Positions 1 through 64,000 of a stretch of 64,000 bases of DNA are shown here, in pieces. The stretch covers positions 1 through 64,000 of the forward strand of contig JACRBM010000054.1 of assembly GCA_016219275.1 (NCBI GenBank), read 5' to 3'. The notes below the pieces were generated by a model that did no database searches, was not told where the DNA came from, and saw nothing but the letters and a program-made list of their open reading frames with translations. Both the position numbers and the translations under genes were made by a program. The stretch's first letter is position 1; each line of letters opens with the position of its first letter. Source of the stretch: Chloroflexota bacterium. GTDB taxonomy: Bacteria; Chloroflexota; Anaerolineae; UBA4142.

Positions 1-138
1 TAACTACTCAGCCATCGTTCCTTTATCCGCGAATTACGCGAATCTTCGCTAATTTTTTCTTCTTATTCGCGCAATTCGCGTTATTCGCGGATAAATTTGT
101 TTTTTCATCGGCGTAAATGTGGGTTGGCTGAGTAGTTA
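1..138. repeat. Hairpin-like element with 14-bp terminal inverted repeats
   Basis: The word TAACTACTCAGCCA at 1-14 recurs in reverse complement at 125-138. The interior holds repeated words of the type CGCGAATTACGCGAA and their inverse. It carries no open frame of its own and looks like a non-coding dispersed repeat. The tandem word TTCGTGTCC follows at about 153-172. The rest of 139-184 shows nothing else. Confidence 0.6.
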
Positions 139-184
139 CGAATTTTTTATCTTCGTGTCCTTCGTGTCCTTCGTGGATGAAAAA

Positions 185-1027
185 TTACACTCCGCTAAAG
201 GCGCTGAACGCGCCGTCAATCGGAATGACCGTGCCGGACACGAACGCGGACGCGGGCGAGAGCAACCACAATACCGCGCCGAGCAAATCTTCCGGCGTGC
301 CAAAGCGCGCCATCGGCGTGTGCGCGATGATCGCTTGTCCGCGTTCGGTCAGCGCGCCGGTTTCTTTCTCGGTGAGCAGGTAACGATTTTGCTCGGTGAG
401 GAAAAAGCCGGGCGCAATCGCGTTGACGCGAATGTTTGGCGAGTACTCTTGCGCCATGTGCACGGCAAGCCATTGTGTAAAGTTGCTGACGCCCGCTTTC
501 GCCGCCGAGTACGCGAGTACGCGCGTGAGTGGGCGAAGTGCGTTCATCGAAGAGACGTTGAGGATGACGCCTTCTTTTTGTTCCGCGAGCGATTTGCCGA
601 AAACCTGGGACGGCAAAATCGTGCCGATGATGTTGAGATCGAACACAAATTTGAGCGCGTCGTCCGGCAAATCAAAGAACGACAACTCCTTGCTCGTCGT
701 CGCCGTCGGCTTGTTGCCGCCCGCGCCATTGACGAGCATGTCGAGTCGCCCAAATTCCTTGTGGATGGCTTCGTTCGCCTGCTGCAACGACTTGCGCTCC
801 AGCACATTGACTGGAACGTACACCGCACGACCGATGTCGCCGCCAATTTGCTCGATGCGTTGGACTAGTTTCCGCCCCAGTTCGGGCGAAAGATCCAAAA
901 TCGCGACGTTCGCTTTGCAGCCGACGAGCGCCACCGCCATCTCGCTGCACAAAATTCCCGCGCCGCCGGTGACGGCAACCGTCTTGCCGGAAAAATCGTA
1001 CATTTTAGTAAGGTCTTGTAGGTTCAT
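185..1027 (-). CDS. SDR-family oxidoreductase, possibly fructuronate/mannonate type
   Basis: This is a cytosolic NAD(P)-dependent short-chain dehydrogenase of 280 residues. The Rossmann glycine motif TGGAGIL is at residues 20-26. An acidic Asp45 after the second strand suggests NAD(H). NGAGG is at 100-104, the catalytic Ser lies in NVSSMNA near 159, and Tyr173-x3-Lys177 (YSAAK) completes the active site. The long insert after NGAGG resembles SDRs annotated as D-mannonate oxidoreductase. That would suit the uronate genes further up the window, but the substrate is inferred. It follows the NagB-like gene after a 100-nt repeat-filled gap and is the last gene of this series. Confidence 0.85.
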   Translation of the reverse strand: MNLQDLTKMYDFSGKTVAVTGGAGILCSEMAVALVGCKANVAILDLSPELGRKLVQRIEQIGGDIGRAVYVPVNVLERKSLQQANEAIHKEFGRLDMLVNGAGGNKPTATTSKELSFFDLPDDALKFVFDLNIIGTILPSQVFGKSLAEQKEGVILNVSSMNALRPLTRVLAYSAAKAGVSNFTQWLAVHMAQEYSPNIRVNAIAPGFFLTEQNRYLLTEKETGALTERGQAIIAHTPMARFGTPEDLLGAVLWLLSPASAFVSGTVIPIDGAFSAFSGV

Positions 1028-1127
1028 TTGAATAATCCCCTTGTAAGATTTTTAGTTTTCAGTCTTCAGTCTTCAGTTCGACTGAAGACTGAATACTGAA
1101 TACTGAATACTGAATACTGAATACTGT
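1028..1127. repeat. Tandem CTTCAGT / ACTGAAT word repeat with hairpin
   Basis: CTTCAGT occurs three times, then the inverse ACTGAAG, then ACTGAAT about five times (1058-1140, running into the end of the NagB-like gene). AGTCTTCAGT and ACTGAAGACT form a 10-bp stem with a TCG loop. It could fold in the transcript between the two genes, but there is no T-run to make it a good terminator. Confidence 0.75.
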
Positions 1128-1907
1128 TCACTGAACACTGGTTCCAGCCGAGTCCACATCGAGAAACAAATGAGCGTGTGGCGCGCGACGCAAAATCGAG
1201 CCGGGGCAATCTTCGCTGATCGCGCCGGTGAGCGCGCGCTTAACCGCGTTCGCTTTGCGTTTCTCCGGCACGAGCGCGAGCACGCGTTTCGCCGCGAGCA
1301 ACGCGGGAATCGTCAGCGTAACCGCGTGCGTCGGCACCTCGTCGAGCAAATCAAAGTGTCCTTCGGCGACTTGCTGCTTGCGCGACACGACATCGAGTTT
1401 CACAACCTTGACCCAGACGGGATCGTTGAAATCCGCGTACGGCGGATCGTTGAACGCGAGATGACCATTCTCGCCGTACCCCAGGACACACAAATCTGCC
1501 GGGTTGGCATGGAGCCAACGCGCGTACTCGGACATCGCTTCTTCGATGCCGCCCACGTGCGCTGAAACCGGGAAGAATCTTTTCACTTTAACAACGCTCA
1601 AAAAATTCTTCCGTAAAAAGTTGGGGAAACTTGCCGGGTGATTCGGATCAATGCCGATGTACTCGTCCATGTGAAACACATTGACCTTGCTCCAATCCAT
1701 CCCTTGCGTTCCGCGCAACGCCGCGAGAAACGACAATTGCGAATTGCCGGTCGCGAGAATCACGTTCGCCTCGCCGCGTTCACCCAGTGCGCGCGTAATA
1801 ATTTCGGTGGCGGCGACCGCCGCGGCGGCGCCCATCTCGGCATTCGATTGAAACACACTGACGCGTAATTGGTCAACCACCGTTTCACGAACAGGTTGAC
1901 TTGTCAT
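1128..1907 (-). CDS. Glucosamine-6-phosphate deaminase/6-phosphogluconolactonase family protein
   Basis: This NagB/GlmD-superfamily sugar-phosphate enzyme has 259 residues, close to the 260-270 usual for the family. MDEY at 80-83 supplies the Asp expected at the active-site entrance. GYGENGHLAFNDP at 143-155 is the signature loop. Classical NagB has Asp where this protein has Asn147 and Glu where it has Asp154, so deaminase activity is likely but not certain. ATG is preceded by AAGGAG at good spacing. The start overlaps the end of the upstream TPR-like gene by 23 nt, which suggests coupled translation. The C-terminus runs into the repeat at 1128-1140. Confidence 0.8.
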   Translation of the reverse strand: MTSQPVRETVVDQLRVSVFQSNAEMGAAAAVAATEIITRALGERGEANVILATGNSQLSFLAALRGTQGMDWSKVNVFHMDEYIGIDPNHPASFPNFLRKNFLSVVKVKRFFPVSAHVGGIEEAMSEYARWLHANPADLCVLGYGENGHLAFNDPPYADFNDPVWVKVVKLDVVSRKQQVAEGHFDLLDEVPTHAVTLTIPALLAAKRVLALVPEKRKANAVKRALTGAISEDCPGSILRRAPHAHLFLDVDSAGTSVQ

Positions 1908-2298
1908 CCGTCATCTCCTTATCCCGTCTACCCTTCCCGCCCGGCTGATGAACAATGCCCAACTCAGCCGCCAGTTCATAGGATCGCCTTGCCTGGACCG
2001 AGTCACCTAGTTGCTCATACGCGTACCCCAGGTTCACATAGAGCGAAGGATAAAAATCTGTTACGCGATCATCTCCAACCGCGTCTGCGCGTCTCAATAC
2101 TTCTTGGTTCCACGCCAGCATGTCTTCGGGGCGCACCTGGAATCGCGCAACATAGTGCGCGGCGATGCACGCCTCATAGTCATCCTGGGATATTTCCCAC
2201 GCGCGCTCGAAAAGACGACGAGCATCGTCACGCCTTCCTTCAAATTCAGCGCGCGACCCTTCGATACAAAGCTGCATAACTGGATTCGTCAAATCCAT
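1885..2298 (-). CDS. Small TPR-like protein
   Basis: This 137-residue protein is mostly helical. Repeat-like helix pairs occur at about residues 15-55 (GRRDDARRLFERAWEIS) and 80-115 (YVNLGYAYEQLGDSVQARR), typical of tetratricopeptide repeats used for protein binding. No catalytic motif or signal peptide is seen. The last 20 residues are charged and come from DNA shared with the start of the NagB-like gene. No clear ribosome binding site precedes the ATG. It lies 12 nt downstream of the methyltransferase gene and is probably co-transcribed with it. The function is unknown. Confidence 0.6.
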   Translation of the reverse strand: MDLTNPVMQLCIEGSRAEFEGRRDDARRLFERAWEISQDDYEACIAAHYVARFQVRPEDMLAWNQEVLRRADAVGDDRVTDFYPSLYVNLGYAYEQLGDSVQARRSYELAAELGIVHQPGGKGRRDKEMTDDKSTCS

Positions 2299-2310
2299 CT
2301 AGCATTACCA

Positions 2311-3111
2311 CTATTTTGCACCATACACAATTCCAACTTTGCCCAATATCTTGGGATGCAACAATACACGCGGGATCGGCATTACCTCTCTCAGCGGTTT
2401 GACTTGCGCCCTTGCTAGATCCAAGTGTTGAAGAAAATTTTGAAACTCTGAAATGTCGCCATAGTATTGGCTGTCGTAAAAATAATCCACAAATGCAAAC
2501 ATCCCACTCGGCTTGAGAACACGCAACGCCTCGCGCACCACATCCGTTTTCTGGCGCGCGGATTTGACTTCGTGGAACGTGAGATTGCTCACGACGGCAT
2601 CAAACGAGCCATCCGCAAAATCGAGCGACGCGGCATCGCCCTTGCTAAAATGAACACGCGCGGACACTCCACCAATCCGCGCATTCTCTTCGCAAATCGT
2701 TCGCGAATACTCCCAGTTCTTACCCCAATAATCCATCCCCACCACTTGAACCGGATGTCGCTGCGCAAGTCGAACGGCAAGAACGCCATTCCCACTACCG
2801 ATATCCAGCGCACTGCCTTTCACCTGATCGCCCAAACTGGCGATGATCAAATTGTAAAATTTGTCTTGCAGGTTTCCGCCTTTTGGTGAGAATAAATAGT
2901 AAGCATAGAGTGGATACAGAAAGCTGACGAACAGGATCGCACAAAAAATTCCGGCGATCACGCGAAAAATCGGAGGCAATGGCAAGACTGCCAAAATGCC
3001 AAAACCAACCACACCGAGACTCAGCACGACAAGAACTTTTTTGCGAATCCAATTTCCGTACTTGAGATCTCCCGGCGAATTAATCGTTTTTCCAAAAACC
3101 GAATCTGTCAC
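2311..3111 (-). CDS. Membrane-anchored class I SAM-dependent methyltransferase
   Basis: This 266-residue protein has two predicted membrane segments at about residues 25-45 and 50-73, followed by a class I methyltransferase domain. SAM-binding motif I is ALDIGSGNG at 101-109, followed by VVGMDYWG near 123-130 and VVSNLTFHEV, the acceptor-side loop. The substrate is unknown. The start is GTG and overlaps the TGA of the SGNH gene as GTGA, so translation is probably coupled. Similar membrane-anchored methyltransferases act on lipids or small molecules at the membrane, but nothing here identifies the acceptor. Confidence 0.8.
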   Translation of the reverse strand: MTDSVFGKTINSPGDLKYGNWIRKKVLVVLSLGVVGFGILAVLPLPPIFRVIAGIFCAILFVSFLYPLYAYYLFSPKGGNLQDKFYNLIIASLGDQVKGSALDIGSGNGVLAVRLAQRHPVQVVGMDYWGKNWEYSRTICEENARIGGVSARVHFSKGDAASLDFADGSFDAVVSNLTFHEVKSARQKTDVVREALRVLKPSGMFAFVDYFYDSQYYGDISEFQNFLQHLDLARAQVKPLREVMPIPRVLLHPKILGKVGIVYGAK

Positions 3112-3719
3112 TCAACACCTCGAATGATTTGGACTAGCGCGCCGGCAACAAACGCGGCTTGTTGTATCCGCACTGTATCCGTGTAATGCACATGATCGAA
3201 ATAGACGCCTTCGCCAAGGTTGCGCGTGAACGTGAACAGATCAATCATCGGTATATCGTTCGCGCGCATGATGGCATCGGCTTGCGCGTTGTAACTCGCG
3301 ACATCGGCGGCGTAACGATGAAAACTGGACTCGCGCGAGTTGTGTATTTCATCCACGACCGGCGTCGTCCGCACCCAAATCAGATTCGGCGCGATGTCGC
3401 GCGCGAGAGCAATGATCGTTCCCAGGTTTGCCGCGTACTGGTCGAGCGGAACCTAAAACGCGCGCGTGTTCACATCGCGTCGAATATCGTGCAAACCGCA
3501 ATTCACCATCAAGTAGTCGAATTGGGCGCGTTGCTCGCGCAATTGCCACAGGTAGGCGACAACCTGGGACGAATCGCCGCCGTTCGCCGTTTCCATATTG
3601 ACCCCGTCGCCCGTCTTGCGGCTGTACAGCATCACGCCCGCGAGCATCGTTTGCAAGTACGGACCATAGTGCATCGAGATGCTATCGGCGACGACGCGCA
3701 AAGTGGGTAAATTCGTCAT
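3108..3719 (-). pseudogene. SGNH/GDSL hydrolase with one in-frame amber stop
   Basis: One frame encodes a 203-residue SGNH hydrolase interrupted only by TAG at 3453-3455. The N-terminal part holds the Ser block (VADSISMHYGPYL) and VNCGLHDIR (Asn block). The part after the stop continues in the same frame as VPLDQYAANL, then LIWVRTTPVVDEIHNSR and the catalytic Asp/His block FDHVHYTD. A CAG to TAG change (C to T on the coding strand) would explain the stop. Nothing else is damaged, so it is either a very recent pseudogene, a sequencing error or a site of readthrough. It sits between the PAS gene and the methyltransferase, whose GTG overlaps its TGA. Confidence 0.8.
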
Positions 3720-3740
3720 CTCAAAATCATTCCACCCACT

Positions 3741-4082
3741 CTATTGCCGGACAAAGTGCGGCAGATCGAATGGAATCTCCAGCGCCAACTCGACCAAGCC
3801 CATGCACTTGCCGTCTTGATACCACGGCGTTTGGTAGATCAATTTCTTGACGCCGTTCTTTTCAATCGTGTACACATTCGCGCGCGGCGAGTCGAGTAAA
3901 TTTTGCAGTTTCGTCCGCGCCGGTTCGGGATGGCACAGCAACATGTTCGTGCCAATCAGTTTTCCGCCACCGTCCGCCGCGAAGGTTTGCGCCGACTTGG
4001 CGTTCATTTCGAGAATCACGCCGTCGCGATCCGACACCGTGATTGCGCCGGGAAATTCGTCTACCCAGGAATTTTTCGTCAT
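3741..4082 (-). CDS. Single PAS-domain protein
   Basis: This 113-residue protein is one PAS fold: FPGAITVSDRDGVILEMNAKSAQTF at its start and a C-terminal strand pair (LIYQTPWYQDG, GLVELALEI). No histidine kinase, GGDEF or DNA-binding domain is attached, so it could act as a free sensor or ligand-binding subunit. Good spacing of GAGGAC before ATG supports the start. It lies between the cupin gene and the SGNH gene in a run of small genes with short gaps. The ligand and partner are unknown. Confidence 0.75.
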   Translation of the reverse strand: MTKNSWVDEFPGAITVSDRDGVILEMNAKSAQTFAADGGGKLIGTNMLLCHPEPARTKLQNLLDSPRANVYTIEKNGVKKLIYQTPWYQDGKCMGLVELALEIPFDLPHFVRQ

Positions 4083-4095
4083 GTCGAGTCCTCGT

Positions 4096-4425
4096 TTAGG
4101 ATGCCGGTAAATTGAGCGACAGTAACATCAAATCTTCCATGCCGGTATTTTCGTACGCGTGCTCCTCGCCCGCTTCGACGCGCACGACCACACCGGCGTG
4201 CGCGGCTGATTGCTGATCGCCGACGCGCACCATACCTTGACCGCTCAGAAAGTAAAACAGGTGCGCGTACGCATCGCGATGCGAATTGAATTTACCGCCG
4301 GGCGCAACACGTGTCAACACCACTTTGATTTTTCCATCCTGCAATATTTTGCCAAACACGCCATTCGCCACATCGGGTCGCACCGGTTGCCATTCAAGTG
4401 TTGACTCGTCGAATAATTTGCTCAC
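4096..4425 (-). CDS. Cupin-domain protein
   Basis: This 109-residue single-cupin protein has metal-binding motif 1 as FNSHRDAYAHLFYFLSGQG and motif 2 as GEEHAYENTG. GTG at 4425 is chosen as the start because GGAGGAG lies directly upstream and the GTG overlaps the TGA of the preceding gene (GTGA). A longer frame would add 13 residues that belong to the upstream gene. Small cupins of this kind act as isomerases, dioxygenases or ligand sensors; the sequence does not decide which. Confidence 0.8.
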   Translation of the reverse strand: MSKLFDESTLEWQPVRPDVANGVFGKILQDGKIKVVLTRVAPGGKFNSHRDAYAHLFYFLSGQGMVRVGDQQSAAHAGVVVRVEAGEEHAYENTGMEDLMLLSLNLPAS

Positions 4426-4853
4426 AGATTCAACTCCTCCTGAAAATGTGGCGCAAACTTCCAATTTGCGATGGGCAAGTTGGAAACTTGCCCTACAAGT
4501 ACATCGTACTCGATGACGCGCTGCGCGATACCGCGTAACGTTTCCGAAACATCCGCACCGCGCGGCGCAATGACGACAATCGGAATTTTCTTGGCAAACG
4601 CGTACCCCGCTTCGATACCGACGCCTACACCCTTTTCCGCTAAATCCACAACCACCACATCGCTCGCGTCAATCGCTTCGAACGTGCGTCGCATCAACTC
4701 GCGCGCGTCAAACGTGTGTGCGCCCCACGCCTCGACATCGCGCACGATGCAGGTCGCCGAATTGCCATCGCATTCGAGTGCGGCGAGAATCTTTTCGATG
4801 TGCGCGCGATTCGATTGATCGGCGTGATACTTGATCGAAAGAAAAATATTCAT
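4422..4853 (-). CDS. Nucleoside 2-deoxyribosyltransferase-like protein with repeat-derived C-terminus
   Basis: This 143-residue Rossmann-like protein resembles the nucleoside 2-deoxyribosyltransferase superfamily. It has an N-terminal strand (MNIFLSIKY), ASDVVVVDLAEKGVGVGIEAGYA at about 63-85 with the acidic residues typical of the family, and a further strand IPIVVIAPRG. Residues 120-134 (VGQVSNLPIANWKFA) are a translation of the GGCAAGTTTCCAACTTGCC dispersed repeat found elsewhere in the window, so the tail has been replaced or extended by a repeat. The enzymatic role is uncertain. Its stop overlaps the cupin start. Confidence 0.65.
   Translation of the reverse strand: MNIFLSIKYHADQSNRAHIEKILAALECDGNSATCIVRDVEAWGAHTFDARELMRRTFEAIDASDVVVVDLAEKGVGVGIEAGYAFAKKIPIVVIAPRGADVSETLRGIAQRVIEYDVLVGQVSNLPIANWKFAPHFQEELNL
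4452..4500. repeat. GGCAAGTT-type inverted repeat inside a gene
   Basis: The words TTGCGATGGGCAAGTTGG and AACTTGCCCTAC form an inverted pair. They match the repeats at 18658-18724 and 20046-20072. Here the repeat lies within the reading frame of the deoxyribosyltransferase-like gene and encodes its C-terminal residues. Confidence 0.75.
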
Positions 4854-4911
4854 GGTCTTGGCTCAACCTTGCAAAGATTTCGCGCAAGCGCCCTCGCAAG
4901 GTTGGACTGTT

Positions 4912-6075
4912 TCACTGCGCCGGGATGTATGCAACCGATGGACGCACGAATTGTTCGACCGGCAACACATCCACGAGTTCATACTCGCGCGAACCTAGCC
5001 CCAACACTTCGCCGACGCGCGTAACGACGTACGGATCTTTGTGTGGTCCGTGCAGCCAACGCAACGGATGTCCTTCGCGCGTGTGCACCTCCATCGAGGT
5101 CGGGATATTTTCTTCGATGAGGCGCGTCTGCGCCATCGCGTCGAGTACGGCTTGGTCGAGCGCAACAATATCATCCGAGCCGAACACGCCCACGTCCGGC
5201 AAAATCGGCATGCTCGTGAATCCGAAACAATCGCACACGGGTGTCATGTGCGTAGCGAGAACGATATGTGTGACTTTGCCCGGCTTGAATGTCGAGAGCG
5301 CGATGTCCGCGCTGTTCGCGCACGCTTCCTGAAAAGTGTGAAAGTTCACCGCGTTAAGGTATAGACTGCCCGGCGGCGCGACCTGGAGGCAGCGCCCGCA
5401 TTGATTGCATTGCTCCATGTGCAAATGCAAATCGCCGGGATGATCCTTGTCCTCGACAATCGCCGCGTGCGGGCACGCGGCGACGATGCGCTTGCGCGAT
5501 TCTTCATCGGGGCACTTGTCCGCGAACCAGTAGCGATCATAGTGCATCGCGTCGTGCATCGCGCTGCGCGTCTCGCCGATCATGCACCCGAGCGCGAGGT
5601 TTTTGAACGCGCCGCCGTAACTGCACGAGGGATGCCCTTTGGCATGCGATAGATTCACGAGGAAGGTCGCATCCTGAATCATGCCGGCGACTTTCCACTG
5701 TTGGATATTTTTGTACGGTCGCGCGTGCGCGTAAAAGTATTTTTCATCCACCCCGGCGGATGGATAAATCGGACAGCCGACCGATTCGGCAGTATAGCCG
5801 CGCGTTTCCGCGCCGCGCACGTCCCAGCTCACATCGGTGATGAACGGCTTGCCGCCGCCATCCTTGATCGCCTGCACGACTTTACGCACGAAAACCGGAT
5901 GCACGGTCGAATAGCCGATGTTGTTGCCGGTGTGCATTTTGAGCGCGACGATTTCATCTTTGACGCGTTCGCGCAGACGCAAGCGTTCGAGAATCAAATC
6001 AAGTTTCGCTGGTAGCGTTTCCTTCGCTTCGAGTCGCGTCTGCCGCGCCGATCCAAAATAGACTTGACTTGGCAT
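4912..6075 (-). CDS. DUF362 protein with ferredoxin-type Fe-S motif
   Basis: This 387-residue protein belongs to the DUF362 family. It carries NNIGYSTVHPVFVRKVV, LSHAKGHPSCSYGGAFKNLALGC and a C-terminal iron-sulfur insert. The insert has CPHAAI followed by CNQCGRC, so the fourth Cys of the second motif (before PP) and the first three of the first motif are missing. The remaining four cysteines are exactly those that bind one cluster in 2[4Fe-4S] ferredoxins. The start at 6075 (MPSQVYFG) has AAGGA upstream. The longer frame runs into a repeat of GCGGATGAACGC type. The role is unknown; family members are probably redox or cofactor proteins. Confidence 0.75.
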   Translation of the reverse strand: MPSQVYFGSARQTRLEAKETLPAKLDLILERLRLRERVKDEIVALKMHTGNNIGYSTVHPVFVRKVVQAIKDGGGKPFITDVSWDVRGAETRGYTAESVGCPIYPSAGVDEKYFYAHARPYKNIQQWKVAGMIQDATFLVNLSHAKGHPSCSYGGAFKNLALGCMIGETRSAMHDAMHYDRYWFADKCPDEESRKRIVAACPHAAIVEDKDHPGDLHLHMEQCNQCGRCLQVAPPGSLYLNAVNFHTFQEACANSADIALSTFKPGKVTHIVLATHMTPVCDCFGFTSMPILPDVGVFGSDDIVALDQAVLDAMAQTRLIEENIPTSMEVHTREGHPLRWLHGPHKDPYVVTRVGEVLGLGSREYELVDVLPVEQFVRPSVAYIPAQ

Positions 6076-6099
6076 TGCGAAACATCCTTTCCAAATATT

Positions 6100-6140
6100 T
6101 TGATCTGCGTTCATCCGCGTTTATCCGCGTCCAATTTTTT
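6100..6140. repeat. TTCATCCGCGTTTATCCGCG word repeat
   Basis: A short tandem of the word TCATCCGCGTT/TATCCGCGTCC fills the gap between the DUF362 and MaoC genes. It matches words at 36440-36491, 56580-56610 and 56968-57000. It creates an in-frame false start for the DUF362 gene. Confidence 0.6.
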
Positions 6141-6173
6141 CGCTTTTTCTGAAAACACTTCACAGGCAAGGCG

Positions 6174-6602
6174 CTAACGATTCGGCACCCAGCGCAAGAT
6201 GTGGGTTGCCACCGCGCACAACTCGCCGCGCGCGGTCACGCGCACGTCCGCTTTCGATTGGCGCTTGACCGCATCAATCTCCGTAACGCGATACGTGACC
6301 GTGATCGTGTCGCCGATAAACACCGGCGCGATAAAGCGGATGCGATCATAGCCGAGCGACACCGCCGTTTCGCCCGGCGTATCGAGCCGTGCGCACAATG
6401 CGGTCGAGCAATTCGACATGTAGCCGACGAGCAACGCGCCGTGCGCGATGCGGCGACCGTATTGCGTGCCGCGCATCGCTTCTTCATTGACGTGATTCGG
6501 CGACAGATCGCCGGTGATGCCGGCGAACAAATAGACATCCGATTCTGAAACTGTTTTTGAAAATGTGGTCTCGTTGCCGATCTGAACTGGGAATTCGTTC
6601 AC
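6174..6602 (-). CDS. MaoC-like hydratase/dehydratase
   Basis: This 142-residue hot-dog-fold protein is of the MaoC type and probably hydrates an enoyl-CoA. FAGITGDLSPNHVNEEAM at about 25-42 holds the catalytic Asp and His (D-x4-H arrangement), followed by RRIAHGALLVGYMS. The start is GTG at 6602 (VNEFPVQ), with GAGGA upstream. The longer frame would translate a GCGGTCTGCGGTC-type repeat that occupies the gap to the enoyl-CoA hydratase gene. The enoyl-CoA hydratase and CoA-transferase genes upstream suggest a short acyl-CoA pathway. Confidence 0.85.
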   Translation of the reverse strand: MNEFPVQIGNETTFSKTVSESDVYLFAGITGDLSPNHVNEEAMRGTQYGRRIAHGALLVGYMSNCSTALCARLDTPGETAVSLGYDRIRFIAPVFIGDTITVTYRVTEIDAVKRQSKADVRVTARGELCAVATHILRWVPNR

Positions 6603-6617
6603 ACTTTCCTCTATCGA

Positions 6618-6655
6618 ATTGACCGCCGACGGCTGACCGCAGACCGCCGAAAATT
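6618..6655. repeat. GACCGCCGACGGCTGACCGC repeat
   Basis: Tandem variants of GACCGCCGA/GACCGCAGA lie between the MaoC and enoyl-CoA hydratase genes. The same words occur at 50745-50781, 58926-58962 and 63908-63978. Confidence 0.7.
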
Positions 6656-6664
6656 TTGCGGCGG

Positions 6665-7453
6665 TCATCGTCCGATAAATTTTGGCGCGCGTTTTTCGCG
6701 GAACGACGCCGGTCCCTCTTTGCCATCCTGGGTCGTCGCGCCAAGCGCGGCGGCTAGTCCTTCGAGCGCGATCTCAACACCCTGCCCTGCGCCCGCATCA
6801 ATGATCGCCTTGGCGAATTGCACTGCGAGCGGCGCGTTCGATGCAATTTGATTGGCGATCTCGCGCGCGCGATTCATCGCCTGATCGTGATGCGCAACCT
6901 CATTGACCAAGCCCCACAACACGGCGACATCGGATTTGACGCGCGCACCGGTGAAAATCATTTGCTTGGCGCGCGCGACGCCGATGAGCGCGGGCAATCG
7001 TTGCGAACCTGCCCATCCCGGTTGAGTGCCGATCTTGGCTTCGGGAAACGCAAACTCGGCAGTGTCGGACGCGATTCGCAAATCTGCCGCGAGCGCCAGT
7101 TCGAGTCCGCCGCCGAACGCGAAACCGTTGATCGCGGCAATCGTCGGCAGGTGCAAACGCGCGAGCCGATCAAATACGCGATGCCCCGGACGATCCCACG
7201 CGCGCCACATCGCGATGGGATCATCCGCGATGACCTGCTCCCACTCTTTGATGTCCGCGCCAACGCTGAATGCGCGTTCGCCTGCGCCGTTGATAATCAC
7301 CGCGCGCACATCGCGATTCTTTTCGAGCGCGGCGACGCTCGCTTCGAGTTGCTCGAGCATCGCCAGCGAAATCGCGTTCAACTTGTCGGGACGATTCAGC
7401 GTGATCGTCGCGATGGAATCTTGGATTTGGAAAAGGACTTGGACATCAGTCAT
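6665..7453 (-). CDS. Enoyl-CoA hydratase/isomerase family protein
   Basis: This 262-residue crotonase-fold protein binds acyl-CoA. The oxyanion-hole strands are RAFSVGADIKEW at about 69-80 and AINGFAFGGGLELALAADLRIAS at about 112-134. The catalytic Glu region is FAFPEAKIGTQPGWAGSQRL, where Glu143 matches the second catalytic Glu of hydratases. CAGGA precedes the ATG at good distance. It probably hydrates a short or medium enoyl-CoA. Its neighbours are a CoA transferase upstream and MaoC downstream, with repeats in both gaps. Confidence 0.9.
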   Translation of the reverse strand: MTDVQVLFQIQDSIATITLNRPDKLNAISLAMLEQLEASVAALEKNRDVRAVIINGAGERAFSVGADIKEWEQVIADDPIAMWRAWDRPGHRVFDRLARLHLPTIAAINGFAFGGGLELALAADLRIASDTAEFAFPEAKIGTQPGWAGSQRLPALIGVARAKQMIFTGARVKSDVAVLWGLVNEVAHHDQAMNRAREIANQIASNAPLAVQFAKAIIDAGAGQGVEIALEGLAAALGATTQDGKEGPASFREKRAPKFIGR

Positions 7454-7465
7454 TTTGTTTTCCTG

Positions 7466-7549
7466 ACCGCAGATAGCGAATAGCGGATGGCAGATGGCGG
7501 ATAGCTATTCGCAATTCGCTATTCGCTATTCGCTATCTGCTATCCGCCA
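7466..7549. repeat. ATAGCGAATAGCGG / CTATTCGCTATTCGC inverted word repeat
   Basis: Several copies of AGATAGCGAATAGCGGATGG are followed by their reverse complement, so the whole block can fold. It runs from just upstream of the enoyl-CoA hydratase to the last codons of the CoA transferase. The same family occurs at 24423-24533. Confidence 0.75.
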
Positions 7550-9122
7550 ACACCAAGCCCATTCGCTCAGGTCGGAACAATCGCGCGTCCATCGTTCGCA
7601 ACTCCGGACTAACGCGCAGTGGAATATCGGATTGAGCGAGCACATCGCGTTCGAGATGGATGCCCGGCGCGATTTCGATAACAGTAAGCCCTTCAGGTTC
7701 GAGTCGCATCACGCAACGCTCGGTGATGTATGTCACGTCTTGTCCTTGTTCGCGCGCGCGGCGACCGCTGAACGTGACGTGTTCGACCTGGGGCGTGAAC
7801 TTGCGCGCCTTGCCCTCTTTCACAATTCGCAACGCGCCGTTTTCAATCGCAAGGTCGAGACCGCCCGCGGTGAAATAGCCGCTGAACACCAAGCGCCGAC
7901 CGTGCGCGGTGATGTCAATGAATCCACCCGCGCCGGCGGTGACATGCGGACGCGCGGCGAGACGCGAGACATTCACGTTGCCGTCACGGTCCACTTGCAT
8001 GAATGACAAGAGACTACGATCAAAGCCCGCGCCGTGAAAGTACGTGAACTGATCGGGCGACGCGACAATCGCTTCGGCGTTGACCGCGCAACCGAACGGA
8101 AAACCGGTGAGCGGCAATCCGCCGACCGCGCCTTGCTCGATGACCCAGGTCACTTGACCATGCAAACCTTCTTCGAGCAAAATCTCCGGCACGAGCGCGG
8201 AAATTCCGAAACCCAGGTTCACCGCTTCATACTCGCGCAACGTCATCGCCGCGCGCCGCGCGATGATTTTGTCTGTGTCGAACGGGAGCGGTTGAAATTC
8301 GGTGAGCGGTCGCCGCGTTTCGCCGCTAATCGCGGGATCGTACGGCGTTTGCGTCGTCTGCCATTGGTCGGGCACAACGACAACGTAATCCACGAGAATG
8401 CCGGGCACGCGCACCGCTTGCGGATGCAACGCGCCGGCGGTCGTCAACCGCTTGACTTGCGCGATGACGACACCGTGATGATTGCGCGCCGCGAGCGCGA
8501 CATCGTACGCACCCAGATACGCGCCTTCGTGCTCCATCGAGATATTGCCGAACTCGTCCGCCGTTGTGCCGCGAATAATCGCGACATCCGGCTGCATCGC
8601 TTTGAAGTAGAGCCACTCTTGCCCATCGAATTCGACGACGCGCACAATGTCTGGCGGCGTGCAAGCGTTCATCCGACCGCCGTGACGACGCGGATCAATA
8701 AACGTGTCGAGTCCGACCTGGGTCAAGACGCCGGGGCGTTTCGCCGCAGCTTCGCGCAGCATGTGAAACAGAATACCGCTTGGAAAGTTGTACGCTTCGA
8801 CCTGGTTCGCGTTGATCATCTGCCAAATTTTCGGCGAAGGCAGCGAAGATGGACCGCTGGGGTACGATCCCGCAATCGCGCGCTTGAGCAACCCAGGTTT
8901 GGCAAGATGGTCAATCCCGGCGATACCGTACATATCGCCGGATGCAATCGGATGAAAGGTTGTGAGATTATTCGGCTCGCCGGTTTGTACGAATCGTTCG
9001 CCAATCGCGTTAAGAATCGCGTCGGGGCAGTGCAAGCCGGACGATGAACTGATTGCAACAATAGAATCGTTGGGAATCAACGTTGCCGCCTGTTCAGCGG
9101 AAATGATTTGAACGCGAGACAT
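7533..9122 (-). CDS. Family I acyl-CoA:carboxylate CoA transferase
   Basis: This 529-residue protein has fused alpha and beta halves, the length of YdiF/propionate CoA-transferase enzymes. The N-terminal half has DSIVAISSSSG and the CoA-binding region GGRMNACTPPDIV. The C-terminal half has VNLGFGISALVPE and TWVIEQGAVGGLPLTG, where Glu of VIEQG is the expected thioester-forming residue. AGAAGGAAG precedes the ATG. It probably activates an organic acid by moving CoA from acetyl-CoA or a similar donor, feeding the hydratases downstream. Substrate unknown. Confidence 0.88.
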   Translation of the reverse strand: MSRVQIISAEQAATLIPNDSIVAISSSSGLHCPDAILNAIGERFVQTGEPNNLTTFHPIASGDMYGIAGIDHLAKPGLLKRAIAGSYPSGPSSLPSPKIWQMINANQVEAYNFPSGILFHMLREAAAKRPGVLTQVGLDTFIDPRRHGGRMNACTPPDIVRVVEFDGQEWLYFKAMQPDVAIIRGTTADEFGNISMEHEGAYLGAYDVALAARNHHGVVIAQVKRLTTAGALHPQAVRVPGILVDYVVVVPDQWQTTQTPYDPAISGETRRPLTEFQPLPFDTDKIIARRAAMTLREYEAVNLGFGISALVPEILLEEGLHGQVTWVIEQGAVGGLPLTGFPFGCAVNAEAIVASPDQFTYFHGAGFDRSLLSFMQVDRDGNVNVSRLAARPHVTAGAGGFIDITAHGRRLVFSGYFTAGGLDLAIENGALRIVKEGKARKFTPQVEHVTFSGRRAREQGQDVTYITERCVMRLEPEGLTVIEIAPGIHLERDVLAQSDIPLRVSPELRTMDARLFRPERMGLVLADSR

Positions 9123-9179
9123 TACTTCCTTCTACAAAAAGTATTGGACTCCAAAGTTACCCAATCAGGTCGTTTTATC

Positions 9180-10199
9180 TTAGGCAATCCCCGGCAGTTG
9201 CAACTCATCTGCGCGGTGGCACGCGACAAAGTGATTCGGTTTGATTTCGCGGAACACCGGCGCGTCCTGGCGACACTGGTCCACGGCGTACTCGCAGCGT
9301 GGATGAAAATAACAGCCCGATGGCGGATTCGCCGGACTGGGCACCTCGCCTTTGAGTTCGACGTTCCCCGTTTTGATGCGCGGGTCGGCGACCGGCACAG
9401 CGGACATTAACGCCGCGGTGTACGGATGCTTGGGCGCGCGATACAATTCGTTCGTCGGCGCCATCTCGACCAACTTGCCGACGTACATCACCGCGACGCG
9501 GTCGCAGATGTGTTTGACAACGCTCAAGTTATGCGCGACGAACAAGTACGTGAGATTCAACCGCTTTTGCAGATCAAGCAACAAGTTCAAAATCTGCGCC
9601 TGCACCGAAACGTCAAGCGCGGAAACCGGTTCGTCCGCGACGACGAGCCGCGGATTCACCGACAACGCGCGCGCGATGCCGATACGCTGACGCTGACCGC
9701 CGCTGAACGCGTGCGGATAACGTTGCATGTACTCCGGTCGCAAGCCGACCAGACGCAGCAATTCGGCGACACGTTCGACGCGCTCTTTGCGATTCGGTAC
9801 TCCGTTGACCAACATCGGTTCGCCCACGATGTCGAACAGCGTCATGCGCGGATTGAGCGACCCGTACGGGTCTTGGAAAATCATCTGCATTTGCGGACGT
9901 AGTGGTCGCAGTTCGCGGCGATTCAATTTCGCCAAGTCAACCGCGTTGCCGTCTTGCGCGCGAAAGATCATTTCTCCGCTGGTGGGAACCAGCGCGCGCA
10001 AAATGCACCGCGAAGTCGTGGTCTTGCCGCAACCACTTTCGCCGACCAGACCGAGCGTTTCACCTTCGTTGACAAAGAAACTTACATCGTCTACCGCACG
10101 GACATTGCCAACCGTCTTGCGAAAAAATCCTTTGCGAATCGGAAAATACTTTTTGAGATTCTTCACTTCGAGGAGCGGGGTTGGATTTGCGTTTGTCAT
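9180..10199 (-). CDS. Opp/Dpp-family ABC transporter ATPase (OppF-like), system 1
   Basis: This is the cytosolic ATPase of an oligopeptide-type importer, 339 residues. It has Walker A GESGCGKT, signature [15 protein letters not shown], Walker [13 protein letters not shown] and the C-terminal Cys-rich extension typical of OppD/F ([16 protein letters not shown]). The start at 10199 (MTNANPTP) has GGAGGTGG upstream and overlaps the TGA of OppD as ATGA. Opp-family systems in this kind of organism often carry oligosaccharides rather than peptides; the cargo here is not known. Confidence 0.92.
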
Positions 10200-11233
10200 G
10201 CTGCCACCTCCGCGTCGTGATACAAGAAACAACTGACCAACTGATTATCTCCGATCGGCTGCAACATCGGCGTGCGCACGTCGCATTTCCCTTGCATAAA
10301 TTTGGGGCAGCGCGGATGGAACGGGCACCCGCGCGGTTTGTTGAATGGATGCGGAATCGAGCCGCTGATCGTCGGCAGGATCACGCGCGGCGTCATGTTG
10401 ATCGTTGGAATCGAGCGCAAGAGCGCCTGGGTGTATGGATGCTTGGGCGCGTGAAAAATGTCATCCACGGGTCCCTCCTCCATCACCAATCCCAGGTACA
10501 TCACCATCACGTAACTCGCCGTCTGTGCAATCACGCCGAGATCATGCGTAATGAAAATAATTGCGGCGTTGCGATCCTGTTGAAGTCGGCGCAGAAGACG
10601 CAGTACCTGCGCCTGCGTCGTCACATCCACCGCCGTCGTCGGTTCGTCGGCGATGAGCAAACGCGGATTGCACGAGAGCGCCATCGCGATGATCGCGCGT
10701 TGGCGCAAGCCGCCGCTGAGTTGCCACGAATATTCGTCGAGCCGCTGTTCCGGCATGGGAATGCCGACATCTTTGAACATCTGCAAGGCGATCTTGCGCG
10801 CCTCGCGGTGATTGACCGCCTGATGCAGCACAATCGCTTCGATGATTTGGTCGCCAACCGTATGCACCGGGCTGAACGCCGCCATCGGTTCTTGCGGGAT
10901 CAGCGCGATTTCCGCGCCGCGAATCGAACGCATCGCTTTGCCATTCGGTTCGAATTTAGCCAAGTCAATCACTTCGTCACGCGATCCATCGTGTTTGGAC
11001 GCGCGCCGCAACAAGATTTCACCATTGACGATTTTGCCCGGCGGCTCGACGATGCGCAACACCGCTTTCATCGTCACGCTTTTGCCGCAACCGCTTTCAC
11101 CCACAATACCGAAAACCTGACCGGCGTGGACTTGAAACGTCACACCATCAACTGCCTTGACGACGCCTTCGTCCATAAAAAAGTGCACCTGGAGGTCGCG
11201 CACCGAAAGTAAAGGTTGAGTTGAGTTATTCAT
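10196..11233 (-). CDS. Opp/Dpp-family ABC transporter ATPase (OppD-like), system 1
   Basis: This 345-residue ATPase is the OppD-type partner of the downstream OppF. Walker A is GESGCGKS, the signature is [15 protein letters not shown], Walker B is [12 protein letters not shown], and the C-terminal extension contains [16 protein letters not shown]. It ends in an ATGA overlap with oppF and lies 11 nt downstream of the permease gene, so the five genes of system 1 form one operon. Confidence 0.92.
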
Positions 11234-11244
11234 CGGCGCATCCT

Positions 11245-12417
11245 CTAGTGACTATACGGATCGGCGGCATCGCGCAGTCCGTCACCGACCAAGTTAAACG
11301 CGAGCACCGCGACGACGACCACGACAACCGGGAAAAGCAACCACGACGCCAGCGCGATGGATTGGAGATTCTGCGCTTCTTGCAGCAGCACACCCCAACT
11401 GATTGCCGGCGGGCGCATCCCCAAGCCAAGAAAACTCAGCGATGTCTCGTTAATAATCATCACCGGGATCGCCAGTGTACTCGTCGCGATAATGTGACTC
11501 ATAAACGTCGGCACCATGTGCCGCGTAATGATCCGCAGACGACTACACCCGGCAAGTTCCGCCGCGAGCACGAAATCTTCTTCGCGCAGAGATAAAAAGC
11601 GCCCGCGGACTTCACGCGCCAGCGTCGTCCAACCGAGAAGCGATAGAATGATCGTAATCGCGAAAAAGACTTGCTCGGGACGCCAATCCCGTGGCAATGC
11701 CGCGGTGAGGGCGAGCCAAACCGGAATGGTCGGCAGCGATTGAAGCAATTCGATCAGGCGTTGGATCAACAAATCAATCCAACCGCCGAAATAGCCGGAA
11801 ATGCCGCCGAGCAGAACGCCGAAGATGACACTCAAGGCGACGGCGATCATTCCAATCGTCATCGAAATGCGCGTGGCGTACATCAAGCGCGACCATTGAT
11901 CGCGCCCGAGGCGATCCGTGCCAAGGATATTCAGCCGTGTGTTCGGGTCGTCGGACGCGGGACCCACGAGATGAACATCCGCCGGAATGATACCAAAGAT
12001 CTTGTACGGAAATCCTTTCACAAAAAAGCGGACCGGGATTTTCTGGCTCGTGTCCACTTGCCATTCCATCCTCAACGTAACCGGATTTCGTTTACCAACG
12101 ACGGCGGGCGACCAGGGGCTGAAATTCCAACCGTCAAACAGGTGGACACTTTGGGCGGGGATGAACCCGAGTCGCGCCTCGGTTTGTTCTGGATCCAGAG
12201 TCGCAAAGAAATCCGGGAACAAGACGACGATGTAAAAAGCAATCAGCAATCCCGCACAGAACAATGCCAAGCGATGCTTTTTAAAGCGCCACCAAATTAG
12301 CGTCCAATTCGACGCAACCGATACACGCGCCTCAGCAGCGGCGGCGAACGGGAGTGCGCCTATCTCCGCGGCTTCGCTTGGTACTTGTGGTTCAGGCGTC
12401 TTGACTTGAGCGTCCAT
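11245..12417 (-). CDS. Opp/Dpp-family permease (OppC-like), system 1
   Basis: This 390-residue inner-membrane permease has one N-terminal membrane helix (LALFCAGLLIAFYIVVLFPDFF), a long external loop and five further helices. GTDRLGRDQWSRL is the OppC signature, and the EAA loop is ELAGCSRLRIITRHMVPT. A good GGGGAGG site precedes the ATG. The external domain of about 100 residues before GTDRLGRD is longer than in classical OppC and is shared with the system 2 homologue, a feature of this Opp branch. Confidence 0.92.
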   Translation of the reverse strand: MDAQVKTPEPQVPSEAAEIGALPFAAAAEARVSVASNWTLIWWRFKKHRLALFCAGLLIAFYIVVLFPDFFATLDPEQTEARLGFIPAQSVHLFDGWNFSPWSPAVVGKRNPVTLRMEWQVDTSQKIPVRFFVKGFPYKIFGIIPADVHLVGPASDDPNTRLNILGTDRLGRDQWSRLMYATRISMTIGMIAVALSVIFGVLLGGISGYFGGWIDLLIQRLIELLQSLPTIPVWLALTAALPRDWRPEQVFFAITIILSLLGWTTLAREVRGRFLSLREEDFVLAAELAGCSRLRIITRHMVPTFMSHIIATSTLAIPVMIINETSLSFLGLGMRPPAISWGVLLQEAQNLQSIALASWLLFPVVVVVVAVLAFNLVGDGLRDAADPYSH

Positions 12418-12419
12418 GT

Positions 12420-13409
12420 TTACGCCTCCCCCATCCGAATGCGCGGGTCGAGCATCGCGAGCAAAATATCGGAAATCAGCGTGCCGACGATTGCCAGCAA
12501 GCAGTAGATCAGCAGGATACTGCCGGCGAGGTACATATCTTCGCTTACCAGCGCGCGCAAAAGCAGGGGACCGATGTTCTGCAAACTCATCACGGTGGCG
12601 ACGATGAGACTACCGGAGAATAATTGCGGCAGGTACCAGCCAATCGTGCTGATGAGCGGATTCAAGGCGAGGCGCACCGGGTACTTCATCACCAGTTGCC
12701 ACTCCGACATCCCCTTGGCGCGCGCGGTGACGACGTAGGGCTTGGTCAGCTCATCGAGCAAATTCGCGCGCATCACCCGCGTCAAGCGGGCGGTCCCAGC
12801 GACGCCCAGGATCACCACCGGCAACCAGATGTGCTTTGCCAGGTCAACCACACGCTCCCAACTCCATGGCACGTCCACGAACTCGGCAGAAAACAAGCCC
12901 GTGACACTAAAGCCGAAATAAGCGTATGTGACCCACATCAACACGAGCGCGAGCATAAAGTTGGGGATTGCGACGCCAACATAATTCAGCGCCGTGAATA
13001 CATAGTCAACGACCGAATGGGGATGCGTCGCTGTGATGATGCCTGCCGGAATCGCCACAATCCACGTGACCGCAAACGACAAGAGCGCGAGCGCGAGTGT
13101 AAGCACCAACCGTTCGCCGAGCAACTCGATATTCGGACGTTGGTACTCTAGCGACAACCCCAGGTCGCCGTGAAAGAGATTTTCCATCCAGCGCAAATAT
13201 TGGATGTGGAACGGTTCGTCAAGTCCCCACTGGTGCTTGAGCGCTTCGACCTGCGAGGCATCCAGCGACGATCCAGACGAAGCCAGCGTTGCCATATAAC
13301 TGGTCAAATAATCACCTGGTGGTGCCTGGACCAGGGCAAAGACGATTATCGAAAAAAGAATCAGCAAAACCGGGAGCAGCAATAAGCGTTGAATAATAAA
13401 TCGGAGCAT
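12420..13409 (-). CDS. Opp/Dpp-family permease (OppB-like), system 1
   Basis: This 329-residue permease starts with MLRFIIQRLLLLPVLLILFSIIVF, the usual first helix of OppB. The EAA loop is TARAKGMSEWQLVMKYPVRLALNPL. The start at 13409 is set by AGGGG and by alignment to OppB; the longer frame would add 17 residues from the GTAGACAG repeat upstream. The gene is 2 nt from oppC and follows the binding-protein gene. Confidence 0.92.
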   Translation of the reverse strand: MLRFIIQRLLLLPVLLILFSIIVFALVQAPPGDYLTSYMATLASSGSSLDASQVEALKHQWGLDEPFHIQYLRWMENLFHGDLGLSLEYQRPNIELLGERLVLTLALALLSFAVTWIVAIPAGIITATHPHSVVDYVFTALNYVGVAIPNFMLALVLMWVTYAYFGFSVTGLFSAEFVDVPWSWERVVDLAKHIWLPVVILGVAGTARLTRVMRANLLDELTKPYVVTARAKGMSEWQLVMKYPVRLALNPLISTIGWYLPQLFSGSLIVATVMSLQNIGPLLLRALVSEDMYLAGSILLIYCLLAIVGTLISDILLAMLDPRIRMGEA

Positions 13410-13427
13410 AACTAACCCCTGGGTTAA

Positions 13428-13500
13428 ACACGTAGACAGGTAGACAAGTAGACAGGTCACAAGTAACCTGTCTACTTGTTTCCTTGATTGCCTATCTACA
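13428..13500. repeat. GTAGACAG tandem with inverse copy
   Basis: GTAGACAG/GTAGACAAGTAGACAGGT is followed by ACCTGTCTACTTG, giving a foldable inverted pair between the binding-protein gene and oppB of system 1. In the transcript it could lower read-through from the abundant binding protein into the permeases; this is an inference. Confidence 0.7.
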
Positions 13501-13502
13501 TC

Positions 13503-15587
13503 TTACTTTTTATAGTACCACGTTTCTGGACGTGCATTGCCGGGAGAGCGGGGGGGCCAATCATTGCCAGCCAACTTGGGCACGTTCATGAGATTGTTGT
13601 TGACAACGACGACACCTTGCACCATTGGTGTGAGACCAACCAATCCGATCTCGAACATGTTGTCTACCCAGACGCCATACAGTTCCTTGGCAATCGCGAC
13701 ACGATCAGCTTCGCCAGAAACTTTGGCTTTGTCAAGCAGTTCGACGACCTTCTTGAGATCGGCGCTCGGTTCAACGCCTTCCTTGCCGGCGGTCGAATAC
13801 CACTTGCCGACAAGCGGCGCGAGGGTCAAGCCAACGCCACCACCAATGTTGCGGGGATCATACTTGGTTGTGACGGAGAAGGGGAACGCACCCGAATCTT
13901 CTTGCCACAGTTCGGCTTGCAGTTCGTTGGCATCGCGCATTTGGAAGTGAAGTGCGCGTTGGCGTTCCACGGCATTCGTCTTGATGCCGACTTTCTCCCA
14001 GTTTCGGCTGACGATCTGCGCCACATCGCCCCACGGACCGAAGGCATTGACCCAGGAGAGTTCGATCAATGCGCGTTTGGTCGTGCCGGGATAGTAGCGG
14101 AAACCCTCCGAGTCCTTCTTGTCCATTCCGATACTGTCGAGCAACTTGTTCGCTTCGTCCGTCTTGAATTCAGTGTACTTTTTCGCGACGGCGTCGCCGG
14201 GATAGAACGGCACCCACGGCGGAGCAACGGGCTGGCGAATCTCGCCCAAGCCGAGGAAGGCAGACTCTTGAATCTGCTTGCGATCAATCGCGTAGGAGAG
14301 CGCGATGCGGAAATTCTTGTTCTGGATCAGCTTGGCGATATCCGGGTCCTTCTGGTGGGTCTGATTGAACATGATCGCCGCATCAGAGCCGCCCATGGTG
14401 GGCCACGTGAGGATCTTGTACTTGCCCTTTTGTTCGTTCTCTTTCAGGATCGGATAGTTCATGATGTTCATGTGGCGATCCTGCTGATCGAATTCACCGG
14501 CGATAGCGGCAAGGTTCAGCGCCTGCGTATCGGCGAAGAAGGTGAGGCGAATTTCATCCATGTACGGAAGTTGGTTGCCTTCCTTGTCCACGCCGACAAA
14601 GTACGGATTACGTTTCAACGAGAAAACCTGATCGCTGACGCGTGAGGCAGGCGTCCACGGCGACATCGTCGGGCGATCCGGATTTTCGGGCGGGGCATTC
14701 CGCGAGGCGAACAGTTCGCCCCAGGTCTTGAACTTGGCGTCGGCGACCATCTTGTCGAGGTCGTCCTTCTTGGCATAGGTCGCATGGAATTGCTTCAAGT
14801 ATTTGGAGGGCAGGTGAACGGCGTACGAGCGGTCTCCGCCATCCTGACCGGCGAGATCGCTCAAGAAGAGCGTATGCGCTTCGGCAAACGTCCACTTGAG
14901 GGTGACCTCGTCAACTTTTTCGACCTTACCCGCCGACCCGTCCTTGTTCCGCATCCAGAACGGCACCGCTGGCATCAGGTCTTTGTTCAGCATAACGTCG
15001 TTGTACCAAAACATGATGTCATCCGCGGTGAACGGATCGCCATTCGACCACTTGGCGCCTTTACGGAGTTTGACGGTCCAGGTTTTGAAATCAGCCGAGG
15101 ACTCGACACTCTCGGCGATCTTCGGCTCGATCTTGGAAGCTTCCACATTGTAGCGGACTAACCCATCGTTGACCAAGCGGTAGTAATGGTTCGCATCCGA
15201 CGGTCCAGTAAAGCCGCGGCGCAGAACCCCGCCGTACGCGCCGGCAGTTTCGCCAGCGATCACAAGCGGGTTGTCAGGCAGACGTTGATCAACGGCGGCA
15301 AGTTTTCCGGCTTTGACCTGATCTGCCAGCAATGGCGATTCTTTGTACTTGGCGGCGGGTGCAGTGGTGGCGGCGGGCTTGGTCGGCTCTGCCGCTTTGG
15401 TCGGCGCGGCAGTCGCCGCAGGCGCGCTCGTCGGCGCGGGCGCTTGCGTGGGCACGGGCGCTTTGGTCGGCGGTACAGGTGTCGCCGGCGCGGTTGTCGG
15501 GGCAGGCGCAGAACATGCTACCACGAGCGCCAAGAGCACACCCAGACCGATCCAAAACAACACTCGTCGCGCAATTTGCATTTTCAT
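13503..15587 (-). CDS. Opp-type solute-binding lipoprotein, system 1
   Basis: This 694-residue extracytoplasmic family 5 binding protein has a signal helix (WIGLGVLLALVV) and a lipobox ending in VVAC, so it is a lipoprotein. An Ala/Pro/Thr-rich linker of about 60 residues follows, then the SBP_bac_5 fold (TWTVKLRKGAKWSNGDPFTADDIMFWYN; FRIALSYAIDRKQI). The start at 15587 is preferred because GGAGG lies six bases upstream; two earlier in-frame ATGs are too close to the site. It is larger than typical OppA (about 540), as in Opp homologues for oligosaccharides. It heads the system 1 operon. Confidence 0.92.
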   Translation of the reverse strand: MKMQIARRVLFWIGLGVLLALVVACSAPAPTTAPATPVPPTKAPVPTQAPAPTSAPAATAAPTKAAEPTKPAATTAPAAKYKESPLLADQVKAGKLAAVDQRLPDNPLVIAGETAGAYGGVLRRGFTGPSDANHYYRLVNDGLVRYNVEASKIEPKIAESVESSADFKTWTVKLRKGAKWSNGDPFTADDIMFWYNDVMLNKDLMPAVPFWMRNKDGSAGKVEKVDEVTLKWTFAEAHTLFLSDLAGQDGGDRSYAVHLPSKYLKQFHATYAKKDDLDKMVADAKFKTWGELFASRNAPPENPDRPTMSPWTPASRVSDQVFSLKRNPYFVGVDKEGNQLPYMDEIRLTFFADTQALNLAAIAGEFDQQDRHMNIMNYPILKENEQKGKYKILTWPTMGGSDAAIMFNQTHQKDPDIAKLIQNKNFRIALSYAIDRKQIQESAFLGLGEIRQPVAPPWVPFYPGDAVAKKYTEFKTDEANKLLDSIGMDKKDSEGFRYYPGTTKRALIELSWVNAFGPWGDVAQIVSRNWEKVGIKTNAVERQRALHFQMRDANELQAELWQEDSGAFPFSVTTKYDPRNIGGGVGLTLAPLVGKWYSTAGKEGVEPSADLKKVVELLDKAKVSGEADRVAIAKELYGVWVDNMFEIGLVGLTPMVQGVVVVNNNLMNVPKLAGNDWPPRSPGNARPETWYYKK

Positions 15588-15602
15588 CTTCATCCTCCTC
15601 AT

Positions 15603-15712
15603 TGAGACTCAGCGTAGTCGCTGATTGAATTGGTGAGGCGTTGCCTCACGATGCGAATCGAGAGAATTGTGCTAGCCACCGATACGATCACCTCCCTTCG
15701 CTTTTCTAAACG
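15603..15712. other. Leader region of binding-protein gene with two small hairpins
   Basis: GTGAGGC-GTT-GCCTCAC at 15633-15649 and CAGCG-TAGT-CGCTG at 15610-15623 are perfect small stems just before the binding-protein ribosome binding site. There is no clear promoter or T-run. They may stabilise the mRNA of the highly expressed binding protein; this is a guess. Confidence 0.4.
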
Positions 15713-16843
15713 TTAGGCGCACAAGGCGTGGAGCTCGTGATAGAGTTGGCGCTGTGCGAGCGGATCGTCCACGTACGTCACGATAATTAATTTCAAACCG
15801 GGAGCCCACATTTCCTTGACGCGCGCGAGCACGTCGTCCGGATCGCCAACCATCCGCGCGTGGACGATCACGCCCGAATTGACAAACCCATCGCGAAAGA
15901 CGCGCCCGTCGTTATAACCTGGGTCGGTCTGCGGACTGAACGCGCCGTCCACCATTTTCAGTTGCGGATTTTTCTTAACGGCTTCGATCCACCGCGACCA
16001 ATCGCCGCACGAGTGAATCGCGAATCCGCCGAACGCCGCGCCGATGCGCGCGTCGAACGGATTGCACACCGAATCGTACATGCGCGGCGACACCATCACG
16101 AGATTATCGCAACTCACGCCGATTCCAGTGCCCAGACGCGAACTCGCAAACCCGTGTCCCGGTCGCGCAAGCGCATCGCCGATCAACGCGCTCTGCTTTT
16201 GCGTGAACGCGATCATCGCGTCGCTCACCGCGCTCAGAATCTCGCGCACCTTGTCCGGCGATTCAAGCATCCCGGTGAAAAAGCTGCCGGTGTCCACCAA
16301 TTCGGTTGCCACGTTGAGCGAACTCTGCAAGTCCGACCACGACATCGGCACACGCCCGTGCGTCTCTTCGAGAAAGTACTCGATCATCTTGAGCGTATGC
16401 CGTAAAATTGGCGCTTGATCGAATTCGCGCGGCGTCAGGTCAACAAATTCATCCACCGATTTGTACTCGCCGTGCATCGCGGGCGCTTGCCCTTCGAGCC
16501 AAATGTACTCGCCGCCGAACGCAGACGCGGTGATGCCGATCCCGTACCATGGTTCGAGGTACGTCGGCGCGTCGGTGAAATAGTCGAGCGATTTCTGTAA
16601 CGCGCCGAGTTGCCAATGGAGCGACGCGCGCATATCGCGACAGCCATCGCGAAACACGTCGGCGACGCGCACACGTTGCCACACCGCGATGCCGTCGGGC
16701 TGGCGCATGAACGCGGCGTAGCGTTCGTCCGCCGCGCGCGCGTGATCCTCGTACCGCGCAAAATCAAAATCGCGCGGCTCGAGCGGCGTAACGGGTAACG
16801 CTTGCGCGTCTTTGCTTAAATAGTCGAATGTTTTATTTGCCAT
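15713..16843 (-). CDS. URO-D-like (uroporphyrinogen decarboxylase superfamily) protein 1
   Basis: This 376-residue TIM-barrel protein belongs to the URO-D superfamily, which also contains corrinoid methyltransferases. It carries HSCGDWSRWIEAV near residue 290 (a His-x-Cys motif used for zinc or methyl-donor chemistry in MtaA-like members) and GIGVSCDNLVMVSP before it. It lacks the N-terminal Arg cluster of true haem-pathway HemE. The start at 16843 (MANKTF) has GAGGGA upstream. It lies between the SRPBCC gene and the system 1 binding protein, and a related gene precedes system 2. The substrate is unknown. Confidence 0.75.
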   Translation of the reverse strand: MANKTFDYLSKDAQALPVTPLEPRDFDFARYEDHARAADERYAAFMRQPDGIAVWQRVRVADVFRDGCRDMRASLHWQLGALQKSLDYFTDAPTYLEPWYGIGITASAFGGEYIWLEGQAPAMHGEYKSVDEFVDLTPREFDQAPILRHTLKMIEYFLEETHGRVPMSWSDLQSSLNVATELVDTGSFFTGMLESPDKVREILSAVSDAMIAFTQKQSALIGDALARPGHGFASSRLGTGIGVSCDNLVMVSPRMYDSVCNPFDARIGAAFGGFAIHSCGDWSRWIEAVKKNPQLKMVDGAFSPQTDPGYNDGRVFRDGFVNSGVIVHARMVGDPDDVLARVKEMWAPGLKLIIVTYVDDPLAQRQLYHELHALCA

Positions 16844-16883
16844 CGTTCCCTCGAATTCTATTCCGGTCACTATCGCGTTCGCG

Positions 16884-17555
16884 TTAGCGATCTGTTTTCT
16901 CCGCGCGCGCTTTGATGCCGAGCATCATACCGCGCGACATGATAAATGCGCCCGGTTCAAGGAAGGCGCGCATAAAAATCGTGTTAAACAAACTCGGATT
17001 CCAGTCCGCGCACCATCGTTCGATCAAGCGCGTCGTGTGATCGTCGAGCGCGACGAGATGCCAGCCCCACAACGCGGTAAAGAAATTTCCCGCGGCGGTC
17101 ATCTCTTTCATCGCCGCGTCCTCGCGTGAGTCGCCGAACAAGACGAACGCGCGGTTCGGTTCGCGAATCGCGACCGGTATTCCAAAACCGCCCGGCGCGA
17201 GCGGCACAATATCGCCTACCATGAGGGTCTGCCACTCTGGGACGATGTGATCCGCGCTACGCATGTCGAGTCCCATCAGGTTCTCGATCCAGTCGTACGT
17301 GTAAAACCCACCGCGTCCCTGTCCAATCTGGACGAGCCACTGCCATACGGTTTCGACCGGCGCGTGAATTGTGATCGCGCGCGTCGCGTTCAACCTGGGA
17401 TGCGGCACAAGTTCGTCGCCCGGATACACGCGCTTTATTTCAGAACGCCGCGCGCCCCAGCGTAACGACCACGGGCGAACGCGTTTCACATAGACTGCAA
17501 TCGTCAGTGTGCCGGCGAGCGCACCCAGGATTGTGAACGATTTGAGTTTGGACAT
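16884..17555 (-). CDS. SRPBCC-fold membrane-anchored protein
   Basis: This 223-residue protein has an N-terminal membrane segment (FTILGALAGTLTIAVYV) followed by a START/SRPBCC-type domain (TRAITIHAPVETVWQWLVQIG). A hydrophobic pocket fold is likely, binding lipid or a small hydrophobic ligand. The start at 17555 has GGAAG upstream; the longer frame has no support. It sits between the aldo/keto reductase and URO-D 1 with short gaps. No enzymatic motif is visible. Confidence 0.7.
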   Translation of the reverse strand: MSKLKSFTILGALAGTLTIAVYVKRVRPWSLRWGARRSEIKRVYPGDELVPHPRLNATRAITIHAPVETVWQWLVQIGQGRGGFYTYDWIENLMGLDMRSADHIVPEWQTLMVGDIVPLAPGGFGIPVAIREPNRAFVLFGDSREDAAMKEMTAAGNFFTALWGWHLVALDDHTTRLIERWCADWNPSLFNTIFMRAFLEPGAFIMSRGMMLGIKARAEKTDR

Positions 17556-17643
17556 GCTACTTCCAGTCGCTTGACAAAGGTTGTCGCGCGTAATGTGGCG
17601 GCGGAGACTGCCCGCCCGTGCGGACGAGCCGTCCACACAACCG

Positions 17644-18642
<999 letters not shown>

Positions 18643-18657
18643 ATTAACTCCTTTGAT

Positions 18658-18724
18658 GTAGGGCAATTTTCCAAATTGCCCGTGTTGGCTAGGAAAGCCA
18701 GGCAAATTGGAAATTTGCCCTACG
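18658..18724. repeat. Paired GGCAAATTGGAAATTTGCC repeats
   Basis: Two inverted-repeat units, GGGCAATTTTCCAAATTGCCC and GGCAAATTGGAAATTTGCCC, lie head to head in the gap upstream of the aldo/keto reductase. They belong to the same family as 4452-4500 and 20046-20072. TTTGGCATG/TTTGGCACA/TTTGGCAGA words continue at 18795-18835. Confidence 0.8.
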
Positions 18725-18849
18725 TTTGAAATATCGAATTATAGAATTACCTTGCAACAATTGCATTGATCGCGAAGATTTTCAGAGAACCATTTGGCGT
18801 GTTTGGCATGTTTGGCACATTTGGCAGATTTGGTCATGGATCTGCCGCG

Positions 18850-20025
18850 CTACGGTTTCACCAAATACAAATTCACTCGCCCGCCCAGATCGGACGCGTA
18901 GAGAATTTGCTTGCCATCCCAGCTCCACGTTGGGTGACAATGCGCGCTCTGTGTATGCCACGACGTTTGGTGATTGCACAATACTTGTAATTTCGCCTCC
19001 TTGCCGGAAATGTCAATCAACACCAAATCGTCCACATCATCGCCGACTAGAATCGTATTGTCCGGATTCGCGTGATAGTGATTGCAGTAGAACGGCATAT
19101 CCATTCGCTTGACGACATTGCCGTGACGATCTGCCAAGCCGACGAACGGAATCATCGCGTTCTGATTCACCGACACATTCGTCGCGACCGCTTGCGTCCG
19201 ATCCGAGGTAATCGTGCCATCGTGCCCCGGTCCGCGATTGTCGAAAAAGAGATAGCCATCCTGGGTCCAGAATTCGTGCCCCACCGAATCTTGCTCGTCC
19301 TGGCGAAAGCAAGGTCGCGCCTCGCGCGAGACAAAATCTAAAAACCAGATGCGTTGCGTCACCAAGTTCCAGGGACCTTCGTGACAGAACGAACCCAGCG
19401 TGCTGTCGTCGGGACAAAATTGGAAATGCGCCGTCCAGTGCGTATCCTTGAACACGTCGAACCAACCAGAGCCGTCGAGATACGCCAACGTGATGCGACC
19501 ATCCTTGATGCGATAGAAACTTTCTTTGAAACCGGAATAATTCGGACCACGCGGGACTCGCACATCTTCATTACGGGCGAACGCGATGTAACGCCGATTC
19601 TGCGCGATGGATGGCGCGCGAATCGTGAAATTGCCGGTCTCGGCATAGATCACCGAGATTTTCCCGGTCGTCGTATCAAGCAATTTGAATTTCTTGCCGG
19701 TGTGGTAAACGACGAGCTGGCTGTCCGGCGTTTTGGTTACGTTCCCCGACGCGTCCACCGTCTCTGATTCGTCGGTCAACTGTTCGATGATGCCGCTGTC
19801 GAGATCCATGCGAAACAGGTTGTAAAGCGGGTTTTCGTGCGGCGCGCGATTTTCGCCGGACGCGCGATCGGATCGAAAGATGATTTCGTTCTTGTGCGTA
19901 TCGAACGAGTTTTCGGTAAAGTACAAATGTACATTATTGCCGGTCGTCGTCAATTGCTGAACGACGCGCCCGGTCTTGGCATCGTTGAATTCACGAATCT
20001 CCGATTTCCACTTGTCGCCGATCAT
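18850..20025 (-). CDS. Oligogalacturonate lyase (PL22-type beta-propeller)
   Basis: This 391-residue seven-bladed propeller is of the oligogalacturonide lyase type. It has repeated WD40/PD40-like strands, LGSFCHEGPWNLVTQRIWFLD, VGHEFWTQDGYLFFDNRG, FYCNHYHANPDNTILVGDD (a His-x-His metal motif) and HCHPTWSWDGKQILYASD. PL22 enzymes use bound metal and His residues to cleave unsaturated di- or trigalacturonate to 5-keto-4-deoxyuronate. No signal peptide is present, so it acts in the cytosol on imported oligomers. It lies 49 nt downstream of the heparinase-like gene. Confidence 0.82.
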   Translation of the reverse strand: MIGDKWKSEIREFNDAKTGRVVQQLTTTGNNVHLYFTENSFDTHKNEIIFRSDRASGENRAPHENPLYNLFRMDLDSGIIEQLTDESETVDASGNVTKTPDSQLVVYHTGKKFKLLDTTTGKISVIYAETGNFTIRAPSIAQNRRYIAFARNEDVRVPRGPNYSGFKESFYRIKDGRITLAYLDGSGWFDVFKDTHWTAHFQFCPDDSTLGSFCHEGPWNLVTQRIWFLDFVSREARPCFRQDEQDSVGHEFWTQDGYLFFDNRGPGHDGTITSDRTQAVATNVSVNQNAMIPFVGLADRHGNVVKRMDMPFYCNHYHANPDNTILVGDDVDDLVLIDISGKEAKLQVLCNHQTSWHTQSAHCHPTWSWDGKQILYASDLGGRVNLYLVKP

Positions 20026-20045
20026 GTTCCTTGTCTCTCTCCTGA

Positions 20046-20072
20046 ATAGGCAAGTTGGAAACTTGCCCTACG
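20046..20072. repeat. GGCAAGTTGGAAACTTGCC inverted repeat
   Basis: A perfect small hairpin between the PL22 and heparinase-like genes, with the same TAGGGCAAGTT core as 4452-4500 and 18658-18724. Confidence 0.75.
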
Positions 20073-20074
20073 AT

Positions 20075-21928
20075 TCAAACAGACTGCGGTACGAGTCGCA
20101 TTCGAAAACGCGTTGCGCTGTTGGGCAGTTCGATGGACAACCGCGTTAGCACACCTTGCCGGTGATTTTCGCGACACGCTTGTTCCAACCGCGTCGCGCG
20201 AAACGTCGCGCCGCGCGGCTCTTCGATGGAGAGCGCAAGCGCCGAGTGTTGTCCGACGATACGCGCGGTCGCGCCTTCGGCTTGCACGGAAAACCAGGTG
20301 ACGAATGCTTCTTCGATGGCGAGCGGTGTGCCCTGGAATTCAAATACATCTTCTAATGAAGTTTCGCCGGTTCCCGGTGTCAAACGCAACGTGCGCCGCA
20401 CCAGAGTGAGTCCCGACACATCGTACGCGTTTTGCATTTCGATCACGACGAATTTCGCGCCGGCTTGTTCGCCGTGCGCGATGATCTCGCCATGAAATTG
20501 TTTATGCCCGCCAAACTCGGGACCGGGCATCTGCAACTGTCCGCCGAGGCGCGGCACACTGTGACCGATTGAATTGCAAAACATATTCTCGTAGCGGGGT
20601 TGGCGAAAATACTCGCGACTGTACAGTCCGCGTCCTGGGTCGCACAACAAACTCTCGCCATCCACGTGCAAAATGAAATGACCGACATCGGTGTGACTGT
20701 GATGCCCGTCGTTATGCCCGGCTTTGGCGACGAGCGCAACCGGCTTGCTCGTTGATGTTTGCCCGGTCAGTTTGGCAATCGCGCAATCTGGCAAAAAGAA
20801 ATCCTGTCGCGCCGATGCTGGTATCGGTGGCGGCGCGCCATCCCACCACGCCATGTCGCGCAAGACAATCGCGAGCTTCGCCGTTGAACCACTACTTGCC
20901 TCCAAGTGATCGGGGTCGAGCACCAACGCGCGCAAATCATTCACGCCAGTTCGTTCGGCAATACGCTGGACGATACCGGGCGCAAGCGCGGCTTCTTCGA
21001 CCGCGTCGCCAAAGTTGACGAACACGCCGCGCGACAATGCCATGCCTAGCGGATAACGCGCGATATCGCGCAAGCGCGGCGCGGCGAGCAGATCGAGTTT
21101 GCCGTTCGTTCTCTCGCGCAACAATTCGGCGAGCGTGACATAGTACATCAAACCGTAATTCCAGTACGAGATGCCTTCAATCGAGCCGCCGTCGGGTTCA
21201 AAGCCGGTCGCGATGTACGCTTCGAATCCTTCCAGGACAAGCGATAACGCTTCGGCGAGCGTACGCGGATCGCGTTCGAGCCGGAGAAACGCGAGTCCAA
21301 TCGCGCCATTGCAAACGCCGTTCCAATTGAGCGCGCCTTTGTACCACCAATGTTTGCGCGCGTACGCGAGGTACGGTTTGAAAATGTGGCGCTCGACCTG
21401 TTGTCGAACGCGCTGCACCACTTCGGGCGCGAGCCGGTCGCCGAGCCAGTGAATCGTTTCGGCAAGACTCGCGCCGGTCTCGGCGGCGAACAGGTCAATC
21501 GAATCCGGTTCGCGCGTGAGCATCGTGTGCGCGCCCCAGGACTGGGCACGCGGCGAGGGATGCAATTCCCAAAAGTCAGGACCCTGTTCTTCATGCGCCG
21601 GCAAAAGCCAGGTCGTTTCTTCGCAAATGCTCCAGAGCAAATCGTGCACGTGGTCGCGCATCGAATCATCACCCAGCATCATTTCGACGACGGCGCGCGT
21701 CAGCAGCGAGCGTTTGAGATAGTACGGTTGTTGATAACCGTCGCGCATTCCGGTGTATTCAAATTCGCGGTACAGTGTGTACGGAGTTTGCGGAATCGCC
21801 TTGAGATCCGGCGCGGCGCGGCGAATCATTTCCAACATAGATGCGCGCGCAGGCGATTGTCGGATCCGACTAATCAGGTCTTCGGTTGGCGCGTTGATTT
21901 CCAGTAGCGTTTCAAGTTTGGTCGGCAT
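20075..21928 (-). CDS. Heparinase II/III-family protein
   Basis: This 617-residue protein has an N-terminal alpha/alpha toroid (WWYKGALNWNGVCNGAIGLAFL; GGSIEGISYWNYGLMYY) and a C-terminal beta-sandwich. The linking active-site region is AKAGHNDGHHSHTDVGHFILHVDGESLLCDPGRGLYS, matching the His-rich block of heparinase II/III lyases. No signal peptide is seen. The start at 21928 (MPTKLETL) has AGGGAAG upstream. It probably cleaves uronic-acid-containing oligosaccharides after import and belongs with PL22 and KdgF. Confidence 0.82.
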   Translation of the reverse strand: MPTKLETLLEINAPTEDLISRIRQSPARASMLEMIRRAAPDLKAIPQTPYTLYREFEYTGMRDGYQQPYYLKRSLLTRAVVEMMLGDDSMRDHVHDLLWSICEETTWLLPAHEEQGPDFWELHPSPRAQSWGAHTMLTREPDSIDLFAAETGASLAETIHWLGDRLAPEVVQRVRQQVERHIFKPYLAYARKHWWYKGALNWNGVCNGAIGLAFLRLERDPRTLAEALSLVLEGFEAYIATGFEPDGGSIEGISYWNYGLMYYVTLAELLRERTNGKLDLLAAPRLRDIARYPLGMALSRGVFVNFGDAVEEAALAPGIVQRIAERTGVNDLRALVLDPDHLEASSGSTAKLAIVLRDMAWWDGAPPPIPASARQDFFLPDCAIAKLTGQTSTSKPVALVAKAGHNDGHHSHTDVGHFILHVDGESLLCDPGRGLYSREYFRQPRYENMFCNSIGHSVPRLGGQLQMPGPEFGGHKQFHGEIIAHGEQAGAKFVVIEMQNAYDVSGLTLVRRTLRLTPGTGETSLEDVFEFQGTPLAIEEAFVTWFSVQAEGATARIVGQHSALALSIEEPRGATFRATRLEQACRENHRQGVLTRLSIELPNSATRFRMRLVPQSV

Positions 21929-22027
21929 GGCTTCCCTAATCAGTTTTGGATTTACGGCGTCAAGACATCGAGACGCAGGCGCAAATAATGCCCCTGCGTC
22001 CCAGCGCAAATAATCGCCGTTGCGCGC

Positions 22028-22366
22028 CTAGTGGTTCGCTAAAAAATCTTGGCGCGCCGGCGCGAACGCATCAATCAGAACCGTCGGAGCATACGTCACG
22101 ATATTGTGTTTGACATTCGACGGAACATAGTAACTGCCCCCGGCGCGCAAACGCACGGGCGGCTCACCTTCCACGATAAAATCAATTTCGCCGGCGACGA
22201 CGTAACCAACTTGCTCATGCGGATGACTGTGTAGCCACGATGCGACACCCGCATCGAAATTGAATTGCACAAGCATCAAGCCATCGCCGAACGCGAGCAC
22301 GCGGCGTTCCGCGCCATCCGGCGTTTTCACCGCCGGCGCATCAGTTGCATGAATGGTCGTGAGCAT
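22028..22366 (-). CDS. kdgF: KdgF-like cupin, unsaturated uronate ring-opening protein
   Basis: This 112-residue cupin has His46, His48, Gln52 and His87 at the spacing of KdgF metal ligands (WLHSHPHEQVGYVVAGE; VPSNVKHNIV). KdgF opens the ring of 4,5-unsaturated monouronates to give a linear ketouronate. ATG at 22366 has GGAG upstream and lies 2 nt after oppF of system 2. The longer open frame through this point is an antisense artefact of oppF. Its place between the importer and the lyases fits uronate catabolism. Other small cupins share the fold, so the assignment depends partly on context. Confidence 0.72.
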   Translation of the reverse strand: MLTTIHATDAPAVKTPDGAERRVLAFGDGLMLVQFNFDAGVASWLHSHPHEQVGYVVAGEIDFIVEGEPPVRLRAGGSYYVPSNVKHNIVTYAPTVLIDAFAPARQDFLANH

Positions 22367-22368
22367 TT

Positions 22369-23385
22369 TCAATTCTCCGCCATGCCGGCTAGTTTGAGCT
22401 GGTCGGCGAGATGACACGCAACCCAGTGATCGTGCGAGAGTTCGCGCCACTCGGGTATTTGCGCGCGGCAAATATCTTTGGCGTACCGGCAACGCGGATG
22501 AAATTTGCAACCTGAAGGCGGATTCGCCGGATTCGGCACATCGCCCGGCAACAAGAGTCGCTTGATCTGTCGGTCTGGGTCCGAACTCGGTACGGCAGAG
22601 AGCAACGCTTCGGTGTACGGATGGTACGGCTTGGCGTACAACTCTTCCGCTGGCGCAAGCTCGACGATGCCGCCGAGATACATGACCGCGACGCGGTCGC
22701 TGATATGCTCGACGACCGAGAGATCGTGCGAGATGAAAAGATACGTCAAGCCGAGCGACTTTTGCAGATCGCGCAACAAGTTGACGACCTGGGCTTGAAT
22801 CGAAACATCCAACGCGCTGACCGGTTCGTCGCACACGATGAACTTGGGGTTGAGCGCGAGCGCGCGCGCCACGCCGATGCGTTGGCGCTGTCCGCCGGAG
22901 AAGGCGTACGGATAGCGATTCATGTGCTGGACGCGCATCCCCACACATTCGAGCAATTCGCGCACGCGCGCTTTTAACTCATCGCCCTTGGCGACTCCAT
23001 GAATCATCAACGGCTCGGCGACAATTTCCATCACCGTCATGCGCGGATCGAGCGACGAGAACGGATCCTGGAAAATGATTTGCATCTCGCGGCGAAACGG
23101 TTTCATTTCGCCGCGCGGCACCTTGGACAGTTCGACCAGCGTGTCATCGCGCCGATACCACACCTCACCTGCGGTCGGATCCATCGCGCGCAGGATCACG
23201 CGTCCCGTCGTCGTCTTGCCGCACCCCGATTCGCCGACCAGTCCGAGCGTTTCACCTTGACGAATGAAGAAACTAACATCATCCACCGCGCGAACATGAC
23301 CGACCACGCGTTTGAGCAAACCTTTTTGGATCGGAAAATATTTTTTGAGATTTTTGACATCGAGGAGAACTGGATTAGTGTTCAC
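22369..23385 (-). CDS. Opp/Dpp-family ABC transporter ATPase (OppF-like), system 2
   Basis: This 338-residue ATPase has Walker A GESGCGKT, signature [15 protein letters not shown], Walker [13 protein letters not shown] and the C-terminal [16 protein letters not shown] block. The start is taken as GTG at 23385 ([17 protein letters not shown]) because it aligns with the start of OppF in system 1. An ATG at 23406 overlapping the oppD stop as ATGA is the alternative and would add seven residues. It is directly followed by kdgF, tying the transporter to uronate use. Confidence 0.9.
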
Positions 23386-23402
23386 GCATCTCGCCTCATA
23401 TT

Positions 23403-24419
23403 TCATTGATACAAGGTGCAACGCACCCAATGTCCGGGCTTGACTTCAGTCAAAGGCACATCCGCCGGACCCTGGCACGCGGTTTTCTTTTGCGCCGCAC
23501 ACCGCGGGAAGAACGCGCAACCCTGGGGAATCGAAAACGGATCGGGCACGCTGCCGGCAATCGGCACGAGACGTTCCTTGATGCCGCGCCCCATTTTCGG
23601 CACGGACTGCATCAAGCCCACCGTGTAAGGATGTCGCGGATCGTGGTAAATCGCGCGCGCCGTGCCGGTTTCCACGATCTTGCCCATGTACATCACCGCG
23701 ACGCGATTCGCCATTTCCGCGACCACGCCGAGATTGTGCGTAATGATCAAGATCGCCATCTGGAATTGCTCTTGCAACGCTTTCATCGTTTCGAGAATTT
23801 GCGCTTGAATCGTCACGTCGAGCGCGGTCGTCGGTTCGTCCGCAATCAACAGCGCGGGATTGCAAGATAACGCCATCGCGATCATCGCGCGCTGGCGCAT
23901 GCCGCCGGAAAATTGGTGGGGGAAATCGTGAAAGCGTTGTTCCGGCATCGCGATGCCGACCTGACGCAACATCGCGATCGTGCGTTCTTTCGCTTCGGCT
24001 TTGGTAACCTGCTGGTGCAATTCGATCGCTTCCATGATCTGGCTGCCGACGGTATGCACCGGCGAAAGCGACGTCATCGGCTCTTGAAAAATCATCGCGA
24101 TGTCATTGCCGCGAATGCTGCGAATTTCGTCGCCGCGTGGATCAACTTGCGCGAGATCTATTTTTTCGCCGTTAATGCGATGATACAGAATTTCGCCCTC
24201 GACAATCCGCGAGTACTTGGGTGGGAGGAGGCGCAAGATGGAATACGCGGTGACCGATTTGCCGCACCCCGATTCGCCCACCAAGCCCAGGGTTTCGCGC
24301 GGCGCGATGGTCAGCGAAACACCATCCACAGCGCGCACGGTACCATCCAACGTATCAAAGTAGGTTTTGAGATTCTTGATCTCGATCAGATTCTTGGCAT
24401 TTTTCGTCGTCATCATCAC
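23403..24419 (-). CDS. Opp/Dpp-family ABC transporter ATPase (OppD-like), system 2
   Basis: This 338-residue ATPase has Walker A GESGCGKS, signature [15 protein letters not shown], Walker [13 protein letters not shown] and the C-terminal [16 protein letters not shown] block. It is a paralogue of the system 1 OppD. A 110-nt repeat block separates it from oppC upstream. Confidence 0.92.
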
Positions 24420-24422
24420 ATC

Positions 24423-24533
24423 CTGTTGGCAGATGGCAGATGGCTAATGGCAAATTGCGTATTGGATTTGCTATTCGCTATCCGCGATTCGCCATTCACT
24501 ATTCGCTATTCGCTATCCGCCATTTGCCATTAG
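24423..24533. repeat. GGCAGATGGC / GCTATTCGCTATCCGC inverted word repeat
   Basis: Copies of TGGCAGATGGCAGATGGCTAATGGC are followed by ATTCGCTATTCGCTATCCGCC, the inverse words. It fills the whole oppC-oppD gap of system 2 and matches the family at 7466-7549. Confidence 0.8.
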
Positions 24534-25669
24534 CGAGCATACGGGTCCGCGGCGTCGCGCAAACCATCGCCGAAAAAGTTGAGCGCCAGTACCGCCACCG
24601 CGATAAAAAGTACGGGAGACAACAGCCAGGGCGCTTGACGAATCGTGTGCAAGTTCTGCGCTTCTTGCAACAACACACCCCAACTGATCGTCGGCGGGCG
24701 CAAACCAATGCCAAAGAACGAGAGGGTGGATTCGGCGATAATCATACGCGGCATGACGAGCGTTGCAATCACGATGATGTGCCCGAACACGGCTGGAATC
24801 AGGTGACGAAAGATGACCCAGCGATCACTCGCGCCGGAGAGTTGAGCGGCGAGAACGAATTCCTCTTCGCGCACTGCCAGCACCTTGCCGCGCAACTGTC
24901 GCGCCAACCACGTCCAGCCGACGAAGGACAGAATGATCGTGATCCCGAAATATTGTTGCTCCGACGTCCAGTGCTGCGGAAGCGCGGCAGATAACGCCAT
25001 CCACAACGGGATCGTGGGGAAAGAGCGAATCACTTCGATGGTGCGCTGCATAATGTTGTCAACCCAGCCGCCAAAGTAACCCGACACTACGCCGAGCACA
25101 GAACCCAAGAGCAGACTGAGAAAGACGCCGACTAAACCAATCGTCAGCGAAATCTGGCTGCCGATCACGAGCCGCGAGACCATATCGCGTCCCTGGCGAT
25201 CACTCCCCAACAGAAAGATACCAATGTCTTTGTCGGCAACTCCGTAAAGGTGGACATCCGTCTCAATGAATCCGAAAAGTTTGTAGGGTTGATCGTGGAC
25301 AAAGAACTGAACCGGGATGATGCGGCTCGTGTCCGTGCCAAAGACCATCGCCAATGTTTCGGGATCGCGCTTGGCAGTCAAGCCATGAATGTACAAACCA
25401 TGTTCGAGATCCCAGTGCAAACCCTGGGGCGGAGCGAAGAGATAGGTCGTGAAACGTTGATCGCCGCCGTATGGCGCAAGGAAACCGGCAAAGATCGCCA
25501 TCACGTACGACAGCACGACCACGCTGCCGCCGACCGTCGCCGCGCGCGAACGCACGAACTTGCGCCACATCAACTGCCATTGCGAAAGAGCAAAACGCGA
25601 TTCTTCTTCAGCCCGTTTCGCCAGGACGTCCGTGGCGACTTGATATTGTTGTGGTTGAACTGCACTCAT
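24530..25669 (-). CDS. Opp/Dpp-family permease (OppC-like), system 2
   Basis: This 379-residue permease has an N-terminal helix (GGSVVVLSYVMAIFAGFLAPYG), an extended external loop, LLGSDRQGRDMVSRL (OppC signature) and an EAA loop QLSGASDRWVIFRHLIP. It is paralogous to the system 1 OppC and shares the extended loop. Its start overlaps the OppB stop as ATGA, so the two permeases are coupled. Confidence 0.92.
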   Translation of the reverse strand: MSAVQPQQYQVATDVLAKRAEEESRFALSQWQLMWRKFVRSRAATVGGSVVVLSYVMAIFAGFLAPYGGDQRFTTYLFAPPQGLHWDLEHGLYIHGLTAKRDPETLAMVFGTDTSRIIPVQFFVHDQPYKLFGFIETDVHLYGVADKDIGIFLLGSDRQGRDMVSRLVIGSQISLTIGLVGVFLSLLLGSVLGVVSGYFGGWVDNIMQRTIEVIRSFPTIPLWMALSAALPQHWTSEQQYFGITIILSFVGWTWLARQLRGKVLAVREEEFVLAAQLSGASDRWVIFRHLIPAVFGHIIVIATLVMPRMIIAESTLSFFGIGLRPPTISWGVLLQEAQNLHTIRQAPWLLSPVLFIAVAVLALNFFGDGLRDAADPYAR

Positions 25670-26649
25670 TCTAATCTGATCCTTGGGTCAACCCACGCCA
25701 AGGCAATATCTGCCAGCAGGTTGCCCACCATGAGTAAGAATGCTAAAAAGAGCAAGATCGTTCCGGCGAGATACATATCCATGCTCAACAACGCGTCAAG
25801 GAGAATGCGTCCGATGGTTGGCAAGGTAAGGACGATGCCCAGCGTCGTCGCGCCGTTGAACAACTCCGGCAACTGCATCCCCATCACACTAATGAGCGGA
25901 TTGATCGCCACGCGCACGGCATACTTGTTGACGACGACGTTCTCTTTCAACCCTTTGGCGCGCGCGGTCGTGATGTACTGCTGACCCAGGACATCGAGCA
26001 GACTACCGCGCATGATGCGAATCAACTGTGCCATACCTGCCGCGCCGAGCATCAGCGAGGGCCAGATGAGATGATTGAGCAGATCGAGGACTTTTTCAAT
26101 TGACCACGGCGCTTTCTCCATGCCGCTCGAAAACAGACCGGTGACCGAGGCGTTGAAAGCGAAAATACCGATTGCGAGATACAACAAGGCGAGCGCAAAG
26201 TCGGGGATGGATAAACCCAGGAAACCCAGGAAGGAGAACGTAATGTCGCCCTTGGAGTACTGATGCGTGGCAGAATAAATCCCAATCGGAATGGCGATAA
26301 TCCACGTGAACGCAAGCCCGATCATGGTGATCAAGAGCGTCCATCCCATATAGTCCCAAATCAATTCACCCACCGGTCGTTTGTATTGAAGCGAATAGCC
26401 AAAGTCACCATGCGTAAAACCGGCGATCCAGGTCACGTATTGCAGATACGCGGGTTGATCGAGTCCATATTGATGCCGCAAATTCTCGATGGTGGCTTGA
26501 TCCAAACTCGAACCGCTCGTGCCGACATTGGCGGCGAACCGATCCATAAAATCGCCGGGCGGCAATCGGATGATGATAAACGCGCACAACGAGACGAGAA
26601 ACAAAGTCGGGATCATCGCTAACAAGCGCCGGATGATGTAGGTTACCAT
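25666..26649 (-). CDS. Opp/Dpp-family permease (OppB-like), system 2
   Basis: This 327-residue permease starts MVTYIIRRLLAMIPTLFLVSL, the usual first OppB helix. The EAA loop is TARAKGLKENVVVNKYAVRVAINPL. CAGGAG precedes ATG at 26649. A longer frame would translate the GGGGCGG/CCGCCCC inverted repeat upstream and is rejected. Confidence 0.92.
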   Translation of the reverse strand: MVTYIIRRLLAMIPTLFLVSLCAFIIIRLPPGDFMDRFAANVGTSGSSLDQATIENLRHQYGLDQPAYLQYVTWIAGFTHGDFGYSLQYKRPVGELIWDYMGWTLLITMIGLAFTWIIAIPIGIYSATHQYSKGDITFSFLGFLGLSIPDFALALLYLAIGIFAFNASVTGLFSSGMEKAPWSIEKVLDLLNHLIWPSLMLGAAGMAQLIRIMRGSLLDVLGQQYITTARAKGLKENVVVNKYAVRVAINPLISVMGMQLPELFNGATTLGIVLTLPTIGRILLDALLSMDMYLAGTILLFLAFLLMVGNLLADIALAWVDPRIRLE

Positions 26650-26661
26650 AGCGAGCTCCTG

Positions 26662-26697
26662 GAGTAGGGGCGGGGTGACACCGCCCCTACCTACCTG
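26662..26697. repeat. TAGGGGCGG ... CCGCCCCTA inverted repeat
   Basis: A compact hairpin in the gap between the system 2 binding-protein gene and oppB. It could dampen expression downstream of the binding protein, as the GTAGACAG block does at the same place in system 1. Confidence 0.7.
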
Positions 26698-26701
26698 CAT
26701 G

Positions 26702-28678
26702 TTACTTCTTGAAGAACCAGTGGCTTGGATCCAGGTTACCCGGCGACATATAGATCCAGTCGGCGGTGTACTTTTCTGGAACATTGGCTTTCATGTTGTT
26801 CTTGACGACTTGGACAGAGGGGAGCATGCCCACAGTTTGGATCGTCCACACTTCTTCAGTCGCGATCTTGACCATTTGCTTGCCCAGATCAAGTTGCTTG
26901 GATGGATCAATCGTTGCCTTGAACTGATTGTAGAGCGATTGGACGTCAGCCATCTTGCCAGTTGGCTTGATGCCTTCCTTGCCGCTGGTGTTATAGTACA
27001 CACCATAGGCGGGCGCCATCCACGACCGATTGTCAAAGGGGAAGATGTAGATGGGGTCCACGAATGGACTCAGACCACGATCAGTTCCCCAAACTGAGAT
27101 TTGCACCTTATTGCCAGTTGCGTTCGACCAGAACAGATCGCGGTTCTCTGGCTTGAGCGCGGTCTTGATGCCCACCGCGTTCCAGTTCTCGGTGATGAGT
27201 TGCAGCGCATCCAAATCCGCGCCGGCATTGCGATCGGTTTCGATGGTGATTTCGAGCGGCTTGCCATCCGGGCGCAGACGCACCTTGCCGTCGGGTCCCA
27301 TCTTCAAGCCGGCTTTGTCGAGGAACTCGCCAGCTTTCTTGGGATCAAAGTCGGTGTAAAGATTTTCGACTTCGGGCACGTAGTACGGTGAATCCGGCAC
27401 GACCATCTCGGAGCGAATCACACCTTGATCGAGGTACGAGATGGAATTGATCTTCTTGCGGTCAATCGCGTAGGAGAGCGCGATGCGAAAGTCCTTGTTC
27501 TGGAAAATGTCACGCAAGACATTGTCGTCGGCGTAACTCTGGTTGGGCCAGAGCACGAGAGTAGAACCTTGCGCGTTGGGCCATTTCATGACGGTAAAGT
27601 CGCACGCCTTTTCCTTTTCCTTCAACAGCGGAAAGTTCTTGAGGTCAATGCTGCGGAACTGGTTGTCCAGATTACAGCCCAGCATCAAGGCGGAAACACC
27701 GTCATTGTTCTGGACCAAGGTGTAATCGAGTGTGTCAATGTAGGGGAGTTGTTGACCCTTTTCGTCCACCTTCCAGTAGTACGGATTGCGGCTCGCGATC
27801 ATTTTCGCATCGCCGGCTTTGTATTGCGTGACAACCCACGGGGTCATCGCCGGACGTTCTGGGTTCAGGTCGTCCGCTTTTTCGTTGAACGTCTTGTAGT
27901 CTTTGATCGCCGTGTTGTACTTGGGATGGAATTGCTTCAGATAGTGCGCCGGGGCAAACGCGCCAAACCGCTCAAAGTTGAGCGGCCATTGATTGCCATG
28001 GAACGCCAACATGTTGAGGACCAAACCATTGGGTCCATCAAAGTTGTACTGAATCGTGATGTCGTCAACCTTCTTCAACGTCATCGGCTTGCCGTTGACC
28101 ACCCACTCGGCGTGCGGCGCGGCGGTCAGCTCTTTGTTTTGTTCGATGTCTTCCCACCAGAAGATGATGTCGTCCACCGTCCAGGGCTTGCCATCCGACC
28201 ACTTGAGCCCCTTGCGGAAGTACAGCGTGAGCGATTTGCCATCCGCGCTGAATTCCCATTTGTACGCCAAACCGGGTTGGATGGGATCCTTGGCGTTGCG
28301 GGGCCAACGCAGGATCGGCTCATAGTTGAGACGACCGTACGCGTGAAAGTCAGACGGACCTTTCCAGGCGTACCGCCACGTCCCACCATATTGACCAACT
28401 TCGGCGATTGGTTTCATAACCAACGGTTGCTCGGCGACACGTTGTTCCACCGGCGGCAATTTGCCGGCTTTGACCAAATCCGCGAGCATCGGGGATTCGA
28501 CGTACTTGGGCGTGGCTGGTACTGCCGCGGTCGTTGGTTTGGGGGCTTCCGTCGCTTTAGGCGCTGCCGTCGGCGCCATCGTCGGCGCGGGTACCTTGGT
28601 CGGTTCGGGCGCGGCGCACGCAACCATCACGAGCGCGACGCACAAAGTCAATACGATCAAAATGAATCGCTTGTTCAT
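26702..28678 (-). CDS. Opp-type solute-binding lipoprotein, system 2
   Basis: This 658-residue family 5 binding protein has signal peptide MNKRFILIVLTLCVALVMVAC with the lipobox Cys at residue 21, then an Ala/Pro/Thr-rich linker and the SBP_bac_5 fold (LTLYFRKGLKWSDGKPWTVDDIIFWWED; FRIALSYAIDRKKI). GAGGAGG precedes ATG at 28678; the longer frame is not supported. It is a paralogue of the system 1 protein and heads the transporter genes. Co-location with uronide lyases suggests oligouronides as cargo. Confidence 0.92.
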   Translation of the reverse strand: MNKRFILIVLTLCVALVMVACAAPEPTKVPAPTMAPTAAPKATEAPKPTTAAVPATPKYVESPMLADLVKAGKLPPVEQRVAEQPLVMKPIAEVGQYGGTWRYAWKGPSDFHAYGRLNYEPILRWPRNAKDPIQPGLAYKWEFSADGKSLTLYFRKGLKWSDGKPWTVDDIIFWWEDIEQNKELTAAPHAEWVVNGKPMTLKKVDDITIQYNFDGPNGLVLNMLAFHGNQWPLNFERFGAFAPAHYLKQFHPKYNTAIKDYKTFNEKADDLNPERPAMTPWVVTQYKAGDAKMIASRNPYYWKVDEKGQQLPYIDTLDYTLVQNNDGVSALMLGCNLDNQFRSIDLKNFPLLKEKEKACDFTVMKWPNAQGSTLVLWPNQSYADDNVLRDIFQNKDFRIALSYAIDRKKINSISYLDQGVIRSEMVVPDSPYYVPEVENLYTDFDPKKAGEFLDKAGLKMGPDGKVRLRPDGKPLEITIETDRNAGADLDALQLITENWNAVGIKTALKPENRDLFWSNATGNKVQISVWGTDRGLSPFVDPIYIFPFDNRSWMAPAYGVYYNTSGKEGIKPTGKMADVQSLYNQFKATIDPSKQLDLGKQMVKIATEEVWTIQTVGMLPSVQVVKNNMKANVPEKYTADWIYMSPGNLDPSHWFFKK

Positions 28679-28850
28679 CGTTCTTCCTCCTCTTTGAGAC
28701 TGGGTGACTTTTTGTTCGGACAGTATTCTGCTTACCGGGGGAGGCACCTCCTTTCGAACGCAAATTCCGCGCAAGACGATAGCCCGGATCGCTCAAGACG
28801 ATTTCGGCGTAACGCCCATCGCCCGGCGACGCTAGACGCCGCAGCGTGCG
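28679..28850. other. Intergenic gap upstream of system 2 binding protein
   Basis: This 172-nt gap contains GGAGGTGCCTCC, a small palindrome at about 28740-28752, and CG-rich words (GACGCTGCGGCGTCTAGCGTC). No convincing promoter or terminator is seen. The gap may mark the change from the LacI/URO-D genes to the transporter genes. Confidence 0.35.
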
Positions 28851-29867
28851 TCAGACCTGCGTCGCCCGCACCAACGCGTCAATCGCGCTCGCCGGGGTGC
28901 CAGGACTGACGCCGCCGCCGGCGGAGAGAACCAAACCGCGTCCATTCGTTTTGCGAATGCACTCGCGCGCCCAGGTCTCGACTTGCTCAGCGGTACCTTC
29001 CGCCATCACCGAGTACGGCGGCACGTTGCCCATCAACGCGATGCCGGGCATCGCGGCTTGCACCGTCGCGATGTCCATCTCGTGCGAAAAATTGAACACA
29101 TCGAAACCGAGCGTCGCGAGCGGCTTGCACAAATGCATGCACGGCGTATCGTTGTGCAACACCTTGACGAGTCCGTCGAACTCGCGAAAGATACGCGAGA
29201 AATGCGGGCGCACGAATTGCTCGAACATGTCTGGCGAGACCATACCCATAATATCGTCGAGCACCATGATGCCGGCGGGCGCGTGGAGCGTATCGAGTTG
29301 CGCGCGCAAAAACGCAATGATCGTGGTCGTGAGTGTTTCGAGAAAATGTTGAATCGTGTCCGGCTCAGAAGCAAGCGTGATCATGAAATCGGTCGCGCCG
29401 AGAATCCAATTCGCCACCGCGAACGGTCCCCGCGCGGTGACCATCTTTACTTCGATGCCTTGCGGCAACAACCGTTTTTCCAAATCGGCGTAGCGTTTGA
29501 GGACGAGCGGCATCAAGCCGTGCTCGTACGGATCGGGCGGCTCGATGTCCACGAGCGCGGCAAGCCCGCCGCGCACCGCTTCAATCGAAGGCGGGCGGTC
29601 GTGGTGCCACAGCACACGCGCGCCAAACCCCGATGGTTCCGCCGCCATCCCGTACTCGATCCAAAAGCCAGGAATCCACGCGACCTCCGGAAAGCGCGTG
29701 AGCAAATCGAGATTGAGCTTGAGCCACACCTCTTCGCGCAAAAAATAATCGAGCGTGTCAACGCCGGCGTAACCAGGTAGCCACGGGCTGTCCACGATCA
29801 AGGCGACGGGGACGCGGTCGGCGGTACCGCCGCGCGCCACGGTTGCAAAACGATCCCAGGGTGTCAT
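28851..29867 (-). CDS. URO-D-like protein 2
   Basis: This 338-residue URO-D superfamily barrel has PADRVPVALIVD-like opening (GTADRVPVALIVDSPW), GIMVLDDIMGMVSPDMFEQFVRPHF (helix with the conserved F-x2-P) and VLHNDTPCMHLCKPLATLGFDVFNF, where His, Asp and Cys resemble the metal or corrinoid-methyltransferase site. It overlaps the LacI stop by ATGA, so it is regulated with LacI. The role is unknown; URO-D homologues accompany both Opp systems here. Confidence 0.75.
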   Translation of the reverse strand: MTPWDRFATVARGGTADRVPVALIVDSPWLPGYAGVDTLDYFLREEVWLKLNLDLLTRFPEVAWIPGFWIEYGMAAEPSGFGARVLWHHDRPPSIEAVRGGLAALVDIEPPDPYEHGLMPLVLKRYADLEKRLLPQGIEVKMVTARGPFAVANWILGATDFMITLASEPDTIQHFLETLTTTIIAFLRAQLDTLHAPAGIMVLDDIMGMVSPDMFEQFVRPHFSRIFREFDGLVKVLHNDTPCMHLCKPLATLGFDVFNFSHEMDIATVQAAMPGIALMGNVPPYSVMAEGTAEQVETWARECIRKTNGRGLVLSAGGGVSPGTPASAIDALVRATQV

Positions 29868-30910
29868 GCGCGTTCCTTTCCATTCACACTGACCGGCGCG
29901 GTAGATTCGCGCACGATCAGCGGAGAATCGAGCAGCGTGAAACCTTCACTGCGAATCGGCTCGTTGCGCGCGATCTGCAGAATCAAGCGCATCGCGAGCT
30001 TGCCCATGCGATACTTGGGTTGCGCGATCGTCGTGAGCGGCGGATTCGCGTGCGCCGCCATCGCGATGTCGTCAAAGCCGACGACCGACACATCTTCCGG
30101 CACGCGCAACCGATGCGCGCGAATCGCGTGCAACGCGCCGAGCGCCATCACGTCGTTGTACGCAAGCACCGCCGTCGGGCGCGCGTCTTGGGCGAGCGAC
30201 AACAGCGCGCTCATCGCTTGAAACGCGCCGTCCACATTCGGAAAACTCGCGGGGCACCATTCATCCGGCAAACACAATCCCACTTCTTGCAAGGCGATTT
30301 CGATGCCGTGTCGTCGCACGCGCGAGGTTGTCGAGGCGGCGGGACCGGCGAGGTACGCGAGGCGCGTGTGACCCAGGTTGAGCAAGTGACGCGCCGCGCG
30401 ATACGTGGCGTTTTCAAAATCAACGAGGATGCACGGAATTTCCGGATGCACGACCTTGCGATTGAGCAGCACCATAGGGGTATTGTGTTGTTCGCGCAGC
30501 GCGATCAAATCTAGATCGGCGAGACGCGACCCGCAAACAATAATCCCGTCCAAGGGTTTGGTCAGCGTCATTTCCAGCAAGTCGCGTTCGCGGCGCATGT
30601 CTTCGGCGAAATCCACCAACATCATCATCCACGCATTCGCGGCGGCTTCGTCTTCAATTCCGCGCACGATTTCGCTGAAAAACGGATTGAGCAGATCGGG
30701 AATCGAAACGGCAATCGTGTCGCGATAAAGCGCGAAGGTCGCGCGCGACATTTCGTAACCGAGGGCGTGCATCGAGGCGAGCACACGCGCGCGAACATTA
30801 TCGCGCACGGGCGCGTTGTTGTGAATCACGCGAGAAACGGTCGCCGGGGAAACGTGCGCGTGTCGCGCAACGTCGAGTAACTTGGGTCGAGCCGAGGCGT
30901 CTTTGCCCAC
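29864..30910 (-). CDS. LacI-family transcriptional regulator
   Basis: This 348-residue regulator has an N-terminal helix-turn-helix LLDVARHAHVSPATVSRVIHNNAPV at about 11-35, followed by the hinge helix and a periplasmic-binding-protein-like sensor domain (TIAVSIPDLLNPFFSEIVRGIE; DVSVVGFDDIAMAAHANPPLTTI). The start is GTG with a weak AGAG site. The family represses sugar genes and releases DNA on binding an inducer. A strong promoter with TGAAAAT half-sites precedes it, suggesting autoregulation. It heads the uronide/Opp system 2 genes. Confidence 0.92.
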   Translation of the reverse strand: MGKDASARPKLLDVARHAHVSPATVSRVIHNNAPVRDNVRARVLASMHALGYEMSRATFALYRDTIAVSIPDLLNPFFSEIVRGIEDEAAANAWMMMLVDFAEDMRRERDLLEMTLTKPLDGIIVCGSRLADLDLIALREQHNTPMVLLNRKVVHPEIPCILVDFENATYRAARHLLNLGHTRLAYLAGPAASTTSRVRRHGIEIALQEVGLCLPDEWCPASFPNVDGAFQAMSALLSLAQDARPTAVLAYNDVMALGALHAIRAHRLRVPEDVSVVGFDDIAMAAHANPPLTTIAQPKYRMGKLAMRLILQIARNEPIRSEGFTLLDSPLIVRESTAPVSVNGKERA

Positions 30911-30923
30911 CAGAGCACTCTTT

Positions 30924-30985
30924 CTGAAAATAGTGAAAATTCAACGACGATTTTCAGTCAGAGAATACTCGGATTTTCTGAAAAT
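30924..30985 (-). promoter_or_regulatory. Putative LacI operator half-sites (TGAAAAT)
   Basis: ATTTTCTGAAAAT at 30973-30985 is a near-perfect palindrome lying in the promoter spacer. TGAAAAT recurs at 30925-30931 and 30934-30940, with the inverse ATTTTCA at 30950-30956. The arrangement fits an autoregulatory operator with several half-sites; binding is inferred. Confidence 0.6.
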
Positions 30986-30990
30986 GTCAA
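30962..30990 (-). promoter_or_regulatory. Sigma70-type promoter of the LacI operon
   Basis: On the minus strand TTGACA (30985-30990) and TATTCT (30962-30967) are separated by exactly 17 nt. It lies about 50 nt upstream of the LacI start. Confidence 0.75.
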
Positions 30991-31029
30991 TTTTTGCGAT
31001 TCGCGGGGCAAACCGTCCGATGAGAAACA

Positions 31030-31062
31030 AGATACCAGGTTTCTTGGGGAAACCTGGTATCT
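31030..31062 (-). terminator. AGATACCAGGTTTC hairpin after the ferredoxin reductase gene
   Basis: A perfect 14-bp stem (31030-31043 with 31049-31062) and a 5-nt loop begins 12 nt after the ferredoxin reductase stop. The T-run behind it on the minus strand is weak (TTGTTTCTC). The core CCAGGTTTC...GAAACCTGG is shared with 58642-58681, so it may be a dispersed repeat serving as terminator. Confidence 0.6.
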
Positions 31063-31073
31063 GTCGAACGGCT

Positions 31074-32474
31074 TTATTTACCTACCGCGCGCAACATCTC
31101 TTCCACGCTCGAAAACTTGACGCGCGGACGACCTTGTTCCGCGCCGCGCGCCAGTTCCAGTTTATCGAGCTTGACCCAATCCGCGAACGCGATGAAACGC
31201 GGTTGGCGTTCGACAATCAATCGCTCCGCGCTCGACGCGTCCGGATGCGCGGGCGTGAACGTTGCGCCCTGGGTTGCATCTTCGAGCATCTCATTGACGG
31301 TCTCGACCGAGTCTGGCTTGTTCGTGCCGATCACGCCGCTCGGTCCGCGCTTGATCCAACCGGACGCGTACATGCCGGCGAGTGGTTGTTTCGTTTGCGG
31401 ATCCAGCACGCGACCCTGTTCGTTGAGAATGACGCCCCATTTGTCGTGGAACGGTACGTCGGGCAACGCGACGCCGCGATAACCGACCGAGCGAAACACC
31501 AAGCCGACCTCTAGTTCTTCGAATTGATTCGTGGCTTTCGCGCTCAACGCGCCCGACTCGGATGCGACAAGTGTGTTGCGGACGAGCCGCATTTTCGTCA
31601 CGCGTCCTGCGTCATCGCCGACGAGTTCCACCGGCGAAACGAGAAAGCGCACGTGCAACCGGCGCGATTTGCCCGACGGTTTGCGAAGCGCGTACCCTTG
31701 CAGAATCTCGACTTTTTTTCGCGTCATCGGATCGGTATCTTTTTCCAATTCTGCGCGACTGAGCGCATCGAGTTCCACCTCATCGGCGCGCGTGAACACA
31801 TCCGCATCCTGCATCTCGCCAACCTCTTTGATTTCCGGATTCGTGAACGCGGCTTGGACGGGTCCGCGTCGTCCCAACAAGTACACTTCTTTGATGTTGC
31901 TCTGACTCAACGCGTCGAGCGCGTGAGAAGCAATATCGGTTTGCATCAGTTCGGCGCGCGTGCGCGAGAGAATCCGCGCGACATCAATCGCGACGTTACC
32001 CACGCCGACAACCGCGGCGCGCTCCACGGACAAATCGAATTGGCAGTCGGCGTAATCCGGGTGTCCGTTGTACCACGCGACGAACTCGGTTGCCGGATGA
32101 CTGCCGCGCAGGTCTTCGCCGGGAATGCCCATCCGCCGGTCGGTCTGCGCGCCGGTCGCGAATAAAACTTGGTGGTAGAAATCCTTAAGGTCGGCGAGCG
32201 CAAGATGTTTGCCGAACTCGACGTTGCCGTAGAATCGAAACCGCGCGTCCGCCGCGATCTTTTCGTACACCTTCGTGACGCTTTTGATTTTAGGATGATC
32301 GGGAGCAACCCCGCCGCGCACCAACCCGTACGGCGTCGGCAAGCGGTCGAACATATCCACTTGGGCTAGCACGCTGGTTTGCTTGAAGAGCGCCTCGGCG
32401 GCATAGAACGCGGCGGGACCCGAACCGATGATCGCGACTCGCACAGGGTTCGATAACGTGCCCAAGTGCGCCAT
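31074..32474 (-). CDS. Ferredoxin-NADP+ reductase (FprA/adrenodoxin reductase type)
   Basis: This 466-residue flavoprotein transfers electrons between NADPH and ferredoxin or flavodoxin. The FAD motif is VAIIGSGPAAFYAAEAL at 13-29. LPTPYGLVRGGVAPDH is the FprA signature. The NADP-binding part has VVGVGNVAIDVARIL and LGRRGPVQAAF, and the C-terminal FAD site is YASGWIKRGPSGVIGTNKPDS. Its start overlaps the CBS gene stop as TAATG. It could serve the iron-sulfur and flavodoxin enzymes of the region. Confidence 0.92.
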   Translation of the reverse strand: MAHLGTLSNPVRVAIIGSGPAAFYAAEALFKQTSVLAQVDMFDRLPTPYGLVRGGVAPDHPKIKSVTKVYEKIAADARFRFYGNVEFGKHLALADLKDFYHQVLFATGAQTDRRMGIPGEDLRGSHPATEFVAWYNGHPDYADCQFDLSVERAAVVGVGNVAIDVARILSRTRAELMQTDIASHALDALSQSNIKEVYLLGRRGPVQAAFTNPEIKEVGEMQDADVFTRADEVELDALSRAELEKDTDPMTRKKVEILQGYALRKPSGKSRRLHVRFLVSPVELVGDDAGRVTKMRLVRNTLVASESGALSAKATNQFEELEVGLVFRSVGYRGVALPDVPFHDKWGVILNEQGRVLDPQTKQPLAGMYASGWIKRGPSGVIGTNKPDSVETVNEMLEDATQGATFTPAHPDASSAERLIVERQPRFIAFADWVKLDKLELARGAEQGRPRVKFSSVEEMLRAVGK

Positions 32475-32902
32475 TACGCCTCCATGACCTGGGTTTCAAG
32501 GGTTTCGATTTCGCCCTGGTATTCGGCGAGCACGGCTTTGACGACATCGCCAATCGAAACGACGCCGACGAGTTTCCCTTGCTCGACGACCGGCAGATGG
32601 CGAAAACGCCCCTCAGTCATGCGATGCATCACCGACTTGAGATCATCGTCCGGCGTGCCTGTCACCACGCGTTCCGTCATCACGTGACTGACCGGCAACA
32701 AGAAAAGGTCTTCACGATACATCGCCTGGCGCACAATGTCGCGCTCGGAGAGCATCCCAACCAGTTTGCCCGCCTCGTCCACGACAACCAATGCGCCGAT
32801 ATTGTGTTTACCCAACAAGATCACCGCATCCTTGAGCGACTGTTCCGGGTGAATAGTGATGGAATTGGCGCCCTTGGTGGCAAGAATGTTTTGAATTTTC
32901 AT
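32474..32902 (-). CDS. Tandem CBS-domain protein
   Basis: This 142-residue protein consists of two CBS domains (residues about 8-65 and 72-130; VVDEAGKLVGMLSERDIVR and VVEQGKLVGVVSIGDVVK). Such proteins bind adenosine nucleotides or SAM and act as energy or metabolite sensors. GGAGGCGAGAG precedes ATG. It is co-transcribed with the ferredoxin-NADP reductase, whose start it overlaps, and may regulate it. Confidence 0.88.
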   Translation of the reverse strand: MKIQNILATKGANSITIHPEQSLKDAVILLGKHNIGALVVVDEAGKLVGMLSERDIVRQAMYREDLFLLPVSHVMTERVVTGTPDDDLKSVMHRMTEGRFRHLPVVEQGKLVGVVSIGDVVKAVLAEYQGEIETLETQVMEA

Positions 32903-32927
32903 CTCTCGCCTCCTTCTGGCTACCGGG

Positions 32928-32957
32928 ATTATACCACATAGCGCGGTGTAGCCGCAA
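32928..32957 (-). promoter_or_regulatory. Extended -10 promoter of the CBS/reductase operon
   Basis: On the minus strand a consensus TATAAT at 32928-32933 is preceded by TGG (extended -10). TTGCGG lies at 32952-32957 with an 18-nt spacer. It is about 26 nt upstream of the CBS start. Confidence 0.65.
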
Positions 32958-33050
32958 TCAATCTATTCTAGTGTTTACCCACACCTTGCCAAAGAGGTCA
33001 GTGAGAACATCGCGTTTTTTCTCTATGACCTCTATGCCCTCAATGGCAGA

Positions 33051-34505
33051 TCAACGCGTCGCATCTTTCACGCGCGCAAGCGCAAGCATGGAAAGCAAAA
33101 ACAACGCGCCGTACATCGCGAACAGCAACACGTAACCCAGCCCCGGCAAATCGGGAAAACGCGCGGTGAACAAGTCCGCAATCGGTCCGCCGATGTACGC
33201 ACCGACTGCGCCTGCGCCCGCGCCGGCGAGATTCGAAATTCCCAGGTATCGCGCGGCTTGGTCTGGCGGCACGAGCCGCGTACCCAGCGCCCAGTTCGCG
33301 GTGTAGAACATGCCAATCGCCGCGCCGATGATGCACGCGCCCGCGTAAATCACATTGAGATCGGGCGCGGCAATCGCGACTGCGGTGCCAAACGCCGCGA
33401 GCGCGCCGGCGAACGCGACGACGCGCGTGTGCCCGATCCGATCCGAGAGCCAGCCGGCGAGCGACGCGAAAATCAAAACGAACACGCCGACGAACAAGAG
33501 CATGTTCGCCGCGGGTCCCGCCGCTTTTTCGCGCACGAGTCCGAGCCGCGCTTGCAAAAAGAAAATCGCGAATGACGAAAGATTGACTGCGCCGGCAAGA
33601 AACGCCAGCCGATTCACGATCCACCACGTGAACGAGGGATTGCGCGTCGCGTCGCCCGCGCCGATGCGAACACTCACCCAGACGCCGAGCGCGATCGCGA
33701 TGCTCATCGCGAGCAGACCCAGCAAGCCCATCGCGATAAACAAACTTGATGCGTCCAATCCGTCGGTGAACGCGCTCCCCAATCGAACGGCTTCGCCCAG
33801 ACCCAGGATGATTCCGGTGAACAGCGCGGTCATCAGTACGAGTCGCGCGAACGCGCTCCACGCTTGACTGACCAATGCCGCCGCGCCTTGCGGGGCTTGC
33901 TCGCGCACAAACATCGTGAGCAACGCTGTCGCCAGAACGACGCCCATCGCGACGAACAACGCGCCCCACATATTCCCGGCTTGAATCAGACGACCGACGG
34001 TGAACGAAACAATAATCACCGGGAGTGGCACTTCGAGGATCGCTTTGACGCCGGAAAATTTGCCGCGCTGATTTTCGGGAACCAGGTCGGGAATCAGACC
34101 CTGGGTCGCGCCGTGCGCGGCGTTCGCGGAAATTTGCAGAAGCACGTACATCGCAAAAAGGAAAACGTAACCGGCAAAACCGGACATGCCCGCCGAGAAT
34201 CCAATCGCGACAATGAACACCAGGTTCAGCACCGCGCCGCCGAGGATGAACGGTCGGCGGCGTCCCCAGCGCAACGTGCTTGCATCGGAGAGTAGACCCC
34301 AAAACGCTTGCGCGAGCAACGCGACCATCAAGCCCCACAAACGCAGCGTGCCATAGTACGTCGCCTTTTGCGCTTCGCCAACAAATTGCTCGATGAGCAA
34401 CGGCAACACGAGCGGCGCCATCGTTTGCGACAGTGTCGCGAGACCGAGCCAGTACGCGTTGATCGTGATGTACTGCGTCCAACCGAATTTCATTTTTTCA
34501 CTCAT
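33051..34505 (-). CDS. MFS transporter, sugar-type
   Basis: This 484-residue inner-membrane protein has about 12 membrane helices. It opens with YITINAYWLGLATLSQTMAPLVLPLLIE and has the family loop FWGLLSDASTLRWGRRRPFILGG (D-x3-R-x-GRRRP) between helices 2 and 3. This resembles sucrose/GPH-like transporters. ATG at 34505 is chosen over an upstream TTG. It lies downstream of the split-barrel flavoprotein in the glycyl-radical-enzyme series and may import or export its substrate. The cargo is unknown. Confidence 0.82.
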   Translation of the reverse strand: MSEKMKFGWTQYITINAYWLGLATLSQTMAPLVLPLLIEQFVGEAQKATYYGTLRLWGLMVALLAQAFWGLLSDASTLRWGRRRPFILGGAVLNLVFIVAIGFSAGMSGFAGYVFLFAMYVLLQISANAAHGATQGLIPDLVPENQRGKFSGVKAILEVPLPVIIVSFTVGRLIQAGNMWGALFVAMGVVLATALLTMFVREQAPQGAAALVSQAWSAFARLVLMTALFTGIILGLGEAVRLGSAFTDGLDASSLFIAMGLLGLLAMSIAIALGVWVSVRIGAGDATRNPSFTWWIVNRLAFLAGAVNLSSFAIFFLQARLGLVREKAAGPAANMLLFVGVFVLIFASLAGWLSDRIGHTRVVAFAGALAAFGTAVAIAAPDLNVIYAGACIIGAAIGMFYTANWALGTRLVPPDQAARYLGISNLAGAGAGAVGAYIGGPIADLFTARFPDLPGLGYVLLFAMYGALFLLSMLALARVKDATR

Positions 34506-34582
34506 CTGGTTTTTCTCTTGCTCGATCAAAAATCAAGTCAACTAGAGATTGCGTAGAAACGTTGCGCGCTTCGCGAACGTCA

Positions 34583-35380
34583 CTACGCAACCCGTTCGCC
34601 GGGCAGAGGCGGACCACCTGCGTACACCTCTTGCACGCAAAGATTGCCAATGTCGCCGCGCAGGTTCCACTTGCCTTTGGCTTGGTACGAAATCGCATCG
34701 AACGTCAGGATATTCGTTGCAACCTGGGTCTCAGTCGGCGGATGCGGAAGCGTTGGCATGGTGTGGCAGATCAAATTCTCCGCGCCAGTCGGTTGCATCG
34801 AAAGTGCGGGGATGATCATTGGATAGCCGTCATCGCCGATCCACGCCAGCACTTTGACCGCGACCATTTTCGCAAACTCGTGTTGCACCTGACGCGGTAT
34901 CGTCACGCCGCCGTCCGTGTGTCCGGGCTTGATGATGCCAGCAAATCGCGCGCGCAGATAATCGGTCATCACTTGCATCTTGGAAATCGCAAACGTGTTT
35001 TCGACCGACCGCACGCGAATCACACTGGCATCGCGGATGCCGGTGTAGGCGTTGTAGCGCAAGAGCGAGCCGCTCATCACCTTTTCGACGTACGCGCCGG
35101 TGCGTTGAAACTCGACGAAATCGCATTTGAGAATCCAACCGTTCAGTTCCGGCGTGATAACGAGGATGCCGACGCGCGAATCTTCTTTGAGATTGACGAT
35201 ACTCTTGCGGAGCAAAAAGTTGCCAAAGAAAACGGTGTCGGGTTGACCGTCGGCGGGTTGCAGTGAAATGCACGGCACGACGTTCGGTACCCCTGCCGCG
35301 CTACGCGTCGCCAAAAATTTCGGCGTCGTCTCGCCGCGCAACGCGTCAAGCAAACCTGGGTGTTGTTCCAGGACTGTCAT
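34583..35380 (-). CDS. Split-barrel flavin-binding protein (pyridoxamine-phosphate-oxidase-like)
   Basis: This 265-residue protein has two copies of a split-barrel-like half. One has KFLATRSAAGVPNVVPCISLQP and NFLLRKSIVNLKEDSRVGILVI (residues about 20-75). The other has VKVLAWIGDDGYPMIIPALSMQP (190-212). This matches FMN-binding pyridoxamine-phosphate-oxidase-fold proteins. GGAGGAAACG precedes ATG at 35380; a 19-residue longer frame overlaps a GATGAAGG repeat. The enzymatic role is unknown. Confidence 0.7.
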   Translation of the reverse strand: MTVLEQHPGLLDALRGETTPKFLATRSAAGVPNVVPCISLQPADGQPDTVFFGNFLLRKSIVNLKEDSRVGILVITPELNGWILKCDFVEFQRTGAYVEKVMSGSLLRYNAYTGIRDASVIRVRSVENTFAISKMQVMTDYLRARFAGIIKPGHTDGGVTIPRQVQHEFAKMVAVKVLAWIGDDGYPMIIPALSMQPTGAENLICHTMPTLPHPPTETQVATNILTFDAISYQAKGKWNLRGDIGNLCVQEVYAGGPPLPGERVA

Positions 35381-35414
35381 CGTTTCCTCCAAATCAAAGG
35401 GTGAAGACACGCTT

Positions 35415-35480
35415 CGCGGGATGAAGGATGGAAACAATGCAAATCAATTTCATCCTTCATCCCTCATCTTTCATACTTTA
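35415..35480. repeat. GGATGAAGGATG / CATCCTTCATCCCTCAT repeat
   Basis: GGGATGAAGGATGG and its inverse CATCCTTCATCCCTCATC flank a short spacer between the activase and split-barrel genes. The family recurs at 44868-44928 and, inside the GH31 gene, at 52150-52215. Confidence 0.75.
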
Positions 35481-35485
35481 TTTCT

Positions 35486-36406
35486 TCACCGCGTCGCCCC
35501 CGACCATCGCGCGACCGGCGCAATGTCGTGCGCGACGCGCCACACCGATTCCATTTCATCACGCGTGAGCAACGATACATTTTCCAGCGCATACGGCAAA
35601 TCGAGCCGATGATATTTTGGCTTGCCGAGATTCGTGTACGCGACCAAGTCCCAGCGTTCGACCGTCGGCAGTTCGTCGCAAATGAATCGCGCAATCGCTT
35701 GGATGTTCGCGTGGTCGTCGGTGTAGCCGGGAATGATCGGCGTGCGAATCCACATCGGCACGCCACGCGATGCAAGCCAGCGCGCATTGTTCAAAATCAA
35801 CTCGTTGCCAACGCCGGTCGCTTGCTGATGTTTTGCGCCGTCCATGATTTTCAGATCGAACAACGCCAGGTCAAGCCATTCGACGACGCGCTGGTAACGT
35901 TCTAATGCGACCGCGCCGCACGTGTCGAGCGCGACGTGCAGTCCGCCATCTTTGCAACGCGGCAACACCTCGCAGAGAAAATCGGTCTGCATCATCGGCT
36001 CGCCGCCACTGAACGTGACGCCGCCGCCGGATGTTTCGTAAAACACCTTGTCCTTCAGCAATTCCTCCAGCAATTTCTCTGGTTTCCATTCTTTCCCTAT
36101 CACAACCAGCGCGCTTGCCGGACACGCCTCCGCGCATTTCCCACACACCGTACATCGTTTGCGGTCAATCGCGATCCCCGCCGGCGTGAGTGTCAACGCA
36201 TTTTCCGGACAAACGCGCAAACATTCGCGCGCGCCAATGCACCGCGCATCGTACCACATCAAATCGAGATGTGGCGACATGCCTTCGGGATTGTGACACC
36301 ACACACAACGAAGCGGGCATCCTTTCATAAACACGGTCGTGCGGATGCCAGGTCCGTCTGCGGTGCTGAATTGTTGAAGGTTGAAGGTGAGTGCGGTCGA
36401 GTCCAT
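35486..36406 (-). CDS. Glycyl-radical-enzyme activating enzyme (radical SAM)
   Basis: This 306-residue activase installs the glycyl radical on a partner enzyme. STADGPGIRTTVFMKGCPLRCVWCHNPEG carries the radical-SAM cluster C-x3-C-x2-C (Cys30, Cys34, Cys37). A ferredoxin-like insert follows, with a degenerate first motif (C-x5-C-x3-CP) and a full second motif (CTVCGKCAEACP). FSGGEPMMQ is the SAM-binding motif. The insert is typical of activases for eliminase-type enzymes rather than of pyruvate formate-lyase itself. AAGGA precedes ATG at 36406. The partner is the glycyl radical enzyme at 37850-40258. Confidence 0.92.
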   Translation of the reverse strand: MDSTALTFNLQQFSTADGPGIRTTVFMKGCPLRCVWCHNPEGMSPHLDLMWYDARCIGARECLRVCPENALTLTPAGIAIDRKRCTVCGKCAEACPASALVVIGKEWKPEKLLEELLKDKVFYETSGGGVTFSGGEPMMQTDFLCEVLPRCKDGGLHVALDTCGAVALERYQRVVEWLDLALFDLKIMDGAKHQQATGVGNELILNNARWLASRGVPMWIRTPIIPGYTDDHANIQAIARFICDELPTVERWDLVAYTNLGKPKYHRLDLPYALENVSLLTRDEMESVWRVAHDIAPVARWSGATR

Positions 36407-36435
36407 AAAATCCTTGTGGGGCGCGGACAAACGCG

Positions 36436-36491
36436 AGCGAGCACCGATTAGAGATAGAAATCCGCGCTTGTCTGCGCTCGTCCGCGTCCCA
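36436..36491. repeat. TCTGCGCTCGTCCGCG word repeat
   Basis: A short run of GAAATCCGCGCTTGTCTGCGCTCGTCCGCG fills the gap between the flavodoxin and activase genes and belongs to the TCATCCGCG word family. Confidence 0.5.
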
Positions 36492-36493
36492 TT

Positions 36494-37015
36494 CTATCCA
36501 AGTAACAGCGGGCGAATGCTTTCCGCCCACGCGCGAATCGCGCTCCAATCGCGGCGATCATCGCGCGGGAAAATGCGCAGGGCAACGGCAACGCGCAATT
36601 GCAACGTATCCAGGTTCACCGGCAGTTTGGAAAAGTCGAGCATCCCGGCAAAGAATCCTTCGCTCAGTGGCGTGACGAGCGCGCGCACCGGCGCGACCCA
36701 TTTTGCCACCACCGCGCGGTATTGCTCCGTGTTCGACATCGCGAGTGTGATGCAGACTGTGAACTCGGCAAACTTTTTTTGCGCCAATTCGGCGCGATGC
36801 GTCTGGATGAATTGCGCCGCTTCCGGCAGCCACTTGGATTTTCGAATCGCACTGCCTGCGACGACTACGTTGTACGGCGCGAGGTCTTGCACCTCGTTCA
36901 TCGCAAGCACATCCACTTGCGCGCCGCTTTCCGCGAGTGTTTTGCCAATGGCTTGCGCGACTTCGGCGGTGGAACCGGTGCGGCTGGCGTACGTTACAAG
37001 GATTTTGTTTGGCAT
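36494..37015 (-). CDS. Flavodoxin-domain protein
   Basis: This 173-residue FMN-binding electron carrier has the phosphate loop TYASRTGSTAEVAQAIG at residues 8-24, NVVVAGSAIRKSKW and VCITLAMSNTEQYRAVV. It resembles the HemG/flavodoxin-oxidase group. CGGAG precedes the ATG. Its position between the glycyl radical enzyme and its activase suggests it reduces the [4Fe-4S] cluster of the activase, a role flavodoxins play in E. coli. That role is inferred from position. Confidence 0.82.
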   Translation of the reverse strand: MPNKILVTYASRTGSTAEVAQAIGKTLAESGAQVDVLAMNEVQDLAPYNVVVAGSAIRKSKWLPEAAQFIQTHRAELAQKKFAEFTVCITLAMSNTEQYRAVVAKWVAPVRALVTPLSEGFFAGMLDFSKLPVNLDTLQLRVAVALRIFPRDDRRDWSAIRAWAESIRPLLLG

Positions 37016-37157
37016 GCGGTTTCTCCGGGAGTGAGTTCGTGGTCAAAGACCTGGAAGGTTTTCGCGAAGCGAACCTTCCAGGTCTACGCATCGGCGCTGA
37101 TGCGTCGGAGGTGTACACGTGAATATTGGCATCCACCAACAAGTAGGATATTTTCTG

Positions 37158-37805
37158 TTACTTCTGGAAATATCTTTCCATTGCTTGTCTATATAGATCA
37201 CGTGAAAGTGCGCGAGCAATCAGCCCAAATGCATGGACCTCGGATGAGGTCAAATTGATGTCTTGTCCAACCACGTACTGAGACACCTGAGCTAATCGGC
37301 TATCCGCACGACTCATATTATGCACTATGCAGTTTCGCAAGTAAGTCGCACGAATTATGGTGTCTTTGTGTTCATCAGTCCAGTGGAGATTTAGTTTCGT
37401 CTCAAAGTAATCAATGACCTTATCCATGCTCTGATAAACGAGCGCCAGGTTCTCTTTTTCTATCATCAACTCGATTACACTTTCAAAAGTACGGGCTTCG
37501 AGAATCTCACTGAATTTGAGCTGTTTTTCTTTCGGCAACATGCTGGGGTTGGACAGAAATATTTCTTTCATAAGGTCGCCCAGGAATACCTCGAAATACG
37601 AATAGCCCAACAGGAATGCTGAGTGATTAACCTGGGTGCAATAAATCTCATATGTTTCAGGAATGGTTCTCCTCTGGCTTTCCATAAACCAAATATCTTT
37701 CTCTTTTTGTATGAGATCAAACACATCTTGATGTGAAAGTGCTAAGAACGGAATCAGCGCATCAAGTTGACGTATGAGGCGCATGAGAAATTCAGTGTTA
37801 TCCAT
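37158..37805 (-). CDS. HEPN-like helical protein with R-x4-H motif
   Basis: This 215-residue all-helical protein carries ATYLRNCIVHNMSRADSRL at about 153-171. The R-N-x3-H arrangement matches the Rx4-6H motif of HEPN RNases. Base composition is clearly more AT-rich than in neighbours, and codon use is different, so recent acquisition is likely. GGAGAATTC precedes the ATG. It interrupts the glycyl-radical series between the enzyme and its flavodoxin. No nucleotidyltransferase partner is adjacent. It could be a stand-alone defence or stress RNase, or a non-enzymatic HEPN protein. Confidence 0.55.
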   Translation of the reverse strand: MDNTEFLMRLIRQLDALIPFLALSHQDVFDLIQKEKDIWFMESQRRTIPETYEIYCTQVNHSAFLLGYSYFEVFLGDLMKEIFLSNPSMLPKEKQLKFSEILEARTFESVIELMIEKENLALVYQSMDKVIDYFETKLNLHWTDEHKDTIIRATYLRNCIVHNMSRADSRLAQVSQYVVGQDINLTSSEVHAFGLIARALSRDLYRQAMERYFQK

Positions 37806-37807
37806 TG

Positions 37808-37858
37808 CTAGAATTCTCCGTATTCGTGCAAATTCGTGTAATTCGCGGATTACAACCG
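37808..37858. repeat. ATTCGTGCAAATTCGTGTAATTCGCGG word repeat
   Basis: A short tandem of ATTCGTG/ATTCGCGG lies between the glycyl radical enzyme and the HEPN-like gene and forms the last codons of the enzyme gene. It is of the same type as the words in the element at 1-138. Confidence 0.5.
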
Positions 37859-40258
37859 ATGACTCTCCCGCGCGATAATCTCGTCCTGAATCTCTTTGCC
37901 AATTCCAACAAAGTACGCGTTGTAGCCGGTCACACGCACGAGCAAGTTGCGGTACTCGTCGGGATGCTTTTGCGCCTCGCGCAACGTGTTCGCGTCAATC
38001 ACATTGATTTGCAACGCCGTGCCGCCCACCTTGCCGTACGCGCGCAACAACGCCACCAGTTTTTGTTGTTGCTCCGGATCGCGCAACATCGCCGGGCTGA
38101 AACTTAGCGTGTGGCTCGCGCCGTTCGGCGCGGTCTGCAAATCGAGATGCCCCACACTCTTGATGACCGAGGTCGGTCCCTTGCGATCCGCGCCGTTCAC
38201 CGGGCAAACCGCGTTCGACAAGTACTGTCCGCGCTTGCGACCGTCCGGCGTCGCCGCTGTTGTCGGCGCGTACGCGATCCAGTAATTCCACGACAAGTAC
38301 CCGCCACGATATTTCTTGCCGGTCGGCGACGTGTGCGTGATCGCCTGCTCCGTCCACACATGACTGATTTCGCGCGCAATGTCGTCGGCGTACAGATCGT
38401 CATTGCCGTACTTGGGCGCTTTGGTGATGAGCATCTGCCGCAAACGCGAAGCGTCCTTGCCTTCGAAATTCGATTTGAGCGCGTCGAGCAAATCAGTCAT
38501 CGCGATTTGTTTCGTTTCGTACACCAACTTTTTGATCGCGGCGATGCTGTCCGCCGCCGTCGCAAGCGCGACGCCTTCGACGGTGAGATAGTTGTGATGC
38601 GCGCCGCCCGCGTTCGAGTCCTTACCCGATTCGAGACAGCCGCCGACGAGCGCGCTCAAATACGCGCACGGCTCCCAACGCGCGCGCCCGGCATCGGCGA
38701 GATTGTTGACGCGGATGATCCAGTCAACGAGAAAACGGAGTTGCGTTTCAAACGCGGAAAGGAAATGAGGGAAATCGGGGAAATCAATTGGATTGCCGGT
38801 GTGTGGTCCGATTTGTTTCCCGGTTTGCAGATCGCATCCGTCGTTCAGCGCGAGTTCAATCGCTTTGGCAAGGTTGAGATTCACGTCCACCGTGCCGGAG
38901 CGATCATCGCCGGCGAGTGTGTTTTCGAGACAACCGACCGGCGCGTAATCCCAGAGTCGTTCTTCCGGCAAACCTTGCCAGCGCAAACCGGCTATCGCGT
39001 TCTCGTCAAAGTTGATGAGGAACGGCGACCCTTGTGCGTGCGCTAACATCTCGACGATGCGTTTCAGCAAGCGGTCGGGCGTTTGCGCGTGGATGCGAAT
39101 GTTCGGCTTGGGTTCGAGCAGATTGATTTCTTCGATGATGTCGAGCATGAGATACGTTAGTTCGTTCGACGCGTCGCTCCCGTCCGCGTTCATTCCGCCG
39201 AGCGTGATGAGTTGCCCAAACGACGAGTTGATGCCCTGGTTCGTGCCGACCCAGCCCTGGTAATCGTACGCGTAATTGTGTTTGATCCACCAACATTCGA
39301 GCCATTCTTTTGCCTGCTCGCGCGTCAATCGTCCCGATTCCAAATCGGCTTTGAAGTACGGATACAAATATTGGTCCACACGACCTGGCGAAACGCCGGG
39401 ACCGGGATAACTTTCCGCGACCATCAACAACGAATGTGTTGTCCACAACGCTTGCAACGCTTCGGGAAAAGTTTTGGGCGGCAACCACGGTACTCTGGAA
39501 CAGGTGCGCGCAATCTCGCGCAATTCCGCGCGGCGACCTGGGTCGCTTTCCGAATCGGCGAGGCGGCTCGCTTCGGCTTCGTAGCGGTCGCTCAACATTC
39601 TCACCGCGTCAGCGCAGATGACAATGGCGTGCGCGAGGTCGCGTTGCTCGCGCGTCGCATCGGGATCGTCCAATACAGATTGCGCTTCGGTTTGAATGCC
39701 CTTCCAGCCGATTCGCAACGCTTTCGGAAAATCGGGTATGAGATGACCGGGGACTGCGCCGCAATTGCCGACGCCGACATCGTTGAGCGCGTGCCATTCT
39801 TTGAGGAATCGCTTTTCTGCGCGATCGCGTGCGCCTTGTTCGCCGCGCGTCAAACAACGCGAGAGCGCGGCGCTAAAATTCGAGCCGACGATCAATTCGC
39901 CGTCGAGGATTTGCGCCGGCAAATAGTTGCGGACGACTTGGCGGAAAAAGAGCGCCTGGCGCACGACGAGTGGCTCGATCCAAAATCCTTCGAAAAGTTC
40001 CACCCTGGTTGCCGCCGCGCCGAGGTAACTGCGAAATCCTTGCTGGAACAACGCGACTTCGGGAACATTCGTCCACGACCAAATCGAGTACACGCAATCC
40101 CAGGGTGTGCCAGTCGTATACGCGCGCACTTGGTTTGTAAACTTGCGTTCGTAGAAATTCCAGTACTCGTCGCGGAGTTTTTTTACGCGCGGGAAAAGTG
40201 CGGGCGCGGCAGACCAAACTGACGTGGGGGTGGTACACGTGCTGAGGTTGGCGGACAT
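37850..40258 (-). CDS. Glycyl radical enzyme (eliminase/PFL-like superfamily)
   Basis: This 802-residue oxygen-sensitive radical enzyme has the glycyl loop RVTGYNAYF near the C-terminus (Gly778), and the catalytic Cys443 in YAPVGCLEN with Glu445 two residues on, the Cys-x-Glu pattern of dehydratase/eliminase members. GRVDQYLYPYFKADL and FGQLITLGGMNADG are conserved family blocks. It is not an acetyl-transferring pyruvate formate-lyase, which has Cys-Cys. The substrate is unknown; C-O, C-N or C-S cleavage is possible. The start at 40258 has GGAGG. It has its own promoter and a terminator-like leader, and its activase lies downstream. Confidence 0.9.
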   Translation of the reverse strand: MSANLSTCTTPTSVWSAAPALFPRVKKLRDEYWNFYERKFTNQVRAYTTGTPWDCVYSIWSWTNVPEVALFQQGFRSYLGAAATRVELFEGFWIEPLVVRQALFFRQVVRNYLPAQILDGELIVGSNFSAALSRCLTRGEQGARDRAEKRFLKEWHALNDVGVGNCGAVPGHLIPDFPKALRIGWKGIQTEAQSVLDDPDATREQRDLAHAIVICADAVRMLSDRYEAEASRLADSESDPGRRAELREIARTCSRVPWLPPKTFPEALQALWTTHSLLMVAESYPGPGVSPGRVDQYLYPYFKADLESGRLTREQAKEWLECWWIKHNYAYDYQGWVGTNQGINSSFGQLITLGGMNADGSDASNELTYLMLDIIEEINLLEPKPNIRIHAQTPDRLLKRIVEMLAHAQGSPFLINFDENAIAGLRWQGLPEERLWDYAPVGCLENTLAGDDRSGTVDVNLNLAKAIELALNDGCDLQTGKQIGPHTGNPIDFPDFPHFLSAFETQLRFLVDWIIRVNNLADAGRARWEPCAYLSALVGGCLESGKDSNAGGAHHNYLTVEGVALATAADSIAAIKKLVYETKQIAMTDLLDALKSNFEGKDASRLRQMLITKAPKYGNDDLYADDIAREISHVWTEQAITHTSPTGKKYRGGYLSWNYWIAYAPTTAATPDGRKRGQYLSNAVCPVNGADRKGPTSVIKSVGHLDLQTAPNGASHTLSFSPAMLRDPEQQQKLVALLRAYGKVGGTALQINVIDANTLREAQKHPDEYRNLLVRVTGYNAYFVGIGKEIQDEIIARESHRL

Positions 40259-40271
40259 GGGAACCTCCAAC

Positions 40272-40315
40272 AAAAAACCTGCTGAGGCGCGCGGGAATCG
40301 CGTCTATCCAGCAGG
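40272..40315 (-). terminator. Terminator-like hairpin in the glycyl radical enzyme leader
   Basis: On the minus strand CCTGCTG (40309-40315) pairs with CAGCAGG (40278-40284) and TTTTTT follows at 40272-40277. The T-run ends only 13 nt before the ATG at 40258 and overlaps the ribosome binding region. It lies downstream of the promoter at 40378-40406, so it can act as an attenuator rather than only as a terminator for the esterase gene. Confidence 0.6.
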
Positions 40316-40377
40316 CACATCGTGACCATGCGGCAGACAATCAACCGAGACACGGCGACATCGCCAGTGTTGAAAAT

Positions 40378-40406
40378 ATTGTAACGTGGAATCAGAGTGG
40401 TGTCAA
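40378..40406 (-). promoter_or_regulatory. Consensus sigma70 promoter of the glycyl radical enzyme gene
   Basis: On the minus strand TTGACA (40401-40406) and TACAAT (40378-40383) are separated by exactly 17 nt. Transcription would start near 40371, giving a leader of about 113 nt that contains GGCGA-TG-TCGCC and the terminator-like hairpin. Confidence 0.8.
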
Positions 40407-40427
40407 AAAACGCGGGTTAAAAATCCA

Positions 40428-41192
40428 TCAGTGGGAAATCACTCGCGCGATAAAACCCGCGGTCCTCTCCGCGATCTGTTCCCACTCTTGATCGAGGATC
40501 ACACAGTGCGTCGAGCGTTCGAACCAGTGCAATTCCTTTTGCGGCGATGAAATCTCATCGAGGATGATCTGCCCACTACGCGGATCAATCGCTTGGTCGA
40601 GCCGACCTTGGGCGATGAAAACCGGTTGATGAATTTTCGCTAATCGTTTGCGCGTCGCGCGTTGCAACTTGCCCAACTGTACGACCGCGCGCAGCGGATT
40701 GACCGCGTACCCTTTCCAACGCGGGTCTACGGCAGTTGCCGCGCGCACCGGTTTTTCCGCGAACGCCTTGAATGGTGCGTACAATCGCGCGAGCACGATG
40801 GACAACGGCGACGCGACCTGGATCGCCGGCGCGTATAACAAAACCCCTGCCGCCTCTGGGTGATTGCTCGCGGTGTAAAGCGAGAGCACCGCACCCATAG
40901 ATTCGCCGCCGATGAACACGCGCTGGCATCGCGCGGCAAGATCGCAGTACGCGCACTCCACCGCGTTCGTCCAGTCTTGCCAACGACACCGATTCATTTC
41001 CTCCGGCGTCGTGCCGTGCCCAGGCAAGAGGGGCGCGGAAATCGTGTACCCGCGCGCATGCAAAAAATCGCCGAGCAAACGCACTTCCGCAGTTGTCGCC
41101 GTGAAACCGTGCACAAGCAAAACGCCGGTCGCGTTGCCTTGCCGGAAAAATGTCTCGCCGTCGAGATGAGGGTTACGAATGAAATTTGTCAT
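40428..41192 (-). CDS. Alpha/beta hydrolase (esterase/monoacylglycerol-lipase-like)
   Basis: This 254-residue serine hydrolase has an oxyanion motif HGFTATTAEV at 30-39, nucleophile Ser in FIGGESMGAVL, Asp in IAQGRLDQAIDP and His in FERSTHCVILDQEW. The length and GESMG motif resemble the carboxylesterase Est30/monoacylglycerol lipase group. No signal peptide is seen. It is separated from the LarA-like gene by a GATTTTCGATTT repeat and may be the last gene of that series. Substrate unknown. Confidence 0.85.
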   Translation of the reverse strand: MTNFIRNPHLDGETFFRQGNATGVLLVHGFTATTAEVRLLGDFLHARGYTISAPLLPGHGTTPEEMNRCRWQDWTNAVECAYCDLAARCQRVFIGGESMGAVLSLYTASNHPEAAGVLLYAPAIQVASPLSIVLARLYAPFKAFAEKPVRAATAVDPRWKGYAVNPLRAVVQLGKLQRATRKRLAKIHQPVFIAQGRLDQAIDPRSGQIILDEISSPQKELHWFERSTHCVILDQEWEQIAERTAGFIARVISH

Positions 41193-41262
41193 TTTCGATT
41201 TCCGAATGCCGATTTTCGATTGAGCCGATCATAAATCGAAAATCGAAAATCATAAATCTAAA
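41186..41262. repeat. ATTTTCGATTTCCGA / ATCGAAAATCG repeat
   Basis: Words of TTTTCGATTTCCGAATGCCGATTTTCGATT type are followed by the inverse ATCATAAATCGAAAATCGAAAATC. They lie between the LarA-like and esterase genes and recur at 55840-55875. Confidence 0.75.
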
Positions 41263-42512
41263 ATTGAAGGAATGGTCACATTCCCCGCCGGCATCACGCC
41301 GATGCGCGCGTCGCGCGGGAGGTCGCGCAGCGCAAGCGTCAGCGCGGCGTCGAGCGAATCGCACTTGTCGAGGAGCAATCGCGTCGTGAGATCGCGCGGC
41401 ATGTCCGTCACCATCAACACACGCGCGCGCGTCGCATCGCGCGCGATTTGAAACGCCTTGTGATAACCCAGGCGAAACGGCTCGCGCTGAAAACGTTCGA
41501 GGACTTGATGCTGGGACGATACGTCGCGCAGATATTCTTCATACAGTTTACTTCCCGATCCTTCGGGACACGCGGCGACCCAGATGATCGTACCGCCGAG
41601 ATTCATCACCGGCATCGCGTGCCCCAACGCTTTTTGCGCTTGATACACGTTGATGTCTTTCGGATGTCCACCCGCCGACACGATCATCAGATCGAACGGC
41701 GCGGTCACCTTCACGCGATACACGTCGAGCGCGAGCGGCATCCCCGCGTGAATGACTGCGACCGGATCGCCCGCAAAAACGCCGACGATTTTCTTTTCCG
41801 CGTTGACGACCGGATTGAGCGCGCAATGCACGCCCATCATTTTTCCGATTTCTTCGACATCCTGCCGCGCGGGATTGTCGGCATAGCGCCCTTGATACGC
41901 GTGCGGGTCCAGCATCAGCGAATGATTGTGCGTGATCGTCGCGCGCCCCGCGACGCCAATCGCCGCCGCTTTGACGCCGCCGGAAAATCCCATGAATTGA
42001 TGCGGCTCGATGTCGCCAATCGCGATGCGTAGCTCCGCTTCGACGAACACACGATTTGCCAGGACGCGCGTACCGCGCGTCGTCGCGCCGAGTTCGATCA
42101 GATTCGCACCGTCATCGCAATCGTGTGAGATGACGCGATAATGCGCGAGGATGTCGGCAGGCACGACCGCGCCGAATTCGTCCGCGCGCATCGGCGCGTG
42201 CGTGCCGGTCGCGATCAGCAACGTGATCGCTTCACGCGGAACGTCGAGCCGCGCGAGTTTTTGCAAGAGCGGCGGCAGAAGAATCGCGAGCGGCACGGGA
42301 CGCGTCTTGTCGTTGATCGCGATGGCGACCGATTGCGCGCGCGCAAAGCGCGACCAATCGAATGCGAGCGGCGCGTCGAGCGCGTCGCTCACCGCGCGCG
42401 GCGCATCGGTCAACGGCGGGATCGCCGCGGGCGCGATGAGTTCCGCGCGCAATGAATCGGAAAGCGAAAATTCCAAATGTGTTTTTCCGTATGGAATTTG
42501 AAATTGCATCAT
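41250..42512 (-). CDS. Nickel-dependent lactate-racemase-family protein (LarA-like)
   Basis: This 420-residue protein belongs to the LarA/DUF2088 family of 2-hydroxyacid racemases that use the nickel-pincer nucleotide. Asp and Arg lie in AINDKTRPVP, His in IATGTHAPM, and EPHQFMGFSGGVKAAAIG holds the His and the cofactor-linked Lys, followed by ITHNHSLM with the further His. The family has diverse 2-hydroxyacid substrates beyond lactate. ATG at 42512 overlaps the exporter stop as ATGA, with GGGGG upstream. LarB/C/E cofactor genes are not in the window. Context suggests sulfolactate or another 2-hydroxyacid. Confidence 0.88.
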   Translation of the reverse strand: MMQFQIPYGKTHLEFSLSDSLRAELIAPAAIPPLTDAPRAVSDALDAPLAFDWSRFARAQSVAIAINDKTRPVPLAILLPPLLQKLARLDVPREAITLLIATGTHAPMRADEFGAVVPADILAHYRVISHDCDDGANLIELGATTRGTRVLANRVFVEAELRIAIGDIEPHQFMGFSGGVKAAAIGVAGRATITHNHSLMLDPHAYQGRYADNPARQDVEEIGKMMGVHCALNPVVNAEKKIVGVFAGDPVAVIHAGMPLALDVYRVKVTAPFDLMIVSAGGHPKDINVYQAQKALGHAMPVMNLGGTIIWVAACPEGSGSKLYEEYLRDVSSQHQVLERFQREPFRLGYHKAFQIARDATRARVLMVTDMPRDLTTRLLLDKCDSLDAALTLALRDLPRDARIGVMPAGNVTIPSILDL

Positions 42513-43528
42513 GCCCCCAACCCAGTCATCAAAATCATCGCGAGACTCGCCACCGCCAACGCGAATGCAATCGTCAGCGCGAGGATGAAAGGTCGCCAAC
42601 CGGTCTGGCGGAGACTCGCGATGTTCGTGCTCAAGCCAATGCCGGTGAGCGCGCAGAGAATCGCGAACTTGGATGCGTCGTCCGCCAGTTTGAGCCACGC
42701 CGCACTCACAAACAAATGCTCCGGCTGATCCACGTTTTGCGGCAAGATGCCGGCGGCGATGCCCAGGGTCCGCAAGAGCGACATCACAATGAACGCGACC
42801 ACGAACCACGGAATCACCGGCTGCATCGTCAGTCTTTTCGTCGCGTGATGCGTGGCGCGCGCGTAGACGAATCCCATCAAGATCATCAATGGACCCAGGA
42901 ATACGTTGCGCGTCAGTTTGACCACCGTCGCGATGTCGAGCGCGCGCGGACTGTACGCCGCGGCAGTCGCCACGACCTGGGACGTGTCGTTCACCGCGGT
43001 GCCGCTCCATAATCCGAAAACGGAATCGGACAGCGCGAGCGCGTGACCTACAATCGGATAAACGATCACCGCGATCAATCCGAACAATGTAATCATCGCG
43101 ACCGCGAAACTGACGTCTTCTTCTTTCGCTTCGATGAGCGGCGCGGTCGCGACAATCGCCGAGTTGCCGCAAATCGCTGTGCCAAAGCCAATCAGCGTGA
43201 CGAGCCGGCGCGGAATGTTCAAACCGCGTCCAACGAGAAACGCGAATCCGAGAGCAAACGAAATGCAAACGACAATCAACACGAGTGCAGTGGAGCCGGT
43301 CGCCGCGACATCTTGCAAACTCAAGCGCAATCCGAGCAAGATAATACCGAAACGCAAAATGCGATCGAGCGCGAATTTCGCGCCCGCGTCCACCGACGCG
43401 GGCAAGCGAATTGTATTCCGAATCAGCAAACCCAGCAACATCGCGATGAGAATTTCGCTGATCGCTTTGGTCAACATCGCGTTGGGAATGAGATCGTGCA
43501 GAATGCGACTGCTAATGGCGACGACCAC
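42509..43528 (-). CDS. SuyZ/YeiH-family (UPF0324) membrane exporter
   Basis: This membrane protein has about ten helices of the UPF0324/PF03601 family, annotated as putative sulfate/sulfite exporter. Visible blocks are ILRFGIILLGLRLSLQDV, LIGFGTAICGNSAIVATAPLI and GLWSGTAVNDTSQVVATA. GTG at 43528 is the first normal start, but family alignment and the open frame show that coding similarity continues upstream (HELARAWLGLSVVVV) to the P450 TGA at 43613-43615, in the same frame and without ATG, GTG or TTG. A GAGGTGA site lies there, so a rare start such as ATC or ATA is possible. Its stop overlaps the LarA-like start. Confidence 0.82.
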   Translation of the reverse strand: MVVAISSRILHDLIPNAMLTKAISEILIAMLLGLLIRNTIRLPASVDAGAKFALDRILRFGIILLGLRLSLQDVAATGSTALVLIVVCISFALGFAFLVGRGLNIPRRLVTLIGFGTAICGNSAIVATAPLIEAKEEDVSFAVAMITLFGLIAVIVYPIVGHALALSDSVFGLWSGTAVNDTSQVVATAAAYSPRALDIATVVKLTRNVFLGPLMILMGFVYARATHHATKRLTMQPVIPWFVVAFIVMSLLRTLGIAAGILPQNVDQPEHLFVSAAWLKLADDASKFAILCALTGIGLSTNIASLRQTGWRPFILALTIAFALAVASLAMILMTGLGA

Positions 43529-43612
43529 GACGACGCTCAGTCCTAGCCACGCGCGCGCTAACTCGTGCGCGATCTTTTTTATTTCAGCAAACAGAACGCC
43601 GATGATTTCACC

Positions 43613-44845
43613 TCACAAGGAAACTGGCAGCGTAATCAATCCGCGCAACGCGATGTCCTGCCGCCACACGAGCGGTTCGCCGGTCAGCCGCACATTCGGA
43701 AAACGCGCGAGCAACGCGTTGATCGCCAGCGGCGCTTCGAGACGCGCGAGCGGCGCGCCGAGACAAAAGTGAATGCCGTACCCAAACGCGACATGCCGAT
43801 TTTCTTTGCGCGCAATGTCGAGTGCGTCGGGGTTTGGAAATTGCGCGGGATCGCGATTCGCCGCGCCAAGCATCGGCAAGACCAGGTCGCCGCGCCGAAT
43901 TTGTTCGCCGCCGAATTCGACATCCTCGCGCGCGATGCGCCAGCCGCGTTGCACCGACGTGTCGTACCGCAACAATTCTTCGACCGCGCTCGCGATCAAC
44001 CCAGGATTCGCGCGCAGACGCGCGAGTTGATCGGGCTGACGCAAGAGCGCGTGCATTCCGTTGCCGATCAAATTCGTCGTCGTCTCGTGTCCCGCGACGA
44101 ACAATGTGACGACCGTCGAGACGAGTTCGGCATCCGAAAGTTTGTCACCCTGCTCTTCCGCCGCGACGAGTCCGGATAAAATATCCTCGCGCGGTTCGGC
44201 GCGTTTGTGCGCGATGAGTTCGCGCACGTACGCGCGCATCTCCAGCAACGCGCGTTGTGCGGTGTCTACATTTTCCGGAATGATGCGACCGCCGCCCTCA
44301 AACAAACCGTTGATCTCGATTGCCCATTGGCGAAACTTGTCGCGGTCCTCCGTCGGCGCGCCAATCATTTCGGAGACGATGATCGCAGGCAGCGGGTACG
44401 CGAGGTCGCCAATGATGTCCATTCGTCCGGCGCGTTCGACGTGCGCGAGCAAATCGTTCACGACCGTTTCGATGCGCCCGCGCATCGTCTCGATCATGCG
44501 CGGCGTAAACACCTTGGTTAACAACGCGCGCAAGCGCGTGTGATCGGGCGGGTCGGAATGCGCGAGACCGACCGCGTAATGTCGCTCTAATTGTTCAACC
44601 TGGGCGCGCGCGGCGTCGGGGAGTTGACGGAGCAGAAAAGTAACGCGACCCGCGCTCGAAAATCGTTGCGGGTCGCGGAAAATCGTGACGAGGTCGGCGT
44701 AGCGCGTAATGACCCAGCCGCCGAGCGCGTCACTCCAATACACCGGCGCGCGTTCACGCAAACGACGGTACGTCGGATACGGGTCAACGAAAAATTCCGG
44801 CGAGCGCAATTGCTCTTCAAGGGGCGCAATCGAAATGCGTGACAC
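43613..44845 (-). CDS. Cytochrome P450
   Basis: This 410-residue soluble P450 has the I-helix [11 protein letters not shown], the EELLRY K-helix motif (E-x2-R) and the haem-thiolate loop [15 protein letters not shown]. It has no membrane anchor and needs external redox partners. GTG at 44845 is the start, with AGAAGGAG upstream; the longer ATG frame begins in a GATGAAGG repeat. It lies between SuyB/UxaA-large and the exporter, in the same frame as the latter. A monooxygenase is unexpected in a series with oxygen-sensitive enzymes. Substrate unknown. Confidence 0.93.
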
Positions 44846-44867
44846 TGATTCTCCTTCTGGCAACAAG

Positions 44868-44928
44868 GATGAAATTAGAAGGATGAAGGATGAACTATTC
44901 ATCCTTCATCCTTCTGCCTTCATACTTT
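44868..44928. repeat. GAAGGATGAAGGATGAA / TTCATCCTTCATCC repeat
   Basis: AGAAGGATGAAGGATGAAC and the inverse TTCATCCTTCATCCTTC fill the gap between the UxaA-type large subunit and the P450 gene, and give a false N-terminal extension to the P450 frame. Confidence 0.8.
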
Positions 44929-44930
44929 AA

Positions 44931-46100
44931 TCACGCCGAGCGATACAACTTGGTCAACACAAACTCATTGTGCCGCAACGTTTCGGCGGAGGTCATGCGA
45001 CCGTTGATCGTGCGTTCCAACATTTGGAGCGCGGCATCCGCGGCTTGGTCGAGATTCATTTCCAAGCGCAACATGCCGGTCAAATCAACATCCACGTGTT
45101 CGGACATTGTCGCGACCGTGAGCGGATTCGCGGACAACTTGATCACCGGAACGACCGGGTTGCCGATGACGTTGCCTTGACCGGTCGTAAAGTAATGGAC
45201 GACGGAACCGGCGGCGGCGCACAGCGTCACCATTTCGGCGGCGGCGGACGATGAATCCATGAAACTCAACCCAGGTTTGCGCGGTTCTTGCGCGGGTTTG
45301 AGAAAATCAACGATCTTGCAGCGACCGGCTTTTTGAATGTTGCCCAGCGCCTTTTCTTCGATGGTCGTCAACCCGCCGCGAATGTTACCTTCGGTCGGTT
45401 GCGAGCCGAACAAGGAAACGCCCTGGCTTTCCACGAGTCGCTGATAATCGTCGAACGCGGCTTTGAACTGCGCGGCGATTTCCGGCGTCGCGCATTGTTG
45501 CATAATGATGTCTTCGCCGCCGGTCACTTCGGTCGTTTCGCCGAAGATCAACGTCGCGCCGGCATCCGCAAGTCGTTCGAACGTGCGCCCGACGGTCGGG
45601 TTCGATGCGAGACCAGACGTTGTGTCTGATTCGCCGCACTTGGTGCTCATCGTCAATTCTTTGACGGTGAACGGTTCGCGCTGCAACTCGGTGGCGTAAT
45701 GCACGAACTCTTTTGCTTTGCGCGACGCAGCTTCGATCGTCTTGAGATCGCCGGATCGTTCGATGCTGAATCCGGCGACGGGTTTGCCGGTCTTGGCGAT
45801 TTCTTTGACGATCAGTTCAGCCCATTTCGGCTCGATGCAGATCACGATTGCGGCGGCGCAGTTGGGATTGCGACCCTGACCCGCGAGCGTGCGGAAGGTC
45901 AAATCCCAATCTTCGCCAAATTGCAAGCGACCGTACGGATGCGGCAATGCCATCGTGCCGCGAATATTCATCGCGACACCTTCGGCGACGGCGTTCGAAA
46001 TGTCGTCCACCGGAATGATGAGGACGTGGTTGCGCGCGCCAAAGCGCCCATCAGGACGACGATAGCCCAGGAATTTGAGGTCTTGTGGCTTGATCATCAT
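44931..46100 (-). CDS. UxaA/SuyB-type lyase, large subunit
   Basis: This 389-residue protein corresponds to the large part of altronate/galactarate dehydratases and to the beta subunit of (R)-sulfolactate sulfo-lyase. It has [21 protein letters not shown] at the start, the Cys/Ser block [20 protein letters not shown], and [47 protein letters not shown]. In E. coli UxaA the two parts are one 495-residue chain; here they are split, as in SuyAB. ATG at 46100 has AAAAGG upstream and overlaps the small-subunit stop as ATGA. The substrate is either a sugar acid or sulfolactate. Confidence 0.85.
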
Positions 46101-46381
46101 TTCCACCTTTTCGTTTTGAGATTGTGCGAGTGAACGTGCGATCCGCGCGGCGCCGCATCCGCGGCAACGCCGATCACGCGCCCGTACTCGATCACGTCTT
46201 TGCCTTTCGCAATGTCCTTCATCGCGACCTTGTGTCCGAGCGGAACATCGTTCACCAGTTTGACGCTGCCCGCCGGTTGCCCTTCGAGCGTGACTGCGCC
46301 AACATCGTTGCCGGCTTTGAGGTCTTCAACCGCAACGCCGACATCGTCAATTGTTTCGTGCACCAAAATGCCGTGCTTCAT
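46097..46381 (-). CDS. UxaA/SuyA-type lyase, small subunit (SAF domain)
   Basis: This 94-residue SAF-domain protein has [42 protein letters not shown] and the C-terminal GSHVHSHN, conserved in altronate dehydratase N-termini and in SuyA. It forms the lyase with the large subunit, binding iron at the interface in the known family. GGAGGTAGT precedes the ATG. It is translationally coupled to the large-subunit gene. Confidence 0.87.
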
Positions 46382-46404
46382 ACTACCTCCTAGAATTGAG
46401 ACTT

Positions 46405-46464
46405 GGAATTAGTGAACAGTGAACAGTGAATCATCCTACTGTTGACTGTTGACTGTTGACTAAT
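46405..46464. repeat. GTGAACAGTGAACAG / CTGTTGACTGTTGAC repeat
   Basis: GTGAACAGTGAACAGTGAA is followed by ACTGTTGACTGTTGACTGTTGAC between TctA and the small lyase subunit. It belongs to the same family as the ACTGAAT words at 1058-1140. Confidence 0.75.
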
Positions 46465-47970
46465 TTACACTTCACTTTCCGCCGCCATATTCACTGTGCG
46501 CGTTTGCATTTGCAGCCAAACGCCGCGCGTGATGAATGCAAGCGCGACGACCATGAACACCAGAGAGATCGGTCGCGTGAAAAAGATGAGCGGCGAGCCA
46601 TGCGAGAGACCGAGCGATTGCATCAGCGATGTCTCTAGCATTTTTGCCAGGACGGCGGCGAGCACCATCGGCGCAACCGGAAAACCAAACTTACGCATCA
46701 AGTAACCGATCACGCCAAAGATCACGACGACCCAGATGTCGAGCATCTGAAAGCGCAGACTGTACGCGCCGATGAAGGTGAAGGCGACGATCAGCGGACC
46801 CAGGATCGGAAACGGAATCAGCGCCATGCGCGCCCAAATTCCGACGAGCGGCAGGTTCAAGATGAGCAACATTACATTGCCGATGTACATGCTCGCGATG
46901 ATCGTCCACAACAACTGCGGTTGTTCCGTCATCAAGCGCGGACCGGGCTGCAAACCGTACATCATAAATCCGCCGAGCAAAACGGCGAGCGCCGGTCCCG
47001 ATGGAATGCCAAACGAAAACAGCGGGACGAATCCGCCGCTCGCCGTTGCATTGTTCGCGCCTTCGACCGCGGCGATGGCGTCCATCGCGCCTTTGCCGAA
47101 TTTTTCCGGATGCTTCGACACGCGCTTTTCGAGATCATACGCCATGAACGACGTCACCGCCGGACTGCACCCTGGGATCAGCCCCATGAAAAAGCCAAGC
47201 GTACCCGAGCGAAACATCGCCGCCCAAGTTTCCTTGAGGTCTTGCCACGACGGCAGCCATTCGATTTTCTGGTCCGCCAAAATTCCGCGCGCGCTCGATT
47301 CGACATTCAATAGCACTTCGCTGATCGCGAACAAACCCATGATGATCGGGACGAACTCGATGCCCGCCATCAACAAGGGCTGACCGAACGTCAAACGCGC
47401 GACGCCGGTAAGCGGATCGAGTCCGACGACCGCGGTCAGCAAACCGAATGCAGCGGCGAGAATTCCTTTGACGAGCGCGCGCCCGGAAAGACTGATGATG
47501 AGCGACAGACCCAGGAACGCGAGCGCGAAATATTCCGGCGGACCGAAGGCGAGTGCGACCTGGGACAAGAGCGGCGCGAAAAACGTCAAGCCGATGACAC
47601 CCAGAGTGCCGGCGACGAACGAGGTGATCGCCGAAATGCCGAGCGTCGGACCGCCGCGTCCTTGCAGGTTGAGTTGATAGCCATCAATCGCCGTCGGCAC
47701 GGACGATGCTTCACCCGGAATGTTGACAAGGATCGCCGTCGTCGAACCGCCGTACATCGCGCCATAGTAGATCGCTGCCATCATGATGATCGCCGGCGCG
47801 GGCGGCAGCATCGTCGTCAACGGCAAAAGCATCGCAATCGCAGCGGTCGGTCCCAAGCCGGGCAGCACTCCGACCAAGGTTCCGGCGATGCAACCGATCA
47901 AAGCGAACAAGAGATTGATCGGGCTGAGTGCGCTCGCGAATCCTTGCGCGAGCATGTTCCAGGCATCCAT
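46465..47970 (-). CDS. Tripartite tricarboxylate transporter large permease (TctA)
   Basis: This 501-residue inner-membrane permease has about 12 helices. It carries GTLVGVLPGLGPTAAIAMLLP and AIYYGAMYGGSTTAILVNIPGEASSVPTAIDGY, the TctA signature, and a second G-rich block SGTLGFFMGLIPGCSPAVTSFMAYDLEK. ATG at 47970 has GGAG upstream. Together with TctB and TctC it imports an organic acid using ion gradients. The adjoining lyase suggests a sugar acid or sulfolactate. Confidence 0.93.
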   Translation of the reverse strand: MDAWNMLAQGFASALSPINLLFALIGCIAGTLVGVLPGLGPTAAIAMLLPLTTMLPPAPAIIMMAAIYYGAMYGGSTTAILVNIPGEASSVPTAIDGYQLNLQGRGGPTLGISAITSFVAGTLGVIGLTFFAPLLSQVALAFGPPEYFALAFLGLSLIISLSGRALVKGILAAAFGLLTAVVGLDPLTGVARLTFGQPLLMAGIEFVPIIMGLFAISEVLLNVESSARGILADQKIEWLPSWQDLKETWAAMFRSGTLGFFMGLIPGCSPAVTSFMAYDLEKRVSKHPEKFGKGAMDAIAAVEGANNATASGGFVPLFSFGIPSGPALAVLLGGFMMYGLQPGPRLMTEQPQLLWTIIASMYIGNVMLLILNLPLVGIWARMALIPFPILGPLIVAFTFIGAYSLRFQMLDIWVVVIFGVIGYLMRKFGFPVAPMVLAAVLAKMLETSLMQSLGLSHGSPLIFFTRPISLVFMVVALAFITRGVWLQMQTRTVNMAAESEV

Positions 47971-47983
47971 GTTTGCATCTCCA

Positions 47984-48078
47984 GACCTCACCCCTCACCC
48001 CCTAGCCCCTTCTCCCCTTTCCTGAATCTGAAGTACGATTCAGGAGAGGGGGCTAGGGGGTGAGGAGTGAGGTGAGGT
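47984..48078. repeat. Long hairpin repeat CTCACCCCCTAGCCCC
   Basis: Perfect 16-bp arms at 47994-48009 and 48049-48064 enclose a second stem CCTGAATC/GATTCAGG (48021-48028 with 48037-48044). It lies between TctB and TctA and could form a very stable hairpin in the transcript, possibly limiting the permease level relative to TctC. Confidence 0.8.
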
Positions 48079-48085
48079 CTCCCGA

Positions 48086-48553
48086 TCAATAGGGCAACGG
48101 ACCCGACGGGAAATCCATCTGCAACAGCCAGATGAACAGCACGTAGATGAACACGACCGTGCCGATTCCCCACGCGAGCGCGACCCAGGATTTGTATTTG
48201 CCAAAGTACCAAATGAACGCGGTGATAAAGATGAGCGTCGTCAACAAAAAGCCGAGCGGCTGCATCAGCAGGGCGAAGAACACCATCAGCGCAAGCGCGA
48301 CCCACCACTGTTTCGAGCCAGCGCGGTCGGGCCAATCAATCAGCTTGTCGGTGTAATCTTTAGCGCGAGCACGAACGATCAGCCAGCCACCGCCGACGAC
48401 GAGCAACACACCCAGGATGACCGGCAACGTGCGCGGATGCAACATGCCGCCTACACTCGATGCGATCTGCGCTGACGCGGTCAACGCAACGCCGCCGATC
48501 ACGATCAGAAAAATGCCGGACGCGACGTCGCCAGCGCGAAGTGTTTTGATCAA
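48086..48553 (-). CDS. Tripartite tricarboxylate transporter small permease (TctB)
   Basis: This 155-residue protein has four membrane helices (ASGIFLIVIGGVAL; LPVILGVLLVVGGGWLIV; VALALMVFFALLMQPLGFLL; TVVFIYVLFIWLLQM). TTG at 48553 is the likely start, with GGAGG five bases upstream. The longer ATG frame would translate the GATTCGTGATACG repeat. It sits between TctC and TctA, the usual order. Confidence 0.82.
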   Translation of the reverse strand: MIKTLRAGDVASGIFLIVIGGVALTASAQIASSVGGMLHPRTLPVILGVLLVVGGGWLIVRARAKDYTDKLIDWPDRAGSKQWWVALALMVFFALLMQPLGFLLTTLIFITAFIWYFGKYKSWVALAWGIGTVVFIYVLFIWLLQMDFPSGPLPY

Positions 48554-48565
48554 GGGAACCTCCAT

Positions 48566-48650
48566 GAGATCGTGATTCGTGATACGTGGCGCATGATCGT
48601 CAAATTTCGAATTTCGAATCACGCATCACGTATCACGCATTACGAATTAC
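48566..48650. repeat. GATTCGTGATACG / GAATCACGCATCACG repeat
   Basis: GATCGTGATTCGTGATACGT is followed by the inverse GAATCACGCATCACGTATCACGC. It fills the TctC-TctB gap. Confidence 0.75.
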
Positions 48651-49615
48651 TTGATGTCCTTGACCAACTCTTTATACGTCGCGAGCATTTTATCAACGTG
48701 CTCTTTGCTCTCCTTCGCACCCATTGCGAGCGGGACGAAACCTTGCTTCTTCATGTCGGCGATGACGTCCGGGTTCTTGGCGATTTCGAGATACGCGGCT
48801 TCCAATTTCTTGACGATGTAATCGGGCGTGCCGGCGGGAACACCCACACCGCGATCAATGGCTTCGATCATATCAACGCCGCCTTCTCTGAAGGTGGGCG
48901 CGTCCGGCAATGCTGGAAATCTATCCGCGTCCATCATCCCGAGCACACGGATTTGATCTTTGTACTTGACCAGGTCATCCGAATTCGCGACGACGGCGAT
49001 GACGTGCCCGCCGAGAAAGCCGGTCATTTGCGGCGCTGCGCCGGTGAAGGGAACGTAATTGAATTTGACGCCGCCCATTTTTTGCAGACGAAGGGTTGCG
49101 ATGTGATGACCGGAGAACGTGCCCGATCCGCCGATGGTGATATCGCCGGGTTTCGCTTTTGCGGCATCCAAGAAATCTTTCAACGTCTTGTGCGGGCTGT
49201 TGGTCAGCACGGCGAGTCCGAGCGGAGTGCGTTGAAAGAACGCGACGGGCAGAATCTGTTCGGTCTTGTAGCCGCTCTCTTGTTGCAACGGTTGCAAGAT
49301 GATGTGCGGCAAGTTGATACCGGCGACGTAATAGCCGTCTGGTTTTGCACGCACGAGTTCAGCCCAACCGACCGCGCCGCCGCCGCCGACTTTGTAATCA
49401 ATCGTGACTTTTTGTCCCAGACTTTTTTCGAGGAACGGTTGCTGCCGGCGCGCCTCGCGGTCCGACTGTCCACCCGGATCGAACGGAATCATGTAGGTGA
49501 TCTGTTTCGTCGGGTAAGGTTCCTCTTTGGGCTTGGGCGATTCGCTCGCACAGGCGGCAATCATCACCGCGACGATCAACAAACCAAGAACGAGTAGACT
49601 TGTCTTTCTGAACAT
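48647..49615 (-). CDS. Tripartite tricarboxylate transporter binding lipoprotein (TctC)
   Basis: This 322-residue extracytoplasmic binding protein has signal helix LLVLGLLIVAVM and lipobox IAAC, then the Bug/TctC fold (QITYMIPFDPGGQSDREARRQQPFLEKSLGQKVTID; GGGGAVGWAELVRAKPDGY). AGGAG precedes the ATG. Bug-family proteins bind carboxylates through main-chain loops, so the ligand cannot be read from the sequence. It is the first structural gene after the GntR regulator. Confidence 0.93.
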   Translation of the reverse strand: MFRKTSLLVLGLLIVAVMIAACASESPKPKEEPYPTKQITYMIPFDPGGQSDREARRQQPFLEKSLGQKVTIDYKVGGGGAVGWAELVRAKPDGYYVAGINLPHIILQPLQQESGYKTEQILPVAFFQRTPLGLAVLTNSPHKTLKDFLDAAKAKPGDITIGGSGTFSGHHIATLRLQKMGGVKFNYVPFTGAAPQMTGFLGGHVIAVVANSDDLVKYKDQIRVLGMMDADRFPALPDAPTFREGGVDMIEAIDRGVGVPAGTPDYIVKKLEAAYLEIAKNPDVIADMKKQGFVPLAMGAKESKEHVDKMLATYKELVKDIK

Positions 49616-49687
49616 CGTTCAACTCCTATGTTGAAATTCCGTCAGCCGCGTACTTGCGACTGGACAGTCCGATGATACGTCGCGTTC

Positions 49688-50413
49688 TTATTGGCGCGAC
49701 AGACGAATCTTGTACTTGTAACGATCCGCGCGAAAAAAAGTCATGGTCAAGTGGATCGGTCGCATCGCGGTTGAAAACGTCAACCGTTCTTGGAGCAACA
49801 GAGGGGCGCGGCGAGGTACCCCTAGTTTGCGCGCGATGTCGGCATCCGCCGCGGTCGCGCTGATGGACTCGTCGGCTTCGAGCAGCGGAATGTGAAATTG
49901 TCGCTCGACGGTTTCGTACAGAGGAATGTTATTCAGGTCGAGTTGTGCGAGTCGCTCGCCGATTTCAGAAATCCAATATCCTTTGGCGAGCGCCAGCGGC
50001 TCGCCCTCCGCGAGATGAAGACGCTCGATCAGATAGACGTGGTCATGCGAAGACAATTGCAGCGCGTGGGCAATCTCCGGTGAAGGGGTCACCGACTTGG
50101 CGCGCACGAGTCTGTATTGGGGAACAATGCTCCGGCTGTGCATCTCTTCCGCAAACGAAGTGAGACGCGCGAGTCGTTCTTCGAGTTTGTCGCGTTTGAG
50201 GAACGTGCCTTTGCCGGCTTGGCGATAGATCCAACCCTCGCGCACCAATTCATTGAGCGCGCGGGTTACAGTGATGCTACTGACCGCGTACCGTTTAACC
50301 AGCTCGCGCTCGGTCGGTATCAGGTCGCCCGGTTTGTAAACCGCGTTTTGAAATTCGTCGCGCAACGTTTCGGTGAGCCAGCGATAGAGGGGCGAAAAAC
50401 GATTCGGCGGCAT
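49688..50413 (-). CDS. GntR-family regulator with UTRA domain (HutC type)
   Basis: This 241-residue regulator has an N-terminal winged helix (VYKPGDLIPTERELVKRYAVSSITVTRALNELVREGWIYRQAGKGTFL, about residues 28-72) and a C-terminal UTRA ligand-binding domain (HDHVYLIERLHLAEGEPLALAKGYW; RRAPLLLQERLTF). Family members repress catabolic genes until the substrate binds. GGAG precedes ATG at 50413. It lies at the head of the TctCBA/lyase genes with a promoter and a palindromic operator directly upstream. Confidence 0.92.
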   Translation of the reverse strand: MPPNRFSPLYRWLTETLRDEFQNAVYKPGDLIPTERELVKRYAVSSITVTRALNELVREGWIYRQAGKGTFLKRDKLEERLARLTSFAEEMHSRSIVPQYRLVRAKSVTPSPEIAHALQLSSHDHVYLIERLHLAEGEPLALAKGYWISEIGERLAQLDLNNIPLYETVERQFHIPLLEADESISATAADADIARKLGVPRRAPLLLQERLTFSTAMRPIHLTMTFFRADRYKYKIRLSRQ

Positions 50414-50434
50414 GGGGGAATTCTCCGTTGAACA

Positions 50435-50454
50435 CATAATAATATATTATTATG
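50435..50454 (-). promoter_or_regulatory. Perfect 20-bp palindromic operator (GntR candidate)
   Basis: CATAATAATATATTATTATG is a perfect palindrome lying just downstream of the -10 box, so it covers the start of transcription. It is AT-rich, in contrast to its surroundings. It is the best candidate for autoregulation by the GntR protein encoded immediately downstream. Confidence 0.75.
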
Positions 50455-50462
50455 GTATTTCA

Positions 50463-50491
50463 AGGATACCATGAATTCCCCGCCGCGTCAA
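50463..50491 (-). promoter_or_regulatory. Sigma70-type promoter of the GntR-TctCBA operon
   Basis: On the minus strand TTGACG (50486-50491) and TATCCT (50463-50468) are separated by exactly 17 nt. The -10 box lies within a small inverted repeat GGTAT-TTCAAGG-ATACC. Confidence 0.75.
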
Positions 50492-50492
50492 T

Positions 50493-50508
50493 CGGAACTT
50501 TTGTTCCG
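50493..50508. promoter_or_regulatory. CGGAAC-TTTT-GTTCCG inverted repeat at the -35 region
   Basis: An inverted repeat directly upstream of the -35 box, followed by another GTTCCG copy (50511-50516). Position suits an activator or repressor site; the protein is unknown. Confidence 0.5.
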
Positions 50509-50530
50509 GAGTTCCGAACATTCCTCGACC

Positions 50531-50564
50531 AAAAACACCCCGGCAAGATCCTTGCCGGGATGTT
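50531..50564 (-). terminator. Rho-independent terminator of the GH31 gene
   Basis: On the minus strand CCCGGCAAG-GAT-CTTGCCGGG forms a 9-bp GC-rich stem with a 3-nt loop (50539-50559) followed by GTGTTTTTGG, giving a T-run. It begins 8 nt after the GH31 stop, so GH31 does not read through strongly into the GntR operon. Confidence 0.85.
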
Positions 50565-50567
50565 CGA

Positions 50568-53500
50568 TCAATCGCCAAAAATTTTCCAGTCCAGGTTTCG
50601 CGTCCCCACTCGCGATTCGCTCTCGCGCACTTCCGCGCCGTCGAATAACGCGAACACCGCGCGCGTGCTCAGATCTGGATACAACCACACTTCAAGATCA
50701 TCGCTAAACGCGCCGACGCGCGGCGGACGAATGCCCGCTGATTGTTCGCGGTCGGCGGTCGGCGGTCGGCGGTCGAACGTATCGAACGCCCGCGCGAACC
50801 GCGGCACGATAAACCCGCGCCGCAGAAACACCGGCGTGCAACCGAGCGGCGCGTCAACGATGATGCGCGCCAACCCGCGCGCCGGTTTATGCGCGTTCAA
50901 ATCCCACCACTCGCCCGGCGGCAAAATCACCGTGCGTTGCGTTTGACCTGGCTGGATCACCGGCGCAACATAGAGCGCGTCACCGATCATCCACGCGTCT
51001 TCAATCGCGTACAACTCGGCGCAATCGCTCCAGACGAGCGCGGGATGCCGAATGATCGGCGTGCCGTCGCGCGTGGCTTGCTTGGCGAGCGAGTACCAGT
51101 ACGGAAAAAGTTTGACGTGTTCTTCCGAGAGCGCGCGATAAATCGCGATCGTTTCCTCGTCGAACTTCCAAGGTTCGCGATTGCGCCCGATCGGTCCACC
51201 GTGCGCGCGCATCAACGGCGAATAGCATCCGACTTCTGCCCAACGCAAGTACAACTCTTTCGTCGTGATCGGCGCGAACCAATCGTACCAGCCGCCCACA
51301 TCCGACCCGTGAACTGGGAATCCACAGATGGACGCGTTCATCATCGCGCGCACGGCGGCGGGCAATCCATCGCCGTCGTCCCAGTCCGTGTCCTGGTCGC
51401 CGGGCCACTGCGCGGCGACGAAGCGTTGCGATCCCGCGTACCCCGCGCGCGGGTAAAGGAGATGATCGTCACCCAGAACAGATTGCGCCGCGCGTTTCAT
51501 CGCGTCACAATAAATCACCGGGTACGCGTTTCGCATCGCTAACCCAGATTGTCCATTGTAGAAATGCGAATCGGGCGGAATGGATTCGGCGTAGTCGGTC
51601 ATGACGCCGTGAATGCCGCGCGCGTGAAAAGCTTGCGCGACGATTTTTTGATGCCACGCCGATGCGCGCGGATTCGTGTAATCCACGACGGTTGCGATAC
51701 CGTGAAAGATGCGTTGCTGGTACGGCAAGCCCAGACGATTGCGAATGAAAAATCCATTGCGGGCGCCCTCGCGGTGCGTCGCCGACCCAGCATTCATGTA
51801 CGGAAAATGCCACACGTGAACGCGATAACCATTGGCGTGCGCGGTCTTGATGAGGTCGTCAATGTTGCGCCACCACTGTTTAGAGAATTCGTACGAGCCG
51901 CGCACTTCTTGCCAGTGTTCGATTCCCACTTGCGCGAGCGGAATATCAAGCTCACGAAATTTGCGAATGTCGGTCCGCACATCGTCCTCAATAACCGCGC
52001 CGGTATTCGTCTTCCACGGCAGGAATGACCACGCGGGCGGCGTGTCGCTGCGACCAGTGAGCGCAGTGTACTGTTGAATCGCGTCAATCGGTTTCGGTCC
52101 CGCACAGACGAATAGATCGAGGTGGTTGTCGAGCACAGTGAGACGCGCTATTGAAGGATGAAGGATGAGGGATGAAGGATGAATTTTTTCATCCTCCATC
52201 CCGCGAAGCGTGCCTTCATCCTTTGTAGAAAACCACGACGGCTTGTACGTATTCCAGAACAACCCAGCACTCGCGCCGCGCGCGCGCGCGAGGAGGGCGA
52301 ACGGAACCGGAAAGCCGGTGCATTGCTCGCCATTCGGGAACGAGCCGCGCGCGCCAAACCATTTTTTCGCAAGCGGATACAACCAGGGAAGGCGTTGCTT
52401 CATCCACTCGTACCCCACGCCGCCCTCTTCGACAAAAAAGTACGCTTCCTCGCCGCGCTGATCAATTTTGTTGAAACGTTGACCGAGACCCAGGATGTGC
52501 GCGTCATCCGACAAGTTGAACGCGAGCGAGGCGTGCGGCGTGATATGTGACGCGTGAGTGAATTCGATGCGAAGGATGTTTGCATCGTGGAACGAAAAAC
52601 GCAAATTCGCATCGGCAAAGTGCACGATAAGCGCGTGGTCGCGCGCTTCGACGCGTGTGACGCGATGGACCGGCGAACTCAACGCGTGCCATTTCATTTT
52701 CATCGTGTTGCCAGTGTACAAAACTGGGATCGCAACAATTTTTTGCAGCAGCAAATCGCGCGTCAGTCCGTTCTGCGGCACGTCGAGCTGGATATCGCCG
52801 CGCGCGTTGACGACGCGGAACGCGAAGGTGTCGTGCGCGATTTCGACGCGCAGTTGATCGGTGCTGATCGCCGCGCGCGTGTCGTTGATCGTAATGCTGG
52901 GTTTGATTTGCGCCGGTTCGCCGACGACGAGCGGCGGCGGCTCGACCACGTCCGTATTCTTCGCCGGCTTGAGCAACCACGCGGCGATGAGCGCGAGGAG
53001 CGCAAGCGCGGTAACCGCGAACACGATGCCTTCGATCCCGGTCAAGCCGCGAGTCTGGGCGACACCACCTTCCATTGCAACTACTGCAACCCAACGTCCA
53101 AAAAATTGCATCGTCCAGACCAACAAGAATGTGGAAACGGCAGCATGCAAAAACGATCCAATCACTGGCAGGACACGGAACAGAAACACGAGAGCGCGCA
53201 ATATAAAAATTCCAACCGCGATCGGCAATCCGATAAAAACGGTGATCAGAGTGACCCAACGAAAAAGCTCGAACGCGCCGGCGTAATCTGTCGCTAGCGC
53301 GGTACAAAGCATCAGGATGGTTGCTGCGTAGAGGGTTATGCCAAGTAGTATTGCGACAATCATTCGCCGCGCGATCAAAGCATAATTCGGAAAACGGATG
53401 ATCGTGTTCGTCACATAACTGTGCAAGACCGCCGCGAGAAGCGAGACAAGTATCCATGCTGGAATGAAACGCAACACGCGCGCCACTGGCTCATCATTCG

Positions 53501-53711
53501 GCGCTTGCGGCAAAACGCCAAGCACAAGCAGCGCGACGAGCAAGCCAGTCAACATATCAAGCGCGAGGACTGCCCAATAGCGCGACCCAGGTTTCGCGCC
53601 CCACAGCACTGCGCGCAAATTGCTCTCGCACTCGAACGGCGTGAAATGCTGATAGTGGATGAGCGCGGTTTGGAGAAGAACAATGATGAGGAAAATAAAA
53701 ATTTGATCCAT
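50568..53711 (-). CDS. GH31-family glycosidase fused to an N-terminal membrane domain
   Basis: This 1047-residue protein has about seven membrane helices in residues 1-250, then a linker, a GH31 N-terminal beta-sandwich (about 270-550) and the catalytic barrel. The predicted nucleophile is Asp706 in GVMTDYAES and the acid/base Asp804 in [20 protein letters not shown] and [19 protein letters not shown] resemble sulfoquinovosidase (YihQ)-type GH31, but the region matching its sulfonate-binding Gln/Arg/Trp reads IEHW...SKQWW, so specificity is open. Residues 497-520 and 981-989 are translated from dispersed repeats ([20 protein letters not shown]). It ends at a strong terminator. Confidence 0.85.
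50745..50781. repeat. GCGGTCGGCGGTC repeat inside the GH31 gene
   Basis: Three or four copies of GGTCGGC lie within the GH31 frame and encode RRPPTADRE at residues 981-989. It is of the same family as 6618-6655, 58926-58962 and 63908-63978. Confidence 0.8.
52150..52215. repeat. GAAGGATGAAGGATGAGGG repeat inside the GH31 gene
   Basis: GAAGGATGAAGGATGAGGGATGAAGGATGAA with its inverse TTCATCCTCCATCC lies in the GH31 frame and encodes a low-complexity insert ending [11 protein letters not shown]. The same family fills gaps at 35415-35480 and 44868-44928. Confidence 0.85.
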
Positions 53712-53723
53712 TGGATTTCGCTC

Positions 53724-53752
53724 TTGATTTACGCTTCCATCGAAGTTATAAT
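53724..53752 (+). promoter_or_regulatory. Sigma70-type promoter of the MNT gene, probably leaderless
   Basis: TTGATT (53724-53729) and a consensus TATAAT (53747-53752) are 17 nt apart. The ATG lies only 8 nt after the -10 box, so the transcript would start at or next to the start codon. No ribosome binding site is present. Confidence 0.75.
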
Positions 53753-53760
53753 ACCAACTG

Positions 53761-54132
53761 ATGACACTCCAAATCTCCCCCGAACAAATGGCAATCTACA
53801 AGCGGACCGCGCGAGAGCGCCAAGCGCAGTACGAGCGCGAGATGCGCGCGCGCCGCGAAGCCGCGTGGGTGGTTGCGCGCCAAGCCGCACAGGTACTCAA
53901 GGGGCGATTTGGCGCGACGCGTGTGATCGCGTTTGGCTCGCTCGCACACGGTGCATGGTTTCACGCGCGATCGGACATTGACCTCGCCGCAGAAGGCATT
54001 CCAGAGAAAGATCATTTCTCAGCATGGGGTTCTCTGGAAGACCTGACTCACGACTTTGAGTTCGATCTCATTCTCTTCGAATCTGCTCCTGAACATCTTC
54101 GGCGAAGCATCCATCAAGGAGTCGAAATATGA
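53761..54132 (+). CDS. MNT-type minimal nucleotidyltransferase (antitoxin-like)
   Basis: This 123-residue protein carries the nucleotidyltransferase motif [20 protein letters not shown] at about 61-80 (Gly-Ser and Asp-x-Asp) and a third acidic residue in FEFDLILFE. In the HepT/MntA systems the MNT protein adds AMP to the HEPN toxin and neutralises it. It overlaps the HepT-like remnant by ATGA. It is one of only two genes on the plus strand. The frame is intact although its partner is broken. Confidence 0.85.
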
Positions 54133-54415
54133 TCAATAGCTACTACGCGCTTGCCCAACGGATTCGTCAAGAGTGCGACGAATTGGAACGCGTCGTGGCG
54201 GCAATTCTGCGACACTGGCACACTTCCAAAACCGCCACCGACCAAGATGCGTACCTGAATTCAGTCGCGCTCGAAATATCTACACGACGAATCTTGTGCC
54301 TGACGAGTTGGAAAAACTCGTCGTTGCGCTACCCTCGCTCTGGTCACAAACCAAAAGTCAACTCGACGCGTTCGCGCAGTATCTCGACGGACTCTCACAC
54401 GCGGACGAAGACTAG
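54129..54415 (+). pseudogene. HepT-like HEPN toxin with internal deletion
   Basis: The frame starting at 54129 encodes the N-terminal helices of a HepT-like protein ([34 protein letters not shown]). Near 54273 homology jumps to another frame, in which RNIYTTNLVPDELEKLVVALPSLW and FAQYLDGL are the C-terminal helices. About 60-70 residues between the halves, with the region around the Rx4-6H catalytic motif, are missing. The gene was therefore inactivated by an internal deletion that also shifted the frame. The remaining open frame to 54581 is meaningless after the junction. Confidence 0.8.
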
Positions 54416-54477
54416 AGATGTGATCGAATCGGTTTCAATCGGTGGATTGCTCCACCGATTATTTTTTTCTCCACAAT

Positions 54478-55839
54478 CTATTTCACAGTCAACGGCACCT
54501 TCATCACGCGCGCGAGCATTTCCAACTCAGGCACGATTTCGCCATATGCCATCACGAGATGATGCTCCCAGCCATTGCTGAGAATTTCGTCGAGGAACGC
54601 CGTCCCATCATTGTCGAATTTCACGCGCGAGAGCGTGCCGCGCACGACCATCTCGGTGTCGAGCGCAGTCGCGGTCGTCGCGAGCATTCGCAGGTTGCGC
54701 CCATCGTCGCCGAGGCGTAACAACGTCACGCGACCTGGCTTGAGCGCGAACCCAGCCGTTACACCCTTGCCGCCAGCGAAATGCGAGAAGAGATGCGTGG
54801 GCTGTTTCGGATCGGCAAGCCCAACCGGACCACAACCACCATGCCACATCAATCCCGTATTCGATTCTTGATCCACCGAAACAAAATCGGTGAGGAAGGG
54901 ATGAATGCCGGTCAACCGACGCGCGATGAGCGTCGTGATCGTGCCCATAATGTCGCCTTCGCAACCGGTGTAGATGCCGCGATCATTTAGAATCGAAACG
55001 ACGCCGCACCCCGCAATGCCATACGCCTCGACGAGATCGCCCCAGCATTTCAATGTCATCGCGTCGAATTTATTTTCGTTCGCAAACTCGGTCAGCGCGA
55101 TGACGAGCGCGGCGAACAGGTCGCCTTGCCGCGCGCTGATCTCCACCACATCGTCGAACTGCTTGAGTAATTCAACAGATGCCGCATGCGCGCGATCTTC
55201 CGCGACGGCTTTCGCACGCGCGACGAGAATTTGCAAACCAACGTCCACAACCTCGACGCCGGTCGCGCGGCGGAGCGCGAGCTTGTCCACCGCGAGGTCG
55301 TCAAAGCCGGGCGCATGCCCACCGATGAACGCGATGCGAAGTTGTTTGAGATCGCGCAGAATACCGGCGACGCGCGCAAATCGCGCGATGTCTTCGATGG
55401 CGCACGGGTCATCGTGCGCGGTGTAAAGCACCGTCGGACGATGACCCAGTTTGTAGAGATTGCTCGCGTTCGTGTTGGCACCAACTAGCGAGTTCAGGCG
55501 CACTTTGCCGGTTTGCTCTGTCGGCTCGTGCCATGCCCACAGCATTAGCGGAATGTTCGCGAATGCCTGCGCGAGTTGCATCGCGAGTCCGCCGAGCGCG
55601 AACGTACCGCTGATGATGACGAGCGCGTCAATGTTCTTGACGCGCAGTTCGGCAATCGCGGCGTCCGCGTCCGGCGCTTCGATCACGAGTTTCTCCATCG
55701 CGCACAATTCGACGCCATCGAGCTGACCCAGGTTTGCGCGGGTCTGTACGTACCATTGTTCCGCGAGCGGCGCTTCGAAAGTCAATCGCGCGAGGCAGAC
55801 CACGCCGAGGCGAGTGGGAGGAGGATTGAGAAATGTCAT
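54478..55839 (-). CDS. L-fucose/L-arabinose isomerase-family sugar isomerase
   Basis: This 453-residue aldose-ketose isomerase-fold protein has an N-terminal Rossmann-like part (RLGVVCLARLTFEAP; DALVIISGTFALGGLAMQLAQ) and a metal site region (FDAMTLKCWGDLVEAYGIAGCGVVSILNDRGIYTGCEGDIMGTITTLI), where Cys/Glu/Asp suit manganese binding, then FVSVDQESNTGLMWHGGCGPVGLA. Enzymes annotated this way include the sulfoquinovose isomerases of transaldolase-type sulfoglycolysis. The gene lies 58 nt downstream of a short transaldolase, the same pairing. Ordinary fucose or arabinose isomerisation remains possible. Confidence 0.82.
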   Translation of the reverse strand: MTFLNPPPTRLGVVCLARLTFEAPLAEQWYVQTRANLGQLDGVELCAMEKLVIEAPDADAAIAELRVKNIDALVIISGTFALGGLAMQLAQAFANIPLMLWAWHEPTEQTGKVRLNSLVGANTNASNLYKLGHRPTVLYTAHDDPCAIEDIARFARVAGILRDLKQLRIAFIGGHAPGFDDLAVDKLALRRATGVEVVDVGLQILVARAKAVAEDRAHAASVELLKQFDDVVEISARQGDLFAALVIALTEFANENKFDAMTLKCWGDLVEAYGIAGCGVVSILNDRGIYTGCEGDIMGTITTLIARRLTGIHPFLTDFVSVDQESNTGLMWHGGCGPVGLADPKQPTHLFSHFAGGKGVTAGFALKPGRVTLLRLGDDGRNLRMLATTATALDTEMVVRGTLSRVKFDNDGTAFLDEILSNGWEHHLVMAYGEIVPELEMLARVMKVPLTVK

Positions 55840-55875
55840 TTTCGATTTCCGATTTGCGATTTAGGATTCTCGACA
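55840..55875. repeat. ATTTTCGATTTCCGATTTGCGATTT repeat
   Basis: A short tandem of TTCGATTTCCGATTTGCGATTT between the isomerase and transaldolase genes, of the same family as 41186-41262. Confidence 0.6.
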
Positions 55876-55897
55876 TTCCTTCAATCGCAATCAAAAA

Positions 55898-56560
55898 TTA
55901 CTCGTAGGGCGTCGCGTCCCAGTTGTCGCTGAACAGTTTGAGACCTTTAGCAGTGTACGGATGATCGAACGCGTCTTTGTACACGTCGAACCCTGCCGTC
56001 ACAATATCCGCGCCGGCGACCGCCGCTTCGACAATCTGGCGACCGTTACGCACCGCGGCGACAATGATCTCGGTCTTGTAATCGTAATTGCGATAGATGC
56101 GGACGATCTCGTTGACGAAATGCGAAACCTCTTCGCCGTTCGATTCCTTCCAGCCGATGAACGGCGACACGAACGATGCGCCCATGCGCGCGGCTTGCAA
56201 CGCTTGCGCGCCGGAAAAAACGAGCGTGAGGTTTACGCGGATGCCTTTTTGGCTCAACTGCCAGCACGCCTGGAATCCGGCTTCGGTCGCCGGGATTTTG
56301 ATCGCAAAGTTTTTCGACATTGCCGCGAGTTTCACACCTTCTTCCACCATCGCTTCGGCAATCGTGTGATGCGGATTCACTTCGACGGAAATGTGCTTGT
56401 TCGTGCCTTCGAACTCTTTGGCAAGTTCTTTGATCACCGTAATGAACGGCTTGCCGCTGTTGCGCACATGACGCGGGTTGCTCGTTACACCGTCAATGTT
56501 CCACATCGTATTCGCGTAATGCACCTCGTCAATTTTTGCGCTGTCGAGAAAGAATTTCAT
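55898..56560 (-). CDS. Short (220-residue) transaldolase/fructose-6-phosphate-aldolase-type protein
   Basis: This class I aldolase-fold protein is the size of FSA/TalC enzymes. The Schiff-base Lys lies in FAIKIPATEAG (about residue 89). DGVTSNPRHV replaces the usual DGVTTNPS, and EVNPHHT replaces the usual EVIALD, so the active site differs from ordinary members. The rest fits the fold (VNLTLVFSGAQALQAARMGASFVSPFIG; DIVTAGFDVYKDAFDHPYTAKG). AAGGAGTG precedes ATG at 56560. It forms a pair with the sugar isomerase, as the transaldolase of the sulfo-TAL pathway does. Alternative: a sugar-phosphate aldolase. Confidence 0.85.
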   Translation of the reverse strand: MKFFLDSAKIDEVHYANTMWNIDGVTSNPRHVRNSGKPFITVIKELAKEFEGTNKHISVEVNPHHTIAEAMVEEGVKLAAMSKNFAIKIPATEAGFQACWQLSQKGIRVNLTLVFSGAQALQAARMGASFVSPFIGWKESNGEEVSHFVNEIVRIYRNYDYKTEIIVAAVRNGRQIVEAAVAGADIVTAGFDVYKDAFDHPYTAKGLKLFSDNWDATPYE

Positions 56561-56577
56561 TTTTTCACTCCTTGTGA

Positions 56578-56612
56578 TTGCGCCACGGATGAACACAGAT
56601 AAACACAGATTA
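56578..56612. repeat. GGATGAACACAGATAAACACAGAT repeat
   Basis: This run of ACAGAT words forms the 3' end region of the GxxExxY gene. Its inverse TCATCCGTGTTCATCTGTGTTCATCTGTGG lies at 56968-57000 and overlaps the 5' end of the same gene, so the gene is flanked by an inverted pair. Confidence 0.65.
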
Positions 56613-56981
56613 AAGAATGATGCGCTTGATTTGCACCCTGGGATTGCCAAAGTTAATTAGCAAACAGATTCGCAATCCCGTGGCGTTGAGATGGTTCAGA
56701 CATTGTGCCATGTGAATGTCATCGAACGTCTTGATCGCCTTGATTTCTACAATGACCTGATTCTCGACGATGAGATCAGCCGCGAAATCACCAACAATCA
56801 CCCCATCGTATCGAACCTGGATGCCATATTGCTGTTCGGCATTCAATCCGAACTTTCGCAACTCGTGAGCAAGCGCATTCTCATATACTTTCTCGAGAAA
56901 TCCACTTCCGAGCGAATTGCTGACTGTGTAGGCACAACCGATCACCTTCTCAGTGATTTGATTAATTTCATCCGTGTTCAT
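56610..56981 (-). CDS. GxxExxY protein (PDDEXK-like)
   Basis: This 123-residue protein has the family signature GSGFLEKVYENAL at residues 26-38, and the nuclease-like core GDFAADLIVENQVIVEIKA (Asp and Glu-x-Lys), so it is probably a PD-(D/E)XK-fold protein of unknown function. There is no clear ribosome binding site. The ATG and next codons overlap an ACAGATGAACAC repeat. It lies between the GroEL paralogue and the transaldolase and is flanked by an inverted repeat pair, suggesting a mobile or recently inserted gene. Confidence 0.82.
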   Translation of the reverse strand: MNTDEINQITEKVIGCAYTVSNSLGSGFLEKVYENALAHELRKFGLNAEQQYGIQVRYDGVIVGDFAADLIVENQVIVEIKAIKTFDDIHMAQCLNHLNATGLRICLLINFGNPRVQIKRIIL

Positions 56982-57004
56982 CTGTGTTCATCTGTGGCAA
57001 ATAG

Positions 57005-58609
57005 TTATGGTTCGTACACTGTTTCCGGATTTTTATGCAGCACCATCGTCGCAGTAGTGAGCGCCATCACCGCGCCGCTCGCCGCGGTTTGCAGCGCCTC
57101 GCGCAGAACGCCCGCCGCATCCATGATGCCCGCTTCATCCATCGCGACGATTTGTTCATTCATCGCGTCGTAACCGAAATTAGCGCCGCGGGCTTGCGTC
57201 TCGGCGCGCAACGCGGACGGCGCACCCACGCCCGCGTTCGCCGCGATGCAACGGAACGGTTCCGCGAGCGCGCGCCGGACAACCTCGACGCCGAACGCTT
57301 CATCGCCGCGCGCGTCAAGTTGATCAAGCGCGGGAATGCAATTGAGATACGCGACGCCGCCCCCGGCAACTACGCCTTCGCGCAACGCCAGCGGCAACGC
57401 GCGCATCGCTTTCTCTGCGTGCTGTCGAATCACACCGCGCTCCGCTTCGGTGTGCGCGCCGATCATCAACTTGGCGACCTGACCACCCAGCCGCGCGATC
57501 CGCATTCGCAAATGTGCGTACTTGTCGTCGTTTTCATCGAGCATTACGAGTTGTGCGCGCAACGCGTCCGCGTGTTGTTTGATCGCGTCGGGATCACCTT
57601 CGCCCGCGATAAGGATCAACTCGTCCGCGTCCGCTTGTACGCGCGGCGCGGCACCCAGGTCGGTCGGCTCGATGGCGCGCAACAAACGTCCGGTGTCCGG
57701 CGAAAGAACCGTCGCGCCGGTCAACACGGCGAGGTCGTCAAAATCGAGTTGGCGTTTCGATTCCATGTCGCGCAATTCCGCCGCGAGAATTTTCAGTTTG
57801 CCTTGCTGGTGATTCAGCACGAGCGTCGTCAACGCCGTGCTCGAAATGTTCTTGGCGATGATCGCGACTTGATGCCACGATGTAGCCGCGACCATTTCGA
57901 GCAAAGGTTGTACATCGTCGAGATTCATCACGTCGCCCGCGTACAACACGACGTGGCAGTTTTCGATGACCGCGCGGCGCGTGCCTGGATCGGTGATCAA
58001 GTACGGCGAAACGAGTTTCCCGTTCCAGCGTCCGCCTTCATAGTACTGTCGTTCGAGGTACGGCGCGAGATAATCCTCGATCGTCACGAACGCATCGGGA
58101 CCGAGTTTGCCGAAAATTTCTGCGAGCACGGCGCTCAATTTTTCATCGCCAGTGATCGTCGTCGCGACGCGCGTGAGATCGTTGTGCGCGTTGACCGGAC
58201 GCGCTTGCGCGCGCAACGCGTCCACCGCCGCGCGCGTCGCGCAATCCATGCCGCGTCGCAACATCATCGCGTTGCCGCCCGCGGCGATAAAGCGATGCGC
58301 GTGCTCCAGCATCGCGCGCGCGAGCACCGCGGCGGTCGCGCAACCGTCGCCGACGCGCAAGTGTTGCCGCCACACGAGATTGCGCGCGAGCATCGCGCCG
58401 ACATCTTGCGCGCGATCCGGCAACGCGATGATGCGCCGCGCGATCATCGCCGCATCGCTCAACATCTCGACCGCACGCGTTTCGTGTTGCGACAGAATCA
58501 CGCCTTGCGTGGGACCGAGCGTATGCGCGAGCAAATCGGCGATTTGATCAAAGCCGCGTTTCAGTGCGGTCGTTGCTGGTTGTCCTTGTAGCAGTTGTGG
58601 TATGGGCAT
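57005..58609 (-). CDS. Divergent GroEL-family chaperonin paralogue
   Basis: This 534-residue group I chaperonin aligns throughout: LAHTLGPTQGVIL, the ATP-binding VGDGCATAAVLARAML (usual GDGTTTA), LREGVVAGGGVAYLNCIP and the C-terminal GIMDAAGVLREALQTAASGAV. The Asp of GDG is kept. The apical domain is strongly diverged, and the Gly-Gly-Met tail is absent. No groES is next to it. It is a second copy rather than the housekeeping GroEL. Its position between a MoaD-like gene/AOR and the transaldolase suggests assistance to enzymes of this operon; that is inference. Confidence 0.85.
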   Translation of the reverse strand: MPIPQLLQGQPATTALKRGFDQIADLLAHTLGPTQGVILSQHETRAVEMLSDAAMIARRIIALPDRAQDVGAMLARNLVWRQHLRVGDGCATAAVLARAMLEHAHRFIAAGGNAMMLRRGMDCATRAAVDALRAQARPVNAHNDLTRVATTITGDEKLSAVLAEIFGKLGPDAFVTIEDYLAPYLERQYYEGGRWNGKLVSPYLITDPGTRRAVIENCHVVLYAGDVMNLDDVQPLLEMVAATSWHQVAIIAKNISSTALTTLVLNHQQGKLKILAAELRDMESKRQLDFDDLAVLTGATVLSPDTGRLLRAIEPTDLGAAPRVQADADELILIAGEGDPDAIKQHADALRAQLVMLDENDDKYAHLRMRIARLGGQVAKLMIGAHTEAERGVIRQHAEKAMRALPLALREGVVAGGGVAYLNCIPALDQLDARGDEAFGVEVVRRALAEPFRCIAANAGVGAPSALRAETQARGANFGYDAMNEQIVAMDEAGIMDAAGVLREALQTAASGAVMALTTATMVLHKNPETVYEP

Positions 58610-58641
58610 TAAATAACCTTGCAGGGAAGCGTGCCTTTCTC

Positions 58642-58681
58642 AGAATCCAGGTTTCTCGCCTTCGGCGGAAACCTGGATTCT
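58642..58681 (-). terminator. AGAATCCAGGTTTC hairpin between MoaD-like and GroEL-like genes
   Basis: A 14-bp perfect stem (58642-58655 with 58668-58681) with an inner CGCC-TTC-GGCG stem begins in the stop codon of the MoaD-like gene. No T-run follows, so it may be a repeat that acts as a transcript stabiliser or weak terminator. Its core matches 31030-31062. Confidence 0.55.
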
Positions 58682-58910
58682 ACCCTCCGCCAACCGGCGG
58701 GTAGACATCAACATGATCTTGATTCGACACGCGCGCGTGTTCGAGTTCGACGGCAATTCCATTCACCGCCGCGACCGCGATTTCGGCGGGCGGCACTCCG
58801 AGGTTCTGCAACAACTCGATCAGCGTGATTGGTTGGTCGAGCGTGATTTCGAGACGCGACCGCTTGTACGCGTCGTACCACGCTAAATGTCCGCCGAGAT
58901 GAACTTGCAT
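58680..58910 (-). CDS. MoaD/ThiS-family small sulfur carrier
   Basis: This 76-residue beta-grasp protein ends in PPVGGG, giving the C-terminal Gly-Gly used for thiocarboxylation. ITLIELLQNLGVPPAEIAVAAVNGIAV is the ThiS/MoaD core. In this context it most likely delivers sulfur for the tungsten or molybdenum pterin cofactor of the aldehyde oxidoreductase 45 nt upstream, as MoaD-like genes beside AOR genes do. Confidence 0.85.
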   Translation of the reverse strand: MQVHLGGHLAWYDAYKRSRLEITLDQPITLIELLQNLGVPPAEIAVAAVNGIAVELEHARVSNQDHVDVYPPVGGG

Positions 58911-58925
58911 AATCTATCCATCGTG

Positions 58926-58962
58926 CGCGCGCGGTCTGCCGTCTGCGGTCGGCGGTCAGACT
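58926..58962. repeat. GGTCTGCCGTCTGCGGTCGGCGGTCAG repeat
   Basis: A tandem of GCGGTC words between AOR and the MoaD-like gene. It supplies the last codons and stop of AOR (LLPV). Confidence 0.7.
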
Positions 58963-60854
58963 GGCAGCAAATCCGCGACCCACTCGATACCCAGGTCGCG
59001 CAATTTTTCGCGCGTTGGAATACCTTGCGCGTTCCAACCTTTTTGTTCGTAGAGTTCGACGATTGCCTGTGCGAAATCGGGTTGCGAAATCCCGACGCCT
59101 TGCAACGCGCCGTTCTCCAACGGTTGGAATAATCGTTCGGGCAGCGTGTCCTCTTGCGCGGTGAATCCTTCGCGCACGTTGAACGCGCGCGCCATGTTCG
59201 TCGCGCGTTCGCCGATTCGCATCACATCTTGCGCCGTCCAATCCCAGCCCGTCGCCGCGCGCATGACGTTGACGAGTTCGTCCACCTGAATGAACGAACG
59301 CGGCGCGACGCCAAAGAAACACATCCCGGTCACTTTTTCCGCGCTCGTCCAGTTTTCCAGAATGTAATAGTTGCGAACTTTGCGCGGACTCAACTCGCGC
59401 GGCGGAACCGCTTCGATGCCGAGCGGTTGCGCGCCTTTGAAACTGACGGATTCGGGATTGGCGACTGCCCCATCGTGCGGCGCGGTCAAGTGATCCGCGC
59501 CGCATTCGTTGATCGCGTAACCCAACCCCACGCCGACCTTGCCGCGCGGGTCGTGCATTGGCAATTCCTGTCCCTTGACGTGCATCGCAAAATATTTTGC
59601 ATCGCCACCGATTTTTTCCGCCGCGCGTTTGACGCCTTCGGCGAGCAAATCCCCAATCCCTTCGCGCCGCGCGATCAGGTCAACCATTTGCAACATCGCT
59701 GCCGCGTTGCCAAAACGCAACGCGATGCCGCCCGTATCCTGGGTCGTCAAGAGTCCATGCTCGAAGCATTCCATCGCAAACGCAATCGTCGCGCCGCACG
59801 AAATCGTGTCGAGCGTGTAGCGATTGCACAATTCGTTCGCCTTGGCGATGGCTTGTAAATCATCCACCGCGCAATTCGGACCGAACGCGTCGAGTGATTC
59901 GTATTCGGGTCCGCCGTACTGATCGCTGACTTGATAACGATCGTCCACCTTGACTTCGCGCTTGCAGCGCACCGCACACGCGTAGCAACTCTTGCGCGCG
60001 GTGAGCAATTCTTTTTCGTAGGCTTGCCACTTGACCTTATCCACGCCTTCGAACGCGCCCTGATGGAAATTGCGCGTCGGCAAGATGCCGCCCGCGTTCA
60101 GTCCGTCAACCAGACCGGGCGTGCCCTTGTCTTGCAAATCCCAGGACTGCGGATGTTCCTTGACGCGCTTGGCGAGCGTCTGACCCAGTTCCGCGACCGG
60201 CTTGGGATCGTGCGCCCAGTTGACCCAACGACGCGTGCCTCGGACAGCAATCGCTTTCAGATTCTTCGAACCCATCACCGCGCCGATGCCGTTGCGCGCG
60301 TTGAAATGGCGCAAGTCGTTCGTCATGCCGGCATAGCGCACGAGATTTTCGCCGCCGATGCCGATCTGCAAAACGCGAATCAATTTATCGCCGTGATCGG
60401 CGCGAATTTTTTCTTGCGCCTCGAGCGGCTCGCGTCCCCACAAATGTCGCGCGTCGCGAATCTCGACTTGGTCGTTGTGAATCCAGAGATAAACCGGCGA
60501 CGACGCGCGCCCTTTGACCACAATCGCTTCCCAGCCCGCCATCTTGAGTTCCGGTCCCCAGTAACCCGCGGCTTCCGATTCGCCGAACGCGCGCGTGAGC
60601 GGCGAGCGCGCGATCACCGTGTACCGCGTTGCGGTGGAGAACGGCGCGCCGGTAAGCAAACCATTCGCGCACACGAGAATGTTACCCGGATCGAGTGGCT
60701 CGGTGTGGGGCGGCAGTTCCTTCAACAAAATGTACGCCGCCAACGCCTTACCGCCGGGATACAAACGATAAAATTCTTCGTCGAACGTTTCGACGCCTGT
60801 CGTTCGATTCGTAAGATCAACGCGCAAAATTTTTCCCGAAGTGCCGTAATTCAT
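58956..60854 (-). CDS. Aldehyde:ferredoxin oxidoreductase (tungsten type)
   Basis: This 632-residue AOR-family protein oxidises aldehydes to acids with ferredoxin as acceptor. The N-terminal domain has GKILRVDLTNRTTGVE, then GGKALAAYILLKEL and ARSPLTRAFGESEAAGYWGPELKMAGWEAIVVKG. CYACAVRCKREV holds three cluster Cys, and the fourth lies in the DTISCGATIAFAMEC region. The pterin-binding block EIPMHDPRG appears here as ELPMHDPRG. The ATG overlaps the MFS stop (ATGA). Substrate unknown; an aldehyde produced by the operon's aldolase is attractive. Confidence 0.93.
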   Translation of the reverse strand: MNYGTSGKILRVDLTNRTTGVETFDEEFYRLYPGGKALAAYILLKELPPHTEPLDPGNILVCANGLLTGAPFSTATRYTVIARSPLTRAFGESEAAGYWGPELKMAGWEAIVVKGRASSPVYLWIHNDQVEIRDARHLWGREPLEAQEKIRADHGDKLIRVLQIGIGGENLVRYAGMTNDLRHFNARNGIGAVMGSKNLKAIAVRGTRRWVNWAHDPKPVAELGQTLAKRVKEHPQSWDLQDKGTPGLVDGLNAGGILPTRNFHQGAFEGVDKVKWQAYEKELLTARKSCYACAVRCKREVKVDDRYQVSDQYGGPEYESLDAFGPNCAVDDLQAIAKANELCNRYTLDTISCGATIAFAMECFEHGLLTTQDTGGIALRFGNAAAMLQMVDLIARREGIGDLLAEGVKRAAEKIGGDAKYFAMHVKGQELPMHDPRGKVGVGLGYAINECGADHLTAPHDGAVANPESVSFKGAQPLGIEAVPPRELSPRKVRNYYILENWTSAEKVTGMCFFGVAPRSFIQVDELVNVMRAATGWDWTAQDVMRIGERATNMARAFNVREGFTAQEDTLPERLFQPLENGALQGVGISQPDFAQAIVELYEQKGWNAQGIPTREKLRDLGIEWVADLLPV

Positions 60855-61996
60855 CCTGCCTCCAAAAATCGTGCGCCCAGTAATCCCAGCATCAACACCG
60901 CGATGCTAGTGATCGCAAATGTCATCGGAATGCCAATTCCATCGGCAACGACGCCGCTCAACGCGGGACCCACGAACATGCCAACTGCATAGATGGATTG
61001 ATGTACGCCCATCGCGGTGGCGCGCTCATCGCCCGCAATTTTCTTGATGCTCATGCCCATCAATAACGGAAAACTCACACCCAGTCCCCAACCCAGGAAT
61101 CCTTGACCCAGGAAAACGGTGGGCAAGGAGGATGCCAGCGCAATCATTAACATGCCGACGAACATGGTAAAAAAACTCACACGCACCAGATTGCGCTCGC
61201 CGAGGCGCGGGACAAGAATCGAAGCCGCATAATTGCCCAGCGCGAATACAATGAGATGCCAGGTCACAATCGCGCTTTGCGCGAACACATCGCCGCCGAG
61301 TTGCTTGACGAGCACGACGTTGAAACCGAAACTAAACGCCCAATTGGGATACTGCGCGACCGCGCTCAACGCCGACGGCAAAAAAACATCGCGTCGCGCG
61401 ATGAGCGTACCGACACTGTGCCACGTAGGCGGTTTCGATTTGCGCCGGGTCTCGCGCACACCTAGCGCCGCAATCGTCGCGATCACCCCGACGCCCGCCG
61501 CGAGCCAGAACGCGAGCGAATAGCCCCCCACATCGTTGAGCCAGCCCGTCGAAGAGGTGGCGATTATGCGCCCAATCGTATTGATGAGACTGAGCACGGC
61601 TGCCGCTTGCACGGCTTGTTGCGGTGGGAACAAGTCGCCGAAACCGACGACCATCAGGACCCAGCCGCTCGCCGCCGCGCCGGTCGTCGCGCGACCGACC
61701 GCCAGCCCTTCGACGCTGTGCGAGGTTGCCATCAGCGACGCACCGACTGAACCCAGGATCAATGTGAAAATCAAAAACGGTTTGCGCCAACCGATCCAGT
61801 CCGCCGCGATGCTCAAAGGCATCCGACCCAGGACTTGCCACAGTCCGTACATCGAGAGCACAAATCCGACCGCGGACAAGTTCGTCGTCTTACTCTGAAC
61901 GTACGTCGGCAAGGTCGGTACGTAAATGTACTGCGACATCCAGAAAAAGAAAACGGCGGACGCGTAGAGCGCGATGTTCCAGCGACGGTCAGACAT
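60851..61996 (-). CDS. MFS transporter
   Basis: This 381-residue protein has 12 membrane helices with the loop GRMPLSIAADWIGWRKPFLIF (G-R-x3-S-x2-D-x2-G-R-K like) after helix 2. The second half has MGMSIKKIAGDERATAMGVHQSIYAVGMFVGPALSG. It is overlapped by the AOR start and overlaps the epimerase gene by 8 nt, so the three genes are tightly coupled. It may import the sugar or export the acid product; direction cannot be seen. Confidence 0.88.
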   Translation of the reverse strand: MSDRRWNIALYASAVFFFWMSQYIYVPTLPTYVQSKTTNLSAVGFVLSMYGLWQVLGRMPLSIAADWIGWRKPFLIFTLILGSVGASLMATSHSVEGLAVGRATTGAAASGWVLMVVGFGDLFPPQQAVQAAAVLSLINTIGRIIATSSTGWLNDVGGYSLAFWLAAGVGVIATIAALGVRETRRKSKPPTWHSVGTLIARRDVFLPSALSAVAQYPNWAFSFGFNVVLVKQLGGDVFAQSAIVTWHLIVFALGNYAASILVPRLGERNLVRVSFFTMFVGMLMIALASSLPTVFLGQGFLGWGLGVSFPLLMGMSIKKIAGDERATAMGVHQSIYAVGMFVGPALSGVVADGIGIPMTFAITSIAVLMLGLLGARFLEAG

Positions 61997-62753
61997 TCCA
62001 ATTGGTTTTCAAAAATTCGCGACTAGCGCGCGCGCTTTCAAGCGCGTTTGGTAATGCCTCGTCGCGTTCGTGGACGAGCCACCCATCGTACTTTCCCACG
62101 ATTGCCGGTTTCAGCGCGGCGAAATCTACATCGCCGCGACCCAGGTCGGTAAATTTGTCGCCGCGCATATCTTTGATGTGAAAGCACCCGATGCGCGCGC
62201 GGAATAGTTCGATCACTTGCGCTGGGGACGCGCCGCCGTGATGCACCCACGCGACATCGAGCAAGAACGACACGCGCGCGGCATCCGTGTTCGCGATGAG
62301 ATAGCGCAGTTCGCGCAAATCGTTTTCGATTTCCCAGTAATGATTGTGGTAGATCAGTTTGATGCCGTTCGCGCTACACACATAACCGACGTGGTTCAGC
62401 AGTTGCGCCTCGCGCGCCAAATCCGCCGCGCCTTTGTCGGGTCGCGGTTTGCCGCTCAACGCGACGAACGGCGCGCCGACCTGACGCGCAAACGCGCTAA
62501 CCTCTTCGGCGCGCCGGGCGATGTCACCCGCTTGCACCGCGTCCGCCAAATCGCCGTGAATGTGCAACGCGCTGACTTGCAAACCATGTTTGACAAGCAA
62601 CGCACGGAACGCCGCGGGCTGAGTCAGATCAATTCGATGCGCGCCAATCTCGATGCCATCGTACCCCGCGGCTTTGACTTCGCCAAGCATTCCATCCAAA
62701 TCTTTTTCGTGCCGTTCCTGTGACCAGATGTTGGTTTGAATTCCAATTTTCAT
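61989..62753 (-). CDS. Sugar phosphate isomerase/epimerase (xylose-isomerase-like barrel)
   Basis: This 254-residue TIM-barrel protein belongs to the AP-endonuclease-2/IolE-like family. Metal ligands are visible in IYHNHYWE (His/Glu), FLLDVAWVHHGG (Asp, His), CFHIKDMRG (His) and WLVHERDEA (Glu). Members interconvert keto and aldo sugars or dehydrate inosose. It sits with the MFS transporter, so it probably handles a sugar or its acid. Its substrate is unknown. Confidence 0.88.
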   Translation of the reverse strand: MKIGIQTNIWSQERHEKDLDGMLGEVKAAGYDGIEIGAHRIDLTQPAAFRALLVKHGLQVSALHIHGDLADAVQAGDIARRAEEVSAFARQVGAPFVALSGKPRPDKGAADLAREAQLLNHVGYVCSANGIKLIYHNHYWEIENDLRELRYLIANTDAARVSFLLDVAWVHHGGASPAQVIELFRARIGCFHIKDMRGDKFTDLGRGDVDFAALKPAIVGKYDGWLVHERDEALPNALESARASREFLKTNWNV

Positions 62754-62774
62754 TTCTCTCTCACATATCCCGTA

Positions 62775-63902
62775 TCACGTCTTGTGTGTTCCGTATCGCC
62801 TGCAGAACTGCTCGTGCAAATCATCTAGTTCGTGCGGCGGCAATGGGGTTTCGAGCCAAAACGCGAGTCCTTCCGGTTTGAGTTCGTCGCACAATGGCAA
62901 TACTTCGTCGGGCGGACACAGTACCTGAACCGACTTGCCGGCGTCCTGAATTTTACGCAACAACGCGACCTTTTGCAAAGCGGACGGCGTACCCGCACCC
63001 GGCACGTACTGAATCGCTTGCAGTTCCGGAATGCGCAGCAAAACGTCAATCTGCCGCGCCGCGTCCGGTCCGTCGAGGTGAAACATCGAACGCCCGGCGG
63101 TTGCCGCGACGCGCACCAGATCGGGCGCGAACAATCGCTCGAACTGACGCGGACTGATCATCGAGTTGAAATCGCACTCGGTTACAAAGTACGGTTCGTT
63201 CGACCACAACCCAGCCCAGCGCATTGCCGCCGCGCCGCGCCCGACCGTGCATTCGTATTGCGCGCGAAACGCCGCGCGCCAACCGTTGTAAATTTTTTCG
63301 AGCGACTCGGCGATCCGTTCGGGTTGATCTACCACATCGAGACACAATTGCGACGAACCGCGAAAATTCAACAGCACATCGCCCGCACCGCCGAGCGCGG
63401 GTTGATGCACGACAAATTTTCCGATGGACGCGTCTGCGGCTTGCATCAAGCGCGCGCGCATCAGATTCCACCACGCGCTCGCATCCACGCGCCAGTCGGG
63501 AACATTCGACCAATCGTCTTTGATGAACGCGTGTTGCCAGGTCGTATCCGAAACAAACTCGACGGGTCCGCCGAACAAGCCACCCAGCATCACGGGACCG
63601 AAATCGACGCGGAACGTCGGCAGTTTATCACCAACGCGATGCAACTGCAACATATCTTGCATTTTTGCATCGAACCACGCGTCGGGTTGATCGAGCAATT
63701 CGAGACGCCGCAGAATTTTGCGTTGCGGATTCGTGTCCGCCGACGCGACAAAGACCGGACGATCAAGACAATCGTGCGCCCACCACGCATCAAAGCGATT
63801 GGCAATCGTGGGAAAATCCGGACAGTACTCGAGCGGTCGCGCGGCGATTTCGGTAAGCTGACGCGACCACGTTACGCGTTCTGGAATTGAATCTGGGATC
63901 AT
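62775..63902 (-). CDS. URO-D-like protein 3
   Basis: This 375-residue protein is of the URO-D superfamily: TFRVDFGPVMLGGLFGGPVEFVSDTTW, FVTECDFNSMISPRQFERLFAPDLVRVA (conserved S-P-x2-F) and SMFHLDGPDAARQIDVLLRIPELQAIQYVPGAG. The His-x-Cys zinc motif of URO-D 1 is not present; HLDG replaces it. The start at 63902 (MIPDSIPE) has no strong ribosome binding site; the longer frame translates a GACCGC repeat. It lies 21 nt upstream of the epimerase gene. Role unknown. Confidence 0.75.
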   Translation of the reverse strand: MIPDSIPERVTWSRQLTEIAARPLEYCPDFPTIANRFDAWWAHDCLDRPVFVASADTNPQRKILRRLELLDQPDAWFDAKMQDMLQLHRVGDKLPTFRVDFGPVMLGGLFGGPVEFVSDTTWQHAFIKDDWSNVPDWRVDASAWWNLMRARLMQAADASIGKFVVHQPALGGAGDVLLNFRGSSQLCLDVVDQPERIAESLEKIYNGWRAAFRAQYECTVGRGAAAMRWAGLWSNEPYFVTECDFNSMISPRQFERLFAPDLVRVAATAGRSMFHLDGPDAARQIDVLLRIPELQAIQYVPGAGTPSALQKVALLRKIQDAGKSVQVLCPPDEVLPLCDELKPEGLAFWLETPLPPHELDDLHEQFCRRYGTHKT

Positions 63903-64000
63903 TATTGCAATGACCGCTGACCGCCGACGGCAGACCGCAGATATAGCCACTGTCGGCGGTCAGTCGTCGGCAGTCGAATTTCAGCGTCCGCCAAACCCGG
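63903..64000. repeat. GACCGCTGACCGCCGACGG repeat at the window end
   Basis: GACCGCTGACCGCCGACGGCAGACCGC and the inverse GTCGGCGGTCAGTCGTCGGCAGTCG occupy 63908-63978. The last bases, read on the minus strand, give GFGGR then a stop at about 63980, possibly the C-terminus of another gene cut off by the window. Confidence 0.6.

Follow-up and report, generated by a model that had tools for sequence, protein, structure and literature searches.

Sulfoquinovose is produced in amounts of billions of tons a year. Two kinds of gateway enzyme are known for it, the GH31 enzymes of the YihQ type and the NAD-dependent GH188 sulfoquinovosidases (PMC10755693). Sulfo-TAL clusters are known in Thermotogae and Chloroflexi (PMC9594981, PMC12890257); there, a sulfofructose transaldolase (SF-TAL) and an isomerase are found together with the sulfolactate sulfo-lyase SuyAB (PMC9594981). 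A set of this kind, with an SftI-like protein in the place of the isomerase, is present in the window, the whole stretch of 64,000 nucleotides analyzed here. Different from the described clusters, however, the putative gateway enzyme in the window is a GH31 glycosidase fused to a membrane domain, which we call TM-GH31, and it is accompanied by a LarA-family racemase and an aldehyde:ferredoxin oxidoreductase (AOR). The review PMC12890257 mentions neither a racemase nor an aldehyde:ferredoxin oxidoreductase, and our literature search found no paper linking the latter with SF-TAL and none on a membrane-fused GH31 sulfoquinovosidase. Sulfo-TAL with SuyAB has been described from Chloroflexi before; what the window adds is a proposed gateway enzyme that is fused and divergent.

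TM-GH31 is encoded on the minus strand at 50568..53711. The open reading frame begins with ATG and runs through 1047 codons (1047 aa) with no internal stop. Residues 1–261 (52929..53711) form the membrane domain; they are followed by the GH31 N-terminal β-sandwich (residues 265–424, 52440..52919, Pfam PF13802), the TIM barrel (residues 557–875, 51087..52043, PF01055, E 8e-56) and the GH31 C-terminal domain (residues 883–969, 50805..51065, PF21365), all on the minus strand. The three GH31 domains stand in order and each scores above its Pfam cut-off. Full-length fusions were directly seen in G006, G012, G005, G010 and G028, with 73%, 72%, 66%, 66% and 40% identity to the window protein, respectively; partial copies are found in G001 (in a disrupted frame), G002, G013 and G128 (locus L036). 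In independent Chloroflexota assemblies, the fusion recurs at 40–80% identity. An earlier note on this DNA, made from the letters only, had proposed a seven-helix membrane domain fused to GH31 in one frame and had named a sequencing error as the finding that could undo it; the full-length fusions in independent assemblies rule out such an error. In all three parts, whether membrane domain, sandwich or barrel, third codon positions differ most between the window and its relatives, which shows that the ORF is translated as one protein. The barrel is the most conserved part (79–89% amino acid identity) and the membrane domain is the least (40–56%). Judged by these comparisons, the fusion is real and translated.

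The AlphaFold2 model of residues 1–261, which was built with seven homologues, contains seven long helices (residues 3–23, 43–66, 75–105, 110–139, 143–176, 182–211 and 227–246), with a pLDDT of 79.5 and a pTM of 0.79. The full-length model (eight alignable rows) agrees with it in the membrane part; the pLDDT of its barrel is mostly below 50. Pfam has no family before residue 265, and a sequence search of the solved structures gave no relative of the membrane domain. In fold searches, Foldseek returned nothing significant (best E 0.47), and the best VIA-align Z score, 7.9, is under the meaningful level for helical bundles; a likeness to the CysZ sulfate permease (VIA-align Z 7.5, rmsd 6–6.5) was treated as chance. 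Among 400 sampled Chloroflexota genomes, the domain was matched in three, its own, G128 and G028. A scan of viral contigs gave no match. Like TM-GH31, the DUF2079–GH31 fusions of other Chloroflexota (L086 485–4993 and L092 10072–14622) combine a polytopic membrane domain with GH31; different from TM-GH31, their membrane part is DUF2079, of about ten helices, the proteins are ∼1500 aa in length, and Tyr occupies the Q288 position of YihQ. The MYORG-type animal GH31 enzymes are membrane-anchored by a single N-terminal membrane helix, and they are not the closest to TM-GH31 by sequence in the phmmer search of solved structures.

To estimate the membrane side of the barrel, for which the earlier note had called, we counted Lys and Arg residues, which is a rule of thumb. 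Five members of the window's family (f1) have 10–13 such residues on the side where the barrel lies versus 2–5 on the other, suggesting that the barrel is cytoplasmic in f1 members; the counts of G028 are opposite, 6 on the barrel side versus 11. The note had also supposed that hydrolysis is coupled to membrane passage. If so, the membrane domain would serve for transport or as a lipid-binding module, linking the uptake or extraction of sulfolipid head groups to hydrolysis in the barrel. The polar motif QHFxPFExExN..WGA, conserved in the alignment of the membrane domain, would fit such a module, and so would the position of the TctA, TctB and TctC genes (46465..49615, minus strand; Pfam). These encode a tripartite tricarboxylate-type (TTT) transporter, a candidate for sulfonate uptake, and they were found beside TM-GH31 in the window and, at the same place, in G006 only. 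However, the membrane domain has changed more quickly than the barrel, it has neither a relative in Pfam or the solved structures nor a significant fold match, and the cluster already has MFS and TctABC transporters. We regard the coupling proposed in the note as very improbable.

In the phmmer search of solved structures, YihQ is the top match of TM-GH31 (E 6e-54); behind it come two other GH31 entries and additional ones of yihQ. With the NCBIfam model of YihQ (PRK10426), TM-GH31 scores 295 bits, below the cut-off of 553. We built two maximum-likelihood trees from 51 and 44 barrels, with YihQ and YicI as the only characterized references. The fused family forms a single clade (100/100) and falls on the YihQ side of a split supported at 100/98–99, a side that also holds the YihQ-type enzymes and the DUF2079–GH31 fusions; YicI and other Chloroflexota GH31s are separate from the fused clade in both trees. 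The kinship with sulfoquinovosidases that had been read from the sequence was thereby borne out, and a YicI-like or ordinary α-glucosidase placement was rejected by both trees, within the references sampled; the tree position among α-glucosidases or xylosidases that the note had named as fatal to its view was likewise not found. The fused clade lies outside the clade of motif-bearing sulfoquinovosidases, and its long branch (0.84) indicates a separate subfamily. A haloarchaeal GH31, the top plasmid match, groups with ordinary GH31s.

The active site was aligned with that of Escherichia coli YihQ (MG1655). The nucleophile D706 and the acid/base D772 correspond to D405 and D472 of YihQ, the aspartates that the note had singled out for alignment, and both are present in every homologue covering them. 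TM-GH31 thus keeps the retaining machinery of GH31; different from it, the GH188 enzymes, which likewise offer an alternative gateway where the classical sulfoquinovosidase is missing, have another fold and mechanism. Residues Q262, Q288, R301, W304 and Y508 of YihQ, which we take from YihQ structures to be the sulfoquinovose-binding set, are replaced in the alignment by Thr, E598, a gap, a gap and W808, respectively, so that the sulfonate motif, QQRWY or KERWY, reads T-E-gap-gap-W in TM-GH31. All fused homologues that cover the stretch from β-strand 2 to the following helix are nine residues shorter there, the R301/W304 loop is deleted throughout the TM-GH31 family, and the Arg/Trp clamp has no counterpart there. 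Chloroflexota YihQ-type enzymes keep QQ(Q/R)WY. E598 is the Glu of GIEHW and the only position of TM-GH31 that matches either motif. Since the Burkholderia homologue L183, which represents the second type of sulfoquinovosidase, has KERWY, the Gln288 position is not simply lost. The statement that the sulfonate pocket is not kept is right for Arg301 and Trp304, even to the deletion of their loop, and needs correcting for Gln288, where Glu598 stands as in the KERWY enzymes. We infer that the conserved residues K567 (of LPWK), R604 (of RGS) and W808, together with E598, are candidate substitute contacts of the sulfonate.

Like the YihQ/SqvD/SftG sulfoquinovosidases, TM-GH31 combines the GH31 fold, the catalytic Asp pair and the RAGxxGSQ...GDQ.xDW blocks with a location in a sulfoglycolysis cluster, and they are its nearest relatives in the PDB search; unlike them, it has the seven-helix domain, lacks the R301/W304 loop and forms its own clade. 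It is therefore sulfoquinovosidase-like by context, yet stands apart from the YihQ type in motif, in score and in clade.

The sulfoglycolysis genes adjacent to TM-GH31 are those of SF-TAL, an SftI-like isomerase and SuyAB. The SF-TAL/SqvA-type sulfofructose transaldolase-like enzyme (55898..56563, minus strand) has Bacillus megaterium BmSF-TAL (8bc3) as its best PDB match, at 284 bits versus 152 for the next transaldolase; the Schiff-base residue Lys89 of BmSF-TAL (PMC12890257) aligns to a Lys in the window protein. The SftI-like protein of the sulfoquinovose isomerase family (54478..55839, minus strand) has NCBIfam NF048012 as its best model, with 226 bits and a cut-off of 700. The SuyB-like large subunit of sulfolactate sulfo-lyase (44931..46106, minus strand), assigned by homologue identity, is 58–63% identical to Cupriavidus, Paracoccus and Sinorhizobium homologues, after which identity drops to 38%; the Cupriavidus homologue adjoins hpsN/hpsO. 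Just upstream of suyB, one 94-residue ORF (46097..46381, minus strand) encodes the SuyA-like small subunit, which aligns with the N-terminal portion of the galactarate dehydratase model, and SuyA homologues adjoin SuyB in other SF-TAL loci as well. The SuyAB assignment is thus supported by an adjacent SuyA and by a SuyB similarity that clearly exceeds that to other GD_AH enzymes.

Further members of the cluster are, on the minus strand, a LarA-family racemase of the malate-racemase type (41250..42512, start approximate; Pfam Lar_N/LarA_C; best NCBIfam model LarAH5, above its cut-off), a GntR-UTRA regulator (49688..50437; Pfam), the AOR (58956..60854; Pfam AFOR_N/C) and an MFS transporter (60851..61996; Pfam MFS_1), the last of which is kept in G001, G002, G006, G012 and G013. 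A divergent Cpn60/GroEL-like protein (57005–58609) is conserved within the cluster of f1 genomes. Neither the sulfolactaldehyde (SLA) dehydrogenase SlaB nor the reductase YihU was found among the neighbors scanned; AOR is there instead, and we regard it as a candidate for sulfolactaldehyde oxidation using ferredoxin rather than NAD. Sulfolactate is the sulfonate analogue of malate; by this analogy, LarA may be a one-enzyme sulfolactate racemase in place of the SlcC/ComC pair.

The substrate might be the glycoside of another sulfosugar, for example an α-sulfofucoside or a sulforhamnoside, whose ketose a divergent isomerase and transaldolase would handle. Besides the loss of the QQRWY/KERWY pocket, the distance of the isomerase from the SftI model speaks for this, the three SF-TAL copies of the genome could serve different sulfosugars, and sulfofucosidases are expected, although none has been identified so far (PMC12421959). 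However, the SF-TAL is far nearer to BmSF-TAL than to any other transaldolase. The divergence of the isomerase is also general: another Anaerolineae genome, G186, has a YihQ-type enzyme of 641.8 bits, above the cut-off of 553, in a cluster of canonical form with an SftI-like isomerase, SF-TAL, SuyA, SuyB and LarA, and this isomerase, at 292.9 bits, is below the cut-off too. We consider another sulfosugar quite improbable.

The gene linkage was directly observed in other genomes. The core gene set was seen again on contigs of G006, G012, G005, G010, G001 and G013; TM-GH31, SF-TAL and SuyB lie in one cluster on the contigs of the first five, as they do in the window's own genome (G000), and on split contigs in G013. 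One contig of G128, a genome from another class, encodes SF-TAL, LarA and the membrane part of TM-GH31. The SftI-like isomerase adjoins TM-GH31 in G001, G005, G010 and G013; G006 and G012 have no adjacent isomerase but one elsewhere in each genome. At a threshold of at least 75% identity, SF-TAL is present in 9 of the 14 f1 genomes; TM-GH31 was found in eight of these nine and in none of the five without SF-TAL (Fisher p 0.003, kinship ignored). Across the class, SF-TAL occurs in 38 of 396 genomes, often with SftI-like, SuyAB, LarA and AOR genes.

G028, where the fusion is present at 40% identity, has no SF-TAL, SftI or SuyB in its genome, which indicates that the fusion as such is independent of sulfosugars. 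Its homologue, outside any sulfosugar locus, speaks for TM-GH31 being an ordinary membrane-anchored α-glycosidase (a glucosidase, galactosidase or similar) that has no sulfonate specificity and supplies carbon or acts on a lipid partner; the absence of the known sulfonate pocket and the fusion of DUF2079 to GH31 elsewhere would agree with this. Set against it are the linkage with SF-TAL and SuyB, which is kept across genera, the SF-TAL linkage in another class, and the side of the tree, which TM-GH31 shares with sulfoquinovosidases. TM-GH31 is also the sole GH31 found in G000. An ordinary glycosidase seems unlikely to us.

The earlier note had proposed a new specificity and had missed the neighborhood, a sulfo-TAL and sulfolactate-sulfolyase cluster. 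Judged by this conserved neighborhood, the substrate would be sulfoquinovose or a closely related sulfosugar, bound by a different pocket; a specificity away from sulfosugars is not supported. It is fairly probable, in our judgment, that TM-GH31 is a membrane-tethered gateway α-glycosidase that has an altered sulfonate pocket and acts on sulfoquinovose or a close sulfosugar. As a retaining enzyme, it would work at the membrane on glycosides such as sulfoquinovosyl glycerol and release sulfoquinovose, or a very similar sulfosugar, from them; it would fill the place that the soluble YihQ-type sulfoquinovosidase takes in another sulfo-TAL cluster of this class. The SftI-like enzyme would isomerize the released sugar, and SF-TAL would cleave the product to sulfolactaldehyde, moving the C3 unit to a glycolytic acceptor. 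Sulfolactaldehyde would be oxidized to sulfolactate, perhaps by AOR; this would be racemized, perhaps by LarA, before SuyAB removes the sulfonate group to give pyruvate and sulfite. A bolder reading, which we put forward as tentative, is that the membrane GH31, so far found in Chloroflexota only, represents a third type of gateway glycosidase for sulfosugars, with a pocket unrelated to the Arg/Trp clamp, which attacks the head groups of sulfolipids directly at the membrane and possibly includes a sulfofucosidase. If TM-GH31 is a sulfosugar gateway, GH31 has a second way to hold a sulfonate; searches with the YihQ signature would miss the enzyme or call it an α-glucosidase, and sulfolipid turnover by these Chloroflexota would be undercounted.

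Several minor observations were made at this and the related loci. G000 carries SF-TAL twice more (90% and 78%), on contigs C103 (L146) and C91 (L147); a GH4 enzyme, a LarA-like protein and another SftI-like isomerase lie beside one of these copies. In G010 and G001, a GH31 of a second type, ∼800 aa in length and found with ABC transporter genes, adjoins the cluster, and G004 has only this type of GH31, with a GH4-family enzyme and no TM-GH31; these cases count against TM-GH31 as the gateway enzyme. Loci of the second type are L148 12957–16973, L045 2233–4626 and L047 8301–10709. LarA-family proteins recur in the Anaerolineae SF-TAL/SuyAB clusters (L099 16488–17756, L148 5766–7031, and the loci L154, L155, L162, L165, L166, L170 and L174), and AOR genes adjoin SF-TAL in many Anaerolineae, at the loci L148, L150, L154, L155, L160, L161, L163, L167, L170, L171 and L174.

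In the window itself, a cytochrome P450 gene (43613–44902) lies between SuyB and LarA, where no such gene was seen in the relatives. A glycyl radical enzyme and its activase (35486–40273) were not found on the relatives' contigs; among specific NCBIfam models, those for hydroxyproline dehydratase and sulfopropanediol lyases fit best, but every score is well under its cut-off. Between the GH31 and isomerase genes (53761–54581), one nucleotidyltransferase-like ORF on the plus strand is accompanied by a second short ORF, possibly as an MNT/HEPN pair.
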